Source: Flavobacterium sp. 9 (GTDB lineage: Bacteria; Bacteroidota; Bacteroidia; Flavobacteriales; Flavobacteriaceae). Taken from it: 64,000 nucleotides of DNA. The translations under genes were made by a program, and so were the position numbers. Positions 1 to 64,000 of the stretch are shown here, in pieces. The stretch is from positions 3,906,001-3,970,000 of the forward strand of contig NZ_PEEU01000001.1 of assembly GCF_002754195.1 (NCBI RefSeq). The letters are read 5' to 3'. How positions within the stretch are numbered: the stretch's first letter is position 1; each line of letters opens with the position of its first letter. The notes below the pieces were generated by a model. The model was not told where the DNA came from, ran no database searches, and saw nothing but the letters and a program-made list of their open reading frames with translations.

Positions 1-64
1 ATTTGACCTGAAGTTTCAGTGTTTTATTTGAGATTTATCTGTTTTACAAACTGATTACTTTGTC

Positions 65-72
65 TATCTTTG
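65..72 (+). promoter_or_regulatory. -7 promoter element of ruvB
   Basis: TATCTTTG is an exact match to the Bacteroidota -7 consensus TAnnTTTG. It ends only four bases before the ruvB ATG, so the transcript would have almost no leader. No TTG -33 box stands at the usual distance. Confidence 0.6.
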
Positions 73-76
73 TAAA

Positions 77-1099
77 ATGAATGAGAACCTAGATCCCACT
101 ACAAATGGGTATAACCCAGAAGAATTAGATCTTGAAAAAAGATTACGTCCGCTGTCCTTTGATGATTTTGCCGGACAAGATCAAGTTTTAGAGAATTTGA
201 AAGTTTTTGTTGCTGCTGCCAATCAACGTGGTGAAGCGCTTGATCATACACTTTTTCACGGACCTCCCGGATTAGGAAAAACTACTTTGGCAAATATCCT
301 TGCTAATGAGCTTGAAGTTGGAATCAAAATTACATCTGGTCCTGTCTTGGACAAACCTGGAGACTTGGCTGGTTTATTGACTAACCTTGATGAAAGAGAT
401 GTTTTATTTATTGATGAAATTCATCGTTTAAGCCCAATTGTTGAAGAGTATTTGTATTCGGCAATGGAAGATTTTAAGATTGATATTATGATCGAGTCTG
501 GTCCAAATGCCAGAACTGTGCAGATCAATCTAAATCCTTTTACTTTAATTGGAGCTACAACTCGTTCAGGATTATTAACGGCACCTATGCGTGCACGTTT
601 TGGAATTTCATCACGATTACAATATTATACTACAGAACTTTTGACTACTATTGTCGAAAGAAGTTCTTCTATTCTTAAAATGCCAATATCATTAGATGCT
701 GCTATAGAAATAGCCGGTAGAAGTCGCGGTACACCTCGTATAGCAAATGCATTATTGCGTAGAGTTCGAGATTTTGCACAGATTAAAGGTAACGGAACTA
801 TTGATCTTGAAATTGCACGTTATGCTTTAAAAGCACTTAATGTCGATGCACATGGATTGGACGAAATGGATAATAAAATTTTACTGACAATTATTAATAA
901 ATTCAAAGGTGGGCCAGTTGGTCTTTCAACTTTGGCAACTGCCGTTTCTGAAAGTAGTGAAACCATTGAAGAAGTATATGAACCATTCTTGATTCAGGAA
1001 GGTTTTATTATGCGTACTCCGCGTGGTCGAGAAGTTACGGACAAAGCTTATAAACATTTAGGAAAAATAAACACCAACATTCAAGGTGGATTGTTTTAA
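77..1099 (+). CDS. ruvB: Holliday junction branch migration DNA helicase RuvB
   Basis: RuvB is the hexameric AAA+ motor that, with RuvA, drives branch migration of Holliday junctions in recombinational repair. The 340-residue length is normal for the family. Visible are Walker A GPPGLGKT (residues 62-69), Walker B with the DE pair (113-114), sensor 1 GATTRSG (159-165) and the arginine-finger region MRARFG (171-176); the C-terminal winged-helix domain carries TPRGR. The start was chosen because the N-terminus up to [10 protein letters not shown] is typical and no other in-frame ATG lies nearby. ruvA lies about 26 kb away in the same window rather than next to ruvB. The esterase gene follows after 9 bases and is probably co-transcribed. 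Confidence 0.97.
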
Positions 1100-1108
1100 A
1101 AATAAATT

Positions 1109-1924
1109 ATGAAGCACTTCCTTTTATTCTTGTTGTTTGCTTTTTGTAGTTCTTTTGGGCAAAGTAAGTCTTTTTCGCATCTTGCTTATGGGAAATCATC
1201 TCAACAAGCTTTAGATCTGTATATTCCTAACGGAGATTTAAAAGAAATACCTGTTGTTATATTGCTGCATGGTGGCGCATGGTCAATGGGCGGACTTCAA
1301 TATAACAGTAAACATGCTCAGGACATTTGTAATAAAGGATTTGTTGTCGCTAATGTCGATTATCGTTATGTAACGGAAGAAATTTCGGCAAAGGATTTAT
1401 TAGCAGATATTCAAGCAGCTGTTACGTATGTTTCAGATGTTTCCGGTAAATATGGATATGCTAAAAAAGGATATCATATTGTAGGGATTAGCGCTGGTGC
1501 TCATTTGGCTTTATTATATGGATATACCAAAAAGAACATGAAGTCGATAACCGCACTTTGTGCTCCTTCAAGATTAGATTCTGTTGAAGTATTAGAATTT
1601 CTTAAGAAGAATGTTCTTTTGGATGTTATCGAAAAATTAGCTGGAGCAAAATTTAATACAACGGGGACTAATCCTGCATTTATTGCAATAAGTCCTTTCA
1701 GAAATATTTCGAACACACCGACATTACTGATACATGGTGATGCTGATCCTTTGGTTAATGTCAGTCAATCTCAAAATCTTTATGCTGAATTAAAAAGCAA
1801 AGGTGTTGAGACAAAATTACTAATTAGAGAAGGAAAAGGACATGATGTTGGTATGAATTCACCTGATACTGAAGCTCAGAATATAAAAGATATTACCGAT
1901 TGGATTATCATGCATAATAAGTAA
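1109..1924 (+). CDS. Secreted alpha/beta hydrolase (esterase/BD-FAE type)
   Basis: Predicted serine esterase of the alpha/beta-hydrolase fold, 271 residues, with an N-terminal signal peptide (about residues 1-18), so it should act in the periplasm or outside the cell. The oxyanion-hole motif HGGAW is at 54-58, the nucleophile elbow GISAG at 126-130 with Ser128, a likely acid in the HGDADP segment (Asp213) and His245 in GKGHDVG. This arrangement is known from carboxylesterases and hormone-sensitive-lipase-like enzymes; the substrate cannot be read from sequence. It follows ruvB closely with no visible promoter of its own, so it is probably read from the ruvB promoter. Confidence 0.85.
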   Translation: MKHFLLFLLFAFCSSFGQSKSFSHLAYGKSSQQALDLYIPNGDLKEIPVVILLHGGAWSMGGLQYNSKHAQDICNKGFVVANVDYRYVTEEISAKDLLADIQAAVTYVSDVSGKYGYAKKGYHIVGISAGAHLALLYGYTKKNMKSITALCAPSRLDSVEVLEFLKKNVLLDVIEKLAGAKFNTTGTNPAFIAISPFRNISNTPTLLIHGDADPLVNVSQSQNLYAELKSKGVETKLLIREGKGHDVGMNSPDTEAQNIKDITDWIIMHNK

Positions 1925-1945
1925 ATTTGATAAGTAAGAAAAAAT

Positions 1946-1974
1946 AAACACCAAGATTCAGTGTAAGGTGTTTT
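1946..1974 (+). terminator. Weak hairpin terminator after the esterase gene
   Basis: A 7-bp stem (AAACACC with GGTGTTT) encloses a 14-base loop and runs into a short T tract. It is weak by stem length, so read-through into the P450 gene is possible. Confidence 0.4.
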
Positions 1975-1987
1975 AATTCTATTTAAA

Positions 1988-3334
1988 ATGTCTGAGAACA
2001 GAAAATATAATTACCCGAACAGACTTTCGATATTAAGATTTTTTCTCGATGCTGAAGGAGTGCGTAGAAATCCGATTCCATTTCATAAAAGATATTTTGA
2101 GCAATTTGGAGATTCTTTTTCTCTTAAAATTGGTCTTTCTAAGCATATCATTTTATCAAGAGATAATGAAATTGCACAGTATATTTTGCAAAAGAATCAA
2201 AAGAATTATCATAAGTCAAAATTTCAATCTGTATATCTTTCAAAATATTTAGGGAAAGGACTTTTGACTGTTGACGGTGATTTTTGGCTAAAGCAAAGAA
2301 GATTAATTCAACCAGCTTTTCATAAACAAAAGATGAATCAGTTAGTTGAAAATATGAATTTGACTATTGCTTCTGAATTGGATAATTTAGAAGAAGAAAA
2401 GACAATTGATCTTTTTCCTGTAATGAGTCAATTAGCCTTTAATGTTGTGGCTAAATCACTATTTCAGCTTTCCATTTCAGAAGAAAAACTAAATCGCATA
2501 AAATTTATTATTGAAGAAGTTCAGAATTTTTTAATCAAAGAAATTAGGCTTCCACATAAAGCATGGTGGTTTTCTGTTACGGGGCAAGTGAAAAAACATC
2601 TTGAATTGGCAGAAGAAAATAATGGAATCATTCAGGAAATTATCGAGCAAAGACTGGCTTCGAAAGAAGAGATTAACGACTTGCTGAATATGCTTTTAGA
2701 AACCCGATATGAAGATACGGGAGAAGGTATGTCGGTTAAACAATTAGTTGATGAAATAAAAATTTTGTTTATAGCTGGTCATGAAACAACTGCAAATGCA
2801 TTGACTTTTACACTTCATCTTTTAGGAAGAAATCCTGAGATACAGCAAAAAGTTCTCGATGAGATTATCGAAATAGAATCTCAAACGCAGGATATTGTTG
2901 AGCAACTTCAAAAAATGACTTATACAAATGCTGTTCTAAATGAATCGATGCGTTTGTATCCACCAGCCTGGATTACGGACAGACAAAATGTTACGGATGA
3001 TACGCTTGCAGGTTTTCATATAAAAAAGGAAACTCTTATTGGAGTTTCTTTCTACGAATTACATCGAAATCCTAAATATTGGGCAAATCCGGATGAATTT
3101 AATCCGGAACGATTTCTTGGAGAGCAGAAAAAGCTTTCTATGCAATACTTTTATCCTTTTGGCGCCGGTCCCAGAATGTGTATAGGAGCTGGGTTTGCTA
3201 TTTACGAAATGTGTTTGACTATTGCTCAAATTGTAAAAAAATATGAGATTAAATCAAATACAGATGAAGTTCAGTTTAATCCTTTAATTACATTAAAACC
3301 AGTTGGTGTAGAAGTTTCATTTTCGAAAAGATGA
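1988..3334 (+). CDS. Cytochrome P450
   Basis: Heme-thiolate monooxygenase of 448 residues. The I-helix oxygen-activation motif AGHETT is at 263-268, the ExxR motif as ESMR at 319-322, and the heme-binding loop [10 protein letters not shown] at 391-400 with the axial Cys398. There is no membrane anchor, so it should be a soluble cytosolic enzyme that needs a separate ferredoxin or reductase, which is not encoded nearby. The overall look (long form with this I-helix) resembles CYP102/CYP4-like bacterial P450s that often hydroxylate fatty acids or terpenes; the substrate is not determinable. Its stop overlaps the queG start (ATGA), which suggests translational coupling although the functions appear unrelated. 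Confidence 0.93.
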
Positions 3335-4257
3335 GTATTAATGCAAAAGAGACATATTCGAAATTTATAAAATCAGAAGCAAAACGCCTCGGTTTTCTTT
3401 CTTGCGGAATATCTAAAGCTGGATTTCTGGAAGAGGAGGCATCGCGTCTTGAAAAATGGCTCAATAATAACCATCATGGGCAAATGGCTTATATGGAAAA
3501 CTATTTTGATAAACGCTTGGATCCAACTTTATTAGTTGATGATGCTAAAAGCGTTGTTTCACTTTTATTAAATTATTATCCGGAAGAAACCCAAACTCAG
3601 GAAAGCTTTAAAATTTCTAAATACGCTTATGGACAGGATTATCATTTTGTAATCAAAGAGAAGTTAAAAGAATTTTTGCATTCGATTCAGGAAAATATCG
3701 GAGACATTTCCGGACGTGCTTTTGTTGATTCTGCGCCTGTTTTAGACAGAGCTTGGGCAGCAAAAAGTGGTTTAGGCTGGATTGGTAAAAATGGTAATCT
3801 GTTGACTCAAAAAGTGGGTTCGTTTTATTTTATTGCCGAACTTATTCTTGATTTAGATTTAGAATATGATCATGCTACTACAGATCATTGTGGTTCTTGT
3901 ACAGCTTGTATTGACGCTTGTCCTACACAAGCAATAGTTGCGCCTCATGTGGTTGACGGAAGCAAATGTATCTCTTATTATACCATTGAGCTTAAAGAAA
4001 ATATTCCTTATGAAATGAAAGGAAAATTTGACGAATGGATGTTTGGTTGTGATACTTGTCAGGATGTTTGCCCTTGGAATCGGTTCTCGAAACCTCATTC
4101 AGAACCTCTTTTTAACCCGAATCCAGAACTACTTTCTTTTTCAAAAAAAGACTGGATCGAAATTACAGAAGAAACTTTTCGTGCTGTTTTTAAAAATTCT
4201 CCTATTAAAAGAACCAAATATGATGGTTTGAAACGCAATATTACCTTTCTGGAATAG
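3331..4257 (+). CDS. queG: Epoxyqueuosine reductase QueG
   Basis: QueG reduces epoxyqueuosine to queuosine in the wobble position of tRNAs with GUN anticodons, using cobalamin and two [4Fe-4S] clusters. Length 308 residues is typical. The first ferredoxin-like motif has Cys187, 190, 193 and 197; the second set includes Cys213, 240, 243 and 247. The substrate/cobalamin region contains [10 protein letters not shown] with the likely catalytic Asp133, followed by GLGWIGKNG. The ATG overlaps the P450 stop codon. A hairpin directly follows the stop. Confidence 0.95.
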
Positions 4258-4282
4258 CTTAAAAAAAGTTGTTTTTCTTAAG
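4258..4282 (+). terminator. Possible terminator after queG
   Basis: CTTAA and TTAAG flank a run of four A and a run of four T with one mismatch, forming an AT-only hairpin starting at the queG stop. The following T tract is interrupted, so termination would be inefficient. Confidence 0.35.
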
Positions 4283-4807
4283 AATTTTTGCACTCGTTTT
4301 TTGTAAGGATTATAGATTAAAAACGATTACTGCGAGACATCTTATTTTTTTAAAACGCGTGAGATTAATACCTATAATTTTATTGGAAGTTATGCTTTAA
4401 CTCCAAGAGATATTGTCGCAGAAAGTGTAATTATTTTTTATGTAATAATTTGTAAAACCTATCTAAATGAGCTAGTTAGCTTTTTCGGACTTTTAGATAT
4501 TAATAAAATAATGTAAAATACTGTTTATCAGTGTTTAAAGAGGAGTCGTGATGTTGTCACGTCTCCTCTTTTTGTAAGATATTATTGGTTTTTTGTCACA
4601 GAATTAACTAAAAGCTAATTTTTCTATAAAAATTTAAGAAAATTCTGTTGTTTTATTATCAAATTGTTATGTTTTTTGAACATGCAGGTTAAATTTTGTC
4701 GGCAAAAAGTGTATTTCAACGTTTTTCCATGTAGTTTATCGACGAATGTAGCTAGTAATTAGGTGTTTGTATATTTTCGCTGCTCCAAAACTACTTAATT
4801 TAACCAA
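4283..4807. other. Non-coding stretch between queG and the adhesin leader
   Basis: Very AT-rich, with stop codons in all frames at short spacing and no protein-like ORF that I can support. It contains one strong hairpin terminator (annotated separately), so something is probably transcribed between queG and that hairpin, possibly only the queG 3' tail or a small RNA. Near 4690-4698 a near-consensus -7 element with an extra T (TAAATTTTG) has TTG 23 bases upstream; it is a candidate start point for the adhesin transcript. Confidence 0.4.
4537..4573 (+). terminator. Strong intrinsic terminator
   Basis: AAAGAGGAG pairs with CTCCTCTTT and CGTGA with TCACG across a single T/T mismatch, with a five-base loop (TGTTG) and a T run. 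It isolates the adhesin leader from upstream transcription. No gene is recognised in the 250 bases before it. Confidence 0.8.
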
Positions 4808-4965
4808 AAGACAAGTATTTGTCTTGAACCTATTATACCTATGGCCCACACGGTACATTTTATGTATGAAGATCTTGAAAAGACTTTTTTCAGATTTTTG
4901 ACATCCATTCCTTTCATTTTATCGTATCTGCTCTATGTGCTGAAGACCGCATCCGGTTGTTCAGC
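4808..4965 (+). promoter_or_regulatory. Structured 5' leader of the giant adhesin gene
   Basis: Four stem-loops stand in series just upstream of the adhesin ATG: 4808-4825 (AAGACAA with TTGTCTT), 4854-4866 (TACAT with ATGTA), 4876-4892 (TGAAAA with TTTTCA) and 4939-4965 (GCTGAA with TTCAGC plus ACCG with CGGT, loop CATC). Base composition is richer in G+C than the flanks. I do not recognise a known riboswitch class. The same bases can be read as a 57-codon ORF, annotated separately. Confidence 0.45.
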
Positions 4966-5014
4966 TGATTATATTTTTATTACCGCCATTAATACCAACA
5001 CTGTCTATGCGTAA
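4841..5014 (+). CDS. Possible 57-codon leader ORF overlapping the adhesin start
   Basis: An ATG at 4841 opens an in-frame run of 57 codons ending at a TAA that lies inside the first codons of the adhesin gene (8-base overlap). The predicted peptide starts MAHTVHFMYEDL, has a moderately hydrophobic middle (FFRFLTSIPFILSYLLYVL) and one Cys. Codon use (CTG, ACC, GCC) is unlike the AT-rich neighbours. It may be a translated leader peptide coupled to the adhesin, or only a chance reading of a folded RNA leader. No family is recognised. Confidence 0.25.
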   Translation: MAHTVHFMYEDLEKTFFRFLTSIPFILSYLLYVLKTASGCSADYIFITAINTNTVYA

Positions 5015-8000
5015 CATTACTTTTAGAACCCCTAAGTTTTTTAGGTTAATTTTTATTGCTTCATTATTTTTACTAAATACCACTTTATCTTTTGCACAAG
5101 TCTGTGGGACTCCCGGAGCAGATGGACCAATAAATGTTTCGACATCGATAAATACATATTATCCAATAACAGGAACACTGAATTTAGCAAAAGGTGCAAA
5201 AACAATTGCGTTAACTGCAGTTCCGGCAACAGATAGTCACGGTAATAATTTTGGCGGAACTCAAATTTCATCCGGAGATTTGGTTTTAATTATCCAAATG
5301 CAGGATGCAACCATAGATTATAGTAATAATCCAAGTTATGGTTCAGGAAGCTCAACTTCTGGAATTGATAATTTGGGAGGTACCGGATTTACCAATTTAG
5401 GAAATACAGGAATCTATGAATATGTTATAGCAACGAGTAATGTACCTCTGACCGGAGGGACTTTAACGTTTATTGGAACCGGTACTGGAGGTGGTGCATT
5501 GAATGATTATTTTAATGCTGCTCCAACAACAACTAGCGGTAAAAAGACTTTTCAGATTATTCGTGTACCTCAATTTTCAAATTTAACTCTTAACTCTAAT
5601 ATTACAACGCCACCATTTAATGGTTTTGCCGGAGGAATTATTGCTTTTAATGTTTCTGGAACTTTTAACTTTAATGGATTCAATATTGACGGATCTGCCA
5701 GAGGTTTTAGAGGAGGTTACAGCCCTGTAGCGACAACAAATGCAAATAATTCAACTATCTACGTAGATAATTCAACGAATAGCGTAGTTTCAGGAAAAGG
5801 AGAAGGTATTGCCGGAACACCACGATATATGTGGGACGGTTTTAATCAGGTAAATAATGGAGTTGAAGGTATGCCGGGAGGATCTGCCGGTAGAGGAGCC
5901 CCAGCAAATGCTGGTGGTGGTGGAAATGATCACAACTCCGGAGGTGGAGGTGGTGGAAATGGTGGATATGGTGGTTTAGGTGGATTAGGCTGGCAAGGTG
6001 GCGGAGGAGACGTTAGTCCCTTAAACGGAGGTGGCCGACCAGGATATACTTCATATCTAACTGCAACACCATTGCTTACCCGTCTTGTTATGGGAGGTGG
6101 TGGTGGAGCCGGTGATGCCAATAACGCTGTAAATGGTGTAAAAGGTGGAGTTGGAGGAGCTATAATTTTGATTAATGCCGGTTCAATACAAGGATCAGGA
6201 AATATTTATGCAAATGGAGGTGTGGGAGCCGCCGGTACTTATTCAGGTGCGCCTGATGGAGCCGGAGGTGGTGGAGCCGGAGGAAGTGTTTTTCTAAATA
6301 TTTCGAATAATAGTACCACCACAATTAATATTGAGGCAAAAGGTGGAAATGGAGGAAATACATTAAATGACGAAAATAATTCACACGGACCCGGTGGTGG
6401 TGGTGGTGGTGGAATAATTAGATATAATGTTCCGGGATCAGGAGTTACGATTAATACTTCTGTAATTAATGGAACTTCTGGAGTAACAGCTGATAATAAG
6501 GACCATGGTGCTCAACCAGGAACTCCAGGTTATGTATCTGCTTTTAGTTCAAGTGATATGCCTTCTGAATTGCAGATTAATTCTAATTGTTTAGCTTCAC
6601 TTTCTACAAAAGTAAATTCAATAAATAAATCGCTATGCAATACAATTGATGCAACAGTTACTTACGAAATAGAAATAACAAATTTAGGAAGTGGAAATGC
6701 TGCACAAGTAAATTTAAATTATCTGTTTCCTACTGGGATAAATTTTGATTCTGCAACAGCAACTTATACACTTAATGCTTCTGGACCAACAGGCTCAATG
6801 GCAAATACAGGTACAGCAAATAGCCCTATTGTTGGAGGTTTCAATATTCCTTTGAATGGAGTTGTTAAAATTACGCTTATCGGAAAAGTTGCAGCTGCTA
6901 TGACGCCAGGTACTACTTATAGTTCGAAAGCTCAAGCTTTATATTTGGATCCAACACGAACAATAGCAGATCCAACGAGAAGAATTACACCGTTTACAAA
7001 TTCTTTCGGAACTGTTAATACAACTTATCAAACAGGGGGAGGATTAAATGTTGGAGGAACCAATTTTGATGGTACTTCAAAAACGGAAGATGATGTACTC
7101 ATAATAGCATCTCCTGGAACTCCATCAATTTCAGCAAGTGGTCCAATAACATTTTGTGCAGGTGGAAGCGTTGTTTTGACTTCAACTGTGGGAACCGGTT
7201 ACCTTTGGTCAACAGGAGCTACAACTCAAGCCATAACAGTAACAACTTCTGGTACTTATACAGTTAAGGTGTCTAATGCTTCCGGATGCTATAGTGCATC
7301 TTCAGCAGGCACAACAGTTACCGCGAATTCATTGCCAACAGCTTATAATGTTACAGGAGGAGGATCATATTGTGCTGGTGGAACAGGATTTGCAGTTGGA
7401 CTAAGTAATTCTCAAACAGGAGTAAGCTATCAATTACAATTAGGAGGAGTTAATGATGGAACTGCAGTTACAGGAACTACAGGTTCAGCAATCAGTTTTG
7501 GAACAAAAACAGCTGCTGGAACTTATACTGTTGTTGCAACTAATACCACAACAAGCTGTACTGCAACAATGACAGGCAGTAAAACAATAACCATAAATCC
7601 ATTACCAACAGCTTATACTGTTACGGGTGGCGGAACTTATTGCGCGGGAGGAACAGGATTTCCAATTGGATTAAGTAATTCTCAAACAGGAGTAAGTTAT
7701 CAATTACAATTAGGAGGTACTAATAATGGAACTGCAGTTGCAGGAACTACTGGTTCAGCAATCAGCTTTGGAACAAAAACAGTTGCGGGAACTTATACTG
7801 TGGTTGCAACTAATACAACAACAAGTTGTACTTCATCAATGACTGGGAATGCTGTAATAACTGTAAATCCGTTACCAACAGCTTATACTGTTACCGGAGG
7901 CGGATCTTATTGCGCTGGTGGAACAGGACTTGCAGTTGGACTAAGTAATTCTCAGACCGGAGTAAGTTATCAATTACAATTAGGCGGAGTTAATGATGGA

Positions 8001-11000
8001 ACTGCCGTTACAGGAACTACTGGTTCGGCAATCAGCTTTGGAACAAAAACAGCTGCAGGAACTTATACTGTGGTTGCTACTAATACTACAACAAGCTGTA
8101 CTGTAGCAATGACAGGCAGTAAAACAATAACCATAAATCCATTACCAACAGCTTATGCCGTTACGGGAGGCGGAACTTATTGCGCTGGCGGAACAGGAGT
8201 TGCGGTTGGACTAAGCAATTCACAAACCGGAGTAAGTTATCAATTACAATTAGGAGGAGTGAATGACGGAGCTGCAGTTGCAGGAACTACAGGAACGGCA
8301 ATTAGTTTTGGAACAAGAACAGCTTCGGGAACTTATACTGTGGTTGCAACTAATACAACAACAAGTTGTACTGCACCAATGACAGGCAGCAAAACAATAA
8401 CAATAAATCCTTTACCAACAGCTTATACTGTAACCGGAGGCGGTGCATATTGCGCTGGTGGAACAGGATTTGCAATTGGACTAAGCAATTCTGAAACTGG
8501 AGTAAGCTATCAATTGCAATTAGGAGGAGTGAATGATGGAACTGCAGTTGCAGGAACTACTGGTTCAGCAATCAGCTTTGGAACAAAAACAGCTGCAGGA
8601 ACTTACACTGTGGTTGCAACTAATACCACAACAAGCTGTACTGCAACAATGACAGGCAGTAGAACAATAACCATAAATCCATTACCAACAGCTTATACTG
8701 TTACGGGAGGCGGGGCATATTGCGCTGGTGGAGCAGGATTTGCAATTGGACTAAGCAATTCTGAAACTGGAGTAAGCTATCAATTACAATTAGGAGGAGT
8801 GAATGACGGAACTGCAGTTGCAGGAACTACAGGAACAGCAATCAACTTTGGAACAAAAACAGCTGCAGGAACTTATACTGTGGTTGCCACTAATGCTACA
8901 ACAAGTTGTACTGCACCAATGACAGGCAGTAAAACAATAACCATAAATCCATTACCAACAGCTTATACAGTTACCGGAGGCGGATCATATTGCGCTGGTG
9001 GAACAGGATTTCCAATTGGATTAAGTAATTCACAAACAGGAGTTAGTTATCAATTACAATTAGGAGGAGTTAATGACGGAACTGCAGTTGGAGGAACTAC
9101 TGGTACAGCAATAAGCTTTGGAACAAAAACAGCTGCGGGAACTTATACAGTGGTTGCAACTAATACAACAACAAGCTGTACTGCAGCAATGACAGGCAGT
9201 GCAACAATAACCATAAATCCATTACCAACAGCTTACAATGTTACCGGTGGAGGAGCTTATTGCGCTGGCGGAACAGGATTTCCAATTGGATTAAGCGATT
9301 CTCAAACTGGAGTAAGTTATCAGTTAAAATTAGGAAGTTCTAATGATGGAGCTGCAGTTGCAGGAACTACAGGAGTAGCAATTAGTTTTGGAACAAAAAC
9401 AGCTGCAGGAACTTATACTGTGGTTGCAACTAATAACACAACAAGCTGTACTGCACCAATGACAGGCAGTAAAACAATAACAGTAAATCCATTACCAACA
9501 GCTTATACTGTAACCGGAGGCGGAACTTATTGCGCTGGTGGAGCAGGATTTGCAATTGGACTAAGCAATTCTGAGACTGGAGTAAGCTATCAATTACAAT
9601 TAGCAGGAGTGAATGACGGAGCTGCAGTTGCAGGAACTACCGGTACTGCAATTAGTTTTGGAACAAAAACAGCTGCTGGAACTTATACTGTGGTTGCCAC
9701 TAATACTACAACAAGCTGTACTGCACCAATGACAGGTAGTAAAGCAATAACAATAAATCCATTACCGGCAATACCAGTTACTTCTTTAACGCAACCTAAC
9801 TGTACTACATTAACTGGTTCTATTACAGTTACAGTACAGGATCCGTTAGAGACTTATAGTTTTGATAATGGGCAAAATTTTCAGTCTGGTAATTCAAAAT
9901 CAGGATTAGCACCAGGTAGTTATGATGTGATTATTCAGAATACATCGGGATGTAACTCACCTAAAAAAACAGTTACGATTGATGTAAAACCAAATTGTCC
10001 TCCAGTAGCCATTGACGATACAGCAACTGCAACCGAAGATACACTTTTCACCTCAACTGTAAGCCTTGTGGCGAATGATACCGATGTTGATTCAAGCCCA
10101 CTCACAGTAGTAGCTGGAACTTACACTACATTGAAAGGCGGAACCTTGACTTTAGCGGCAGACGGATCTTATACTTATATGCCGGCAGCGAACTTTAATG
10201 GAACTGATACAGTAGATTATACAGTTACTGACGGAAGCCTAACTGATATTGGAACACTTACAATCACAGTAAATGCTGTAAACGATGCACCAATTGCAGT
10301 TGACGATACAGCAACCGCTACAGAAGATACTTTATACACCTCAACTATAAGCCTTGTGGCGAATGATACCGATGTAGATTCAAGCCCACTTACAGTAGTA
10401 GCTGGAACTTACACTACATTGAAAGGCGGAACCTTGACTTTAGCGGCAGACGGATCTTATACTTATATGCCGGCAGCGAACTTTAATGGAACTGATACAG
10501 TAGATTACACGGTAACTGACGGAAGTTTAACTGATATTGGAACATTAACGATCACAGTAAATGCTGTAAACGATGCTCCAATTGCTGTTGATGATACAGC
10601 CACTGCTACAGAAGACACACTTTTCACATCAAGTATCTCTCTTGTAGCTAATGATACTGATATAGACTCAAGCCCACTGACAGTATTAGCAGGAACTTAT
10701 ACGACAGCAAAAGGCGGAACATTGACTTTAGCTTCAGACGGATCGTATACTTATATGCCGGCTGCAAACTTTAACGGAACAGACACAGTAGATTATACGG
10801 TAACCGATGGAAGTTTAACAGATATCGGAACATTAACCATTACAGTAAACGCTGTAAACGATGCTCCAATTGCGGTTGACGATACTGCAACTGCTACAGA
10901 AGACACGCTTTACACATCAAGCATCTCTCTTGTAGCGAATGATACTGATATAGACTCAAGCCCGCTAACCGTGGTAGCAGGAACTTACACTACAGCAAAA

Positions 11001-14000
11001 GGTGGAACCTTGACTTTAGCTTCAGACGGATCGTATACTTATATGCCGGCTGCAAACTTTAACGGAACTGATACAGTAGATTACACGGTAACCGATGGAA
11101 GTTTAACAGATATTGGAACACTTACTATCACAGTAAATGCTGTAAACGATGCACCAATTGCTGTTGACGATACTGCAACGGCAACCGAAGATACTCTTTA
11201 CACTTCAACAGTAAGCCTTGTAGCTAATGATACAGATGTAGATTCAAGTCCATTAACAGTGGTAGCAGGAACTTACACTACAGCAAAAGGCGGAACCTTG
11301 ACTTTAGCAGCTGACGGATCGTATACTTATATGCCGGCAGCGAACTTTAATGGAACTGATACAGTAGATTATACAGTTACTGACGGAAGTTTAACCGATA
11401 TTGGAACACTTACAATCACAGTAAATGCTGTAAACGATGCACCAATTGCAGTTGACGATACAGCAACCGCTACAGAAGATACTTTATACACCTCAACTAT
11501 AAGCCTTGTGGCGAATGATACCGATGTAGATTCAAGCCCACTTACAGTAGTAGCTGGAACTTACACTACATTGAAAGGCGGAACCTTGACTTTAGCGGCA
11601 GACGGATCTTATACTTATATGCCGGCAGCGAACTTTAATGGAACTGATACAGTAGATTACACGGTAACTGACGGAAGTTTAACTGATATTGGAACATTAA
11701 CGATCACAGTAAATGCTGTAAACGATGCTCCAATTGCTGTTGATGATACAGCCACTGCTACAGAAGATACTTTATACACATCGACAATAAGCCTTGTGGC
11801 TAATGATACCGATGTAGATTCAAGTCCACTAACAGTGGTAGCAGGAACGTATACAACAACTAAAGGCGGAACATTGACTTTAGCGGCAGACGGATCTTAT
11901 ACTTATATGCCAGCTCCGAATTTCAACGGAACAGATACAGTAGATTATACGGTAACTGACGGAAGTTTAACAGATATTGGAACATTAACGATCACAGTAA
12001 ATGCTGTAAATAATGCGCCAATCGCTGTTGATGATACAGCAACTGCAACCGAAGACACCCTTTTCACATCAAGCATCTCTCTTGTTGCTAATGATACCGA
12101 TGTAGATTCAAGCCCGCTGACAGTGGTAGCAGGAACGTTCACAACAACTAAAGGCGGAACACTGACTTTAGCAGCTGATGGATCGTATACTTATATGCCA
12201 GCTCCAAACTTTAACGGAACCGACACGGTAGATTATACAGTTACTGACGGAAGCCTAACTGATATTGGAACACTTACAATCACAGTAAATGCTGTAAATG
12301 ATGCACCAATTGCTGTTGACGATACAGCCACCGCTACAGAAGACACGCTTTACACTTCAACGGTAAGCCTTGTGGCGAATGATACAGATGTAGATTCAAG
12401 TCCATTAACAGTAGTAGCTGGAACTTACACTACAGTGAAAGGCGGAACATTAACTTTAGCGGCAGACGGATCATATACTTATATGCCGGCTGCGAATTTT
12501 AATGGAACTGACTCAGTAGATTACACGGTAACCGATGGAAGTTTAACTGATATTGGAACTTTAACAATCACAGTAAACGCCGTAAACGATGCGCCAGTTG
12601 CTATTGACGATACAGCCACTGCAATTGAAGATACCCTTTACACTTCAACAGTAAGCCTTGTGGCGAATGATACCGATGTAGATTCAAGTCCACTAACAGT
12701 GGTAGCAGGAACGTATACAACAACTAAAGGTGGAACCTTGACTTTAGCGGCGGACGGATCATATACTTATATGCCGGCTCCAAACTTTAATGGAACTGAC
12801 TCAGTAGATTATACCGTAACCGATGGAAGTCTAACCGATATTGGAATATTAACGATCACAGTAAACGCCGTAAACGATGCTCCAATTGCTGTTGACGATA
12901 CAGCCACGGCTACAGAAGACACACTTTACACTTCAAGCATCTCTCTTGTAGCGAATGATACAGATGTAGATTCAAGTCCACTTACAGTAGTAGCAGGAAC
13001 TTATACCACAACTAAAGGCGGAACATTAACCTTAGCTTCAGACGGATCTTATACTTATATGCCGGCTGCAAACTTTAGCGGAACCGACACAGTAGATTAC
13101 ACGGTAACAGATGGAAGTTTAACCGATATTGGAACCTTAACAATCACAGTAAATGCTGTAAACGATGCTCCAATTGCTGTTGATGATACAGCCACTGCTA
13201 CAGAAGACACACTTTTCACATCAAGTATCTCTCTTGTAGCTAATGATACTGATATAGACTCAAGCCCACTGACAGTATTAGCAGGAACTTATACGACAGC
13301 AAAAGGCGGAACATTGACTTTAGCTTCAGACGGATCGTATACTTATATGCCGGCTGCAAACTTTAACGGAACAGACACAGTAGATTATACGGTAACCGAT
13401 GGAAGTTTAACAGATATCGGAACATTAACCATTACAGTAAACGCTGTAAACGATGCTCCAATTGCGGTTGACGATACTGCAACTGCTACAGAAGACACGC
13501 TTTACACATCAAGCATCTCTCTTGTAGCGAATGATACTGATATAGACTCAAGCCCGCTAACCGTGGTAGCAGGAACTTACACTACAGCAAAAGGTGGAAC
13601 CTTGACTTTAGCTTCAGACGGATCGTATACTTATATGCCGGCTGCAAACTTTAACGGAACTGATACAGTAGATTACACGGTAACCGATGGAAGTTTAACA
13701 GATATTGGAACACTTACTATCACAGTAAATGCTGTAAACGATGCACCAATTGCTGTTGACGATACTGCAACGGCAACCGAAGATACTCTTTACACTTCAA
13801 CAGTAAGCCTTGTAGCTAATGATACAGATGTAGATTCAAGTCCATTAACAGTGGTAGCAGGAACTTACACTACAGCAAAAGGCGGAACCTTGACTTTAGC
13901 AGCTGACGGATCGTATACTTATATGCCGGCAGCGAACTTTAATGGAACTGATACAGTAGATTATACAGTTACTGACGGAAGTTTAACCGATATTGGAACA

Positions 14001-17000
14001 CTTACAATCACAGTAAATGCTGTAAACGATGCACCAATTGCAGTTGACGATACAGCAACCGCTACAGAAGATACTTTATACACCTCAACTATAAGCCTTG
14101 TGGCGAATGATACCGATGTAGATTCAAGCCCACTTACAGTAGTAGCTGGAACTTACACTACATTGAAAGGCGGAACCTTGACTTTAGCGGCAGACGGATC
14201 TTATACTTATATGCCGGCAGCGAACTTTAATGGAACTGATACAGTAGATTACACGGTAACTGACGGAAGTTTAACTGATATTGGAACATTAACGATCACA
14301 GTAAATGCTGTAAACGATGCTCCAATTGCTGTTGATGATACAGCCACTGCTACAGAAGATACTTTATACACATCGACAATAAGCCTTGTGGCTAATGATA
14401 CCGATGTAGATTCAAGTCCACTAACAGTGGTAGCAGGAACGTATACAACAACTAAAGGCGGAACATTGACTTTAGCGGCAGACGGATCTTATACTTATAT
14501 GCCAGCTCCGAATTTCAACGGAACAGATACAGTAGATTATACGGTAACTGACGGAAGTTTAACAGATATTGGAACATTAACGATCACAGTAAATGCTGTA
14601 AATAATGCGCCAATCGCTGTTGATGATACAGCAACTGCAACCGAAGACACCCTTTTCACATCAAGCATCTCTCTTGTTGCTAATGATACCGATGTAGATT
14701 CAAGCCCGCTGACAGTGGTAGCAGGAACGTTCACAACAACTAAAGGCGGAACACTGACTTTAGCAGCTGATGGATCGTATACTTATATGCCAGCTCCAAA
14801 CTTTAACGGAACCGACACGGTAGATTATACAGTTACTGACGGAAGCCTAACTGATATTGGAACACTTACAATCACAGTAAATGCTGTAAATGATGCACCA
14901 ATTGCTGTTGACGATACTGCAACTGCAACTGAAGACACTCTTTACACATCAAGCATCTCTCTTGTTGCCAATGATACTGATGTAGATTCAAGCCCGTTAA
15001 CAGTAGTAGCAGGAACATATACAACAACTAAAGGCGGAACCCTGATTTTAGCTTCAGACGGATCATATACCTATATGCCGGCTGCGAACTTTAATGGAAC
15101 TGACACAGTAGATTATACGGTAACCGATGGAAGTTTAACTGATATTGGAACTTTAACAATCACAGTAAACGCTGTAAATGATGCACCAATTGCTGTTGAC
15201 GATACAGCAACAGCTACAGAAGATACCCTTTACACTTCAATCATAAGTCTTGTGGCTAATGATACCGATGTAGATTCAAGCCCATTAACCGTGGTAGCTG
15301 GAACTTACACTACAGTGAAAGGCGGAACATTAACTTTAGCGGCTTACGGATTGTATACTTATATGCCGGCTGCAAACTTTAACGGAACCGACACGGTAGA
15401 TTACACCGTAACTGACGGAAGTCTAACGGATATTGGAACATTAACCATCACAGTAAATGCTGTAAACGATGCGCCAATCGCCGTTGACGATACTGCAACT
15501 GCTACAGAAGATACTTTATACACATCGACAATAAGCCTTGTAGCTAATGATACCGATGTAGATTCAAGTCCATTAACAGTAGTAGCAGGAACTTACACTA
15601 CTGCGAAAGGCGGAACATTGACTTTAGCGGCTGACGGATCGTATACTTATATGCCGGCTCCAAATTTCAACGGAACTGATACAGTAGATTACACCGTAAC
15701 TGACGGAAGTCTAACTGATATTGGAACTTTGACAATAACAGTAACAGCAGTAAACAATGCGCCAATTGCTGTTGACGATACAGCAACGGCTACAGAAGAT
15801 ACCCTTTACACCTCAACTGTAAGCCTTGTGGCGAATGATACCGATGTAGACTCAAGCCCGTTAACAGTAGTAGCAGGAACGTACACCACAACTAAAGGCG
15901 GAACATTAACTTTAGCTGCTGACGGATCGTATACTTATATGCCGGCTCCAAACTTTAATGGAACTGACACTGTAGATTATACCGTAACTGACGGAAGTTT
16001 AACAGATATCGGAACATTGACCATCACAGTAAACGCTGTAAACGATGCACCAATTGCTGTTGACGATACTGCAACTGCAACCGAAGACACGCTTTACACC
16101 TCAACGGTAAGCCTTGTGGCGAATGATACAGATGTAGATTCAAGCCCACTTACAGTAGTAGCTGGAACTTATACGACAACTAAAGGCGGAACATTGACTT
16201 TAGCGGCAGACGGATCCTATACTTATATGCCGGCTGCAAACTTTAGCGGAACCGATACGGTAGACTACACCGTAACTGACGGAAGTTTAACAGATATTGG
16301 AACATTAACCATTACAGTAAATGCTGTAAACGATGCTCCAATTGCTGTTGACGATGTAAATGCAACTAACGAAGACACAACTTTAACTGTTGATGTTGCT
16401 TCCGGAAATAATTTATTAGCAAATGATACCGATGCAGATGGAGATACTTTGACAATTACACAATTTGTAATTGGAACAACAACTTACACAGTTGGAAGTA
16501 CCGCTAACTTAACCGAAGGAGATCTTACAATAAATGCAAACGGCAGTTATGCTTTTGTTCCAAAAGCAGATTATAATGGATCGGTACCAAAAGTAACCTA
16601 CACCGTAACTGATGGAACAACTTCTACTACAGCAAATTTATTTATCACAGTAATTCCGGTTAACGATGCAATTGTGATAAAAGACGATTCTGCAAATTCA
16701 GTTGTAAGTACAAATCAACCAAAAACGATTTTGAATGTTCTTGGAAATGATACTAAAAACGGATTACCAATTGTATCAACTGAAGTAACTATTAAAGAAA
16801 CAGTTTCAGATCCAACAGGAAACATAAAATTAAATCCTGACGGAACAATTGTTCTAAAACCAAATGCGCCATCTGGAACTTATGAATTAACATACCAAGT
16901 TTGTGAATTAAACACAACAAACTGCGGAACAGCTACAGTAAAAATTACTGTTGTTGCACCGGTTATAGATGCAGTTTCTGAAACTACAACTCCAATTAAT

Positions 17001-19802
17001 GGAAGTATTGGAGGAACAACAATATCGCTTATCACAAACGATACCTTAAACGGAGGTTCAGTAGTTATAGGAAACCAAGTTGGTCAGGTTATTTTGACAG
17101 GTATAAATGTCCCAACAGGATTAACTTTAAACGCAGACGGAACAGTAACTGTAGCACCTGGAACTCCAAAAGGAGATTACCAAGTTGAATACAGAATTTG
17201 TGAGGCAAATGATCCAAACAATTGTGATACAGCAATAAGTATTATCGCCGTAACTGGAGCAGATTTAATCTTGAAAGACGATTCTGCAGGTTCAGTAGTA
17301 AGTACAAATCAGCCAAAAACGATATTGAATGTTCTTGGAAATGATACTAAAAATGGATTGCCAATTGTTTCAACAGATGTAACTATTAAAGAAACAGTTT
17401 CAGATCCAACAGGAAACATAAAATTAAATTCTGATGGAACAATTGTTCTAAAACCAAACGCGCCATCTGGAACTTATGAATTAACATATCAGGTTTGTGA
17501 ATTAAACACAACAAACTGCGGAACAGCTACAGTAAAAATTACTGTTGTTGCACCGGTTATCGATGCAGTTTCTGAAACTACAGCTCCAATAAATGGAAAT
17601 ATCGGAGGAACAACAATATCGCTTATTACAAACGATATCTTAAACGGAGGTTCAGTAGTTATAGGAAACCAAGTTGGTCAGGTTATTTTGACAGGTATAA
17701 ATGTCCCAACAGGATTAACTTTAAACGCAGACGGAACAGTAACTGTAGCACCGGGAACTCCAAAAGGAGATTACCAAGTTGAATACAGAATCTGTGAGGC
17801 AAATGATCCAAACAATTGCGACACAGCAATAAGTATTATCGCCGTAACTGGAGCTGATTTAGTCTTAAAAGACGATTCTGCAGGTTCAGTAGTTGGAGTT
17901 AATCATCCGGTAGATGTTTTAAATGTACTTGGAAATGATACTAAAAACGGACAACCAATTGTTTCAACAGATGTAACTATCAAAGAAACAGTTTCAGATC
18001 CAACCGGAAATATTAAATTAAATCCTGACGGAACAATTGTTTTCGGACCAAATGCGCCAGCCGGAACATATGAATTAACATATCAGGTTTGCGAATTAAA
18101 CACGACAAATTGTGCGACAGCAACAGTAACAGTTACCGTTGTTGCTCCAACAATGACAATAACAGCAGATAGCTATTGTTCAAACGATGTTCCTTATGTT
18201 TCCTATAATGTGAAACCGGACAATTTTACGCCAAACAACTTATTGACAATAACATGGATCGACAGCGCGAATAATGTTGTTGCAACACAAACTAACTTGC
18301 CATTAAGCGGAAATATTCTTTGGCCGGGAGCGACTATTGACAGTAATGGAAACGGTTTAGATTGGCCAGGATGGATATTCGCAAACGGACAATGGACAGA
18401 AGGCGTCGACGGATTTGAAAATACAAGACCAAGCGTAACGATGGAATTTTCATTAAATCCAACCGTAAAAGTTGTAGTAAATTATCCTGTAGCAACGGCA
18501 GATTGTAATGCAAGACCTGCATTTATAATTAAAGCTAATGATGATGAAGCAGGACCAATTAATACAAATAAAGAAATAAGTACATCATTGAATATCTTTA
18601 ATAATGATACTTTAAACGGAACAAAATTTAATGCTTCGAATGTTGTTTTAACGACAATTATTCCGAATCCTAATTTAGTTTTAAACGCAGATGGTTCAGT
18701 AGATCTTGTACCAAAAACACCTTCAGGAACGTATCACTTAACATATCAAATTTGTGATGCTGTAAATCCACGTAGTTGTAGTCAGGCAGTTGTTACTGTT
18801 ACCGTATTAAATTCATTAGATCCGGATCCGCCAGTAGTAACACCACTTATTCTAACGAATGATAAAATAAATGTTGATGGAATAAATGGAGAATTAGAAT
18901 TCATAAATGTCTTGGATAATGATTTATTAAATGGATTACCAATTAAGATAGCCGATGTTGTATTTACACCTACTACAAGTCCATATTTCGAATTTAATGT
19001 AGATGGAACAGTAAACGTGAAACCAAACACGCCAGGCGGAGATTATACACTGACTTATCAAGTTTGTGAAAAAGCAAATTCACAAAATTGTAAAACAGGA
19101 ACATTAAATGTTTTCGTTGAAGTTCCGTCAATTGCAATTATTAAAACAGCTTCGTTTAACGACGAAAATGGAGATAAAGTTGCAGAAGCCGGAGAAAGCA
19201 TTACTTATAAATTCAAAATAACAAATACAGGTAATGTCGCTTTAACGCAAGTTATGATTAAGGATCTTTTACCGGGAATTGTAATCTCCGGACAAGCAAT
19301 TGATTTGGATCCAAATCAGTCTGATGAAACAAACTTTACCGCAGAATACAAAATAACACAAAATGATATCAACCACGGAAGTGTTACAAATCAGGCAAGT
19401 GTTGAAGGAAAAAGCGGAAAAGGAGTTGTAGTTGGAGATACATCTGATAAGGAAAATAATGCAGAAGACAGACCTACAGTTATCGCATTGAATGGATGTG
19501 AGATAAAAGTCTTCAATGCTTTTTCTCCAAACGGAGATGCAAAAAATGCAAGATTCTATATTCAGGGATTAGAATGTTATCCTGACAATACAGTCGAGAT
19601 ATACAACCGTTGGGGAGTATTGGTTTATGATACTACTAATTATAATAATGAAGACAGAGTTTTTGTTGGAATCTCAGAAGGACGTACAACTGTAAAACAA
19701 TCAGATGGTCTGCCGGTAGGAACCTATTTTTATATATTGAAATATAAAGACAGCGGCTCAAACCAACATGAATTATCAGGATACTTATACATTAATAAAT
19801 AA
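5007..19802 (+). CDS. Giant repeat adhesin with T9SS gliding-type C-terminal domain
   Basis: A 4931-residue predicted cell-surface protein. In order: Sec signal peptide (1-31, cleavage after SFAQ); glycine-rich segment (about 288-471); a DUF11-like and an Ig-like domain; nine 90-residue repeats (about 776-1585), each with a YCAGG and an SCT cysteine; one SprB-like repeat; 22 units of exactly 96 residues (about 1667-3778) of the tandem-95/cadherin-like type, rich in Asp and without Cys, likely calcium-binding; one divergent unit; repeats of 198 residues; a DUF11-like domain (from about 4709); and a type B, gliding-motility-associated C-terminal domain from about 4830 (FNAFSPNGD, YNRWG, LPVGTYFY). 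Family knowledge says such domains target secretion through T9SS with an SprF partner, and one is encoded next door. A role in adhesion or gliding like SprB is inference. No Shine-Dalgarno is visible at the ATG. Confidence 0.9.
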   Translation: MRNITFRTPKFFRLIFIASLFLLNTTLSFAQVCGTPGADGPINVSTSINTYYPITGTLNLAKGAKTIALTAVPATDSHGNNFGGTQISSGDLVLIIQMQDATIDYSNNPSYGSGSSTSGIDNLGGTGFTNLGNTGIYEYVIATSNVPLTGGTLTFIGTGTGGGALNDYFNAAPTTTSGKKTFQIIRVPQFSNLTLNSNITTPPFNGFAGGIIAFNVSGTFNFNGFNIDGSARGFRGGYSPVATTNANNSTIYVDNSTNSVVSGKGEGIAGTPRYMWDGFNQVNNGVEGMPGGSAGRGAPANAGGGGNDHNSGGGGGGNGGYGGLGGLGWQGGGGDVSPLNGGGRPGYTSYLTATPLLTRLVMGGGGGAGDANNAVNGVKGGVGGAIILINAGSIQGSGNIYANGGVGAAGTYSGAPDGAGGGGAGGSVFLNISNNSTTTINIEAKGGNGGNTLNDENNSHGPGGGGGGGIIRYNVPGSGVTINTSVINGTSGVTADNKDHGAQPGTPGYVSAFSSSDMPSELQINSNCLASLSTKVNSINKSLCNTIDATVTYEIEITNLGSGNAAQVNLNYLFPTGINFDSATATYTLNASGPTGSMANTGTANSPIVGGFNIPLNGVVKITLIGKVAAAMTPGTTYSSKAQALYLDPTRTIADPTRRITPFTNSFGTVNTTYQTGGGLNVGGTNFDGTSKTEDDVLIIASPGTPSISASGPITFCAGGSVVLTSTVGTGYLWSTGATTQAITVTTSGTYTVKVSNASGCYSASSAGTTVTANSLPTAYNVTGGGSYCAGGTGFAVGLSNSQTGVSYQLQLGGVNDGTAVTGTTGSAISFGTKTAAGTYTVVATNTTTSCTATMTGSKTITINPLPTAYTVTGGGTYCAGGTGFPIGLSNSQTGVSYQLQLGGTNNGTAVAGTTGSAISFGTKTVAGTYTVVATNTTTSCTSSMTGNAVITVNPLPTAYTVTGGGSYCAGGTGLAVGLSNSQTGVSYQLQLGGVNDGTAVTGTTGSAISFGTKTAAGTYTVVATNTTTSCTVAMTGSKTITINPLPTAYAVTGGGTYCAGGTGVAVGLSNSQTGVSYQLQLGGVNDGAAVAGTTGTAISFGTRTASGTYTVVATNTTTSCTAPMTGSKTITINPLPTAYTVTGGGAYCAGGTGFAIGLSNSETGVSYQLQLGGVNDGTAVAGTTGSAISFGTKTAAGTYTVVATNTTTSCTATMTGSRTITINPLPTAYTVTGGGAYCAGGAGFAIGLSNSETGVSYQLQLGGVNDGTAVAGTTGTAINFGTKTAAGTYTVVATNATTSCTAPMTGSKTITINPLPTAYTVTGGGSYCAGGTGFPIGLSNSQTGVSYQLQLGGVNDGTAVGGTTGTAISFGTKTAAGTYTVVATNTTTSCTAAMTGSATITINPLPTAYNVTGGGAYCAGGTGFPIGLSDSQTGVSYQLKLGSSNDGAAVAGTTGVAISFGTKTAAGTYTVVATNNTTSCTAPMTGSKTITVNPLPTAYTVTGGGTYCAGGAGFAIGLSNSETGVSYQLQLAGVNDGAAVAGTTGTAISFGTKTAAGTYTVVATNTTTSCTAPMTGSKAITINPLPAIPVTSLTQPNCTTLTGSITVTVQDPLETYSFDNGQNFQSGNSKSGLAPGSYDVIIQNTSGCNSPKKTVTIDVKPNCPPVAIDDTATATEDTLFTSTVSLVANDTDVDSSPLTVVAGTYTTLKGGTLTLAADGSYTYMPAANFNGTDTVDYTVTDGSLTDIGTLTITVNAVNDAPIAVDDTATATEDTLYTSTISLVANDTDVDSSPLTVVAGTYTTLKGGTLTLAADGSYTYMPAANFNGTDTVDYTVTDGSLTDIGTLTITVNAVNDAPIAVDDTATATEDTLFTSSISLVANDTDIDSSPLTVLAGTYTTAKGGTLTLASDGSYTYMPAANFNGTDTVDYTVTDGSLTDIGTLTITVNAVNDAPIAVDDTATATEDTLYTSSISLVANDTDIDSSPLTVVAGTYTTAKGGTLTLASDGSYTYMPAANFNGTDTVDYTVTDGSLTDIGTLTITVNAVNDAPIAVDDTATATEDTLYTSTVSLVANDTDVDSSPLTVVAGTYTTAKGGTLTLAADGSYTYMPAANFNGTDTVDYTVTDGSLTDIGTLTITVNAVNDAPIAVDDTATATEDTLYTSTISLVANDTDVDSSPLTVVAGTYTTLKGGTLTLAADGSYTYMPAANFNGTDTVDYTVTDGSLTDIGTLTITVNAVNDAPIAVDDTATATEDTLYTSTISLVANDTDVDSSPLTVVAGTYTTTKGGTLTLAADGSYTYMPAPNFNGTDTVDYTVTDGSLTDIGTLTITVNAVNNAPIAVDDTATATEDTLFTSSISLVANDTDVDSSPLTVVAGTFTTTKGGTLTLAADGSYTYMPAPNFNGTDTVDYTVTDGSLTDIGTLTITVNAVNDAPIAVDDTATATEDTLYTSTVSLVANDTDVDSSPLTVVAGTYTTVKGGTLTLAADGSYTYMPAANFNGTDSVDYTVTDGSLTDIGTLTITVNAVNDAPVAIDDTATAIEDTLYTSTVSLVANDTDVDSSPLTVVAGTYTTTKGGTLTLAADGSYTYMPAPNFNGTDSVDYTVTDGSLTDIGILTITVNAVNDAPIAVDDTATATEDTLYTSSISLVANDTDVDSSPLTVVAGTYTTTKGGTLTLASDGSYTYMPAANFSGTDTVDYTVTDGSLTDIGTLTITVNAVNDAPIAVDDTATATEDTLFTSSISLVANDTDIDSSPLTVLAGTYTTAKGGTLTLASDGSYTYMPAANFNGTDTVDYTVTDGSLTDIGTLTITVNAVNDAPIAVDDTATATEDTLYTSSISLVANDTDIDSSPLTVVAGTYTTAKGGTLTLASDGSYTYMPAANFNGTDTVDYTVTDGSLTDIGTLTITVNAVNDAPIAVDDTATATEDTLYTSTVSLVANDTDVDSSPLTVVAGTYTTAKGGTLTLAADGSYTYMPAANFNGTDTVDYTVTDGSLTDIGTLTITVNAVNDAPIAVDDTATATEDTLYTSTISLVANDTDVDSSPLTVVAGTYTTLKGGTLTLAADGSYTYMPAANFNGTDTVDYTVTDGSLTDIGTLTITVNAVNDAPIAVDDTATATEDTLYTSTISLVANDTDVDSSPLTVVAGTYTTTKGGTLTLAADGSYTYMPAPNFNGTDTVDYTVTDGSLTDIGTLTITVNAVNNAPIAVDDTATATEDTLFTSSISLVANDTDVDSSPLTVVAGTFTTTKGGTLTLAADGSYTYMPAPNFNGTDTVDYTVTDGSLTDIGTLTITVNAVNDAPIAVDDTATATEDTLYTSSISLVANDTDVDSSPLTVVAGTYTTTKGGTLILASDGSYTYMPAANFNGTDTVDYTVTDGSLTDIGTLTITVNAVNDAPIAVDDTATATEDTLYTSIISLVANDTDVDSSPLTVVAGTYTTVKGGTLTLAAYGLYTYMPAANFNGTDTVDYTVTDGSLTDIGTLTITVNAVNDAPIAVDDTATATEDTLYTSTISLVANDTDVDSSPLTVVAGTYTTAKGGTLTLAADGSYTYMPAPNFNGTDTVDYTVTDGSLTDIGTLTITVTAVNNAPIAVDDTATATEDTLYTSTVSLVANDTDVDSSPLTVVAGTYTTTKGGTLTLAADGSYTYMPAPNFNGTDTVDYTVTDGSLTDIGTLTITVNAVNDAPIAVDDTATATEDTLYTSTVSLVANDTDVDSSPLTVVAGTYTTTKGGTLTLAADGSYTYMPAANFSGTDTVDYTVTDGSLTDIGTLTITVNAVNDAPIAVDDVNATNEDTTLTVDVASGNNLLANDTDADGDTLTITQFVIGTTTYTVGSTANLTEGDLTINANGSYAFVPKADYNGSVPKVTYTVTDGTTSTTANLFITVIPVNDAIVIKDDSANSVVSTNQPKTILNVLGNDTKNGLPIVSTEVTIKETVSDPTGNIKLNPDGTIVLKPNAPSGTYELTYQVCELNTTNCGTATVKITVVAPVIDAVSETTTPINGSIGGTTISLITNDTLNGGSVVIGNQVGQVILTGINVPTGLTLNADGTVTVAPGTPKGDYQVEYRICEANDPNNCDTAISIIAVTGADLILKDDSAGSVVSTNQPKTILNVLGNDTKNGLPIVSTDVTIKETVSDPTGNIKLNSDGTIVLKPNAPSGTYELTYQVCELNTTNCGTATVKITVVAPVIDAVSETTAPINGNIGGTTISLITNDILNGGSVVIGNQVGQVILTGINVPTGLTLNADGTVTVAPGTPKGDYQVEYRICEANDPNNCDTAISIIAVTGADLVLKDDSAGSVVGVNHPVDVLNVLGNDTKNGQPIVSTDVTIKETVSDPTGNIKLNPDGTIVFGPNAPAGTYELTYQVCELNTTNCATATVTVTVVAPTMTITADSYCSNDVPYVSYNVKPDNFTPNNLLTITWIDSANNVVATQTNLPLSGNILWPGATIDSNGNGLDWPGWIFANGQWTEGVDGFENTRPSVTMEFSLNPTVKVVVNYPVATADCNARPAFIIKANDDEAGPINTNKEISTSLNIFNNDTLNGTKFNASNVVLTTIIPNPNLVLNADGSVDLVPKTPSGTYHLTYQICDAVNPRSCSQAVVTVTVLNSLDPDPPVVTPLILTNDKINVDGINGELEFINVLDNDLLNGLPIKIADVVFTPTTSPYFEFNVDGTVNVKPNTPGGDYTLTYQVCEKANSQNCKTGTLNVFVEVPSIAIIKTASFNDENGDKVAEAGESITYKFKITNTGNVALTQVMIKDLLPGIVISGQAIDLDPNQSDETNFTAEYKITQNDINHGSVTNQASVEGKSGKGVVVGDTSDKENNAEDRPTVIALNGCEIKVFNAFSPNGDAKNARFYIQGLECYPDNTVEIYNRWGVLVYDTTNYNNEDRVFVGISEGRTTVKQSDGLPVGTYFYILKYKDSGSNQHELSGYLYINK
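7331..9760 (+). repeat. Nine 270-bp tandem repeats in the adhesin gene
   Basis: Spacing between successive LPTAY segments is exactly 270 bases, giving nine units without any length change. Each 90-residue unit reads roughly LPTAYxVTGGGxYCAGG, then VSYQLQLGG, then SFGTKTAAGTYTVVATN and TTSCT. The two cysteines are kept in every unit. Units differ by scattered substitutions. Confidence 0.95.
10551..12325 (+). repeat. Copy A of a 1775-bp identical direct repeat
   Basis: Reading base by base, this segment appears identical to 13143-14917, an offset of 2592 bases or nine repeat units. It spans slightly more than six units (units 3-8 correspond to units 12-17). Immediately outside both ends the copies differ at many synonymous sites. 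Confidence 0.85.
13143..14917 (+). repeat. Copy B of the 1775-bp identical direct repeat
   Basis: Second copy of the block at 10551-12325. The units before (9-11) and after (18) it are not copies of the corresponding flanks of copy A, so it is an internal block replacement or duplication rather than a whole-array tandem duplication. Confidence 0.85.
16680..18140 (+). repeat. Repeats of 594 bp in the adhesin C-terminal part
   Basis: AAAGACGATTCTGCA recurs at 16680, 17274 and 17868, a spacing of exactly 594 bases (198 codons). The first two units are near-identical in DNA over their full length; the third matches only over its first half (to about NTTNCATATV) before diverging. Each full unit has two subdomains, each ending in a Cys-containing strand (YQVCELNTTNC and YRICEANDPNNC). 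Confidence 0.9.
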
Positions 19803-19810
19803 AAATAATA

Positions 19811-19841
19811 AACGGCTTAGTCAGAAGCTGAGCCGTTTTTT
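19811..19841 (+). terminator. Intrinsic terminator between adhesin and SprF-like gene
   Basis: AACGGCTTAG pairs with CTGAGCCGTT (one G-T pair) around a 7-base loop, followed by a T run. It lies in the 52-base gap between the giant gene and its downstream partner, so only part of the adhesin transcripts would continue into the barrel gene. Confidence 0.85.
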
Positions 19842-19854
19842 AAAAGATCATTAA

Positions 19855-20766
19855 ATGAAAAAACTAGCTTTAATTTTTGTGTTTTTTTCTATTGTATGTA
19901 ACGCACAACAAGACGCGCAGTTTACACAATATATGTACAACACCATTGCAATAAACCCCGCTTATGCAGGTTCGCGCGGAGTATTAAGTGTTTTTGGTTT
20001 GTATCGTACACAATGGATTGGACTTGACGGAGCACCAGAAACAAGTACATTTTCAATCAATACACCTTTAAATAATAGTAATTTGGGATTGGGAGTTTCT
20101 TTGGTAAATGATAAAATCGGACCAACAAACGAAAACACATTGTCGGCAGATTTATCGTATAGTATTCCAACTTCAGAAAAATTTAAATTGTCATTTGGAT
20201 TAAAAGCAACAGCCAACCTTTTCAATTTGGATGTAACTAAATTAACTTATGAAAATCAAGGTGATCCACAATTCCAGGATTTAAATAATAAGTTTACACC
20301 AAATATTGGAGCCGGAGTTTATTGGCATTCAGATCAGGCTTATATTGGATTATCAGTGCCAAATTTTATCCAAACCAATAGATATGATGATAACGATGTT
20401 GCTATTTTCAAAGACAAAATCAACTACTATTTTATGGCAGGTTACGTCTTTAATTTAGACCATTTAGAGTATATAAAATTCAAGCCAGCCCTATTAACAA
20501 AAATGGTTGAAGGAGCACCTTTGCAAGTAGATGTTTCAGGAAATTTTATGTTTAATGATAAATTTGTTGTAGGACTTGCTTATCGTTGGAGCGCTTCAGT
20601 AAGTGCAATGGCAGGTTTTCAGGTTTCAAAAGGAATGTATATAGGATACGGTTACGATCATGAAACTACCAACTTAAGAAGATACAATTCAGGATCACAT
20701 GAGATTTTCCTTCGTTTTGAATTTTTCCATAATTACAGCAGACTTACATCACCAAGATTCTTTTAA
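19855..20766 (+). CDS. PorP/SprF family type IX secretion membrane protein
   Basis: A 303-residue outer-membrane beta-barrel with a signal peptide (about 1-18, ending CNAQ). The family signature is visible after the cleavage site: QDAQFTQYMYN, then INPAYAGSRG, then the RTQW segment. Proteins of this family (SprF in Flavobacterium johnsoniae, PorP in Porphyromonas) are needed for secretion or attachment of T9SS clients with type B C-terminal domains. Here it follows the giant client directly and precedes an OmpA-type protein, so it is most likely the dedicated partner of the adhesin. I do not call it sprF because several paralogues exist per genome; another one is at 56.6 kb. Confidence 0.88.
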   Translation: MKKLALIFVFFSIVCNAQQDAQFTQYMYNTIAINPAYAGSRGVLSVFGLYRTQWIGLDGAPETSTFSINTPLNNSNLGLGVSLVNDKIGPTNENTLSADLSYSIPTSEKFKLSFGLKATANLFNLDVTKLTYENQGDPQFQDLNNKFTPNIGAGVYWHSDQAYIGLSVPNFIQTNRYDDNDVAIFKDKINYYFMAGYVFNLDHLEYIKFKPALLTKMVEGAPLQVDVSGNFMFNDKFVVGLAYRWSASVSAMAGFQVSKGMYIGYGYDHETTNLRRYNSGSHEIFLRFEFFHNYSRLTSPRFF

Positions 20767-20778
20767 TTGATTTAAAAT

Positions 20779-22782
20779 ATGATGATTAAAAAACTATTAT
20801 ATTCCTTTTTGTTCTTTAGCATTTTTTTCGCAGCAAATGCCCAAACTGCAAGTATAGCAAATGCAGATAAAAAATACGATAATTACGCTTACGCGGATGC
20901 AATAAAAGCCTACGAAAAGTTAGTTAAAAAAGGAGTTAGAGACGAAAAAGTATTTCAAAGATTAGGGAATTCCTATTATCTTATTGGAGAATTACAACAA
21001 GCTTTAAAATACTATCAGGAATTATATATCCTTAATGAAAATCAGGAACCAGAGTATTTGTATAAATATGCTCAATGTTTGAAATCAGAAGGAAATTATA
21101 CACAATCAGATGAAATTTTGGAAAAACTCATTCAAAAAGCACCATCAGATAAAAGAGGTATCCTATTCGCAAATAATAAAAATTATTTAGAAGATATTAA
21201 AGCAAATTCTGGCCGATTTGATATTGCAGATGCCGGAATTAATTCAAAAGATTCAGATTACGGAAGTACTATTTTAGATAATAAACTAGTATTTACATCT
21301 GCCAGAGATACCGGTTCAATAGTCAAAAAGAATTTTAAATGGACCAATAAAGCAATTTCAACTTTATATTCTGCTGAATTAAGTCCTGACGGAAGTATTG
21401 GAAAACCAATGATATTTCATAAAGAAAATTTAAGAGTCAATTTCAATCAATCGACTCCGGTTTTTACAAAAGACGGAAGAACAATGTACTTCACCAGAAA
21501 TAATTCTGTAGATGGAAAAAGAAGAGAGAATGAAAAGAAAATTACATTCTTAAAACTTTATAAAGCAACTTTAATAGACGACGAATGGAAAGAAGTTCAG
21601 GAACTTCCTTTTAATAGTGACGAATACAGCGTTGCGCATCCGGCTTTGAGCGTCGATGAAAAAACATTGTATTTTGCATCAGATATGCCAGGAACGCTTG
21701 GAGCTTCGGATATTTTTAAAGTAAGTATAGAAGCTAATGGAAGTTTTGGAAAACCTGAAAATTTAGGTTCGGATATCAATACAGAAGGAAGAGAAACCTT
21801 TCCTTTTATTTCGGCTGAAAATGAACTTTATTTTGCCAGTGATGTAAGACCAGGTTTAGGCGGACTTGATATTTATGTTTCGAAAATAACTAAAGAAGGT
21901 TCTTTTGATGAAGTTCAGAATATTGGAGAACCAATTAATAGTAAACAAGACGATTTTGCTTTTATAATTAACAATAAAAACAGAAACGGTTTTTTCTCTT
22001 CAAATAGAAGTGGTGGTCAAGGATTGGACGATGTTTATCGATTTACAGAAAACCGCAGATTAATTTGCGAACAATCTATATCAGGAACAATTACAGATCA
22101 GGAAACAAACGAAACACTTTCGAATGTTGCTTTAATTTTGTTTGACGAAGCAGGTAAATCTGCCGTTGAAGCAAAATCTGATGCTAACGGAAATTATGTT
22201 TTTTCGAATGTAAAATGCGGAAAGAAATACTTTATCAAAACATCAAAAGAAGATTATTTGTTTAAAGAAGTTTCTGTGACGTTGAAAAAAGCAACAGGTT
22301 CAGTTTCTCTGCCAATAGCTTTAGAAAAGAAACCAAAACCAATAGTAGCAATTCCGGTTGTGATAAAGGCAAGTAATTCTATTAAACCAGTTAAAGTCAA
22401 TATTACTATTGGGACCGATTTAGGAAAATTATTAAAAATTCCGATGAACTTTTTTGATTTAGGAAAAGCTACAATCAAGAAAACATCAGAGCCTCAATTG
22501 CAGAAAATTGTTGATATGCTAAAACAATATCCAAGCATAAAATTAGATATTCGTTCGCATACAGACAGCCGTTCATCGACTGAAAGTAATCAGATTTTAT
22601 CAGACAAAAGAGCAGAATCGACGAAGAATTGGTTGATACAAAAAGGAATCGACGCAAGCCGATTAACAGCAAAAGGATACGGAGAAACACAATTAGTAAA
22701 TAAATGTGCCGATGGTGTAAAATGTACCGAACAAGAACATCAGCAAAACAGACGAAGCGAATTTATAATTGTAAGTCTGTAA
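20779..22782 (+). CDS. OmpA-family protein with TPR and PD40 repeats
   Basis: A 667-residue envelope protein: signal peptide (1-21), TPR-like helical repeats (about 25-160, YAYADAIKAYEKLVKKG and following), WD40/PD40-type beta-propeller repeats (about 170-425, segments such as TLYFASDMPGTLGASDIF), a carboxypeptidase-regulatory-like beta-sandwich (about 430-510), and a C-terminal OmpA peptidoglycan-binding domain (about 555-667) with IRSHTDSR and the NRRSEF motif. In flavobacteria this architecture regularly sits beside SprF-like genes and giant T9SS clients, and PorE in Porphyromonas is built similarly. It probably anchors the secretion/adhesin complex to peptidoglycan. The gap to the SprF-like gene is 12 bases, so the two form one operon. 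Confidence 0.88.
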   Translation: MMIKKLLYSFLFFSIFFAANAQTASIANADKKYDNYAYADAIKAYEKLVKKGVRDEKVFQRLGNSYYLIGELQQALKYYQELYILNENQEPEYLYKYAQCLKSEGNYTQSDEILEKLIQKAPSDKRGILFANNKNYLEDIKANSGRFDIADAGINSKDSDYGSTILDNKLVFTSARDTGSIVKKNFKWTNKAISTLYSAELSPDGSIGKPMIFHKENLRVNFNQSTPVFTKDGRTMYFTRNNSVDGKRRENEKKITFLKLYKATLIDDEWKEVQELPFNSDEYSVAHPALSVDEKTLYFASDMPGTLGASDIFKVSIEANGSFGKPENLGSDINTEGRETFPFISAENELYFASDVRPGLGGLDIYVSKITKEGSFDEVQNIGEPINSKQDDFAFIINNKNRNGFFSSNRSGGQGLDDVYRFTENRRLICEQSISGTITDQETNETLSNVALILFDEAGKSAVEAKSDANGNYVFSNVKCGKKYFIKTSKEDYLFKEVSVTLKKATGSVSLPIALEKKPKPIVAIPVVIKASNSIKPVKVNITIGTDLGKLLKIPMNFFDLGKATIKKTSEPQLQKIVDMLKQYPSIKLDIRSHTDSRSSTESNQILSDKRAESTKNWLIQKGIDASRLTAKGYGETQLVNKCADGVKCTEQEHQQNRRSEFIIVSL

Positions 22783-22794
22783 TTTGATAAACAT

Positions 22795-22832
22795 AAAAAA
22801 GACCTTTTTCTAATCTGAAAAAGGTCTTTTTT
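22795..22832 (+). terminator. Terminator ending the adhesin-SprF-OmpA locus
   Basis: AAAAAAGACCTTTTTC and GAAAAAGGTCTTTTTT form a 16-bp stem with a six-base loop and a T run. It is symmetrical enough to act in both directions. Confidence 0.9.
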
Positions 22833-22854
22833 ATTGCATTCTATTTTGAATAGG

Positions 22855-23010
22855 AATAAATCCCAGCGGTATGGAATATTTATAGATAATATTGATGTAT
22901 CGGAAAGAACCCATTTTTGGGTGATATTTATGATGCAATTTCACTCCGCTGGAGTTTTAAAATAGAGATTTTTTGTTTGGCTATAAATATAATGCTCCGA
23001 TGGAGCAGCC
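22855..23010. repeat. Flavobacterial short palindrome cluster, part 1
   Basis: CCAGCGG at 22863-22869 can pair with CCGCTGG at 22946-22952, and two local palindromes of the form TCCnnnGGA occur (ACTCCGCTGGAGT at 22943-22955, GCTCCGATGGAGC near 22993). This style of small G+C-richer palindrome is repeated in the next intergenic region. No protein coding is apparent. Confidence 0.5.
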
Positions 23011-23026
23011 AATCTATCTGAATAAA

Positions 23027-23365
23027 TTATGTGATATTATTAGAATCCGCAATAAACATTTGGTTGATTTCGTCTAGAACATCAAATTCATTGGTAGGAA
23101 ACATTTCTAAAACCATTTCTAAAACGAGCGCTATATTAATAGGTGAAGTTTTAATGGTTTCCGAAGTTTTATGTGCATCGTGATCCAGCGCTACAATACA
23201 TAATTTTAGGATTTCGGTAATAAGACAACCAAGTTCAGAATAATTTGAAAGCTTAATTTGAACGGTATAAGTTTCTGATTCATCATTAGAAGGTTTTAAG
23301 GTGTTTAAATATAGGGCAGATAACTTTTTTAGGCGTTCTAAATTTTTAGTTTCAATTGTTTCCAT
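23027..23365 (-). CDS. Conserved hypothetical protein, 112 residues
   Basis: No recognised family. The protein is small, acidic and predicted mostly helical, without signal peptide or membrane segment, hence cytosolic. The N-terminus (METIETKNLERLKKLSALYLNT) and the C-terminal part (LVLEMVLEMFPTNEFDVLDEINQMF) look like amphipathic helices. It is the only gene on the minus strand in the first 44 kb and is flanked on both sides by intergenic repeats. Codon use looks like that of neighbouring genes, which together with its length supports a real gene. No -7 element was found upstream of the start. Confidence 0.6.
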   Translation of the reverse strand: METIETKNLERLKKLSALYLNTLKPSNDESETYTVQIKLSNYSELGCLITEILKLCIVALDHDAHKTSETIKTSPINIALVLEMVLEMFPTNEFDVLDEINQMFIADSNNIT

Positions 23366-23560
23366 AATAATGTTTTTAATTCTTCTGAAAGTGTTATTGT
23401 CATTTCATGCAAGTTGTGTTTTATAATTGTTATTTTCAACATACTATAATATGTTAATTTAATCATTTTCTTATATTTTTAAAAAATCAAATGTATTAAA
23501 GAGAGAAGAATAATAGAACGACATATATGTCGTGTTGATATCTTTTTTAAATTTTATGTA

Positions 23561-23625
23561 ATCCCTACGGGATATTATGGAAACGTGCTTTCCTATTTCT
23601 ACCAACATTTAATTCCTAACGGAAT
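23561..23625. repeat. Short palindromic units
   Basis: ATCCCTACGGGAT (5-bp arms, 3-base centre) at 23561-23573 and ATTCCTAACGGAAT at 23612-23625. They share the pattern TCC-TA-GGA with the units at 22943, 22993, 23924 and 23966, so they are members of one degenerate family. Confidence 0.55.
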
Positions 23626-23675
23626 ATATTGTAGGGATGGATTTTAATCCGTCCTTCTCAAACATAACCACAATC

Positions 23676-23778
23676 TTGTCATTTCGACGGAGGAGAAATC
23701 TCCGTGAGAAGCTCGACAAAGATTGGCGAGTTTCTTTGTAGAGTTTCTAGTGTGATTTCTCCTCCGTCGAAATGACAA
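23676..23778. repeat. REP-like hairpin with 25-base perfect inverted arms
   Basis: Left arm 23676-23700 and right arm 23754-23778 are perfect reverse complements over 25 bases (arm begins TTGTCATTTCGACGGAGG). The 53-base spacer contains a further partial inverted repeat (ACAAAG with CTTTGT). Elements ending in this TGTCATTTCGACG sequence are familiar from many Bacteroidota intergenic regions; I know of no assigned function. There is no transposase ORF inside. Confidence 0.8.
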
Positions 23779-23810
23779 ATTAAACGAAAAACACTATTAT
23801 GAAAACAATT

Positions 23811-23892
23811 GCCCTAGCCCCGATAGAAGTGGAAATCCTTTTGTGGCGGGGTTCGCCACAAAAGATTGTAACGGATAGCGGGATTAGCTCCT
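23811..23892 (+). ncRNA. Flavo-1-like structured RNA
   Basis: Begins GCCCTAGCCCCGATAGAAG, contains a perfect 11-bp hairpin (CTTTTGTGGCG at 23838-23848 with CGCCACAAAAG at 23854-23864), and ends AGCGGGATTAGCTCC, where the outer GCCCTAGCCC and GCGGGATTAGC segments can partly pair. From memory this matches the Flavo-1 RNA motif reported in Bacteroidota, whose function is unknown. The identification rests on recollection of the consensus; a covariance-model search would settle it. Confidence 0.65.
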
Positions 23893-23922
23893 GATTAAAA
23901 TCATTCATTCATATATCCCTAC

Positions 23923-24023
23923 AGGATATTTTATCGGGCATCATATTTTTTTTCTACCGATCCATAACTCCTAGCGGAGTTTCTGTTAATGCTTAATTTT
24001 CGCAAATTACCCCATTAGGGGTA
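23923..24023. repeat. Short palindromic units, second cluster
   Basis: ATCCCTACAGGAT near 23924, AACTCCTAGCGGAGTT at 23966-23981 and TACCCCATTAGGGGTA at 24008-24023. The segment CTACCGATCC before the second unit resembles CTACCAACAT before the unit at 23612, which suggests a longer degenerate repeat around the palindromes. Confidence 0.5.
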
Positions 24024-24182
24024 AATGGTCGGTAACCCTGCGTTTTTCGCAAAAAAGTCTTAAAATTCATTCATTTTTTTAAAGTAAAATTTCTTTAGAT
24101 TAAATTTTAACTTATTATGTTTAAAATGAGTTGATTAAGTCTTAAAAAATCGTTTTCGTTGTTTTTTATATTCATTTTTTTC

Positions 24183-24190
24183 TAACTTTA
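24183..24190 (+). promoter_or_regulatory. -7 element of the CBS gene
   Basis: TAACTTTA matches TAnnTTTG except for the last base, with TTG 21 bases upstream (24159-24161) as a -33 box. The ATG follows 22 bases downstream. Confidence 0.45.
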
Positions 24191-24212
24191 TAGAACTTAA
24201 AATTTTTCAGAT

Positions 24213-24638
24213 ATGACTGTAAATCAAATACTAAACGCAAAAGGGAAAAATGTTTATTCCGTACTTTCAACAACAACAGTTTATGAAGCTTTGAAAGTAA
24301 TGGGCGAAAAAAACATAGGGGCAATTCTGGTTATTGATGGAACCGATTTGAAAGGGATATTATCTGAAAGGGATTATGCCCGAAAAATTGTTTTGAAAGA
24401 CAAGTCATCAAAAGAAACCTTTGTACATGAGATTATGGAAAGCACTGTTTTTTCGGTTAACCTTTCTAATAATATCGAAGACTGCATGGAGTTGATGAGT
24501 ACGAAAAGGATTAGACATTTACCAGTTTTGGAAGATGGAATTGTGGTAGGAATAATTTCGATCAGTGACGTTGTAAAAGCGATTATAGAAATTCAAAAAG
24601 ATACTATAAATCATTTAAATTCATATATTTCTCAGTAA
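24213..24638 (+). CDS. Tandem CBS-domain protein
   Basis: A 141-residue cytosolic protein made only of a CBS pair (about residues 5-65 and 72-132). Characteristic segments are ALKVMGEKNIGAILVIDG, GILSERDYARKIVLK, then MELMSTKRIRHLPVLEDG and VGIISISDVVKAII. Stand-alone CBS pairs typically bind adenosyl ligands such as AMP or ATP and report energy state; the partner here is unknown. It is transcribed alone between a promoter-like site and a clear terminator, and is followed by the malic enzyme gene, but no functional link is evident. Confidence 0.9.
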   Translation: MTVNQILNAKGKNVYSVLSTTTVYEALKVMGEKNIGAILVIDGTDLKGILSERDYARKIVLKDKSSKETFVHEIMESTVFSVNLSNNIEDCMELMSTKRIRHLPVLEDGIVVGIISISDVVKAIIEIQKDTINHLNSYISQ

Positions 24639-24664
24639 TATAAAACATAAAAATATACTTTATA

Positions 24665-24697
24665 AAATAGTCCAAATTATCGTGGACTATTTTTTTT
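24665..24697 (+). terminator. Terminator after the CBS gene
   Basis: AAATAGTCCA pairs with TGGACTATTT around an 8-base loop and leads into eight T. Confidence 0.9.
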
Positions 24698-24764
24698 GGG
24701 GTAACGAAAACGTTTTTTTCGGAAAAGAAAAATATAAAAAGACGCCATTTTAAACCAAGACTTA

Positions 24765-24772
24765 TATCTTTG
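24765..24772 (+). promoter_or_regulatory. -7 promoter element of maeB
   Basis: TATCTTTG is a perfect TAnnTTTG match, 25 bases before the ATG. No clear TTG -33 box. Confidence 0.6.
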
Positions 24773-24797
24773 TAAGCTAGAATAAAAGCTAAATATA

Positions 24798-27089
24798 ATG
24801 AACAAAGAGAGTAAAAGAAGAGAAGCGTTACTGTACCATTCAGAACCAACTCCAGGAAAAATTCAGGTAGTTCCAACAAAAAAATATGCAACCCAAAGAG
24901 ATTTATCTTTGGCTTATTCGCCGGGTGTTGCTGAGCCATGTTTAGAAATTGCAGCAAACGTAGACGACGTTTATAAATACACAGCAAAAGGAAATTTAGT
25001 TGCCGTTATCTCAAACGGTACAGCGGTTTTAGGACTTGGAGACATTGGTCCGGAAGCTTCTAAACCAGTTATGGAAGGAAAAGGATTATTGTTTAAAATC
25101 TTTTCTGATATTGATGTTTTTGATATAGAAATCGGAACAAAAGATATCGAAGAATTTATCCAGACTGTTAAGAATATTGCTCCAACTTTTGGAGGAATAA
25201 ATCTTGAAGATATTAAAGCACCTGAATCTTTTGAAATCGAAAGAAGATTGGTAGAAGAATTGGATATTCCGGTAATGCACGATGATCAGCACGGAACGGC
25301 AATTATTTCTTCTGCGGCTTTAATCAACGCATTAGAATTAGCAGGAAAAAAAGCGGAAGATGTAAAAGTAGTAGTTTCTGGCGCAGGTTCGGCTGCAATA
25401 GCTTGTACTGATTTATATGTTTTGTTGGGAGTTAAGGTTGAGAATATCAAAATGTTTAATAGTAAAGGACTTTTAACAAAAGACAATCCTTCACTATCAG
25501 AATTACAATTGAAATACGCTGTTGATGGCGCTAAAATTGAATTAGCAGAAGCAGTAAAAGGAGCAGATGTTTTCATCGGATTGTCTTCAGGAGGTATTTT
25601 ATCGGCTGAAATGTTGTTGACAATGAAAGAGAATCCGATTGTTTTTGCAATGGCAAATCCAAATCCGGAAATCGATTATAATTTAGCTACAGAAACTCGT
25701 AAAGATGTTATTATGGCTACAGGACGTTCAGACTTTCCTAACCAGGTAAATAATGTTTTAGGTTTTCCATATATTTTTAGAGGAGCGCTAGATGTGAGAG
25801 CTACTAAAATTAACGAAGCTATGAAAATGGCTGCTGTAAAAGCATTGGCTATTTTGGCTAAAGAACCAGTTCCAGAGCAAGTAAACGTGGCATATGGCGC
25901 AACAAAACTGGGTTTTGGTAACGATTATATTATCCCTAAACCATTTGATCCAAGATTGATTACTGTAGTTGCTCCGGCAGTTGCAAGAGCAGCAATGGAA
26001 TCTGGTGTTGCAAAAAATCCTATTACAGATTGGGCTGCTTACGAAGATCAGCTTCGCGAACGTATGGGTAATGATAATAAAATGGTTCGTTTGATGACAA
26101 ACCGTGCTAAAATGGATCCTAAAAGAATTGTATTTGCTGAGGCAGATCAATTAAATGTATTGAAAGCAGCACAAATTGTTCATGAAGACGGAATTGGTTT
26201 TCCAATTTTATTAGGAAATAAAGAAGCGATTTTAGAGCTTAAAGCTGAATTAGGTTTTGATGCAGAACTTGAAATCATCGATCCTAAAACAAATGAAGAA
26301 GAAGTAAGACGTAACAGATTTGCAAAATCATACTGGGAAACAAGAGAAAGAAGAGGCGTTTCGCTACTTGATGCTCAGAAATATATGCGCGAAAGAAACT
26401 ATTTTGCTGCAATGATGGTTAATGAAGGCGAAGCAGATGCATTAGTTACCGGTCATACAAGAAGTTACCCAACAGTTGTAAAACCAATGTTGCAATTGAT
26501 CGAAAAAGCACATGGAGCATCACTTGTTGCAACTGCAAACATGATGTTGACTTCTCGCGGACCAATGTTCTTGTCTGATACTGCAATTAACATCAATCCT
26601 TCTGCCGAAGATTTGATTAATATTGCAATTATGACGGCAAAAACTGCAAAAATGTTTGGTGTTGAGCCAGTTATTGCAATGGTTTCATATTCAAATTTTG
26701 GATCTTCAACAAGCCAAAGTGCTTCAAAAGTAAGAGAAGCAGTAGCTTATTTGCATAAAAATCATCCTGATATGATCGTTGATGGAGAGATTCAGGCAGA
26801 TTTTGCTTTGAATCAGGAAATGCTTGCAGAGAAATTTCCTTTCTCAAAATTAGCTGGAAAGAAGGTAAATACATTGATTTTCCCTAACTTAGAGTCGGCT
26901 AATATTACTTATAAATTATTAAAAGAATTATATAAAGTAAATTCAATTGGTCCAATTATGATGGGAATGGGTAAACCGGTTCACATTTTTCAATTAGGAG
27001 CAAGCGTTGAAGAAATGGTTAATATGGCTGCAATTGCAGTTATTGATGCTCAGGAAAAAGAGAATAAAAAAAATAAATTAGCTAAATAG
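24798..27089 (+). CDS. maeB: NADP-dependent malic enzyme (MaeB type, with PTA-like domain)
   Basis: Oxidatively decarboxylates malate to pyruvate, supplying NADPH and linking the TCA cycle to gluconeogenesis. The 763-residue length is that of the two-domain MaeB class. The malic enzyme part (about 1-425) shows YSPGVAEPCLEI, GDIGPEASKPVMEGKG, a metal-binding segment LEDIKAPESF, the MHDDQHGTAI motif and a nucleotide-binding VVSGAGSAAIAC. The C-terminal part (from about 430, RLMTNRAKMDPKRIVFAEAD) resembles phosphotransacetylase, known in this class as a regulatory domain that binds acetyl-CoA rather than an active transferase. Monocistronic, with its own promoter. No classic hairpin terminator follows; an inverted repeat spans the gap to ruvA. 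Confidence 0.95.
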   Translation: MNKESKRREALLYHSEPTPGKIQVVPTKKYATQRDLSLAYSPGVAEPCLEIAANVDDVYKYTAKGNLVAVISNGTAVLGLGDIGPEASKPVMEGKGLLFKIFSDIDVFDIEIGTKDIEEFIQTVKNIAPTFGGINLEDIKAPESFEIERRLVEELDIPVMHDDQHGTAIISSAALINALELAGKKAEDVKVVVSGAGSAAIACTDLYVLLGVKVENIKMFNSKGLLTKDNPSLSELQLKYAVDGAKIELAEAVKGADVFIGLSSGGILSAEMLLTMKENPIVFAMANPNPEIDYNLATETRKDVIMATGRSDFPNQVNNVLGFPYIFRGALDVRATKINEAMKMAAVKALAILAKEPVPEQVNVAYGATKLGFGNDYIIPKPFDPRLITVVAPAVARAAMESGVAKNPITDWAAYEDQLRERMGNDNKMVRLMTNRAKMDPKRIVFAEADQLNVLKAAQIVHEDGIGFPILLGNKEAILELKAELGFDAELEIIDPKTNEEEVRRNRFAKSYWETRERRGVSLLDAQKYMRERNYFAAMMVNEGEADALVTGHTRSYPTVVKPMLQLIEKAHGASLVATANMMLTSRGPMFLSDTAININPSAEDLINIAIMTAKTAKMFGVEPVIAMVSYSNFGSSTSQSASKVREAVAYLHKNHPDMIVDGEIQADFALNQEMLAEKFPFSKLAGKKVNTLIFPNLESANITYKLLKELYKVNSIGPIMMGMGKPVHIFQLGASVEEMVNMAAIAVIDAQEKENKKNKLAK

Positions 27090-27095
27090 TAGAAA

Positions 27096-27159
27096 TTATA
27101 AGGGTCGATGTAATAATGTCGTATTTTTATTGCATTTTTATTATATTTGACCCTTATAA
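27096..27159. repeat. 11-bp inverted repeat flanking the ruvA promoter
   Basis: TTATAAGGGTC at 27096-27106 and GACCCTTATAA at 27149-27159 are perfect reverse complements, 42 bases apart. The right arm begins at the last base of the -7 element and covers the probable transcription start. It could be an operator or a hairpin at the end of the maeB transcript. Confidence 0.6.
27142..27149 (+). promoter_or_regulatory. -7 promoter element of ruvA-sprA
   Basis: TATATTTG, perfect TAnnTTTG, 18 bases before the ruvA ATG. It excludes the in-frame TTG at 27147 as a start, because that codon lies inside the element. Confidence 0.65.
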
Positions 27160-27167
27160 ATTATACT

Positions 27168-27749
27168 ATGATAGCACATTTGCAAGGTAAATTAGTCGAG
27201 AAAAATCCTACAGATGTAGTGATTGATTGTGGAGGTGTTGGATATCAAGTACATATCTCCTTACACACCTTCTCATTAATTCCTAATGCAGAGAATATAA
27301 AATTGTATACGCATCTTCAAATTAAGGAAGATGCGCATACTTTATTTGGTTTTGCAGAAAAATCAGAACGAGAAATTTTTAGAATGTTGTTATCTGTTTC
27401 CGGAATTGGAGCAAATATTGCCAGAACAATGTTGTCTTCAATTGAACCCAGACAAATAATAAATGCTATTGCCTCTGGCGATGTTGGTATTATACAGTCA
27501 ATTAAGGGCATTGGGAACAAAACAGCACAAAGAGTTATTCTTGATTTAAAAGAAAAAGTGTTAAAGTTGTACGATTTAGATGAAGTTTCTGTAGTACAAA
27601 ACAATACAAATAGAGATGAAGCGTTATCTGCTTTGGAAGTTTTAGGTTTTGTTCGAAAAACTTCTGAAAAAGTAGTCGAAAAGATCGTCAAAGAAGATCC
27701 CGAAGCTACTGTTGAATCAATCATCAAAAAAGCTTTAAAAAGCTTATAA
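27168..27749 (+). CDS. ruvA: Holliday junction branch migration protein RuvA
   Basis: RuvA tetramers clamp the Holliday junction and load RuvB. Starting at the ATG at 27168 gives 193 residues with the usual N-terminus MIAHLQGKLVEK. Domain I is an OB fold (1-63); domain II has two helix-hairpin-helix motifs, VSGIGANI (77-84) and IKGIGNKT (112-119); domain III (about 148-193) is the RuvB-contacting helical domain with EALSALEVLGF. An upstream TTG would add seven residues but sits within the promoter. sprA begins 24 bases downstream with no promoter or terminator between, so the two are co-transcribed. Confidence 0.97.
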   Translation: MIAHLQGKLVEKNPTDVVIDCGGVGYQVHISLHTFSLIPNAENIKLYTHLQIKEDAHTLFGFAEKSEREIFRMLLSVSGIGANIARTMLSSIEPRQIINAIASGDVGIIQSIKGIGNKTAQRVILDLKEKVLKLYDLDEVSVVQNNTNRDEALSALEVLGFVRKTSEKVVEKIVKEDPEATVESIIKKALKSL

Positions 27750-27773
27750 ACTCATTTTAAATAAAAGAATTGT

Positions 27774-30700
27774 ATGCGTAAAATTTGTATTTTTTTGCTG
27801 GTTTTATTTTGCGGTAATGTTTTGCGTGCGCAAGTAAATCCGGCGGTCAAAGATACAACCAAGACTCAATTCTCCGTAGGAAAAGTTGAGATCGACGATC
27901 CACCAAGTATACTTTCTGCTTATAGATATGATCCTATTACAGACCGTTATATTTACACAAGTTCAGTTGATGGTTTCTCTATCAATTACCCTATTGTTTT
28001 AACACCAAAAGAATACGAAGATTTAGTTTTGAAAGAATCCAGAAGAGATTATTTCAAAAAGAAATCAGATGCTATCGATGGTAAAAAAGTAGGTAGTGAA
28101 GCTGATAAAAAGAATTTATTACCAAGATATTACATTAACTCAAGTCTTTTTGAAAGCGTTTTTGGAAGTAATACAATTGATGTAAAACCAACAGGATCAG
28201 TCGAAATGGATTTGGGTATTCGATATACCAAACAAGATAATCCTTCATTTTCACCTAGAAACAGATCAAGCTTAACCTTTGATTTTGATCAGAGAATCAG
28301 CATGAGTTTAATGGGTAAAGTAGGAACCAGATTAGATGTAAATGCTAATTATGATACTCAGTCTACATTTGCATTTCAAAACTTATTTAAACTGGCTTAT
28401 TCCCCTTCAGAAGATGATATTATTCAAAAAGTTGAGGTTGGTAATGTTAGTATGCCTTTGAACAGTACGCTTATACGTGGAGCTCAAAGTTTATTTGGGG
28501 TTAAAACTCAATTGCAATTTGGTAAGACAACAATCACCGGAGTTTTCTCAGAACAGAAGTCACAAACAAAGAGTATAGTTGCAGAAGGTGGAGGTACAGT
28601 TCAAAATTTTGATTTATATGCTTTAGACTACGATAACGACAGACACTTCTTCTTGTCACAATATTTTAGAAACAAATATGACGCTTCTTTAAAAGGATAT
28701 CCGTTTATTGATAGTCGTGTGCAGGTAACGAGAATTGAAGTTTGGGTAACCAATAAGCAAAACCGTGTAAGTACTACAAGTAATAACTTGCGTAACGTTA
28801 TTGCACTTCAGGATTTAGGAGAAGCGCAAGCAAAGGGTATTCCTGATAATCAGGTTGTAGTTGTATCCCCAACAACAGGTTTCTTTAATAATCCTATTGA
28901 TTCTCCTGCAGAGAATGATAATAATAAATATGATCCTGCGGCTATTGGACAGGCAGGTTCGTTTTTAAATTCAAATATTAGAGAAATTGTAACGGCAAAA
29001 TCAGGATTTAATAGTGCAAACGTAAGTGAGGGTACAGATTATTCGATATTAGAAAATGCAAGAAAATTAAATGCAAACGAATTTACTTTTAATGCGCAAT
29101 TAGGATATATCTCTTTACAACAGCGTTTGGCAAATGATGAGATTCTGGCTGTAGCCTACGAGTATACCATTGGTGGTAAAGTTTATCAGGTTGGAGAATT
29201 TGGTAGTGATGGAGTTGACGGGACAATTGTTACAGGAAACACTCCTTCAAATCAGGCTATTATTACGCAAAGTTTAATCTTGAAAATGCTGAAAAGCAGT
29301 TTGACAAACGTACAGAATCCAGTTTGGAATTTGATGATGAAAAACGTTTATCAAATTCCTCAGGCGTATCAAATTAAGCAAGATGATTTTAGATTAAACA
29401 TTCTTTATACAGATCCTTCGCCTATCAATTATATTACTCCTGTTACAGGAACTTCTTTTCCTGCAAATCCTACAGCGGATAATAAGGTTGATCAAACACC
29501 ATTATTAAATGTTTTTAATCTGGATAAATTAAACTACAATAACGATCCGCAAACCGGGGGAGATGGTTTCTTTGATTACCTTCCGGGAATAACGGTAGAT
29601 GTTCAGAATGGCCGAATTATTTTTACTACAAAAGAACCTTTTGGTGAGCTTATATTTAAAAAGTTGCAAAACTCAGGTTCAGGAGAAACTTATGATGACC
29701 CTAGTACGTACAATGATAATCAAAAAAAATACGTGTTTAGAAATATGTATCGAAATACGCAATCCGGAGCATTACAAGACAGTGACAAAAATAAATTCTT
29801 ATTAAGAGGAAAATATAAATCATCAGGAAGCAACGGGATTCCAATTGGAGCATTTAATGTTCCGCAAGGTTCAGTTGTGGTAATGGCTGCCGGGAGAAGA
29901 TTAGTTGAGGGAATTGATTACAGCGTAGATTATCAATTAGGGCGAGTACAAATTCTGGATCCATCACTTCAGGCTTCAAATACACCAATTGAGGTTTCGC
30001 TGGAAAACAATTCAATTTTTGGACAGCAAACCAGAAGATTTATGGGAGTCAATGTCGAACATAAAATTTCGGATAATTTTATTGTTGGCGGTACCTTTTT
30101 AAAAATGACGGAGAGACCATTTACTCAAAAATCGAGTTATGGGCAGGAATCTGTAAATAATACTATTTTTGGTTTTAACGGAACTTATTCAACAGAAGTT
30201 CCATTCTTTACCAGATTAGTAAATAAATTGCCAAATATTGATACAGATGTTCCTTCTAATCTTTCGATTCGCGGTGAGGTTGCTTTCTTAAGACCGGATG
30301 CTCCAAAAGCAAGTGATTTTGAAGGAGAAGCAACTATATATGTAGATGATTTTGAAGGCTCACAGTCTACGATAGATATGCGATCAGCTTATGCGTGGAG
30401 TTTGGCTTCTACGCCATTTATTAATGCAGCAGGAGATCCTACTTTTAATGCAAATTATGATGATTTAAGATATGGTTATAAAAGGGCAAAACTGGCTTGG
30501 TATACCATTGATCCAATATTTTATACTTCAAAACCATCAGGTATTTCAAACGATGATTTATCATTGAACACAACAAGAAGAATTTACAGCCGTGAATTAT
30601 ATCCAAATACAGATATTGCTCAGGGACAAATTCAGGTTATTAATACACTTGATTTAAGTTATTATCCATCAGACAGAGGTCCGTATAATAACAATCCAAA

Positions 30701-33700
30701 TTTTAATACAGATCCGGCATCTTCGAATTTTGGTGGAATTATGCGTGCTCTGAATTCTACAAATTTTGAACAGGGGAATGTTGAATATATTCAGTTTTGG
30801 GTTCTCGATCCTTATGTTGGAAACGGAGAAGCGCAAACAAATAATACCGGAAAAATATATTTCAATTTAGGTGAAGTTTCTGAAGATGTTTTAAAAGATG
30901 GAAGAAAACAATATGAAAACGGATTAGGACCAGGTCAGATAATGGTAAATCCACAGCCAATTTGGGGAGATGTTCCAGCATCACAATCTTTGATTTATGC
31001 TTTTGATACAAATCCGGATAATCGTAGAAATCAGGATGTTGGTTTAGATGGTTTGCCGGATTCCAGAGAAGGTTCAGTATATACAAATTATGCAGGAGAT
31101 GAAGATCCTGCTGCGGATAATTATACCTATTATTTAAATACAACGGGTGGAGTTCTTGATCGTTATAAAAAGTATAATGGAGTAGAAAATAACTCCGCGG
31201 TAAGTATAGATGATCCTAATCGTGGATCAACAACATTACCGGATGTTGAAGATATTAATCGTGATAATACGATGAGTACTATAAATGCTTATTACGAATA
31301 TAGTATTGATATTAAACCGGGAATGCAAGTTGGACAGAACTATATTACAGATATTCGTGATGTATCCAATATTGAATTGCCAAACGGTGGAACAACAAAT
31401 GCAAGATGGATTCAATTTAAGATTCCTGTTTCTCAGCCTCAAAAGACCATTGGTAATATTACTGATTTTAGATCTATTCGTTTTATGCGTATGTTTATGA
31501 CTGGCTTTAATGATCAGATGACAATGCGTTTTGGAGCTTTAGATTTAGTTCGTGGAGAATGGAGAAGATACACTGGAACTTTAGACGCAAATGATACGGA
31601 TCCGACTAATGACGGAACTGAATTTGATGTTTCGGCAGTAAATATTCAGGAAAACAGTACAAAATGTCCTGTGAATTATGTCATTCCACCAGGAGTTCAA
31701 AGAGAGCAATTGTATAATAACAATACAATTATCAACCAAAACGAGCAAGCGTTAGCATTAAGAGTTGGTGGATCAGGTTTACAACCACTGGATTCGAGAG
31801 CAGTTTTTAAAAATGTAAGCGTAGATATGCGTCAATACAAAAAACTTAAAATGTTCTTGCATGCTGAATCTTTGCCAAGTGAAGCTACGTTACAAGATGA
31901 TGAAATGGTAGGGTTTATTCGCTTTGGAAATGACTTTACACAAAACTTCTATCAGGTTGAGATTCCATTAAAAGTAACCAGAACAGGAGGGTCATGTTCA
32001 ATAAGTCCTGATCAGGTTTGGATGGAAGACAATAATATCGATCTGGCATTGGAGTTGCTGACAAGTATGAAGATTAAAGCTATGAGCCTTGATCCTGCTT
32101 CTCCTAAGCGAGATATTAATGGTATTTATTACCCGGATAATGATCCGGATGCTAAAGGCGGCGATGGAGATAGTAGATTGACATTAGGTATAAAAGGAAA
32201 TCCTAACTTTGGTTTAGTTCGAAACTTAATGGTCGGAGTAAAAAGTAGAGTAGATCATAAAGATATCAAGGGAGAAGTTTGGTTTAATGAGCTTCGTCTT
32301 GCCGATTTAGAGAATAAAGGTGGTATGGCAGCAATATTAAATATTGATACCAATATGGCTGATTTCGCCACAGTTTCGGCAACGGGTAAAAAGAGTACAA
32401 TTGGTTTTGGATCTCTTGAACAGGGAGCAAACGAAAGAAGTCGTGAAGATATTCAGCAATATAATATTGTTACCAATTTAAATCTGGGTCAGCTATTGCC
32501 ACATAAATGGGGAATCAATCTTCCATTTAATTATGCGATTGGGGAAGAGGTAATTACTCCTGAGTATGATCCTTTTAATCAGGATATAAAACTAGATCAG
32601 TTGATTAGAGAAACTACTGATCAGGCTGAAAAAGACAATATCAGAACTCGTGCTGTTGATTATACAAAACGAAGAAGTATTAATTTTATTGGAGTAAAAA
32701 AGGACAGAGCGCCTGAACAAAAACCGCATATTTATGATGTTGAGAATTTAACATTTTCACAATCGTATAATGAGGTTAATCGCCATGATTATGAAGTAGA
32801 AACTTATCAGGATCAACAATCGAATACCGCGGTAAATTATGCTTATACTTTTCAGCCAAAAGAAGTAGTTCCTTTTAAGACAACCAAATTCATGAAAACA
32901 AGTGAATATTGGAAGATCTTAAGTGACTTTAATTTTAATTATTTACCATCTAATATTACGTTTAATACCAATATTTTAAGACAAAGCAATCGTCAACAGT
33001 TTAGAGATGTTGAAACACAAGGGATTCCGGTTTCACCACTTTTCAGAAGGAATTTTGCATTTAATTATCAATATGGTTTTGGTTATAATCTAACAAAATC
33101 ATTGAAAATAAATTATACTGCTGCATCAAATAATATTGTTAAAAATTTCTTGAATGACGATAATACCCCTAAGCAGGATTTTAATATTTGGGATGATTAT
33201 CTGGATATTGGAACGCCAAATCAACACATACAGCAATTAGTATTGAATTACGAAATTCCTATTAATAAAATCCCTGTTTTTAGTTTTGTAAAGGCAAGTT
33301 ATTCATATACGGCTGATTATAACTGGCAGCGTTCTTCTTCAGCGTTTGCTGATCTTCCGATAGAAAATGAGGATGGATCAACAACAAATTACAATTTGGG
33401 GAATACAATCCAGAATGCAAATTCTAATACATTGACTACAACATTTAATATGAATATGCTGTATAAATACTTAGGATTAACGCCTGGAGCAAAATCGTCG
33501 AAGGCTGGAGCAAAACCTAAGGCTGCTGCGCCACCAAAACCTGGGGAAAAAATTGTTAATACCGCAAAACCGGTAGTAAGTAATAGCCCTTTTTATGATG
33601 GTTTGATAGGAATATTAACTAGTGTGAAAAACATTCAGGTAAATTATACTAAAAATAGCGGAACTGTTTTGCCGGGATATACACCAAGTGTAGGATTCTT

Positions 33701-35021
33701 TGGGACTTCAAGACCAACATTAGGGTTTGTTTTTGGAAGTCAGGATGATGTGCGATATGAAGCTGCTAAAAATGGATGGTTGACAGATTATCAGGATTTT
33801 AATCAAAACTTTACACAGGTAACAAATAAGCTTTTAAAAATAACAGCAAATATTGATTTACTGCCGGATTTAAAAATCGACTTGGCAATGGATCGCGCTT
33901 ATTCTCAAAATACATCAGAACAATATAGTGTTGATCCAGTTAGTAGAGAATATTTGCCATTATCTCCATATACTTATGGGATGTTTTCGATTTCGACTGT
34001 ATTGATAAAGACGGCTTTCTCTAAAAGTGATGAAACACAATCTGCGGCATTTGATGATTTTAGAAACAATCGTTTGATAATTGCAAATCGTCTTGCAGAA
34101 GAACATTATGGCTCAGCTCCAATACCAAGATATGATGTAGCTGATGTTCCACCACCACCGGTAGATCCAACGCAGGAAGATCCGTTTAAAAAACAAAGAG
34201 AAATTTATGCGGCAAATCAAGGATATCCAATTGGTTATGGCAAAAGCAATCAGGCAGTATTATTACCGTCTTTCCTTGCGGCTTATACCGGAAGTGATGC
34301 ATCGAATGTTTCAACTGGAATTTTTAGAGATTTCCCAATTCCAAACTGGAGTATTAAATACAATGGTTTAATGCGTTATAAGTTTTTCAAAGATAAATTC
34401 AAGCGATTCTCATTACAAAATAATTACAGAGCATCGTATACAATAAACCAGTTCAGGTCTAATTTTGACTATGCTGAAAAGCCGAATGGACAGGATATTA
34501 ATACCAATTTCTTCAATAAAACGATCATGTCAAATGTCAATTTGGTAGAGCAGTTTAGTCCGCTTATCCGTGTTGATTTTGAGCTGAAGAGTTCATTGCG
34601 TATTCTTACCGAGATTAAGAAAGACAGAGCATTATCGATGAGTTTTGATAATAATTTATTGACAGAAGTTAAAGGAATGGAGTATGTTGTAGGAATGGGA
34701 TATCGTTTTAAAGATGTCATTTTCTCCTCAAGATTAGCAGACAGTCCAACAGGAATTATTAAAAGTGACATCAATATAAAAGCCGATTTTTCTTTTAGAA
34801 ATAATCAAACGTTGGTTCGTTATTTAGATTATGACAATAATCAATTGGCAGCAGGACAGAACATCTGGTCGTTAAAAATGACAGCAGATTATGCGTTTAG
34901 TAAAAACCTAACTGCAATATTTTATTACGATCACTCGTTCTCAAAAGCAGTAATTTCAACATCATTTCCATTGACGAATATTAGATCAGGATTTACACTT
35001 AGATATAATTTCGGAAATTAA
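27774..35021 (+). CDS. sprA: T9SS outer-membrane translocon / gliding protein SprA
   Basis: SprA (Sov in Porphyromonas gingivalis) is the 36-stranded outer-membrane barrel through which T9SS clients leave the cell; it is required for gliding and for display of SprB-type adhesins. Length 2415 residues fits the family. A signal peptide (about 1-19, ending VLRAQ) is followed by an N-terminal segment containing VGKVEIDDPPSILSAYRYDP, and by many aromatic/polar alternating strands; DFEGSQSTIDMRSAYAWSLAST (about 860) is a typical SprA stretch. A Pro/Ala/Lys-rich insert lies near residues 1905-1935 (KSSKAGAKPKAAAPPKPGEK). The C-terminus ends in a strand with phenylalanine (FTLRYNFGN). Its position after ruvA is a conserved neighbourhood in flavobacteria as I remember it. 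Confidence 0.95.
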   Translation: MRKICIFLLVLFCGNVLRAQVNPAVKDTTKTQFSVGKVEIDDPPSILSAYRYDPITDRYIYTSSVDGFSINYPIVLTPKEYEDLVLKESRRDYFKKKSDAIDGKKVGSEADKKNLLPRYYINSSLFESVFGSNTIDVKPTGSVEMDLGIRYTKQDNPSFSPRNRSSLTFDFDQRISMSLMGKVGTRLDVNANYDTQSTFAFQNLFKLAYSPSEDDIIQKVEVGNVSMPLNSTLIRGAQSLFGVKTQLQFGKTTITGVFSEQKSQTKSIVAEGGGTVQNFDLYALDYDNDRHFFLSQYFRNKYDASLKGYPFIDSRVQVTRIEVWVTNKQNRVSTTSNNLRNVIALQDLGEAQAKGIPDNQVVVVSPTTGFFNNPIDSPAENDNNKYDPAAIGQAGSFLNSNIREIVTAKSGFNSANVSEGTDYSILENARKLNANEFTFNAQLGYISLQQRLANDEILAVAYEYTIGGKVYQVGEFGSDGVDGTIVTGNTPSNQAIITQSLILKMLKSSLTNVQNPVWNLMMKNVYQIPQAYQIKQDDFRLNILYTDPSPINYITPVTGTSFPANPTADNKVDQTPLLNVFNLDKLNYNNDPQTGGDGFFDYLPGITVDVQNGRIIFTTKEPFGELIFKKLQNSGSGETYDDPSTYNDNQKKYVFRNMYRNTQSGALQDSDKNKFLLRGKYKSSGSNGIPIGAFNVPQGSVVVMAAGRRLVEGIDYSVDYQLGRVQILDPSLQASNTPIEVSLENNSIFGQQTRRFMGVNVEHKISDNFIVGGTFLKMTERPFTQKSSYGQESVNNTIFGFNGTYSTEVPFFTRLVNKLPNIDTDVPSNLSIRGEVAFLRPDAPKASDFEGEATIYVDDFEGSQSTIDMRSAYAWSLASTPFINAAGDPTFNANYDDLRYGYKRAKLAWYTIDPIFYTSKPSGISNDDLSLNTTRRIYSRELYPNTDIAQGQIQVINTLDLSYYPSDRGPYNNNPNFNTDPASSNFGGIMRALNSTNFEQGNVEYIQFWVLDPYVGNGEAQTNNTGKIYFNLGEVSEDVLKDGRKQYENGLGPGQIMVNPQPIWGDVPASQSLIYAFDTNPDNRRNQDVGLDGLPDSREGSVYTNYAGDEDPAADNYTYYLNTTGGVLDRYKKYNGVENNSAVSIDDPNRGSTTLPDVEDINRDNTMSTINAYYEYSIDIKPGMQVGQNYITDIRDVSNIELPNGGTTNARWIQFKIPVSQPQKTIGNITDFRSIRFMRMFMTGFNDQMTMRFGALDLVRGEWRRYTGTLDANDTDPTNDGTEFDVSAVNIQENSTKCPVNYVIPPGVQREQLYNNNTIINQNEQALALRVGGSGLQPLDSRAVFKNVSVDMRQYKKLKMFLHAESLPSEATLQDDEMVGFIRFGNDFTQNFYQVEIPLKVTRTGGSCSISPDQVWMEDNNIDLALELLTSMKIKAMSLDPASPKRDINGIYYPDNDPDAKGGDGDSRLTLGIKGNPNFGLVRNLMVGVKSRVDHKDIKGEVWFNELRLADLENKGGMAAILNIDTNMADFATVSATGKKSTIGFGSLEQGANERSREDIQQYNIVTNLNLGQLLPHKWGINLPFNYAIGEEVITPEYDPFNQDIKLDQLIRETTDQAEKDNIRTRAVDYTKRRSINFIGVKKDRAPEQKPHIYDVENLTFSQSYNEVNRHDYEVETYQDQQSNTAVNYAYTFQPKEVVPFKTTKFMKTSEYWKILSDFNFNYLPSNITFNTNILRQSNRQQFRDVETQGIPVSPLFRRNFAFNYQYGFGYNLTKSLKINYTAASNNIVKNFLNDDNTPKQDFNIWDDYLDIGTPNQHIQQLVLNYEIPINKIPVFSFVKASYSYTADYNWQRSSSAFADLPIENEDGSTTNYNLGNTIQNANSNTLTTTFNMNMLYKYLGLTPGAKSSKAGAKPKAAAPPKPGEKIVNTAKPVVSNSPFYDGLIGILTSVKNIQVNYTKNSGTVLPGYTPSVGFFGTSRPTLGFVFGSQDDVRYEAAKNGWLTDYQDFNQNFTQVTNKLLKITANIDLLPDLKIDLAMDRAYSQNTSEQYSVDPVSREYLPLSPYTYGMFSISTVLIKTAFSKSDETQSAAFDDFRNNRLIIANRLAEEHYGSAPIPRYDVADVPPPPVDPTQEDPFKKQREIYAANQGYPIGYGKSNQAVLLPSFLAAYTGSDASNVSTGIFRDFPIPNWSIKYNGLMRYKFFKDKFKRFSLQNNYRASYTINQFRSNFDYAEKPNGQDINTNFFNKTIMSNVNLVEQFSPLIRVDFELKSSLRILTEIKKDRALSMSFDNNLLTEVKGMEYVVGMGYRFKDVIFSSRLADSPTGIIKSDINIKADFSFRNNQTLVRYLDYDNNQLAAGQNIWSLKMTADYAFSKNLTAIFYYDHSFSKAVISTSFPLTNIRSGFTLRYNFGN

Positions 35022-35057
35022 TTTTTAGTTTCTAAACTAGATTTCTTAGAAGATTAT

Positions 35058-35065
35058 TACATTTG
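35058..35065 (+). promoter_or_regulatory. -7 promoter element of gcvH
   Basis: TACATTTG, perfect TAnnTTTG, 41 bases before the ATG at 35107. A GTG at 35065 in frame with gcvH overlaps the last base of the element and is therefore not the start. Confidence 0.6.
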
Positions 35066-35106
35066 TGGCTGAATTACTAAATTATCAATTTTCAAACAAC
35101 ACAATT

Positions 35107-35487
35107 ATGAGCATACCAGCAAATTTAAAGTACACAAAAGATCACGAATGGGTTAGCATCGAAGGCGATGTTGCAACTGTAGGAATTACTCATTTTGCAC
35201 AAAAAGAGTTAGGAGATATCGTGTATGTTGAAGTAGAAACTTTAGATCAGACACTTGATAAAGATGAGGTTTTTGGAACAGTTGAAGCTGTTAAAACAGT
35301 TTCTGATTTGTTTTTGCCTTTAACAGGAGAAATTATTGCTTTTAATGAAAGCTTGGAAAGTGCTCCTGAAACAGTAAATTCTGATCCTTATGGAGATGGA
35401 TGGATGATTAAAATAAAAATTGCTGATGCATCAGAAATAGAAGGTTTATTATCTGCTGAAGCTTATACACAATTGATCGGTGCCTAA
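35107..35487 (+). CDS. gcvH: Glycine cleavage system H protein
   Basis: Lipoyl carrier that shuttles the aminomethyl group between the P, T and L proteins of the glycine cleavage system. With the ATG at 35107 the protein has 126 residues and starts [16 protein letters not shown], as is usual. The lipoylated lysine is Lys63 in [13 protein letters not shown]; the C-terminal [10 protein letters not shown] segment is typical. The P, T and L genes are not in the window. The stop codon overlaps the GTG start of the VanZ-like gene, so the two are translationally coupled. Confidence 0.96.
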
Positions 35488-35863
35488 ACAGTTACTGTTA
35501 ATCTGGGCAATTATTTGTTCGGGAATTATTGCTTATTTCTGTCTTATTGATTCGAGTAAGATTCCCATAGTAAATTTTCCGAGCATTGATAAAATTGTGC
35601 ATTTTTGTTTTCATTTTGGATTTACAATTTCCTGGATTGTATTCTTTAAGAAAGAGCTTAAAGGAAGAGAAGCGGATGATTATAAAGCATATTTGATTTC
35701 GTTTATATTTTCTGTTTTTTTTGGAATTACGATCGAGATTTTACAAAGTGTCCTGACAATTACACGAGCATCAGATGTAACAGATGTTTTAGCAAATGCA
35801 CTTGGTGCAACTATAGCGGTTTTTACCGCAATAGCCTTCAAGAAGCGATTAGATAAAATATAA
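35480..35863 (+). CDS. VanZ-like membrane protein
   Basis: A 127-residue protein with four predicted membrane helices (about 5-22, 38-56, 70-90 and 100-118). The VanZ-like signature is present: [13 protein letters not shown] between the first helices and [25 protein letters not shown] before the last. VanZ-family proteins are of uncertain function outside teicoplanin resistance. Translation starts at a GTG overlapping the gcvH stop. A strong terminator follows, closing the gcvH-vanZ unit. Confidence 0.85.
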
Positions 35864-35873
35864 GAATATAACT

Positions 35874-35894
35874 ACCCACTTCGGTGGGTTTTTT
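35874..35894 (+). terminator. Terminator after the VanZ-like gene
   Basis: ACCCAC and GTGGGT close a TTCG tetraloop, followed by a run of T. A textbook intrinsic terminator. Confidence 0.95.
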
Positions 35895-35943
35895 ATTGTC
35901 TAAAAATCAGGCATTACAAGGAGTTTTTTTTGAATTTAAAATG

Positions 35944-35951
35944 TATTTTTG
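35944..35951 (+). promoter_or_regulatory. -7 promoter element of deoC-remB
   Basis: TATTTTTG, perfect TAnnTTTG, 26 bases before the deoC ATG at 35978. An in-frame TTG at 35930 lies upstream of this promoter and is rejected as a start. Confidence 0.6.
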
Positions 35952-35977
35952 TCCCGATTCAATATAATTTCAAAATC

Positions 35978-36721
35978 ATGAATGTCAAGCAATATTTGGA
36001 TTCGACTTATTTAAAAACTGCCTCTCAAGCCGGACTTACAGAAGCCGAAAATGAGCGCGTAGTAAAGAATGCAATTAGTGAAGCAATTCTGGAAGGATTT
36101 AAGTTAATTATGATTCGCCCGGAATATGTGGCTTTAGCCAAAGAAATGATTTTGAAAGCCAATTCGACTTTACTTGTTGGTACCGTTATTGATTTTCCTG
36201 AAGGTAAATCAAGTATCGAAACTAAAATCAAAGAAGCAAATGAAGCAATTGAAAATGGAGCAGACGATTTAGATTTTGTTTGTAATTATGAAGCCTTCAA
36301 AAGAGGTGAAATTACTTTATTAAAAGAAGAAATTTTATTTGGAACTCAGATAGGTTTAGCAAATAATAAAACAGTAAAATGGATTATTGAAGTTGCTGCC
36401 TTAACAGATAAAGAAATTATTCAGCTCTCGGCATTGATAAAAAATGTTGTGATGTCAAACTTTAAAGAAGAGAATTATACTTCTGTTTTTGTAAAATCAT
36501 CAACGGGCTTTTTTAAAACAGAAGACAATGTTCCAAATGGAGCGACCGTTCCAACTATTATTATGATGTTAGAAAATGCGTCCCCTTTGCAGGTTAAAGC
36601 TGCCGGAGGAGTTAGGTCGTATGATGAAGCAATAGAAATGATTCGTTTAGGTGTTAAACGTATCGGAACTTCGGCTGCAAAACCAATTGCAAACGGAGAA
36701 AATACCACAAATCAATATTAA
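35978..36721 (+). CDS. deoC: Deoxyribose-phosphate aldolase
   Basis: Cleaves 2-deoxyribose-5-phosphate into acetaldehyde and glyceraldehyde-3-phosphate in deoxynucleoside catabolism. From the ATG at 35978 it has 247 residues. The Schiff-base lysine is Lys173 in FVKSSTGF, the second active-site lysine Lys207 in VKAAGGVR, and Asp99 lies in DDLDFVCNY. The TIM-barrel phosphate-binding end GTSAA is near the C-terminus. The last stop base is adjacent to the remB ATG, so the two genes form an operon even though their roles look unrelated. Confidence 0.95.
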   Translation: MNVKQYLDSTYLKTASQAGLTEAENERVVKNAISEAILEGFKLIMIRPEYVALAKEMILKANSTLLVGTVIDFPEGKSSIETKIKEANEAIENGADDLDFVCNYEAFKRGEITLLKEEILFGTQIGLANNKTVKWIIEVAALTDKEIIQLSALIKNVVMSNFKEENYTSVFVKSSTGFFKTEDNVPNGATVPTIIMMLENASPLQVKAAGGVRSYDEAIEMIRLGVKRIGTSAAKPIANGENTTNQY

Positions 36722-38863
36722 ATGAAAACCAAAATTTACGTGAATAAGATTTCTTTATCTTTTATTTTTACATTATCTGTCTTATTTGCTTTTTCTCAGG
36801 AAAATAATAATGCTTCTATAAAACCAGGCTTTACTGCAGAGCAATTTCCTGTTTTTCCAAATTGTGAAAATTTAGAAGCGAAGAAATTAGAGAATTGTTT
36901 TTACAAAGAAGTTCAGGATTTTGTGTTTCAGAATTTTCAAGTTCCTGAAAAATCAAAACAAAATAATTATAAAGGAGAAGTAAAAGTGCTTTTTGAAGTT
37001 GATGTTAATGGTGAGTTTAAAGTGATTTATGTAAATGCCGCCAATGACGAATTATCTGAAGAAGCAAAACGTGTTTTTGGTAAATTTCCGAAAATAAAAC
37101 CTTCAACATATAATGGAAAACCAACGTATTCAAAATATACAATTTCTATTGATATACCATTAAAAAGTTCAGCTCAAATCGCTGAGGAAGCTTTGGCTGC
37201 AGCCCAAATTCTAAAACCGGTTGAAAAACCAATGACAGAATTGGATAGTATTGTATATAAAAAATACAATAATCCTGAATTCGAAAGTCATTTGAATATT
37301 CCGTTTTCTCATAGTTATTATGCACAATTTGATGGCGCTATGAATCAGGTAGGAACTAACAATCATACCGCTTCTAAGCCCTATACTTATGCCGAAGTTT
37401 CTAAATATTATAATTTAAAAGCCGTAAATGAATCACTTCAAAAGAATGTTTCTACTTGGTTAGGACGAAAATGGTGGAATGAAAATTTAGTTCAGATTCA
37501 AGGCGAAGACTATTGGTTATCGCTAAATCCTATAGTTGATTTGCAAATGGGAAAAGCTTCAGATCTTGATGCTTCTTATACTTATGTAAATACCAGAGCG
37601 CTAAACTTTAGAGGAGGTTTGGGTAAACAGATTAACTTTACAACCACGGTTTTTGAAAGTCAGGGAAGATTTGCGGGTTATTATAATGATTATGCCGAAA
37701 CTTTAAAACCTTCTGGAGGAAATCCGGCAATTATTCCCGGAGTAGGAATTGCAAAACGATTTAAAACGGATGCTTACGATTTTCCTTTGGCAGAAGCCAA
37801 TATTACGTATACTCCAAGTAAAATTTTTGATTTTCAGTTGGGTTACGGACGTAATTTTATTGGTGATGGATATCGTTCTCTTCTTGAAAGCGATGGAGCA
37901 AGTCCATATCCATATTTTAAAATCAACACGACTTTCTGGAAGATAAAATATACAAACACGTATATGTGGCTTAAGGATGTTCGACCAGATGTTACATTAG
38001 AAAAAACATATGCAACAAAATTCATGGCGAATCATTATTTAAGCTGGAATGTTTCTAATAAATTGAACTTAGGTTTTTTTGAATCTGTAGTTTGGACTGA
38101 TACTAATAATAGAGGTTTTGATGTGAACTTTGTAAATCCAATTATTTTTTATCGTTCCGTAGAATTTGCGTCGTCTTCTAAAAGTGGTAATGCGCTTTTA
38201 GGATTCACAGGTAAATACAAGTGGAACAATAATGTTAATTTGTATGGGCAATTCTTGTTGGATGAATTTTCAGTTAGTGATATGGGAAAAGGAGAGCAAA
38301 GCTGGAAGAATAAATTTGGTTATCAATTAGGTGCAAAATACTTCAACGCGTTTAAGGTAAAAGATTTGTTGCTGCAATTAGAGTACAATCATGTTCGTCC
38401 TTATGTGTATTCTCATAGTGCAGTTATTACCAATTATGGTCACAATAATCAAAGTATTGGGCATCAATGGGGAGGTAATTTTGAAGAACTTGTTGTGATT
38501 GGACGCTATCATAAAGGGCGTTATTATGCTGATGGAAAAATAACAGTTGGAACACGAGGGTTGGATTTTGATACCGCAGGAAATAGCTTTAATTACGGAG
38601 GTAATATTTATAAAAGTTATGATGTAAATCGTCCATATGATACAGGAGTAAAAGTAGGTCAGGGAAATAAAACAAGTGTTTTTATTGCAGATTTTCAAGG
38701 AGGATATGTGATTAATCCAATGACAAACCTTAAATTGTTTGGAAGTTTGATTTATAGAAATTTTGATCCAACGCAAGAAACCGCGACGACTTTTAAGCAA
38801 AACACGACTTGGTTTAGCATCGGATTACGTACAGATGTCTTTAATTGGTATTTTGATTACTAG
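36722..38863 (+). CDS. remB: Gliding motility protein RemB (Wzi-like outer-membrane barrel)
   Basis: A 713-residue outer-membrane protein. Signal peptide about 1-25 (FAFSQ). Residues about 65-145 look like a TonB-C-type periplasmic alpha/beta domain (YKGEVKVLFEVDVNGEFKVIYV). The rest (about 190-713) alternates aromatic and polar residues and resembles the capsule-assembly Wzi barrel (LGRKWWNENLVQIQGEDYWLSLNPIVDLQMG, then YGRNFIGDGYRSLL). In Flavobacterium johnsoniae a gene two or three positions after sprA is named remB for a redundant role in motility; the matching position and architecture are the basis of the name. The exact biochemical role is not known. No own promoter; it is read with deoC. 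Confidence 0.75.
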   Translation: MKTKIYVNKISLSFIFTLSVLFAFSQENNNASIKPGFTAEQFPVFPNCENLEAKKLENCFYKEVQDFVFQNFQVPEKSKQNNYKGEVKVLFEVDVNGEFKVIYVNAANDELSEEAKRVFGKFPKIKPSTYNGKPTYSKYTISIDIPLKSSAQIAEEALAAAQILKPVEKPMTELDSIVYKKYNNPEFESHLNIPFSHSYYAQFDGAMNQVGTNNHTASKPYTYAEVSKYYNLKAVNESLQKNVSTWLGRKWWNENLVQIQGEDYWLSLNPIVDLQMGKASDLDASYTYVNTRALNFRGGLGKQINFTTTVFESQGRFAGYYNDYAETLKPSGGNPAIIPGVGIAKRFKTDAYDFPLAEANITYTPSKIFDFQLGYGRNFIGDGYRSLLESDGASPYPYFKINTTFWKIKYTNTYMWLKDVRPDVTLEKTYATKFMANHYLSWNVSNKLNLGFFESVVWTDTNNRGFDVNFVNPIIFYRSVEFASSSKSGNALLGFTGKYKWNNNVNLYGQFLLDEFSVSDMGKGEQSWKNKFGYQLGAKYFNAFKVKDLLLQLEYNHVRPYVYSHSAVITNYGHNNQSIGHQWGGNFEELVVIGRYHKGRYYADGKITVGTRGLDFDTAGNSFNYGGNIYKSYDVNRPYDTGVKVGQGNKTSVFIADFQGGYVINPMTNLKLFGSLIYRNFDPTQETATTFKQNTTWFSIGLRTDVFNWYFDY

Positions 38864-38979
38864 TATTTTTAATAAGATTTTTCGAAATAATTGTGTTAAA
38901 GATAGGCAAGTCCTTATTTTGTAAAGGTTTTATTGAAAAAAATCTAATTTTATAGGTCAGGATTCTACAATCTAATTTG

Positions 38980-38987
38980 TACATTTG
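38980..38987 (+). promoter_or_regulatory. -7 promoter element of cyoE
   Basis: TACATTTG, perfect TAnnTTTG, 35 bases upstream of the TTG start of cyoE. It would serve the cytochrome oxidase gene cluster. Confidence 0.55.
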
Positions 38988-39022
38988 CACCACTCAAAAA
39001 AAACATACAAACAATTACCGTA

Positions 39023-39925
39023 TTGAACGCTACTAAAAATACATTTTCAATAAAATCAATATTTAACGATTTCAAAGAGATAACAAAGGCTGGTTTGGCT
39101 ATTAGTGTTTTGTTTTCTTCCATTGCCGGATATTTGTTAGGTGTTAATGATGCGCATCCTTTTAAATGGAGTGTCTTGATTGTTTTGATGATTGGAGGTT
39201 ATTGCATGGTTGGAGCATCAAATGCTTTTAATCAGGTAATCGAGAAAGATATCGATTCATTAATGGATCGTACTAAAAATCGTCCTGTTCCTTCTGGGCG
39301 TATGTCACCAAGAGTGGCTTTGTTTGTGGCAAGTTTGCTTACAATAATTGGAATAACTTTATTGTATACAATCAATGCGAAGTCGGCAATGTTTGCTGCA
39401 ATTTCAATATTTTTATATACAAGCATTTATACACCTTTAAAAACAGTAACTTCGTTATCAGTTTTTGTTGGTGCATTTCCTGGTGCAATTCCGTTTATGT
39501 TAGGTTGGGTTGCGGCAACAGGAGAATTTGGTATTGAAGCCGGAACCTTATTTTTGATTCAGTTTTTCTGGCAATTCCCTCATTTTTGGGCAATTGGATG
39601 GTTTTTATATGAAGATTATGAGAAGGCTGGAATCTTTATGCTTCCAACAGGGAAAAAAGATAAAGGAACTGCTTTGCAGATTATATTATATACAGTTTGG
39701 CTTATCATAGCGTCATTATTGCCGGTTTTAGGATATACAGGGCAATTGTTTATTACGCCAATCGCAGCAATTTTAGTCTTTTTATTAGGATTGTGGATGT
39801 TGTTTTATGCAGTTCGTTTGTATCAATTAAGAACAGCAAAAGCAGCAAGAACATTGATGTTGGTAAGTGTTTCGTATATCTCATTATTGCAAATAATATA
39901 TATAGTAGATAAATTTTTAAGATAG
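39023..39925 (+). CDS. cyoE: Protoheme IX farnesyltransferase (heme O synthase)
   Basis: Attaches a farnesyl group to heme b to give heme O, the precursor for heme A oxidases. This integral membrane UbiA-family enzyme has 300 residues and about nine membrane helices. The prenyl-diphosphate-binding motif is visible as NAFNQVIEKDIDSLMDRTKN. Translation appears to begin at TTG (NATKNTFSIK follows the initiator), since no ATG lies before the conserved N-terminal helix. The next gene starts three bases after the stop, so it opens the oxidase operon. Confidence 0.95.
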   Translation: MNATKNTFSIKSIFNDFKEITKAGLAISVLFSSIAGYLLGVNDAHPFKWSVLIVLMIGGYCMVGASNAFNQVIEKDIDSLMDRTKNRPVPSGRMSPRVALFVASLLTIIGITLLYTINAKSAMFAAISIFLYTSIYTPLKTVTSLSVFVGAFPGAIPFMLGWVAATGEFGIEAGTLFLIQFFWQFPHFWAIGWFLYEDYEKAGIFMLPTGKKDKGTALQIILYTVWLIIASLLPVLGYTGQLFITPIAAILVFLLGLWMLFYAVRLYQLRTAKAARTLMLVSVSYISLLQIIYIVDKFLR

Positions 39926-39927
39926 TT

Positions 39928-40515
39928 ATGGAAATGACAATGACAAAAGGCGAGGAACAAGTAAGGAGCGCAAAATCGGCAAAACTGATTTTGTTATTCG
40001 CAATGGTAAGTATGACAATGATGTTTGCCGGACTTACAAGTGCATTTGTAGTAAGTAAATCAAGGGCTGACTGGTTGAAGAATTTTGAATTACCAACAGC
40101 GTTTTTTTACAGCACAGCTGTAATTATAGGATGTAGTGTTACTTTTTATCTGGCTAAAAAAGCAATTCAAAAAGACAATAGAAGTGCAACTACAGCATTA
40201 CTTTTAGGAACATTGGCTTTAGGGATTTTATTCGTGGTTTTGCAATTTGTAGGTTTTGGACAAATCGTAAAAAGCGGGTATTATTTTACAGGAGAAGGTA
40301 GTTCAATTACTACAACTTTTCTTTATGTAGTAACCGTAACACACTTATTACACTTGGCTGGAGGGCTAATTTCACTTTTAATTATAATTTATAATCATTT
40401 TAAACAAAAATACAATTCGACTCAAACTCTTGGTATAGAACTAGGTGCGATGTATTGGCACTTTTTGGATTTATTATGGGTATATTTATTTTTATTTTTA
40501 TATTTCTTTAAATAA
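39928..40515 (+). CDS. Cytochrome c oxidase subunit III-like protein (short form)
   Basis: A 195-residue inner-membrane protein with five predicted helices and the subunit III fold of heme-copper oxidases (SAFVVSKSRADWLKNF, then HLLHLAGGLISLLI and the closing GAMYWHFLDLLWVYLFLFLY). The terminal YWHFLDLLWV motif is characteristic of subunit III. It is directly followed by a second, longer subunit III gene. Paired subunit III genes are usual in Bacteroidota caa3/cbb-independent oxidase clusters as I recall. The catalytic subunits I and II are not in the window. Confidence 0.88.
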   Translation: MEMTMTKGEEQVRSAKSAKLILLFAMVSMTMMFAGLTSAFVVSKSRADWLKNFELPTAFFYSTAVIIGCSVTFYLAKKAIQKDNRSATTALLLGTLALGILFVVLQFVGFGQIVKSGYYFTGEGSSITTTFLYVVTVTHLLHLAGGLISLLIIIYNHFKQKYNSTQTLGIELGAMYWHFLDLLWVYLFLFLYFFK

Positions 40516-40525
40516 GAAAAAAACG

Positions 40526-40533
40526 TAAATTTG
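40526..40533 (+). promoter_or_regulatory. -7 element before the second subunit III gene
   Basis: TAAATTTG, perfect TAnnTTTG, 24 bases upstream of the ATG. It would give the second half of the oxidase operon a separate internal promoter. Confidence 0.5.
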
Positions 40534-40557
40534 GGAACTTTTTAACGAATATCTTTT

Positions 40558-41541
40558 ATGGAAGCGACAGTTACTACTGCAAATAACGACGAAAAAACTT
40601 GGGGAGGCGGAGATATCCAGCCATTAGGAGCAAGTTATGGTAAAATGATGATGTGGTTTTTTATCGTATCGGATGCCTTGACATTCTCTGGATTCCTTGC
40701 TGCTTATGGTTTTTCTAGATTTAAATTTATTGAAACTTGGCCTTTGGCTGATGAAGTGTTTACTCACTTCCCATTTATGCATGGTGTTTCGGCTCCAATG
40801 TATTATGTAGCCTTAATGACTTTTATTTTAATTTTCTCATCTGTAACAATGGTTTTGGCTGTTGACGCAGGTCATCAATTGAAAAAAACAAAAGTTGCAA
40901 TCTACATGTTCTTAACTATTATTGGAGGTTTAATTTTCGTTGGTTCTCAAGCTTGGGAATGGAAAAACTTCATTAAAGGTGAATACGGAGCAGTAGAAAC
41001 AGTAGGAGGAAGTTTATTGCAGTTTGTTGATAAAGATGGTAAAAGAGTAGCTCTTGAAGAGTTTGCTGTAAAATTGCCGGAACAACCGGAAGCGCTTACC
41101 AGAGCAAAAGGAAAATGGTTTATGGAAAGTGCTGAAACAGTACCAACATATTCAGTTGCTGAAATTCAGGCAGGTTTTAAAGCTCACCCTGATTTATTGA
41201 TCAGAACAGAGCAACTTACTGATAAAAAGAAAAAAACAGTATTGACAAGAGCAGAGTCTGAGACTCGCTTAAGTACTGCAAAATATGTAGTAGAAGGAGC
41301 AAACTTAACTAGAAATGAATACGGAAGTAAATTATTTGCTGATTTCTTCTTCTTCATTACAGGATTCCACGGATTCCACGTATTTTCTGGAGTAATCATT
41401 AACATCATTATTTTCTTTAATGTATTGTTAGGAACTTACGAGAAAAGAAGAAGCTATGAAATGGTAGAGAAAGTTGGTTTATACTGGCACTTTGTCGATT
41501 TAGTTTGGGTATTTGTATTTACAGTTTTCTACTTAGTTTAA
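40558..41541 (+). CDS. Cytochrome c oxidase subunit III (long form)
   Basis: A 327-residue inner-membrane protein. Helices and motifs of subunit III are present at both ends: GKMMMWFFIVSDALTFSGFL near the start and FFITGFHGFHVFSGVIIN plus YWHFVDLVWVFVFTVFYLV at the end. Between helix four and five, roughly residues 135-255, sits a soluble, charged insert of about 120 residues (from GAVETVGGSLLQFVDKDG to NLTRNEYGSKLFADF) that ordinary subunit III proteins lack. The insert should lie outside the membrane; its role is unknown. The subunit IV-like gene follows after 18 bases. Confidence 0.92.
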   Translation: MEATVTTANNDEKTWGGGDIQPLGASYGKMMMWFFIVSDALTFSGFLAAYGFSRFKFIETWPLADEVFTHFPFMHGVSAPMYYVALMTFILIFSSVTMVLAVDAGHQLKKTKVAIYMFLTIIGGLIFVGSQAWEWKNFIKGEYGAVETVGGSLLQFVDKDGKRVALEEFAVKLPEQPEALTRAKGKWFMESAETVPTYSVAEIQAGFKAHPDLLIRTEQLTDKKKKTVLTRAESETRLSTAKYVVEGANLTRNEYGSKLFADFFFFITGFHGFHVFSGVIINIIIFFNVLLGTYEKRRSYEMVEKVGLYWHFVDLVWVFVFTVFYLV

Positions 41542-41559
41542 TTTTAGATTTTTATTATT

Positions 41560-41910
41560 ATGTCACACGAACACGTATCAAATACAAAGAGAATCTGGTT
41601 TGTTTTTGCACTATTATCTGCAGTAACTACAGTAGAAGTAATTTTAGGTATTTTGAAGCCTGGAGTTTTAGAATTTAATCATTTTGTAGGTTTGAATTTA
41701 TTGAACTGGATATTTTATATCTTAACAATATTCAAAGCATATTATATAGTATGGGCATTTATGCACATGGAAGGTGAAAAAAGCAGCCTTAGATGGTCAG
41801 TTGTTTCACCAGTTATTTTCCTAGTTTTATATTTATTGTTTATTCTTTTGACAGAAGGACATTATATTTATGGGGTTTTTAAAGATTCTACTATTAAATG
41901 GAATTTTTAA
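41560..41910 (+). CDS. Cytochrome c oxidase subunit IV-like membrane protein
   Basis: A 116-residue protein with three membrane helices and the short histidine-rich N-terminus MSHEHVSNTKRIW typical of the prokaryotic subunit IV family. The motif YYIVWAFMHMEGEKSSLRW in the middle is characteristic. It is thought to stabilise the oxidase complex. It closes the subunit III-IV unit, and a terminator follows. Confidence 0.9.
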   Translation: MSHEHVSNTKRIWFVFALLSAVTTVEVILGILKPGVLEFNHFVGLNLLNWIFYILTIFKAYYIVWAFMHMEGEKSSLRWSVVSPVIFLVLYLLFILLTEGHYIYGVFKDSTIKWNF

Positions 41911-41932
41911 CATGATATTAATTCGAAAAGAG

Positions 41933-41957
41933 GCTCCGTTTAACGGAGCTTTTTTTA
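41933..41957 (+). terminator. Terminator after the oxidase subunit IV gene
   Basis: GCTCCG and CGGAGC enclose TTTAA and lead into eight T. The T run overlaps the first bases of the next -7 element. Confidence 0.9.
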
Positions 41958-41963
41958 TTTTTG
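41956..41963 (+). promoter_or_regulatory. -7 promoter element of the Sco/DUF420 unit
   Basis: TATTTTTG, perfect TAnnTTTG, 25 bases before the ATG of the Sco-like gene and directly after the terminator. Confidence 0.6.
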
Positions 41964-41988
41964 TACCTCAATAACTTCCGTTAATACA

Positions 41989-42630
41989 ATGAAAAAAAAT
42001 ATAGTTCTCTTTGTACTTTTTGTTTTGCCAATTGTAGCCTATTTGTTTTTTGCTTCAGGTGTAAATAGTTTTACTAAACTTCCCACAATCACTCCTAAAA
42101 TTGCCGACTTTGGTAATTGGAAATCTCTTAAAGGAGAAAAAGTTACTTTAAATAATAAAATTACGATTCTTGGTTTTTCTGGTTCTGAAATTTTAAAAAA
42201 CAGAGGAAATTTTTTCAACTTAAACGAAAAAATTTATCAACGTTATAATGGTTTCAAAGACTTGCAATTTGTAGTTGTTTGTCCATTAGGAACGGAAAAA
42301 GATGCTCAAAAAATTGAAGAATCATTAGGCGCTTTTACAGATGTTTCAGGTTGGCATTTTATTTTTGCTTCACCAGATGAAATTAAAGCTTATTATGATC
42401 AATTGCATTTAAAAGGTAAACTAGATTCGAATCTTGGAACTTCAAATGTTTATATCGTAGATAAAGAACGTAATTTAAGAGGAAGAAAAGATAAAGACGA
42501 ATACAAAGAAGGCTATAATACTTTTCATCCTTCTGAGTTGAGCAATGAAATGTTAGATGATTTCAAAATCATTCTATACGAATATCGTGCAGCTCTTAAA
42601 AAGAATCACAACGCAACAAAAGAACTTTAA
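41989..42630 (+). CDS. Sco-like thioredoxin-fold protein without active-site cysteines
   Basis: A 213-residue membrane-anchored protein (helix about 4-22) whose remaining sequence follows the layout of the adjacent Sco1: NNKITILGFSGSEIL in place of the Sco strand with CxxxC, LQFVVVCPLGTEKDAQ for the next strand, WHFIFASPDEIK, and NVYIVDKERNLRGRKDKDE corresponding to FALIDKDGNIRCRKDD. The CxxxC pair and the copper-ligand His of Sco are missing, so it cannot bind copper in the usual way. The only Cys is in the VVVCP strand. It sits 10 bases before sco1, in one operon. A structural or chaperone role in oxidase assembly is inference. Confidence 0.7.
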   Translation: MKKNIVLFVLFVLPIVAYLFFASGVNSFTKLPTITPKIADFGNWKSLKGEKVTLNNKITILGFSGSEILKNRGNFFNLNEKIYQRYNGFKDLQFVVVCPLGTEKDAQKIEESLGAFTDVSGWHFIFASPDEIKAYYDQLHLKGKLDSNLGTSNVYIVDKERNLRGRKDKDEYKEGYNTFHPSELSNEMLDDFKIILYEYRAALKKNHNATKEL

Positions 42631-42640
42631 TCTTTATATC

Positions 42641-43330
42641 ATGTTTAAAAATAAATCATATATCGGAATTTCGTTTATCGTTTTAATCTTTGGAATTTAT
42701 GCTGTACCAAAAATTGTTGACAGAATAAAAAATGGAGAAGTGGTAAAAGGAAACCGTTTAGATAATGTGGGTTTGAAATCTTCAAAATCTGATAGTAAAT
42801 TATTAACAATTGGTCCGGCTCCTAAATTTGAATTAACAAATCAGGATAATGCTAAAATTTCAAATGCAACGTACAAAGGAAAAGTATATGTTTTGGAATT
42901 TTTCTTCACGACTTGTCCATCAATTTGTCCAAAGATGAATTTAAGCATGTTAGAAATTGAGAAAACTTTTTTTGGTAATCCTAATTTCGGAATTGTTTCT
43001 ATAACTATCGATCCAAAACATGATACGCCACAAGTTTTAAAAGATCATGCGAAACTTTTGGGAGTAAAATCTTCAAACTGGAATTTCCTTACGGGAGATA
43101 GAGAAACGATTATGAACTTGTCAAACAAAGGATTTAATTTGTATGCAGGCGAAAATGATAAAGTAAATGGAGGATTCGAACATTCAGGTTTGTTTGCTTT
43201 AATCGATAAAGATGGAAATATTCGTTGTAGAAAAGATGATTTCGGAAATCCAATTTTATATTACGACGGACTTGATAAAAAAGGCGTTAGAGAAATTCAG
43301 GAAGATATTAAAATACTATTAGAAGAATAA
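42641..43330 (+). CDS. SCO1/SenC family copper chaperone
   Basis: Delivers copper to, or reduces, the CuA site of cytochrome c oxidase. The start at the ATG 42641 gives 229 residues with an N-terminal membrane anchor (about 7-25). The copper-binding motif CPSIC has Cys92 and Cys96, and the distal ligand is His181 in FEHSGLFALIDKDG. The thioredoxin-like fold faces the periplasm. A reading from further upstream would overlap the previous gene by 70 bases with no known Sco extension, so it was rejected. The DUF420 gene begins three bases after the stop. Confidence 0.95.
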   Translation: MFKNKSYIGISFIVLIFGIYAVPKIVDRIKNGEVVKGNRLDNVGLKSSKSDSKLLTIGPAPKFELTNQDNAKISNATYKGKVYVLEFFFTTCPSICPKMNLSMLEIEKTFFGNPNFGIVSITIDPKHDTPQVLKDHAKLLGVKSSNWNFLTGDRETIMNLSNKGFNLYAGENDKVNGGFEHSGLFALIDKDGNIRCRKDDFGNPILYYDGLDKKGVREIQEDIKILLEE

Positions 43331-43332
43331 AA

Positions 43333-43914
43333 ATGGAAGATAATTCATTAGAAAAAAAATATAGCAAGCTTATTATTGCCGTTTCAATTGTAATACCAAC
43401 TTTGGTTGCGATATTATTTGCGGTAAAATTAAAAGATTTTGGTATCAATGTAGAGCCGCTTTCGTTTTTGCCTCCAATTTATGCTACTACAAATGGTATA
43501 ACGGCAATTGTATTAGTTTGGGGTGTAATTGCTATTAAGAACGGAAAACGTAAATTACATGAACGCTTAATGACTTTTGCAATAGCATTATCGCTTGCAT
43601 TTTTAGCTATGTATGTAGCGTATCATATGACGGCTGATTCAACTAAATTTGGAGATTTAAACCACGATGGAATTCTAGATTTGGCAGAAACTGCAAAAAT
43701 TGGTGCACTTCGTTATATCTATTTCTTTATTTTAATAACCCATATTTTATTGTCTATTGCAATTATTCCGCTAGTATTAATTACTTACGTGAGAGCTCTT
43801 GCACAACGATTTGACAGACATAGAAAAATAGCTAAAATAACTTTCCCGCTTTGGTTATACGTTGCGGTAACAGGTGTTGTAGTTTACTTAATGATTGCTC
43901 CTTATTATGCTTAA
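43333..43914 (+). CDS. DUF420 family membrane protein
   Basis: A 193-residue inner-membrane protein with about five helices (first at 12-31). The DUF420 signature is visible: FLPPIYATTNGITAIVLVWG, then GKRKLHERLMTFAIALSLAFL, YVAYHM, and HILLSIAIIPLVLITYVRAL followed by HRKIAKITFPLWLYVAVTGVVVYLM, with several histidines in membrane positions. The family is linked to cytochrome oxidase assembly by gene neighbourhood (CtaM-like). Here it lies directly after sco1. Confidence 0.92.
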   Translation: MEDNSLEKKYSKLIIAVSIVIPTLVAILFAVKLKDFGINVEPLSFLPPIYATTNGITAIVLVWGVIAIKNGKRKLHERLMTFAIALSLAFLAMYVAYHMTADSTKFGDLNHDGILDLAETAKIGALRYIYFFILITHILLSIAIIPLVLITYVRALAQRFDRHRKIAKITFPLWLYVAVTGVVVYLMIAPYYA

Positions 43915-43915
43915 G

Positions 43916-44209
43916 ATGGAAAATAGATTAACGAATAAAGAATATAGAACACAGAATATAGAAAATAGAGTCAATAGATCTTCGTCAGTAAGATTTATAT
44001 ATATTATATTCTCTATTTTCTTTTCTCTTGCAGCAAACGCTCAATGCGCAATGTGTCGTGCTGCTCTTGCGGGAGATTCAAATGTAAAAAAAGCAGAAGC
44101 GGTAAATAATGGAATCGTTTATTTGATGGTGATTCCGTATTTACTTGTTGCGATAATTGGATATCTAATTTATAGAATGTACCAATCAAAAAAGAAAAAA
44201 GCAGAATAA
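43916..44209 (+). CDS. Small membrane protein with AQCAMCR motif
   Basis: About 97 residues from the ATG at 43916, one base after the DUF420 stop. After a signal-like hydrophobic stretch (FIYIIFSIFFSLAANA) comes QCAMCRAALAGDSN with a CxxC pair, then a second helix (IVYLMVIPYLLVAIIGYLIY) and a lysine-rich tail. Homologues known to me begin right at the signal peptide; here about 25 polar residues (NRLTNKEYRTQNIENRVN) precede it and derive from a low-complexity AGAATATAGA-rich DNA segment. CxxC and context suggest a role in oxidase or heme/copper maturation, which is inference. Confidence 0.75.
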   Translation: MENRLTNKEYRTQNIENRVNRSSSVRFIYIIFSIFFSLAANAQCAMCRAALAGDSNVKKAEAVNNGIVYLMVIPYLLVAIIGYLIYRMYQSKKKKAE

Positions 44210-44224
44210 TTATTCTGCTTTTTT
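44195..44224. terminator. Palindromic terminator at the end of the oxidase assembly unit
   Basis: AAAAAAGCAGAATAA directly adjoins its reverse complement, a perfect 30-base palindrome overlapping the stop codon and ending in a T tract. The symmetry would allow use from both strands; the DUF4403 gene converges from the other side. Confidence 0.85.
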
Positions 44225-44353
44225 CTTTTTAAATAATAATCACAATATACTATTGTATTTTAAAATTAGATAAAATGAGTAATATGGTGATTAAGAATAG
44301 TTTTTATTGATATAAGTTCTTTTGACTTTACGACTTTTAAATTTTCGACTTAC

Positions 44354-45760
44354 TTATTTCAATCCGTCAACGGAAACATTTACCGTTCCGTTTATTTTGA
44401 TAAAAGCGATTATAGCTTGATTCGTCAACTGAATTTTATCAAACTGAATATCTTCCATTTTTCCATTTACAAATACACCAGGCATCGGAGAATAGTTTTT
44501 TAGATATGCAGCAATATTCTTTTTACCATCTTCTAAGTTGGGTTGTATTGAATAACGGCAGCTTTCTTCCATTTTTCTTAAGATATAACCTTGACCTAAC
44601 CAGCTTGCAGTTCTCATTAGTCTGCTTTTTGTGTCCAAAACATAATCCAGTTTCTCGAAATAGATTTCTTTAGTTTTTGGATTGTATGACGGAAATCCGT
44701 TTAGATAAATAGTTCCGTTTATAGATCCTAAAATGTCTAGTGCAATAACCATTTTCCCGTCTTTGTGCCAAATCGCAACGTTTTTAACGGTTATTTTTTT
44801 GCTTCCTGAGGCAAATTCCTGGCCGGCAAAATTGTTAGTCATTATTTTTGAAGCATCCATATAAGTTGAAATCGCAGCAATATTAGCAGAAATTTGATTT
44901 GGAATTTTTGCCACAGGTTTCAATACAATTTTATTGGCACTAAATTTTGATTCGGGTTTCTTGCCAACAATAGTTTCCATGTTGCATTTCATTCCCATAT
45001 CCAGTAAAAATTGATCATTTTTAAGTTTGGCATTGGTTGAATAAATTTCGATAGGAACGATTCTCAGCCAACTTTCATAAGTATCACTCATTTGAAAAGG
45101 AGTACATACTTTTTCTAAAGCAGATAAAACATTCGGTTTAAAATCCATTGATTTTTCAATCGCCTCATCTATGCTTTTTTCGATTTTTGATTTAAAGATT
45201 GAAACTGCCGGATTTATCAAATAGGTTATTGGCATACTTTTTCCAAAAACCTGCATCGTTGGACTTTCGTTCCAATTAAGAGATTTGAATTCCGTTTTAG
45301 TGTTTAGTTTCCAATTTGTCAGTGCAACTTCACTTGATAAAGTAATTACACCATTTAAGTTAAATTCTCTAGTGTCGTAAAGTTCAATTCCCAATTTTTT
45401 AGTTCCAATTCTGTATTTGATTGTCGCTTTTAACGGTAGAATTGTTTTGATTTTTTTATCCGGATTTGCCGGATCATTTTGAATTTTTATCGGAGCCTGT
45501 TTCCAGATTTTCATTTCGATATCATCATCTTCAATGTTGCTGTCATCATAGATTAATCCATTCAGCAAAGTGTTGGTTTGATTTTCAATATCACTAAGTT
45601 TTACTGTTATTGGCAGGTTGATAAGCGAAGGATTTGCATCGTAAACCAGTGGACTTGCATCGTCTGGTTCCGGTTTTAACGTTTCTAATTTTTGAGCTGT
45701 AGAACAGCTAACAAGTACGGCAAGTACTGTGGATAAAGAGAGAATTGAAAAAAACTTCAT
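44354..45760 (-). CDS. DUF4403 family lipoprotein
   Basis: A 468-residue predicted outer-membrane or periplasmic lipoprotein: signal with lipobox ending VSC at Cys19. The body resembles DUF4403, a family of large lipoproteins with two repeated beta-rich lobes of TULIP-like type: LINLPITVKLSDIENQTNTLLNGLIYDD near the start is characteristic, as are VALTNWKLNTKTE and GTIYLNGFPSYNPKTKEIYF. Function is unknown; TULIP-like folds often bind lipids. It is transcribed alone from its own -7 element. Confidence 0.85.
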   Translation of the reverse strand: MKFFSILSLSTVLAVLVSCSTAQKLETLKPEPDDASPLVYDANPSLINLPITVKLSDIENQTNTLLNGLIYDDSNIEDDDIEMKIWKQAPIKIQNDPANPDKKIKTILPLKATIKYRIGTKKLGIELYDTREFNLNGVITLSSEVALTNWKLNTKTEFKSLNWNESPTMQVFGKSMPITYLINPAVSIFKSKIEKSIDEAIEKSMDFKPNVLSALEKVCTPFQMSDTYESWLRIVPIEIYSTNAKLKNDQFLLDMGMKCNMETIVGKKPESKFSANKIVLKPVAKIPNQISANIAAISTYMDASKIMTNNFAGQEFASGSKKITVKNVAIWHKDGKMVIALDILGSINGTIYLNGFPSYNPKTKEIYFEKLDYVLDTKSRLMRTASWLGQGYILRKMEESCRYSIQPNLEDGKKNIAAYLKNYSPMPGVFVNGKMEDIQFDKIQLTNQAIIAFIKINGTVNVSVDGLK

Positions 45761-45783
45761 GTTTAAGATTTTTTTGAGTGATG

Positions 45784-45791
45784 CAAAATTA
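45784..45791 (-). promoter_or_regulatory. -7 promoter element of the DUF4403 gene
   Basis: On the minus strand the sequence reads TAATTTTG, a TAnnTTTG match, 23 bases before the ATG. Confidence 0.55.
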
Positions 45792-45936
45792 AGAAAACTA
45801 TTAAATTATCTTAAAAAAGTGTAACAATTGATAACGAATAGAGTCTTATCTAAATAACAAAACGGAATTATTAACGTTTTCTTACCATATTTTACTTAAT
45901 AAAAATGTTATTATTGTTTTAAAATTTAACAATATC

Positions 45937-46638
45937 ATGATCGAAATCAAAGATTTACACAAGTCCTATAAAATGGGAAGTTCAAGCTTGCATGTGTTAA
46001 AAGGTATTAATTTTAATATTGCTGAAGGGGAATTAGTTGCGATTATGGGATCTTCGGGATCCGGTAAATCTACGCTTCTTAATATCTTAGGAATCCTTGA
46101 TGAAGCCGATTCTGGTAATTATATTTTAGATAAAACCCCGATTAAAAACTTAAATGAAACAATCGCTTCAAGATATCGAAATAAGTTTTTGGGATTTGTA
46201 TTTCAGTCATTCAATTTGATAAATTATAAAACAGCACTCGATAATGTTGCTATGCCATTGTATTATCAAGGTATAAAAAGAAAAGAACGTTATGAGATCG
46301 CAATGAAATATTTGGAGAAAGTTGGTTTGGGAACTCATTCTCACCATTTACCAAGTGAACTTTCCGGAGGACAAAAACAGCGTGTTGCAATTGCAAGAGC
46401 ATTGGCGTCAAATCCAAAAGTTTTATTGGCAGATGAGCCAACAGGAGCTTTAGATACCAAAACTTCTTATGAAGTAATGGAGCTTATTCAAGGAATTAAC
46501 GACGAAGGAAAAACTATTCTGATCGTTACACACGAGCCTGATATTGCCGCAATGTGCAAAAGAAATGTAGTCCTGAAAGATGGATTAATTATCGATGATA
46601 AAATGGTAGAACAAGTTAGAGCTTCATCTTATGTTTAA
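45937..46638 (+). CDS. ABC transporter ATP-binding protein (MacB/LolD type)
   Basis: ATPase of 233 residues driving a MacB-like transporter. Walker A GSSGSGKST at 38-46, signature LSGGQKQR at 142-149, Walker B LLADEP around 163-168, and the switch histidine in VTHEPD. Similarity is highest to the MacB/LolD/FtsE branch, which performs mechanotransmission across the periplasm rather than substrate passage through the membrane. The stop overlaps the first permease start by 8 bases. The next four genes supply two permeases, two adaptors and a TolC-like channel. Confidence 0.95.
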   Translation: MIEIKDLHKSYKMGSSSLHVLKGINFNIAEGELVAIMGSSGSGKSTLLNILGILDEADSGNYILDKTPIKNLNETIASRYRNKFLGFVFQSFNLINYKTALDNVAMPLYYQGIKRKERYEIAMKYLEKVGLGTHSHHLPSELSGGQKQRVAIARALASNPKVLLADEPTGALDTKTSYEVMELIQGINDEGKTILIVTHEPDIAAMCKRNVVLKDGLIIDDKMVEQVRASSYV

Positions 46639-47875
46639 TATTGAGCGTTGGCAGGAAATCTTTGAGGCAATCTCGAAAAATCGGTTAAGAACATTTCTTA
46701 CCGGCGTTTCTGTGGCTTCGGGTATTTTTATCCTTGTGATTTTGCTGGGTGCTGGTAAAGGGCTTCAAAACGGAATTGAAAAACAATTTGAACGTGATGC
46801 CGCAGGGATTATTGAGGTTTGGTCCGGAACTACGACCAAAGAATATAAAGGGTTGAATCCCGGAAGACAAATTCAGTACAGAGATGCTGATTACAACCAA
46901 TCTGTGCAGAAATTTGATGATAAGTTAGATATGAGAGCTTCAACTTATAATTATTGGGGAGCTCCATTTTCGTACGGAAAAGAATCGGGAAGTTATCAAT
47001 ATAGAGGAGTTACTCCGGACTATGGAAGAGTTGAAAATTTAACGATAGTCCAAGGTCGATATGTAAATGATAATGACATAGCCAATAATGAAAAAGTGGC
47101 TTGTATTGGGATGAAGGTTAAAACGGATCTTTTTAAAGATAAAGATGCTCTTGGGAAAGAAATCATAATTAATGGTATCAATTTTAAAGTAATTGGAGTT
47201 TTTACAGATCCGGGAGGAGAAAGAGAAGAAACAAGAGCTTATTTGCCTTTAACAACTGTACAAAGAGCTTTTGGTAATGGAGATAAAATCAGCAATTTGT
47301 TTTTTACGATGAAAAAAACAGATAATTATGATGAAGCTCTGGCGCAATCTGAAAAATTTACACAAGATTTGAAAGATTTGCTTAAAAGCCGAAATATGGT
47401 TGCTCCTGATGATGATGGTGGCGTTGGAGTTTATAATTCAGTTAAAGATGCTAAGCAATTTTATGATTTGAACTTATATATCAGACTATTCTTTTGGTGG
47501 GTTGGTATTTGTACTATTATTGCCGGTGTTGTTGGTGTGAGTAATATCATGCTTATTATTGTAAAAGAAAGAACTAAAGAAATTGGAATCAGAAAAGCTT
47601 TGGGGGCATCTCCGTTTTCAATTATTTCAATGATACTTCATGAGTCTATTTTTATTACCACAATCGCTGGTTTTGTAGGATTGCTTGCGAGTTTATTGTT
47701 GTTGGAATTTGTTGGTCCGATGGTGCAGAGTGAATATTTTCAAAATCCTCAGGTAGATTTCAATGTGGCCTTAACGACACTTGCTTTACTTGTATTTGCG
47801 GGCGCAATGGCAGGATTTTTTCCAGCATACAGAGCGGCTAAAATTAAACCTATTGTAGCACTTAGAGACGAATAA
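46631..47875 (+). CDS. MacB-like ABC transporter permease 1
   Basis: A 414-residue permease with one N-terminal helix (about 20-42), a large periplasmic MacB core domain (about 45-280) and three C-terminal helices. The FtsX/MacB signatures are seen: NRLRTFLTGVSVASGIFILVILLGAGKGLQNG at the start, GVVGVSNIMLIIVKERTKEIGIRKALGASPFSI before the last helices, and the closing AYRAAKIKPIVALRDE. It overlaps the ATPase gene and lies two bases before permease 2, which it resembles throughout, so the pair probably forms a heterodimer. Confidence 0.93.
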   Translation: MFNIERWQEIFEAISKNRLRTFLTGVSVASGIFILVILLGAGKGLQNGIEKQFERDAAGIIEVWSGTTTKEYKGLNPGRQIQYRDADYNQSVQKFDDKLDMRASTYNYWGAPFSYGKESGSYQYRGVTPDYGRVENLTIVQGRYVNDNDIANNEKVACIGMKVKTDLFKDKDALGKEIIINGINFKVIGVFTDPGGEREETRAYLPLTTVQRAFGNGDKISNLFFTMKKTDNYDEALAQSEKFTQDLKDLLKSRNMVAPDDDGGVGVYNSVKDAKQFYDLNLYIRLFFWWVGICTIIAGVVGVSNIMLIIVKERTKEIGIRKALGASPFSIISMILHESIFITTIAGFVGLLASLLLLEFVGPMVQSEYFQNPQVDFNVALTTLALLVFAGAMAGFFPAYRAAKIKPIVALRDE

Positions 47876-47877
47876 TT

Positions 47878-49143
47878 ATGTTTAAAAAAGATAATTGGGA
47901 CGAAATTTTACAGGCTTTAACAGCCAATGTTTTCAGGACAGTTCTAACTGCTTTTGGGGTATTTTGGGGTATATTTATTTTAGTAATATTACTTGCTGCA
48001 GGAAAAGGTCTTGAAAATGGTGTAAAAAGAGGTTTTGACGGAATAGCGACCAATACAATGTTTATGTGGAGCCAAACGACATCAAAAGCTTATAAAGGAT
48101 TGCCTAAAACGCGTCGTTATGATTTTAGAAATAGTGATGTAGCAGCTTTGAGAGCAGCTTTGCCGGATTTATTATATGTTTCGCCAAGAAATCAATTAGG
48201 AGATTTTAACGGAACTAATAATGTGGTTCGTGGTACTAAAACTTCTTCTTTTACCATTTATGGAGATTATCCGGAACTGATCAAACAGCAGCCAATGGAT
48301 ATTATAAAAGGACGTTTTATAAACCAACAAGATATTAATGAGAGAAGAAAAGTTGCTGTAATTGGAAAAGGAGTTATTAGCGAACTTTATGGAAAAGAAG
48401 AGGAATCTATTGGAACTTATGTAAAAGTAAACGGGATTAATTTTATGGTGGTTGGAGTTTACAACTCTAAACAACAAGGAGGAAATGCAGAACAAGAACA
48501 GAAAAATATTTTTGTTCCGTTTACTACTTTCCAACAAGCCTTTAATTATGGTGATAAAGTTGGGTGGATGGCGCTTACCGCGAAAGATGAAACTTCGATT
48601 ACGGCCTTAAAACCGAAAATTTTAGAGTTGATTAAATCGTTACATTCTATTAATCCTGCAGATGATCGTGCAGTTGGGAATTTCGATTTATATGAGCAAT
48701 TTAATAAAGTACAAAGTTTGTTTACGATTTTAACAATCATCGCATACTTTGTTGGGTCATTAGTTTTAATTTCGGGAGTAATTGGTATTTCAAATATCAT
48801 GCTTATTGTAGTTAAAGAGCGTACAAAAGAAATTGGAATTCGAAGAGCTTTAGGAGCAACTCCGGCTGCTATTCGAGGACAAATTTTATCTGAATCTATC
48901 TTTTTAACTATTATTTCGGGAATGTTGGGTATTGCCGTCGCCACCGGAATTATTGCTCTTTTGAATTTGGCATTGTCTTCGATGCCACCAGACAGTAATA
49001 CTATGTTTGCAAATCCAAGTGTCGACTTAAGAGTTGTATTTGTAGCTTTATTAATATTAGTAGGATCTGGTTTGCTGGCAGGATTTATTCCGGCTCAAAC
49101 CGCAATTAATGTAAAGCCGGTAGACGCTTTACGATCAGAATAA
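47878..49143 (+). CDS. MacB-like ABC transporter permease 2
   Basis: A 421-residue paralogue of the preceding permease with the same layout: N-terminal helix with AFGVFWGIFILVILLAAGKGLENG, periplasmic core, then GVIGISNIMLIVVKERTKEIGIRRALGATPAAI and three C-terminal helices, ending AINVKPVDALRSE. Like its partner it has no ATPase domain. The two adaptors and TolC-like gene follow. Confidence 0.93.
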   Translation: MFKKDNWDEILQALTANVFRTVLTAFGVFWGIFILVILLAAGKGLENGVKRGFDGIATNTMFMWSQTTSKAYKGLPKTRRYDFRNSDVAALRAALPDLLYVSPRNQLGDFNGTNNVVRGTKTSSFTIYGDYPELIKQQPMDIIKGRFINQQDINERRKVAVIGKGVISELYGKEEESIGTYVKVNGINFMVVGVYNSKQQGGNAEQEQKNIFVPFTTFQQAFNYGDKVGWMALTAKDETSITALKPKILELIKSLHSINPADDRAVGNFDLYEQFNKVQSLFTILTIIAYFVGSLVLISGVIGISNIMLIVVKERTKEIGIRRALGATPAAIRGQILSESIFLTIISGMLGIAVATGIIALLNLALSSMPPDSNTMFANPSVDLRVVFVALLILVGSGLLAGFIPAQTAINVKPVDALRSE

Positions 49144-49181
49144 ATTATCAATCAAAAATAATCGATTAAACCAAAAACAAA

Positions 49182-50297
49182 ATGAAAAAAGGAGTAACTG
49201 TAACCATTTTAATTTTTATTGCTTTAGTTTTTTTTGGCGCACTTTACTATTTGTATGCTAAAAATCAAGAGTCGCCAATTGTCTTTAAAACGGAGAAAGC
49301 AGAAATTAAAACGATCGTAAAAAATACAATCGCAACAGGTAATATTCAACCGGATGAAGAGGTCCTAATCAAACCAAATATCTCTGGAATTATTGAAGAA
49401 GTGTATATCAAAGCCGGTCAAAAAATTAAGGCAGGAGATATGATTGCGAAGATTAGAGTTGTAGCAAACGTTTCTAATGTGAGTTCTACTCAAAACCAAG
49501 TGCAAACGGCTAAGATTGCTTTAGACAATCAGGAAAAAATCTACAAAAGACAAAAAACTTTGTTTGAAAAAGAAGTTATTTCTGCCAATGATTTTGATGC
49601 GGCACAATTAGCTTACACGCAAGCAAAACAAAACTATCTTGCTGCAAGACAAAGTTTAGATATCGTAAAAACAGGAACAACAACATCATTAGGAAGTTAT
49701 GCAAATACCCTAATTCGTTCAACTGTAAACGGAATGGTTTTGGCCGTTCCTGTAAAAGTTGGAAATCAGGTTATTGAAAGTAATAACTTTAACGAAGGAA
49801 CTACAATTGCAAGTGTTGCAGATGTTGGAAGAATGATTTTTATTGGAAAAATTGATGAATCTGAAGTTGGAAAAATAAAAGTTCAAATGCCAATTGAGAT
49901 TACAATTGGAGCAATTGAAAACAAGAAATTTGAAGCTCGTTTGACAGATATTGCGCCAAAAGGTGTAGTAGAAAATGGTGCAATTCAATTTGAAATTAAA
50001 GCTTCTTTAGAAAATAGAGATGCTACTTTTATCAGAGCTGGATTAAGTGCAAATGCTTCAATTATATTAGAAAAAGCAGATAAAGTTTTGGCTATCAAAG
50101 AATCTTTGGTTCAGTTTGATAAGAAAACCCAAAAACCATATGTTGAAATCGAAACAGTTCCTCAAAAGTTTGAAAGAAAGGATCTTGTATTAGGAGTTAG
50201 CGATGGAATTTATGTTCAGGTTAAAAGCGGTATCAAAAACACGGATAAAATTAAAATCTGGAATCAGGGTTTAATTAATGAAGGTGAAAAAAAATAA
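49182..50297 (+). CDS. HlyD/MacA-type periplasmic adaptor 1
   Basis: A 371-residue membrane-fusion protein anchored by an N-terminal helix (about 5-25). The split biotinyl-lipoyl domain is visible (IKPNISGIIEEVYIKAGQKIKAGDMIAKI and STVNGMVLAVPVKVGNQVI), joined by a helical hairpin (about 105-165), followed by beta-barrel and membrane-proximal domains. It would connect the MacB-like permeases with the TolC-like channel. The gap to permease 2 is 38 bases. Confidence 0.92.
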   Translation: MKKGVTVTILIFIALVFFGALYYLYAKNQESPIVFKTEKAEIKTIVKNTIATGNIQPDEEVLIKPNISGIIEEVYIKAGQKIKAGDMIAKIRVVANVSNVSSTQNQVQTAKIALDNQEKIYKRQKTLFEKEVISANDFDAAQLAYTQAKQNYLAARQSLDIVKTGTTTSLGSYANTLIRSTVNGMVLAVPVKVGNQVIESNNFNEGTTIASVADVGRMIFIGKIDESEVGKIKVQMPIEITIGAIENKKFEARLTDIAPKGVVENGAIQFEIKASLENRDATFIRAGLSANASIILEKADKVLAIKESLVQFDKKTQKPYVEIETVPQKFERKDLVLGVSDGIYVQVKSGIKNTDKIKIWNQGLINEGEKK

Positions 50298-50334
50298 TCT
50301 GAAATTGTAAGGTTTTTTTGGTTTTAAAAAATGT

Positions 50335-50342
50335 TAAATTTG
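50335..50342 (+). promoter_or_regulatory. -7 element before the TolC-like gene
   Basis: TAAATTTG, perfect TAnnTTTG, 33 bases before the ATG at 50376. An earlier in-frame ATG at 50331 would place the element inside the coding region and would prefix the signal peptide, so it was rejected. Confidence 0.5.
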
Positions 50343-50375
50343 CGTAGTCACTTACTATGCTTTGATTCAAAATAT

Positions 50376-51827
50376 ATGAAAATAAATAAATATAATAGTC
50401 TTGTTTTTGCAATGTTATTCGGGTTCGGACTTTCGGGCCATGCACAATCAAAACAATGGACTTTAGAAGAATGCGTGCGTTATGCATTGGATAATAATAT
50501 CACAATAAAGTTATCAGAGTTAGATGTAAAAAATGCTGATATTGATAAAAAAGATGCTTTTGGTAAATATCTTCCGTCAGTAAACGGTAATGCTTCACAC
50601 TCCTGGAATATTGGTTTGAACCAGGATGTAACAACAGGGGTTTTGCGTAATCAGACTACTCAGTATTCTTCTGTTGGTGTAAGTGCAGGAGTAGATATTT
50701 ATAAAGGTTTACAAAACCAAAATACATATCGAAGATCAAAACTTTCTATTATTGCGTCACAATATCAATTGCTGAAAATGCAGGAAGATATTTCGTTGAA
50801 TGTTGCTAATGCTTTTCTTCAGATTTTATCTTATAAAGAAGAATTGAAAGTAAAAAAAGAGCAATTAACGATTGATGAAAAACGTTTAGCGCGTTCTGAA
50901 GAAATGGTAAATGCCGGAACAATTCCAAGAGGAGATTTGTATGATCTAAAAGCTACTATCGCAACAGATCAACAAGGAATTACGGTTTCAGAGAATAACT
51001 TATTGATTTCAAAATTAAGTTTAGCACAGCTTTTACAACTAAAAGAATTTGCTGATTTTGATGTAGTTGATGATACAAATGCCAAAGACGAAAATAATAT
51101 CATGGCGCAAAGTCCAATTGATATTTATAATAAAGCAAAAGAAACAAGAACTGAATTAAAACTGGCACAAACTAATCTTGAGATTGCAGAGAAAAATGTT
51201 GCAATTGCAAAAGGAGCTTATAAGCCTACTTTAAGTGCTTTTTATAATTTTAATACAAGAGCAAGTTACTCTGATGTTGTAAAAGGAGCGGTTCCAAATA
51301 CTGCCAATCCAACATCTCAGATTGGTTTTGTTGAAGGAACTAATCAGGCAGTATTACAAAATAATTTTACTCCTGTCTTAGGAGGTCCGGCGCCAATATT
51401 TGATCAATTTAGTGATAATAAAGGGCAATCGTTTGGATTCCAGCTTTCTGTTCCAATTTTTAATGGTTTCGCTGTTAGAAATAATGTCGAGCGTAATAAA
51501 GTAAGTTTAGAGAAATCTAAAATAGATTTAGAACAAAAAAGTTTAGATTTGCAACGTAATGTTTATACTGCTTTTACAAATGCAAAAGGAGCTTTAAATA
51601 CATTTGAATCTTCAACAGTAACATTAGAAGCAAGACAACAAGCTTATAATTATGCTAAAGAAAAGTATGATGTAGGTTTGATGAATTCTTTTGATTTTAC
51701 GCAGGCTCAAACATTATTGACGAATGCACAATCTGATGTTATCAGAACAAAATACGATTATATATTTAAAATAAAGATACTTGAATTCTATTTTGGAATT
51801 CCAATTGTCCCGATTATCAAAAAATAG
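50376..51827 (+). CDS. TolC-family outer membrane efflux protein
   Basis: Outer-membrane channel of 483 residues; signal peptide about 1-23 (FGLSGHAQ). Two internally similar outer-membrane efflux (OEP) halves are visible, each with a long helical hairpin: SLNVANAFLQILSYKEELKVKKEQL and LQRNVYTAFTNAKGALNTFESS, with the GAYKPTLSAFYNFN strand between. It would pair with the adaptors to form a conduit through the envelope. The start was chosen at the ATG in front of a clear signal peptide. The second adaptor starts five bases after the stop. Confidence 0.92.
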   Translation: MKINKYNSLVFAMLFGFGLSGHAQSKQWTLEECVRYALDNNITIKLSELDVKNADIDKKDAFGKYLPSVNGNASHSWNIGLNQDVTTGVLRNQTTQYSSVGVSAGVDIYKGLQNQNTYRRSKLSIIASQYQLLKMQEDISLNVANAFLQILSYKEELKVKKEQLTIDEKRLARSEEMVNAGTIPRGDLYDLKATIATDQQGITVSENNLLISKLSLAQLLQLKEFADFDVVDDTNAKDENNIMAQSPIDIYNKAKETRTELKLAQTNLEIAEKNVAIAKGAYKPTLSAFYNFNTRASYSDVVKGAVPNTANPTSQIGFVEGTNQAVLQNNFTPVLGGPAPIFDQFSDNKGQSFGFQLSVPIFNGFAVRNNVERNKVSLEKSKIDLEQKSLDLQRNVYTAFTNAKGALNTFESSTVTLEARQQAYNYAKEKYDVGLMNSFDFTQAQTLLTNAQSDVIRTKYDYIFKIKILEFYFGIPIVPIIKK

Positions 51828-51831
51828 TTAT

Positions 51832-53124
51832 ATGAAAAAAAAGACGGTTTATTTCTTAGTAGGCGGAGCGCTGATTGTTATTTTTGCTTTAGTTGGACTT
51901 TCGAAATCGGGAGTAATAGGAAATAAGGATGAAGGTAAAGAAGTTGAAGTTTCAAAAGTAATGGCTTCCACGATTGTCGAAACAGTTTCGGCAACAGGAA
52001 AAATTCAGCCGGAAATTGAGGTGAAGCTTTCTTCAATGGTTTCGGGTGAGATTATCGCATTAAACGTAAAAGAAGGTCAGGTTGTAAAAAAAGGGGATTT
52101 ATTAGTTAAGATAAACCCTGATTTATATACTTCAGGATTAGAAAGATCTGTGGCAAATTTATCCGGTACAAAAGCGGGTTTGACACAATCTGAAGCAAGT
52201 TATAGAGAAGCTAAAGCCAGTTATGAGCGTAATAAAACGCTATATGACAAAGGTGTAATTTCAAAATCTGATTGGGATAAATCTGTTTCTACTTATGAAG
52301 TAGCAAAAGCGACCAAACAAAGTTCCTATTATAATGTTCAAAGTGCATCAGCATCTGTAACAGAAGCCAAAGATAACCTTGGACGTACTTTAATTTATGC
52401 TCCTGCCGATGGAACAATTTCAGTATTGAATGTTGAGTTAGGCGAGCGTGTTTTAGGAACACAACAAATGGCCGGAACAGAGCTTTTGAGAGTGGCAAAC
52501 CTAAACAACATGGAAGTTGAAGTTGATGTCAACGAAAATGATATTGTTAAAGTAAAAATTGGAGATGAAGCTAATGTTGAAGTAGATGCTTATTTGAAAA
52601 AGAAATTTAAAGGTACTGTAACTAGTATTTCTAATTCGGCAAGTACAGCTTTGACATCAGATCAGGTAACTAATTTTAAGGTTAAAGTGCGTATTTTAAA
52701 AGAATCATACCAAGATCTATTAGAAGGTCAGCCAAGTACATATTCACCTTTCAGACCGGGAATGACAGCTACAGTTGATATTATTACAAGAACTAAGAAC
52801 AATGTTTTGGCAGTGCCAATTAGTTCTGTTGTTGTAAAATCTGATACGACTGCGGTAAAAGATTTTAAAGTTGAAGATCCAAGTGAAGACAAAAAAGCAG
52901 CTCCAAAAAGTGATAAGAAATTTGAATGCGTTTTTGTAAAAGTTGGAGATAAAGCTAAAATCAGAATCATTAAAACCGGTATTCAGGACGATACAAATAT
53001 CGAAGTAATGTCAGGTTTAAAATCAGGTGATGTTGTAATTACCGGACCATATACTACGGTTTCTAAAGATTTGAATTCTGGTGATAAAGTGAAGCTTAAA
53101 AAAGCAGATACAGCTAAGAAATAA
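51832..53124 (+). CDS. HlyD/MacA-type periplasmic adaptor 2
   Basis: A 430-residue membrane-fusion protein; from the ATG at 51832 it starts with a lysine-rich N-terminus and a single helix (about 5-23). Lipoyl halves: KLSSMVSGEIIALNVKEGQVVKKGDLLVKI and GRTLIYAPADGTISVLNVELGERV, joined by a long helical hairpin. A lysine/aspartate-rich linker (about 345-370, VEDPSEDKKAAPKSDKK) interrupts the C-terminal part. Closer to MacA/TriC style than adaptor 1. Having two different adaptors around one TolC-like gene suggests alternative or hetero-adaptor assemblies. Confidence 0.92.
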   Translation: MKKKTVYFLVGGALIVIFALVGLSKSGVIGNKDEGKEVEVSKVMASTIVETVSATGKIQPEIEVKLSSMVSGEIIALNVKEGQVVKKGDLLVKINPDLYTSGLERSVANLSGTKAGLTQSEASYREAKASYERNKTLYDKGVISKSDWDKSVSTYEVAKATKQSSYYNVQSASASVTEAKDNLGRTLIYAPADGTISVLNVELGERVLGTQQMAGTELLRVANLNNMEVEVDVNENDIVKVKIGDEANVEVDAYLKKKFKGTVTSISNSASTALTSDQVTNFKVKVRILKESYQDLLEGQPSTYSPFRPGMTATVDIITRTKNNVLAVPISSVVVKSDTTAVKDFKVEDPSEDKKAAPKSDKKFECVFVKVGDKAKIRIIKTGIQDDTNIEVMSGLKSGDVVITGPYTTVSKDLNSGDKVKLKKADTAKK

Positions 53125-53142
53125 TTTGAAATTTTAGTATTT

Positions 53143-53394
53143 ATGATTTCATTATGTGGAAGTCCGCCAGCTGGTTTTTTTGAATCCATCGGGATTGGAT
53201 TAATTTTAGCAATCGTGTTTCTGTTTTTTACTCATTATAAAGCATATAAAACGGAGTATTATAATGAAGAATATGTTTATTTTTCCAGTGGAAAAAAAGC
53301 TTTAATTTACTTAGGTTTTTTAGCAATAAATTTATGCATTGTTCCTTTGTTGATTATAGTATGTGTTTTTCTTTATACAGGAATCTCTAAGTAA
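53143..53394 (+). CDS. Small membrane protein of unknown function
   Basis: An 83-residue protein with two predicted membrane helices (about 12-30 and 53-78), linked by a tyrosine-rich polar segment (YKAYKTEYYNEEYVYFSSGKK). The N-terminus is short and has one Cys. No family is recognised. It lies 18 bases after the second adaptor and 28 before tsaB, with no visible promoter or terminator, so it is probably read with one of them. Confidence 0.6.
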   Translation: MISLCGSPPAGFFESIGIGLILAIVFLFFTHYKAYKTEYYNEEYVYFSSGKKALIYLGFLAINLCIVPLLIIVCVFLYTGISK

Positions 53395-53422
53395 TTTTTT
53401 TAAATAATTAAATATAAATACA

Positions 53423-54097
53423 TTGTCTTTTATTCTCAATATCGAAACGGCTACGAAAAATTGTTCAGTATCTATTGCTAAAAACGGTGAAACCATTATT
53501 TGCAGGGAAATTGCCGAAGAAGGCTATTCGCATGCCGAAAAACTTCATGTTTTTATTGAAGATGTAATAGAAGCCTCTGGAATAAGTGTTCAGGATTTAA
53601 CAGCAATTGCAGTTAGTCAGGGTCCCGGATCTTATACAGGATTAAGAATTGGAGTTTCGGCAGCAAAAGGATTATGTTTTGCATTAAATCTTCCGTTGAT
53701 TGCAGTTGATACATTACAAACTTTAGCTTCTCAGGCCAAAGTTTCTGATGGAAAAATAATTCCAATGCTGGACGCAAGAAGAATGGAAGTTTACAGTGAA
53801 GTTTTTACGGCAAATCTGGAAGTTGAAAGAGCAATTCAGGCAGAAGTTATTACAGAAGAATCTTTTGCAGAATATACTGATTTAGTTTATTTCGTTGGCG
53901 ATTGTGCAGATAAGTGTAAACCCGTTTTAACGAAAGAGAACTTTGTTTTTCTGGAAGATATAAAATACCCTTCGGCTTCAGCAATGAGTAAAATCAGTTA
54001 TGATAAGTATCAAAAAAGCGACACTGTAGATGTCGCTTATTTTGAACCGTATTATTTAAAAGATTTTATGATGACATTGCCATCTAAAAAACAATAA
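53423..54097 (+). CDS. tsaB: tRNA threonylcarbamoyladenosine biosynthesis protein TsaB
   Basis: TsaB partners TsaD and TsaE in forming t6A37 of ANN-decoding tRNAs; it is an inactive ASKHA-fold paralogue of TsaD used as a dimerisation platform. Length 224 residues fits. Family motifs: LNIETATKNCSVSI at the start, EEGYSHAEKLHVFIEDV, and AVSQGPGSYTGLRIGVSAAKGLCFALNLPLIAVDTL. Translation starts at TTG (53423), as the conserved N-terminus begins immediately after it. It converges with mscS; the stops are seven bases apart, leaving no room for a hairpin. Confidence 0.95.
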   Translation: MSFILNIETATKNCSVSIAKNGETIICREIAEEGYSHAEKLHVFIEDVIEASGISVQDLTAIAVSQGPGSYTGLRIGVSAAKGLCFALNLPLIAVDTLQTLASQAKVSDGKIIPMLDARRMEVYSEVFTANLEVERAIQAEVITEESFAEYTDLVYFVGDCADKCKPVLTKENFVFLEDIKYPSASAMSKISYDKYQKSDTVDVAYFEPYYLKDFMMTLPSKKQ

Positions 54098-54104
54098 ATC
54101 AATT

Positions 54105-54914
54105 TTATTTTTGAAGAGTAAAAGGTTGGATTTTAATTCCAGCCTCGTCAAGTGCAGCTTTGCAATTTTCTAAAGTCTCTGAAAAAACAGAACCATAATT
54201 TGCGTTTTTTGCCCAGGGACGAACTGCAAATTCAACAGAACTAGCCGTTAAGTTTTTTACGAAAACCTCTGGAGCCGGCTTTTTAAGTACTTTAGGATTT
54301 GAGTTTAAAACATTCAAAAGAACTTCTTTTGCTTTTTTGATATCAGAATCATAAGAAACCGCAAAAGTCAAATCTGCTCTTCTTTCTCCCTGCATTGAAT
54401 AGTTAATAATCGTTCCGTTTGATAATGCACCATTTGGCACAAAAACAGTTTGATTATTGGCGGTAAGCATTTTGGTAACAAAAATTTGAATTTCTAATAC
54501 TGTTGCAATCACACCTTGTGATTCGATAGTATCGCCAACTTTAAAAGGTTTGAAAACGATAATTAACATTCCTCCTGCAAAGTTAGAAAGCGAACCTTGC
54601 AAAGACAAACCAACTGCAAGTCCCATTGCTCCTAAAATGGCAACAAATGAAGAAGTCTCGATTCCAAGTTTTGAAATAAATGTGACAAACAATAAAATTC
54701 GAAGTGCCCATATTAAAATATCCGAAAGGAATTTGGTTAATGTGGGATCTAAATTTCTTTGAATCATTACTTTGGTAATGATTTTATTGATCAATCTGAT
54801 GGCATAAATACCAACAAATAAAATTAGTAATGCCGAAATTAATTTAGGCGAATAATCAACTAATACGTCAATGAATTTTGTGGCGTAATTGCTAAGTTGT
54901 TCTGGACTCATCAT
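54105..54914 (-). CDS. MscS-family small-conductance mechanosensitive channel
   Basis: A 269-residue inner-membrane channel opening under osmotic downshock. Three N-terminal helices, the pore-lining TM3 with alternating Gly/Ala (VAILGAMGLAVGLSLQGSLSNFAGGMLIIVFKPFKVGD), the beta domain and the C-terminal alpha/beta vestibule ending PFTLQK. Length corresponds to the E. coli MscS core. A hairpin terminator stands directly before the ATG inside the predicted leader. Confidence 0.94.
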   Translation of the reverse strand: MMSPEQLSNYATKFIDVLVDYSPKLISALLILFVGIYAIRLINKIITKVMIQRNLDPTLTKFLSDILIWALRILLFVTFISKLGIETSSFVAILGAMGLAVGLSLQGSLSNFAGGMLIIVFKPFKVGDTIESQGVIATVLEIQIFVTKMLTANNQTVFVPNGALSNGTIINYSMQGERRADLTFAVSYDSDIKKAKEVLLNVLNSNPKVLKKPAPEVFVKNLTASSVEFAVRPWAKNANYGSVFSETLENCKAALDEAGIKIQPFTLQK

Positions 54915-54926
54915 GTTTTATAGAAT

Positions 54927-54952
54927 AAAAAAACCTTCTCAAAAGAGAAGGT
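54927..54952 (-). terminator. Hairpin terminator directly before mscS
   Basis: On the minus strand ACCTTCTC and GAGAAGGT close a TTTT loop, followed by seven T. It ends about 12 bases before the mscS ATG. It may end the transcript of the upstream helical protein gene or attenuate mscS. Confidence 0.75.
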
Positions 54953-54964
54953 ATATTAGTGGTG

Positions 54965-54972
54965 CAAATATA
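54965..54972 (-). promoter_or_regulatory. -7 element upstream of mscS
   Basis: The minus strand reads TATATTTG, perfect TAnnTTTG, 50 bases before the ATG and upstream of the hairpin terminator. Confidence 0.5.
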
Positions 54973-55003
54973 AAGATATTTCTTTTATAAGAAAAATAAG
55001 GAT

Positions 55004-55432
55004 CTATTCCTTGTCTGCGGTTTCATCAACAATTTTATCCGTTGCATCTTCAGTTTTTTCAGCTGCATCTTCAGTTTTTTCAGCTGCATCAACTACAGTT
55101 TCGGCAGCAACCGCTTTAGTTTCTTGAGTAAGATCACTGGCTTTTTCTTTTACCGTGTCAATTACATCACTTAATGAATCAGATGCTTTCTCTACATATT
55201 CGCTCACGATATCTTTTGCCTGATGTGCATATTCTGCAGCGCTTTCAAGTATTGGTTCCGAAGCTTCTTTGGCTTTTGCGAAAGTTTCTTCTGCAAAAGT
55301 CTCAGCTTTTTCTACATAAGGTGCAGCAGCTTCTTTAGCTTGTTCAATAGTAGTTTCTGCCTGATTAGCTAAATCTGTAGCGGTTTCTTTGGCTGAGCCA
55401 AATAAATTCTTGAAAAATGATGTTACTCCCAT
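55004..55432 (-). CDS. Ala/Glu/Lys-rich helical repeat protein (LEA/YtxH-like)
   Basis: A 142-residue, low-complexity protein predicted to be one long amphipathic helix. Segments such as ETATDLANQAETTIEQAKEA and AKEASEPILESAAEYAHQAKDI repeat with roughly 11-residue periodicity, as in LEA-like or apolipoprotein-like stress proteins. The short N-terminus MGVTSFFKNLFGSA may associate with membranes. The C-terminal AAEKTED repeat is encoded by a 21-base tandem DNA repeat (55044-55085). Function unknown; a role in envelope or osmotic stress would suit its position beside mscS but is inference. Confidence 0.7.
   Translation of the reverse strand: MGVTSFFKNLFGSAKETATDLANQAETTIEQAKEAAAPYVEKAETFAEETFAKAKEASEPILESAAEYAHQAKDIVSEYVEKASDSLSDVIDTVKEKASDLTQETKAVAAETVVDAAEKTEDAAEKTEDATDKIVDETADKE
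55044..55085. repeat. 21-bp tandem repeat, two copies
   Basis: A 21-base unit is repeated perfectly head to tail (55044-55064 and 55065-55085), with the first five bases of a third. It encodes two copies of a heptad AEKTEDA, so slippage would change helix length in whole heptads without a frameshift. Confidence 0.8.
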
Positions 55433-55530
55433 GGTTTGAAATTTGATTTGTTAAGAATACAATATTAAATCATTTTTACAAGAATTGTAGTGTTATTGTT
55501 AAAATAATTTACTGATAGTAAATAAGATAT

Positions 55531-55563
55531 ATAAAAAAAGCGTCTACCAATGGCAGACGCTTT
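55531..55563 (-). terminator. Terminator after the NifU-like gene
   Basis: AAAGCGTCT and AGACGCTTT pair around a 9-base loop. On the minus strand the T run follows, ending the NifU-like transcript. Confidence 0.85.
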
Positions 55564-55584
55564 CTGTTTATTTAAAACGTAATA

Positions 55585-56484
55585 TTATGCGTTTAAAGCT
55601 TCTACTTTAATAGCTTCATCGTTTAGCATACTTTTTAGCATATTTTCGATTCCGCTTTTTAGAGTAAAAGTAGATGACGGACAACCGCTGCAAGCACCTT
55701 GTAGAATTACTTTTACAGTTTTGTCTTCTTCATTATATGAATCAAAAGCAATATTTCCACCGTCAGCAGCAACTGCAGGTTTTACATATTCTTCTAAAAT
55801 GTTAATGATTTGTTGAGAAGTAACATCCAATTTGTCAAATGCTTCATCTTTAGTGATGTCATTTTTAGTCGCAACTTCAATTAAAGTTTCATCTAAAACA
55901 GTTCCTCCATTTTCGATAAATTGTTTGATGAAAGATCTAACTTCTAATGTGATTTCATCCCAATTATTAATGTCATATTTTGTTACCGAAATATAATTTT
56001 CATCAATAAAAACCTCTTTTACATATGGAAATTTGAATAATTCTTTTGCTAAAGGAGAAGAAGCAGTCTGATCGATGTTTTTGTATTCTACAGCATTTCT
56101 GGTTAACATTCTGCTAACTACAAATTTTAGAGCAGCAGGATTTGGAGTTGTTTCTCCATAAACCGTTATTGGTTGTTTCTTTGTTGTAGTTTCGTCAACT
56201 TTTATGATAACACCACCTTTGTCAACAAATGCTATAATTTGTTCAGCAACAGCGTCTTTAACGTCGTCCCATTCTACAATACTGTATCTTTCGATAGCGA
56301 TAAAGTTTCCTGAAATATAAACTGTTTTTACAAACGGAAGATAGAATAATTGTTGTGCTAATGGAGATGCTTGTGCTTCATCTATATTTTTGAACTCAAA
56401 ACTTTGATTTTGTGTAATGAAATCTTCAAACTCGAACTTTAAGATCGTTGGGTTTTGAGTTTCTTTTATGGTGATTTTTGTCAT
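55585..56484 (-). CDS. NifU/Nfu-type iron-sulfur cluster carrier
   Basis: A 299-residue Fe-S cluster scaffold or carrier. It has two consecutive Nfu N-terminal domains (about 3-95 and 105-198, each with the pattern TxNPxxLKF, SPLAxxLFxxP and a VKxVxI strand) and one C-terminal NifU domain (about 220-299) with the cluster-binding pair Cys265/Cys268 in GACSGCPSS. The duplicated N-domain is a common form in Bacteroidota. It is transcribed divergently from a PorP/SprF-like gene. A palindrome overlaps its promoter. Confidence 0.93.
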   Translation of the reverse strand: MTKITIKETQNPTILKFEFEDFITQNQSFEFKNIDEAQASPLAQQLFYLPFVKTVYISGNFIAIERYSIVEWDDVKDAVAEQIIAFVDKGGVIIKVDETTTKKQPITVYGETTPNPAALKFVVSRMLTRNAVEYKNIDQTASSPLAKELFKFPYVKEVFIDENYISVTKYDINNWDEITLEVRSFIKQFIENGGTVLDETLIEVATKNDITKDEAFDKLDVTSQQIINILEEYVKPAVAADGGNIAFDSYNEEDKTVKVILQGACSGCPSSTFTLKSGIENMLKSMLNDEAIKVEALNA

Positions 56485-56485
56485 G

Positions 56486-56508
56486 ATTTGTAAATTTTTA
56501 CAAATTTA
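56486..56508 (-). promoter_or_regulatory. Promoter and palindrome of the NifU-like gene
   Basis: The minus strand reads TAAATTTG at 56508-56501 (TAnnTTTG). A 9-2-9 palindrome, ATTTGTAAA and TTTACAAAT at 56486-56505, overlaps it and covers the probable transcription start. Confidence 0.5.
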
Positions 56509-56532
56509 GTAAACTTATTTTCTACTAATACC

Positions 56533-56540
56533 TATATTTG
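56533..56540 (+). promoter_or_regulatory. -7 element upstream of the solo PorP/SprF-like gene
   Basis: TATATTTG, perfect TAnnTTTG, 87 bases before the ATG. Divergent to the NifU-like promoter. Confidence 0.45.
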
Positions 56541-56627
56541 ATTTTTTAATAAAATAATTAAGACTCTTTTCAAATAAATCGTATTAAATTATGAGAGTCA
56601 AAAATATAAGTAAACAAAATTGCCTTT

Positions 56628-57617
56628 ATGGAATTTAGAATCAAGGTTTTATTCATTTTTATTATTACATCGTTTTATTCTTATTCACAAGAGGGGATTC
56701 CGGTTTATTCAGATTATTTATCCGATAATTACTATTTAATTCATCCGTCGATGGCGGGAGCGGCGAATTGTACAAAAATAAGATTGACAGCCAGAAAGCA
56801 ATGGTTTGGTCAGGAAGACGCTCCGTCACTTCAAACTTTAAGCATGAACGGAAGAATTGGAGAAAGATCAGGTGCTGGTATTATCCTGTTTAATGATAAA
56901 AATGGTTACCATTCTCAAAAAGGTGTAAAGGTTACTTATGCACATCATATTATGTTCTCGAGAGACGAAATAGATTTAAATCAACTTTCGTTTGGTATAA
57001 ATGCAGGTTTGATTCAAAATCAATTAGACGAAACTAAATTTGGAGGAACTTTTGATCCGATCGTTTATGGTCAAATTCAAAAAGATTCTTACTTCAATGT
57101 TGATGTTGGAGCTTCGTATAATTATTTAGATTTTTATGCTCATGCAACTGTTCAGGGTTTATTAGAGACTAGAAGAGATTTATATACGGACTATGAAAGT
57201 GATAACTTGAGAAAGTATTTACTTAGTGCGGGTTATGTTTTTGGAAAAAGAGAAAATATTACCTGGGAACCTTCTATTTTGTTTCAGCTATTTGATAAAA
57301 CAAAACAGAAATCTATCGATTTAAACATGAAAGCGTATAAAAATATGGATTTCGGAAGTTTATGGGCTGCATTATCTTACAGAAGAAGTTTTGATGGTGC
57401 AGAATATAGAAGCGGAAGTGGAGTTTCATCTCAAAAATTACAATATTTTACGCCTATTGTTGGGGTGAATTTTAATAATTTCATGTTTGCTTATACGTAT
57501 TCTCAAGTTGTAGGCGATGTAAAATTTGACACTGGTGCTTATCACCAGGTTACTTTGGGAATTAATTTATTTTGCAAAAGAGAACGTTACGACTGTAATT
57601 GTCCTGCTATTAATTAA
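56628..57617 (+). CDS. PorP/SprF family type IX secretion membrane protein (solo)
   Basis: A 329-residue outer-membrane barrel with signal peptide about 1-20 (ending SYSQ). Family features after the cleavage site: VYSDYLSDNYYLIHPSMAGAANC, TARKQWFGQEDAPSLQTLSMNGRIG and GAGIILFNDKNGYHS. It lacks a neighbouring giant client or OmpA-type gene, unlike the paralogue at 19.9 kb. It ends in a Cys-rich tail (FCKRERYDCNCPAIN), which is unusual for an outer-membrane barrel. It might serve T9SS clients encoded elsewhere or be the housekeeping PorP homologue. Confidence 0.88.
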   Translation: MEFRIKVLFIFIITSFYSYSQEGIPVYSDYLSDNYYLIHPSMAGAANCTKIRLTARKQWFGQEDAPSLQTLSMNGRIGERSGAGIILFNDKNGYHSQKGVKVTYAHHIMFSRDEIDLNQLSFGINAGLIQNQLDETKFGGTFDPIVYGQIQKDSYFNVDVGASYNYLDFYAHATVQGLLETRRDLYTDYESDNLRKYLLSAGYVFGKRENITWEPSILFQLFDKTKQKSIDLNMKAYKNMDFGSLWAALSYRRSFDGAEYRSGSGVSSQKLQYFTPIVGVNFNNFMFAYTYSQVVGDVKFDTGAYHQVTLGINLFCKRERYDCNCPAIN

Positions 57618-57626
57618 ATCAATTTT

Positions 57627-58145
57627 ATGTTAATCAAATCTGTAAACGGAAAAACGCCTCAAATTCCTGAGGATTGTTATGTTGCCGAAAATGCTACGAT
57701 TATTGGCGATGTTACTTTTGGAGATTCTTGTAGTGTTTGGTTTAACGCGGTAATTCGCGGCGATGTTCACTTTATCAAAATCGGGAACAAAGTAAATATT
57801 CAGGACGGAGCGATTATTCATTGCACGTATCAAAAACATCCCACTATTATTGGAAATAATGTTTCGATAGGACATAATGCGATTGTACATGGTTGTACGG
57901 TTCATGATAATGTTTTAATAGGAATGGGCGCAATCGTAATGGACAATTGTGTCATAGAAAGTAATTCTATTATTGCAGCCGGAGCAGTTATAATTCAAAA
58001 TACTGTTGTAACTTCTGGAAGTATTTACGCTGGTGTTCCGGCAAAAAAAGTAAAAGATATTGATCAATCTGACTTTGCAGGCGAAATCGAGCGTATTTCG
58101 AACAATTATGTAATGTATTCCGGATGGCTTAAAGACGAAAAATAA
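57627..58145 (+). CDS. Gamma-class carbonic anhydrase-like hexapeptide protein
   Basis: A 172-residue left-handed beta-helix protein of the YrdA/PaaY/CaiE branch. Hexapeptide repeats run from about 20 to 140. The three metal-binding histidines of gamma-carbonic anhydrases are conserved: His65 (AIIHCT), His83 (SIGHNA) and His88 (IVHGCT). The protein would be cytosolic and trimeric. Whether it truly hydrates CO2 or has another metal-dependent activity cannot be told from sequence. It follows the PorP/SprF-like gene by 9 bases and shares its transcript. Confidence 0.92.
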   Translation: MLIKSVNGKTPQIPEDCYVAENATIIGDVTFGDSCSVWFNAVIRGDVHFIKIGNKVNIQDGAIIHCTYQKHPTIIGNNVSIGHNAIVHGCTVHDNVLIGMGAIVMDNCVIESNSIIAAGAVIIQNTVVTSGSIYAGVPAKKVKDIDQSDFAGEIERISNNYVMYSGWLKDEK

Positions 58146-58162
58146 ACTATAAATAACTCAAT

Positions 58163-58219
58163 AAAAAAAATCCAAATTCCAATTGTTGTTGAACGCTATT
58201 GGAATTTGGATTTTTTTTT
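58163..58219. terminator. Bidirectional terminator
   Basis: AAAATCCAAATTCCAAT and ATTGGAATTTGGATTTT form a 17-bp stem with A and T runs on both sides. It separates the carbonic anhydrase gene from the convergent LytTR regulator gene and can serve both. Confidence 0.95.
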
Positions 58220-58232
58220 ATTGGAATTTTAA

Positions 58233-58949
58233 TTACAGGTTGATTCTTTCGAAGAAAGCATTCTTGTAACTCTCGCTAATTGGAATTCGTTTATCACTAA
58301 TCAAAACTTTATTTTTCTGAATTGATTTTACGTGTTTTATATTGATGATATAAGACCTGTGAATTCTTGAAAATCCTTTGCTGGAAAGTAAGTTTTCTAA
58401 CTTTATTAAACTAATTAAGGTTAGAGTGAATTTATTGTCTGTAGTATAAATTTTTACATAATCTTTTAGACCTTCAATAAAGAGAATATCCGAAAAATTC
58501 ATTTTTACGTTTTCATATTCAGCTCTTACAAACATAAAATCCTGTTCTAATTCCGGAGCAGTTGTGTTTTCAGAAATTGCCTGAGTAGAAGCAGTTGGAT
58601 TTAAAATTTGCTGTGCTCTGACAACTGATTTTAAAAAACGATGAAACGGAATTGGTTTTACCAAATAATCAACAGCACCAAGATTAAATCCTTCAACAGC
58701 ATAATCAGAATAAGCCGTTGTGAATATAATTAAAGGCTTTTTTTCGATTGTATTTAAAAAATCTATACCAGAGAAATGTGGCATCTGAATGTCTAAAAAA
58801 ATCAAATCGACGTTGTTTTGATTGATAAAAGAAACGGCATCAATAGCATTATTAAAAGTGCTGACCAACTCGAGAGAATCTATTTTTCGAACAAAATCTT
58901 CTAATAATTCAACCGCTAAAGGTTCATCGTCTATAATTACACATTTCAT
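58233..58949 (-). CDS. LytTR-family response regulator
   Basis: A 238-residue AlgR/LytR-type transcription factor. Receiver domain (about 1-115): acidic pocket DDE at 7-9, phosphoacceptor Asp53 in FLDIQMP, and Lys98 in LVKPI. A linker with ASTQAISENTTAPELEQ precedes the LytTR DNA-binding domain (about 133-238), with NVKMNFSDILFIEGLKDYVKIYT and FSRIHRSYIINIKHV. It is very probably the partner of the LytS-type kinase located one gene upstream. It has its own promoter. Confidence 0.95.
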   Translation of the reverse strand: MKCVIIDDEPLAVELLEDFVRKIDSLELVSTFNNAIDAVSFINQNNVDLIFLDIQMPHFSGIDFLNTIEKKPLIIFTTAYSDYAVEGFNLGAVDYLVKPIPFHRFLKSVVRAQQILNPTASTQAISENTTAPELEQDFMFVRAEYENVKMNFSDILFIEGLKDYVKIYTTDNKFTLTLISLIKLENLLSSKGFSRIHRSYIINIKHVKSIQKNKVLISDKRIPISESYKNAFFERINL

Positions 58950-58989
58950 CTTGTTGGAGATTAAATTTTAAAAGTCTTTTTTTGGTGCT

Positions 58990-58997
58990 CAAAAGTA
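58990..58997 (-). promoter_or_regulatory. -7 promoter element of the LytTR regulator
   Basis: The minus strand reads TACTTTTG, a TAnnTTTG match, 40 bases before the ATG. The identical octamer precedes the operon of the partner kinase (63084-63091). Confidence 0.55.
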
Positions 58998-59057
58998 GTT
59001 TTAAACCAATGAATTAAGTTTTAAAGTTTTCATAAAAAACAAAATTCATTTTTCAAA

Positions 59058-59765
59058 CTACCCATTTACTGTTATGGTTTTACTAAGCGTATAACCATCT
59101 GTCAAATTTCCGGTTAACGTTGCTAATTCACTTTCAAGACTGTCTGAAAAAACGTTGTCTTTTGTATTGGAAGTATCCGCTTGACCGTGAGCAGAATAAT
59201 TAGTACTTGAATAAACTTCGCTTGCAACATTTTCGGGAAAAGCAATTTGTGTTACCAATAATGATGCTCCGCTAGTAGATAACACTTCAACATGTACATG
59301 TGGAGCTCTGCCTTGATACCAACCCGGAAAAATAGAAATAAATGAAACTTCTCCTTTTGAATTTGTCGTTTGTCTGCCTCTTAAAAAATGAACAGAAGTA
59401 TAATCTGTTTGTTGCATCGAAGTGCCTCCATATTCAGAATAATTTCCGTCTTTATCGCAATGCCAAACATCCACAAAAACACTTTCTAATGGAGCGCAGT
59501 TATTATTTTTATTTTCGATAATAAGATTAATAAGTAAAGCTACGCCAATTCGATCAGATTTTATATTTTCTAATACCAGTTGGCTTGGCGTTTTGATAGG
59601 GAAGGGGCCTTTTGTTTCAGCAGGAGAAACATTGCAGCTTCCATCGGACGAATTTGTATTGGTATCGTCATTATCACTTTTAGAACAAGATTCTAATAAT
59701 TTTGAGGCTGTTGCCAAAGATGCAATTCCTAATATACTATTTCTAATGAATTTTTTTCTATCCAT
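59058..59765 (-). CDS. Intradiol ring-cleavage dioxygenase-like lipoprotein
   Basis: A 235-residue protein related to protocatechuate/catechol dioxygenases. The four non-heme Fe(III) ligands are all visible: Tyr109 (DKDGNYS), Tyr150, His156 and His158 (FPGWYQGRAPHVHVEV). The GPF motif after the linker (ETKGPFP) is also typical. The N-terminus (DRKKFIRNSILGIASLATASKLLESC) looks like a lipoprotein signal ending at Cys27, so the enzyme would face the periplasm. Substrate unknown. It sits between the sensor kinase and its regulator, 12 bases after the kinase stop. Confidence 0.88.
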   Translation of the reverse strand: MDRKKFIRNSILGIASLATASKLLESCSKSDNDDTNTNSSDGSCNVSPAETKGPFPIKTPSQLVLENIKSDRIGVALLINLIIENKNNNCAPLESVFVDVWHCDKDGNYSEYGGTSMQQTDYTSVHFLRGRQTTNSKGEVSFISIFPGWYQGRAPHVHVEVLSTSGASLLVTQIAFPENVASEVYSSTNYSAHGQADTSNTKDNVFSDSLESELATLTGNLTDGYTLSKTITVNG

Positions 59766-59777
59766 GATAAGTTGTGT

Positions 59778-60878
59778 TTAATTGATTGCGTTTTGAATTT
59801 CATCCAGCTGTAAATTCAAATGCACACGATAAAAATTATCGTCTTGCGTGATCGTAAGTTCGTGAGCATCTGGATAAAGCAAATCCAGTCTGTTTTGAAT
59901 ATTCACTAATCCAATTCCTGAATTTTCAGGATCTTTCAGATAGTTTTCAATGGTGTTTTCGATCCAAAAATCAAGACTATTGTTCATGATAAAAATCTTA
60001 ATTTTTACGTGAGCTGCTCCTTTATAATCAGTTCCGTATTTAAAGGCATTTTCAACAAATGAAATCAGTAACAATGGCTCAATAAATTTATTTTTTGTGT
60101 CACCGTGAACATTAATAACAATGTCTTCGATATTGTTGAGTCTTAGCTTTTGTAATTCGATGTAATTCTGAATGTAATTGATTTCTTTTTCCAAAGCCAC
60201 CGTTTTATTATCTGTTTCATAAAGCATATAACGCATTAATTCAGATAACGTGACGATGGCATCGGGGACCAAATCAGATTTTTTGTGCGCCAAAGAATAA
60301 ATACTATTTAACGAATTGAATAAAAAATGCGGATTGGTTTGTTTGCGCAAATAAATCAATTCAGTATTTGTTCTGTGGGTTTCGGCAATAAGTTTGTTTT
60401 GTTGGTTGTTATAAAATTCTGTAAGCGTTCTGATTGCTGCACTTATAGTAATAATTAAAATATAGAAAAGCGAAGGACCAATTTTAAAAAACAGAGGCTG
60501 TCTTGTTGCCATTATTCCTCTTATTCGGGTTCCTTTATACATCAATTTAAAATCTTCCTGAGGTATCAATCTTGGTCTGATATGTTTAAATTCAGGAATA
60601 AAATAATTGATTCTGATAATCATGAAAGCAGCAATCAAAATAAAAACAAAAGCAAAATAGGACCAGTATTTTTTCTGCAAAAGCAAAGCTGGAACCAAAT
60701 AAAAATAGTTGAGATAAAACAATACAATTCCGGTAAGCCATTGCACATAAAAGTCATTATTGATACGGAACGGACTTTCGTAAAACTGAATTAAAGAAGT
60801 CAGAATAAAGAAAACCCATATCATGCAATGGAATAAAATTGTATTGGAACTCGTATTTTTAATGGTATCTATTTTCAT
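59778..60878 (-). CDS. LytS/YehU-type sensor histidine kinase
   Basis: A 366-residue inner-membrane kinase. Four predicted helices (about 15-32, 45-65, 70-90 and 131-150) form the sensor part, with no recognised ligand domain. The His_kinase domain has the phosphoacceptor His184 in RKQTNPHFLFNSLNSIYSL, followed by a HATPase domain with SFVENAFKYG (N box) and GIGLVNIQNRLDLLY (G box). It starts directly after the DUF4907 stop, so its expression is coupled to the lipoprotein genes before it. LytTR regulator at 58.2 kb is the likely target. Confidence 0.95.
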   Translation of the reverse strand: MKIDTIKNTSSNTILFHCMIWVFFILTSLIQFYESPFRINNDFYVQWLTGIVLFYLNYFYLVPALLLQKKYWSYFAFVFILIAAFMIIRINYFIPEFKHIRPRLIPQEDFKLMYKGTRIRGIMATRQPLFFKIGPSLFYILIITISAAIRTLTEFYNNQQNKLIAETHRTNTELIYLRKQTNPHFLFNSLNSIYSLAHKKSDLVPDAIVTLSELMRYMLYETDNKTVALEKEINYIQNYIELQKLRLNNIEDIVINVHGDTKNKFIEPLLLISFVENAFKYGTDYKGAAHVKIKIFIMNNSLDFWIENTIENYLKDPENSGIGLVNIQNRLDLLYPDAHELTITQDDNFYRVHLNLQLDEIQNAIN

Positions 60879-61211
60879 TTATAATTTTATTTTTAATAAA
60901 ATTAAATCATTTTTCGTTACCGTTGGCGATATATGCTGATTGAGTTTGTCAACTACTAAATGTGCCACTTTTAATGCATCATCTTCTGTCGAAAAGCTTT
61001 TAGAATCACTTATCACCGGTATTATAGATTGCTTGATTATGATTTTACTTTTGTAAGCAATTGAATATCCCCAACCGGATTTTGTTTTGAAAGATTCTGT
61101 TTTAAAAGTTTCATTTTTTGAGCAGGCAACAAATTGCAAAACAAGTAAAAGAAACAGTAAATTCTTCTGGATTTTGGTCCAGAAGAATTTTATTTGTGTA
61201 TTAATTATCAT
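60879..61211 (-). CDS. DUF4907-like lipoprotein
   Basis: A small lipoprotein of about 110 residues. Of several in-frame ATGs, the one at 61211 (or 61217) gives a plain N-terminus MIINTQIKFFWTKIQKN before a lipoprotein signal ending LLLVLQFVAC, with the lipid-bearing Cys followed by SKNE. The mature part (GWGYSIAYKSKIIIKQSIIPVISDSKSF, then DALKVAHLVVDKLNQ) matches what I remember of DUF4907. The start overlaps the end of the Kelch gene by about 11 bases and the stop touches the kinase start, so all three are translationally coupled. Confidence 0.75.
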   Translation of the reverse strand: MIINTQIKFFWTKIQKNLLFLLLVLQFVACSKNETFKTESFKTKSGWGYSIAYKSKIIIKQSIIPVISDSKSFSTEDDALKVAHLVVDKLNQHISPTVTKNDLILLKIKL

Positions 61212-62208
61212 CGTCATTTTGCGCATCCAAAGGTTTAAATTCCCAAGCATCATCAAAGTAAGTAGAACCTATTCTTCCTAACATATAAAAACCACGGTTG
61301 TTGATTGCAAATCCTACAGCATCTGATCTTGTAGCGCCTTCCATAGGAGTTCTTTCTACCCAAAGATCTGTTGACGGAATGTATTCCCAAACAGTTTTGA
61401 TACTTTCACCACCTACAATATATCCCAATCCATTCATAGAAAAACTAGAAGCATTTGCACGAACAATTGCATAATCGTCATTGTAAGTTGGGTCATCATC
61501 TGTGTCTTTATCGACATCACGTTTTCTGGTCCAAACATCAGTTGATGGATCAAATTCCCAAAAATCTTCCTGATAAACTCCATTGTTTACTCCGGTTACC
61601 AAATACGCTTTAGTATCAATTACAAATACAGTAGCATTACGTCTTTTGTTTCCGCTAAATCCGTTAACAAGAGTCCATGTATTTGCCTGATCGTCGTATT
61701 GATAAAAATCTTTTAGATAATTTCCGTCATAACCAGTTCCAAAATAAGCTTTTCCACCTACTTGAAAACCTACAGCACCATAACGGCCAGTTCCTCCAAA
61801 ATCAGTTTTTTGAGTCCAGCTATTGCTTGTTGGATCGTATTGGTAAAAATCTTTCAGCTTATTGGTTCCATCGTAACCCAAGCCAACGTATCCTTTTCCG
61901 TTAAGGGTAAAACTTGAAGCAGAACTTCTTCCTACTCCGGCAAAATCGGCTTTTTGTTCCCAATAATCTCCTGTGGAATTATATGCCCATAAATCTTTTA
62001 AATATACATCTCCAGTATAACCTGCCGCTACATAAGCATAATCTCCTATGACAAAACTAGTCGCACTAGATCTTGCAGGTCCATCAAATGCAGATTTTTT
62101 AATCCAGTTTCCTACCAAATCATCATCCTCATCGTCATGACTACAGCCTATAAAAAAGAGACTAGAAAACAGTGCCGCGAATAATATTCCTTTTTTTAAA
62201 TTATTCAT
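61201..62208 (-). CDS. Kelch-repeat lipoprotein
   Basis: A 335-residue lipoprotein: signal with lipobox FFIGC at Cys22, then six Kelch-type repeats of about 45-50 residues (pattern RSSATSFVIGDYAYVAAGY, DLWAYNSTGDYWEQK) predicted to close as a beta-propeller (about 34-325), and an acidic tail (DAQNDDDN). A longer loop (KRDVDKDTDDDPTYNDDYAIVR) inserts in the fifth blade and is Asp-rich, possibly metal-binding. Likely displayed on the periplasmic or outer face of the outer membrane; ligand unknown. Second gene of the minus-strand operon. Confidence 0.9.
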   Translation of the reverse strand: MNNLKKGILFAALFSSLFFIGCSHDDEDDDLVGNWIKKSAFDGPARSSATSFVIGDYAYVAAGYTGDVYLKDLWAYNSTGDYWEQKADFAGVGRSSASSFTLNGKGYVGLGYDGTNKLKDFYQYDPTSNSWTQKTDFGGTGRYGAVGFQVGGKAYFGTGYDGNYLKDFYQYDDQANTWTLVNGFSGNKRRNATVFVIDTKAYLVTGVNNGVYQEDFWEFDPSTDVWTRKRDVDKDTDDDPTYNDDYAIVRANASSFSMNGLGYIVGGESIKTVWEYIPSTDLWVERTPMEGATRSDAVGFAINNRGFYMLGRIGSTYFDDAWEFKPLDAQNDDDN

Positions 62209-62224
62209 AGTGTATTAAATTTAT

Positions 62225-63067
62225 TTATTGTTTGTATTTGATCCCAATGCCCAGAATATATCCATTGCCGGTATTGAAATCATAGATTCTGTGATTGTCA
62301 TTATCGAGCAGGTTATATTTTTTGTTAAAGTCATATCCGGCTTTAAAATTTAGAAACCAGTTCTTTGTAACATTTCTTTCATATTCAAAAGCCGAAGTCA
62401 TTTGTGATAAACTCGCTTTGGTTGTATTTTCATACGAGCTGTTTGGAACGTCTAAATGATAAAAAGTTCCGTTGAAACTATTCGTTAAACTGAATTTGTT
62501 TCGAATATTATTTGAATACGAAATATTCGAATCCGGAAAACCAATCAACACATTACTATGTTCACTCATTTGATAGTTTATTGATAAAGTCGGAATGAAT
62601 TTAGCATAACCAAAAATGGCTGATCTCGCCACTCCAAGTTTAATATTCGTCTTTGAATTTAATTGCTGGCTAATATCAAAACTTCCAAAAAGTAAAAAAT
62701 CAGAAGCATCTAAGTTTCGCTGAAAATTTACCGAAGGAGTAATAGCTAATTCAAATTTTGTTGTGTTTGAAACTTCATGTTTGATTTCAAACGTGTTTTG
62801 AATTTTGTTGAATTGATTCAGATCTTCAACATTATTAAAGCTGCCTAATTCATAATTCACTTTCAAACTTGAATATTCTAATGTATTTGTTATTTGGTTT
62901 TTGGCATTTATTTTTTTGCTGAACAAAACTCCAATACTACTTTCGTTAAAATCAATTTTATCCGTTGGTTCTGTTTTCAGATTCATATTTACTGAAAAAT
63001 TTTCCTGTGCTTTCATACTGAAAAATGAAATTGAAAAAATAGAACAAATTAAAAACCTTGTTTTCAT
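62225..63067 (-). CDS. Outer-membrane beta-barrel protein (DUF6268-like)
   Basis: A 280-residue protein with signal peptide about 1-20 (FFSMKAQ) and alternating hydrophobic/polar strands typical of an outer-membrane barrel, ending with GYILGIGIKYKQ. The layout resembles the DUF6268 family, assigned from memory only. It is the first gene of the operon with the Kelch and DUF4907 lipoproteins, the kinase and the dioxygenase. Function unknown; it may form an envelope complex with the two lipoproteins. Confidence 0.75.
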   Translation of the reverse strand: MKTRFLICSIFSISFFSMKAQENFSVNMNLKTEPTDKIDFNESSIGVLFSKKINAKNQITNTLEYSSLKVNYELGSFNNVEDLNQFNKIQNTFEIKHEVSNTTKFELAITPSVNFQRNLDASDFLLFGSFDISQQLNSKTNIKLGVARSAIFGYAKFIPTLSINYQMSEHSNVLIGFPDSNISYSNNIRNKFSLTNSFNGTFYHLDVPNSSYENTTKASLSQMTSAFEYERNVTKNWFLNFKAGYDFNKKYNLLDNDNHRIYDFNTGNGYILGIGIKYKQ

Positions 63068-63083
63068 TACATATTTATTGGTT

Positions 63084-63091
63084 CAAAAGTA
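63084..63091 (-). promoter_or_regulatory. -7 promoter element of the barrel-Kelch-kinase operon
   Basis: The minus strand reads TACTTTTG, a TAnnTTTG match, 16 bases before the ATG, identical to the octamer before the LytTR regulator gene. Confidence 0.55.
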
Positions 63092-63274
63092 GGTGGCTAA
63101 TGGTTTTAAAAAAAAGAAGATATATGTATGACACTTTTCGATAGACTAAACGCCCCTTTTTAAGGCTGAATGAAGTATTTGATGGTAATAATGTGTTATA
63201 GATGTTTTTTTACCATTTATAGGCTAAAAACGCGTGACGGTATATGTTATAGTGTTGTGCAGAAGAGTCCATTT

Positions 63275-63282
63275 TATATTTG
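63275..63282 (+). promoter_or_regulatory. -7 promoter element of the DUF4270 gene
   Basis: TATATTTG, perfect TAnnTTTG, 15 bases before the ATG. Confidence 0.6.
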
Positions 63283-63297
63283 TTCAAAAAATTGATT

Positions 63298-64000
63298 ATG
63301 CACAAGTTTATATTGATGTTCTTTTTTGCGTTATCGCTAATTTCGTGTGGTACAGATACAGATACGGGTGAGTTTGTTGTGGGGTCAGATTATTTGGCAC
63401 TAAATAATAAAGTTATTCTCGTAGATACGCTTACGGTCGAGATGTCTACAATAAATTTAGATTCGCTTATAACTTCTACTCAAAGCCGAATTTTGATAGG
63501 AAATTATGATGATCCTCTTTTTGGAAAAATAAAGTCCGATAGTTATTTTCAATTATCAACTAACACATATGCTTTAAATAATAGTGGTTCAGATACAGAG
63601 GCAATCAAATATGTCTTTGATTCTATTTCGATGATTCTAAAATATGATAACTATTATTTTGGAGACACTACAAAAGTGCAGACATTTGATATTCATCGTT
63701 TGATCCAGAAAGTTAAACCTAATACTGAGGATAATAATTTCTATAATAATTCAAAATTAAATTATAGTCCGGAAAGTCTTGGAACAATTTCGTATAAGCC
63801 GCGACCAATCGAGAAAGATTCTATTAATATTAAAATGAGCGATGCATTTGGTGCAGAACTTTTTCAAAAATTAAAGAAAAGAGAAGTCACAGATTTTGAC
63901 ACTTTCACAGAATATTTAAAAGGATTTGTTTTAGTGCCTTCATCTTCTAATTCTTCAAGTGTGATAGGTTTTAGTGCAAGTACAAGCAAAGTCAGATTGT
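63298..64000 (+). CDS. DUF4270 family lipoprotein (3' end outside the window)
   Basis: The reading frame is open from the ATG at 63298 to the window edge, 234 codons, and is therefore partial. The N-terminus MHKFILMFFFALSLISC is a lipoprotein signal with Cys17, followed by GTDTDTGEFVVGSDYLALNNKV and VDTLTVEMSTINLDSLITS, then IGNYDDPLFGKIKSDSYFQL, which is the hallmark start of DUF4270. The family consists of large Bacteroidota envelope lipoproteins of unknown function. Transcribed divergently from the barrel-Kelch operon. Confidence 0.85.
   Translation, partial: MHKFILMFFFALSLISCGTDTDTGEFVVGSDYLALNNKVILVDTLTVEMSTINLDSLITSTQSRILIGNYDDPLFGKIKSDSYFQLSTNTYALNNSGSDTEAIKYVFDSISMILKYDNYYFGDTTKVQTFDIHRLIQKVKPNTEDNNFYNNSKLNYSPESLGTISYKPRPIEKDSINIKMSDAFGAELFQKLKKREVTDFDTFTEYLKGFVLVPSSSNSSSVIGFSASTSKVRL

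Follow-up and report, generated by a model that had tools for sequence, protein, structure and literature searches.

Several described systems resemble the repeat gene analysed here, which lies in a 64,000-nucleotide stretch of Flavobacterium DNA (the window), and the comparison also brings out where it differs. The Periscope Proteins share with our predicted bacterial surface protein its long tandem domain repeats and a length that varies between relatives; such variation is proposed to arise from intragenic recombination, and highly identical repeat-coding DNA is a key feature (PMC8201768; PMC9704523), whereas most units here are about 14% apart in DNA, with the protein alike, and only blocks are identical. 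Multi-domain block duplication likewise copies several units at once in mid-array, as internal tandem duplications (Bjorklund et al. 2006, PMC1553488), although in our case the offset exceeds the tract length and diverged units lie between the copies. Intragenic concerted evolution without unit-by-unit orthology between species is described for the spider aciniform silk gene AcSp1, but the silk repeats are near-identical within a species and different between species (PMC3933166), whereas in our array the two diversities are almost equal, variants are shared and linkage is local. In Borrelia vlsE, segments of variable size are copied between homologous cassettes to give mosaics, a process akin to the one proposed below, but from unexpressed cassettes into one expression site and with changes to the protein (PMC4534519); here there is one frame and mostly synonymous variation. 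Finally, SprB of F. johnsoniae is a large type B type IX adhesin with an SprF-family carrier whose C-terminal Cys-X-Cys links to the gliding track (PMC12635249), a motif that the carrier in the window lacks. Short-patch shuffling in Flavobacterium adhesin arrays was not described in the titles and abstract openings covered, a scope that left most subscription journals outside.

The giant gene and its neighbours

The product of the giant gene (Table 1) has domain matches to Big_9, Cadherin_5, Cadherin_4 and CHU_C. The b array is of a Big_9/cadherin-like domain type; one array unit compared with solved structures gave no match at E 0.001. Units of the c type, of which a single one closes the array here, are interleaved with b units in the sister species. 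The gene ends in a CHU_C signal, which we take to be a marker of type B type IX substrates, and the next gene downstream encodes a PorP/SprF-family carrier, as expected of a type B substrate. From sequence features we infer type IX secretion and a role in adhesion. The C-terminal tail of the carrier is without cysteine, and so without Cys-X-Cys (its sole cysteine is residue 15), which sets it apart from the carrier of an SprB-type gliding adhesin.

Table 1. Features of the giant gene, its repeats and the adjoining genes (positions in the window)
Feature	Position	Strand	Basis or remark
Giant gene for a repeat protein of 4,931 aa, predicted to be secreted by type IX and likely an adhesin	5007..19802	+	single open frame
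First array (A), 9 units x 270 bp (90 aa)	7326..9766	+	TRF; unit count by motif
Second array (b), 22 units x 288 bp (96 aa), 15 distinct	10002..16337	+	unit list and matrix
Likely short conversion patch in unit 1	10238..10244	+	carries the only 3 mismatches in 446 bp common with 11322-11767
Exact 371-bp repeat, copy 1: unit 2 with its edges	10245..10615	+	exact match to copies 2 and 3
Copy A: units 3-8, preceded by 27 bp from the end of unit 2 and followed by 20 bp from the start of unit 9	10551..12325	+	identical to copy B
Exact 371-bp repeat, copy 2: unit 6 with its edges, within copy A	11397..11767	+
Diverged units 9-11 separating copies A and B	12326..13142	+	array-background identity to the stretch after copy B
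Copy B: units 12-17, preceded by 27 bp from the end of unit 11 and followed by 20 bp from the start of unit 18	13143..14917	+	identical to copy A
Exact 371-bp repeat, copy 3: unit 15 with its edges, within copy B	13989..14359	+
Single c-type unit, 111 aa, closes array	16338..16670	+
Three repeats of 594 bp (198 aa)	16671..18452	+	motif positions; 594-bp offsets
CHU_C C-terminal type IX secretion signal domain	19503..19793	+	PF13585, E 6e-24, residues 4833-4929
PorP/SprF-family outer-membrane protein, likely adhesin carrier	19855..20766	+	PF11751, E 5.4e-95
OmpA-family protein with TPR and PD40 matches	20779..22782	+	PF00691, E 1.5e-18

Two identical blocks within the b array

The earlier note on this DNA had described an apparently perfect duplication of 1,775 bp in the adhesin array, and exact string comparison of copies A and B bears this out, with 1,775 of 1,775 bases identical and no mismatch at base level. 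The run of identity is maximal at both ends, and the copies are offset by 2,592 bp, which is nine 288-bp units exactly, as had been stated. As a control, codon columns were shuffled among units: the maximum in-phase exact run then averages 60 bp and never exceeds 95 bp (300 shuffles), and with copy B left out it never exceeds 78 bp (500 shuffles). The flanks of the two copies, which had been said not to correspond, indeed match only at the background of the array: identity is 84.5% on the right (12326-13142 against 14918-15734; rank 15 of 19 in-phase offsets) and 85.4% on the left (10002-10550 against 12594-13142; rank 13 of 20).

The identity is judged from the assembled sequence, in which long identical repeats are classic trouble spots; a false second copy, or a few real differences erased in polishing with misplaced short reads, has to be considered. 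The earlier note took an assembly artefact to be the main alternative; we think it very unlikely. The genome is one contig of 6,328,714 bp, similar blocks are present in other one-contig genomes, and with diverged units 9-11 between the copies and differing outer flanks a false copy would need two chimeric joins, while the erasure of a few differences would weaken only the claim of perfection. The block has six matches in the genome, all inside the giant gene, and only copies A and B are full-length at 100%.

The copies show no difference over about 455 synonymous sites, giving a 95% upper bound on pS of 0.0066, or some 5-6% of the dS separating the flanks of the gene from those of the sister species G103 (0.11-0.14). 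The earlier view of a very recent copy of six units, as opposed to simple tandem growth, is supported. A plain nine-unit tandem duplication in a single event was rejected: the length of the tract falls short of the offset, and the three units left over match at background only. The A array of G103 provides a true tandem copy for comparison, a 1,393-bp tract with one mismatch at an offset of 1,350 bp, where the tract does exceed the offset. Kilobase-scale blocks such as the 1,775-bp one are ordinary in giant genes, near-exact repeats of at least 1 kb being present in 10 of the 55 examined.

The main rival, in the place that the artefact had been given, is a nine-unit tandem duplication by unequal crossover, after which the last three units of the second copy, together with others, disappeared or were replaced through a second recombination. 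The tandem copy in the sister gene establishes that the first of these steps occurs; the number of units differs between species and the offset is a whole number of units, as this account would have it. The second event, however, would have to remove 817 bp of matching sequence without trace, the right flanks now being no more alike than most other in-phase stretches, and on balance we consider this route unlikely, though a serious contender. The end product here is identical for conversion, for crossover between unlike alleles and for duplication with later loss, so the sequence does not separate the gene conversion and the unequal crossover between which the earlier note left the choice.

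A conserved recombination-site motif at the ends of the block was also considered. Both ends of the 1,775-bp tract, as of a second, 371-bp exact tract, lie at most 45 bp from a unit boundary, but no stretch longer than 8 bp is common to all 15 distinct units, and the one of 8 bp is located away from the ends. The 371-bp sequence occurs at three places, and units 2, 6 and 15 are therefore identical. These identical units and the proposed fine-scale shuffling of the rest of the array were absent from the earlier single-window reading.

Divergence among units and lack of orthologous b units in a sister species

Statistics on unit pairs were taken over 225 of the 231 pairs of b units, the six A-B pairs being omitted and the identical pairs among units 2, 6 and 15 kept. 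The mean pS is 0.43 and the mean pN 0.037 (dN/dS about 0.06), in keeping with the earlier remark that other units differ at many third positions; non-identical pairs have about 40 of 288 bases different. A counterpart in G103 was sought for each of the 22 b units and none was found, the nearest G103 unit standing at pS 0.30-0.51. Mean differences per 288 bases are 40.0 within species and 42.4 between species, with no fixed differences, and alleles are common to both at 54 of the 57 sites variable in the b units of both G000 and G103. The third 594-bp repeat retains its G103 ortholog (pS 0.09), and so not all repeats of the gene are shuffled. A one-codon difference is present in all 12 A units of another genome, G289, which recalls the concerted evolution described for AcSp1. 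Among the matches listed in a scan of named genomes were Flavobacterium sp. ov086 and, weakly, Leeuwenhoekiella; very close records may be absent from that scan.

The b-type units number 22, 14 and 33 by motif in three species (one genome each). This is at most suggestive of a mechanism that changes the length of the adhesin, as the earlier note proposed, and pure conversion would not change length; as for a change of sequence, the units are nearly alike in amino acids, so that the block copy hardly alters the protein.

Linkage, allele frequencies and simulation

In the b units of all three species, r2 between codons nears 1/(n-1) by about 8-12 codons (about 25-40 bp), and r2 within 3 codons exceeds all 2000 permutations in each, so that on the 3-codon test linkage between synonymous variants decays close to equilibrium within the unit, as short-patch conversion predicts. 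Correlating r2 with distance gives a weak result for the G103 b units, where 104 of 2000 permutations are as low, and no significant one for the G289 A units (230 of 2000); elsewhere 10 of 29 arrays scored fail to reach the equilibrium floor. Orthologs of the flanks from 27 species, used as a control, give a nearly flat r2.

The high synonymous difference, and the failure of whole-unit comparison to find orthologous b units, might also be expected if great age or hypermutability had brought the units to synonymous saturation, with the block a recent duplication and no shuffling of patches. Yet fourfold columns hold 2.29 nucleotides each against 3.14 expected from independent draws, and column-specific allele frequencies correlate between species at r 0.82-0.83, a value reached in none of 1000 permutations. 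Part of this signal could instead reflect selection acting on synonymous codons at particular sites. The local linkage of the arrays, beside the nearly flat linkage of the vertically inherited flanks, likewise speaks against mutational saturation, which we rejected on the fourfold-column statistics and rate as very improbable.

Simulated conversion with tracts of 15-60 bp yields loss of orthologs, a near-zero excess of r2 at distance and the correlation of frequencies jointly, which simulated whole-unit turnover does not. Birth and death of whole units as the sole process was rejected, since its simulation gives a flat, high r2 and very close pairs, unlike the data. Tracts of 150 and 400 bp also give loss of orthologs and correlated frequencies, and these two features accordingly do not discriminate between tract lengths. 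The observed excess r2 of adjacent codons, 0.17-0.18, is above the 0.088 of the 30-bp simulation, while the longer bins fit tracts of at most 30 bp, and no single tract length fits all bins. With tracts of 15-60 bp the simulated within-array difference (0.24-0.27) is smaller than that observed (0.30-0.33), and nearest neighbours within an array are closer (0.15-0.18 against 0.24).

Near-identical pairs differ more often by clustered patches (173) than by isolated mismatches (81), these being overlapping counts summed over 14 settings, and this again counts against saturation; the patches come mostly from G073 and G112, with 114 of the 173 from G073 alone. Both versions are present elsewhere in phase for 121 of the 173 patches and for 67 of the 81 single mismatches, the latter as recurrent mutation would give, so that this donor test does not single out patches. 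Under a rule requiring 70 bp of flank the array in the window has no patch, the likely one in unit 1 having 68 bp on its left; the 20-bp context of this candidate is also found in units 8 and 17.

Discussion

We propose that the present sequence arose from a single recent event of homologous recombination, which copied the block to a non-tandem position, together with frequent short-patch conversion in the rest of the array, and we would put the probability of this explanation at roughly 60%. The likely route for the block is gene conversion with a misaligned array, on either a sister chromosome or an incoming allele, or else crossover between two unlike alleles. Elsewhere in the array, patches of some tens of bp would be converted frequently between units, so that the roughly 20 units of the array would act like a small population undergoing recombination, with their synonymous variants reshuffled. 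Such reshuffling would erase unit-to-unit orthology with the sister species while selection holds the protein unit constant. The molecular events and their rate are what we infer from the pattern; scrambling of the array DNA probably outpaces the divergence of related species.

A broader and more speculative reading, which we think rather improbable, is that each giant type IX adhesin gene in Flavobacterium forms a closed population of units that recombine with one another, and that synonymous scrambling has evolved, or sustains itself, as a stabiliser of very long arrays. Steady conversion of patches among 10-80 units would then freeze the protein unit and keep the DNA at linkage equilibrium within tens of bases; the long identical DNA that drives deletion would stay rare among scrambled units, and rare block copies such as the 1,775-bp one would restore the array or add to its length.

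The usual explanation of repeat surface proteins is recombination between near-identical DNA repeats. The array described here would represent another regime, in which the protein is uniform and the DNA scrambled, and in which one genome would record the tract length and rate of conversion, with the 1,775-bp block as a clean snapshot of one recent event. If this is true, trees of whole units from such arrays may mislead, and the stability of very long repeat genes would become directly testable.

The repeat gene and its neighbours

The window gene lies in a single-contig genome of 6.33 Mb from the genus Flavobacterium. Its open frame holds nine 270-bp A units, twenty-two 288-bp b units, one 111-aa c unit, three 594-bp repeats and, at the C-terminus, a CHU_C domain, with Pfam matches to Big_9 and bacterial cadherin-like families; from this architecture the product is predicted to be secreted and adhesive. 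It is followed by genes for a PorP/SprF-family protein and then an OmpA-family protein. The sole cysteine of the former is residue 15, near the N-terminus, and its C-terminal tail lacks the Cys-X-Cys (twin-cysteine) motif described for the gliding protein SprF, so the window gene product is probably not a track-linked gliding adhesin. The window also contains a perfect 21-bp tandem repeat.

Features of the window (coordinates in the window) and of other loci
Feature	Location	Details
Window gene	5007-19802 (+)	one open frame, 4,931 aa
b array	10002-16337	
Copies A and B of exact block	10551-12325; 13143-14917	
Near-identical pair	10170-10615; 11322-11767	3 of 446 positions differ
Patch in this pair	10238-10244	7 bp
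594-bp repeats	16671-18452	
PorP/SprF-family protein	19855-20766	
21-bp tandem repeat	55043-55090	2.3 copies
L058+L059	window's genome, 3.0 Mb	8,214-codon frame
L090	G057, 874-6082	306-bp unit, 5.2 kb
L101-L103	G073:C1:30400-78600	15,869-codon open frame

The exact block

Base-level comparison bears out the reading of the earlier note that copies A and B are identical (1,775 of 1,775 positions) at an offset of exactly nine units (2,592 bp), while other units of the array differ synonymously. Non-identical b-unit pairs in the window differ at a mean of 40 of 288 bases; over all unit pairs but the six that join copies A and B, the mean synonymous difference (pS) is 0.43 and dN/dS about 0.06. In 300 trials of shuffling codon columns between units, no in-phase exact run was longer than 95 bp; runs of 371 bp and 116 bp also exceed this null, and b units 2, 6 and 15 are likewise identical, inside the 371-bp exact family.

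The tract of identity left by a single unequal crossover is never shorter than its offset, as in the A array of the orthologous gene in the sister species G103, where a tract of 1,393 bp with one mismatch at an offset of 1,350 bp is what plain tandem duplication predicts. The block is shorter than its offset, and the flanks of its copies do not correspond, as had been proposed: the 817-bp stretches after the copies are 84.5% identical (rank 15 of 19 in-phase comparisons) and the 549-bp stretches before them 85.4% (rank 13 of 20), both at array background. These observations together rule out one tandem duplication, and the block calls for a non-tandem copy or for duplication plus a later, second event. 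We favour a single non-tandem copy, which would have arisen by conversion or by crossover between unlike alleles, because it needs one event only; a duplication and second event, the less favoured route, gives the same end product, and the final sequence does not decide between them. The core of the earlier inference, a recent block copy rather than simple tandem growth, is sound. With 0 differences at about 455 synonymous sites (pS < 0.0066 at 95%), and with the window gene and G103 separated by a flank dS of 0.139 (770 N-terminal codons) and 0.109 (620 C-terminal codons), the copy would be younger than about 5–6% of the window–G103 split, given an equal clock and unless conversion keeps the copies identical.

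A survey of 15 genomes, each assembled into one or two contigs, covered 55 giant genes or regions of such genes that were either CHU_C hits or related to the window gene; length and completeness guided the choice, and the set is not random. With mismatch limited to about 1%, near-exact internal repeats reach 300 bp or more in 20 of the 55 and 1,000 bp or more in 10, so the block is of an ordinary kind for such genes. Seven of these 10 genes have a tract of at least 1 kb shorter than its offset, a count not to be over-read as this arises trivially in arrays of many identical copies. One such array is that of L090, another giant CHU_C gene, with 17 perfectly identical copies of its unit. Two super-unit arrays (1,731 and 1,767 bp) in L058+L059 consist of tracts about 99% identical interrupted by diverged patches.

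Orthology and linkage among units

Judged by sequence comparison, the b units are without orthologs between the window gene and G103. The nearest of the 14 G103 b units (by base differences) to each of the 22 window units stands at pS 0.30–0.51, against 0.10–0.13 in the flanks; A units follow the same pattern more weakly (0.19–0.29). The mean b-pair difference is almost equal within the window (40.0, non-identical pairs), within G103 (37.3) and between them (42.4). No fixed differences in b units were found between any two of the window, G103 and a second sister species, G289, and alleles are common to the window's genome and G103 at 54 of the 57 b sites variable in both. Motif counts give differing layouts: the window has 9 A, 22 b and 1 c units, G103 has 21 A, 14 b and 7 c (b and c interleaved), and G289 has 12 A, 33 b and 6 c. 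All 12 G289 A units (L104+L105) have one codon fewer (spacing 89 aa in 11 of 11, versus 90 aa in 8 of 8 in the window and 19 of 20 in G103), indicative of concerted evolution. The 594-bp repeats depart from the loss of orthology: the third, which differs from the first two by a pS of about 0.54, has a clear G103 ortholog (pS 0.09), and the first two, 0.15 apart, are 0.17 from their nearest.

Within units, variants are near linkage equilibrium. When distinct b units are compared, the between-codon r2 starts at 0.23–0.24 for neighbours in all three species and nears the sampling floor of 1/(n-1) by roughly 8–12 codons (n = 15 in the window, 14 in G103, 32 in G289); in G289 it is 0.038–0.046 at 8–40 codons against a floor of 0.032. 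Within 3 codons r2 exceeds all 2000 permutations in the b units of each species. In b units the correlation of r2 with distance is significant in the window (2 of 2000 permutations reach as low a value) and G289 (0 of 2000) and borderline in G103 (104 of 2000); in G289 A units it is not significant (230 of 2000). In the C-terminal flank (400 codons, synonymous sites) compared across 27 species, which are more diverged than the array units, r2 is nearly flat (0.078 within 3 codons, 0.054–0.064 beyond, floor 0.038), so adjacency alone does not make the local peak of the arrays.

Fourfold columns hold 2.29, 2.05 and 2.34 nucleotides (window, G103, G289) against 3.14, 2.93 and 3.42 expected from independent draws, with strong heterogeneity between columns, and column-specific frequencies correlate at 0.82–0.83 for each species pair (reached in 0 of 1000 permutations). 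By these counts and the correlation, saturation is rejected as the cause. Alleles form a common pool across species, with their combination into units scrambled; site-specific codon selection is a possible other source of the common column frequencies.

Of 31 further arrays 29 could be scored, and beyond 120 bp 19 lie below the equilibrium floor or no more than 0.02 above it. In four of the ten that miss the floor the mean difference exceeds 0.37, and these four may be out of register. Near-equilibrium behaviour is common, not universal.

Patches and a conversion model

The three differences in the near-identical pair of the window all fall in one patch, whose 20-bp context recurs in units 8 and 17. 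Across 14 array settings (one G289 sequence entered with two periods), the differences in near-identical pairs that have 70 or more exact bases to each side comprise 173 clustered patches and 81 isolated mismatches, the pairs overlapping; G073 supplies 114 of the patches and the window array none under this rule. Both versions occur elsewhere in phase for 121 of the 173 patches and also for 67 of the 81 single mismatches, so the donor test alone does not separate copying from recurrent mutation, and the surplus of clustered patches is the informative part. In G073, L101-L103 carry a 318-bp unit in about 64 copies, between which patch-like differences are numerous.

We simulated 22 units with tract copying of mean length T and 0.02 mutations per conversion, and then split the array to the depth of the flank divergence; each T had 6 replicates. 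Tracts of 15–60 bp gave a nearest between-species difference of 0.22–0.25 (0.27 observed) and a frequency correlation of 0.86–0.88 (0.90 observed), and beyond 20 codons their excess r2 stayed at or below 0.01. The first two are also obtained with tracts of 150 and 400 bp, and only r2 and how far a unit lies from its nearest neighbour within the array separate these lengths from the shorter ones. Whole-unit copying as the only process is rejected, as its flat excess r2 of 0.21–0.24 and near-identical pairs are unlike the data. Some misfit remains: observed neighbour r2 is higher and drops faster than under any single tract length, simulated diversity is 0.24–0.27 against 0.30–0.33, and the nearest neighbours within a simulated array are closer than those observed (0.15–0.18 against 0.24). 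Short-patch conversion is likely the main process in the array, and the model suggests a rate, itself model-dependent, of tens of conversions per synonymous mutation.

Relation to known systems

The block is close to a described multi-domain duplication (PMC1553488), and the window gene to the Periscope Proteins, whose length change is ascribed in those accounts to recombination between highly identical DNA repeats (PMC8201768, PMC9704523). Concerted evolution as described for silk genes homogenises DNA (PMC3933166), whereas that of the window array is scrambled without being homogenised. Segmental conversion in bacteria is described for vlsE (PMC4534519), where, unlike in the window array, unexpressed cassettes are the source and the protein is altered. 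The 1,775-bp block alone is ordinary; near linkage equilibrium together with lost orthology is what makes the array worth renewed attention.
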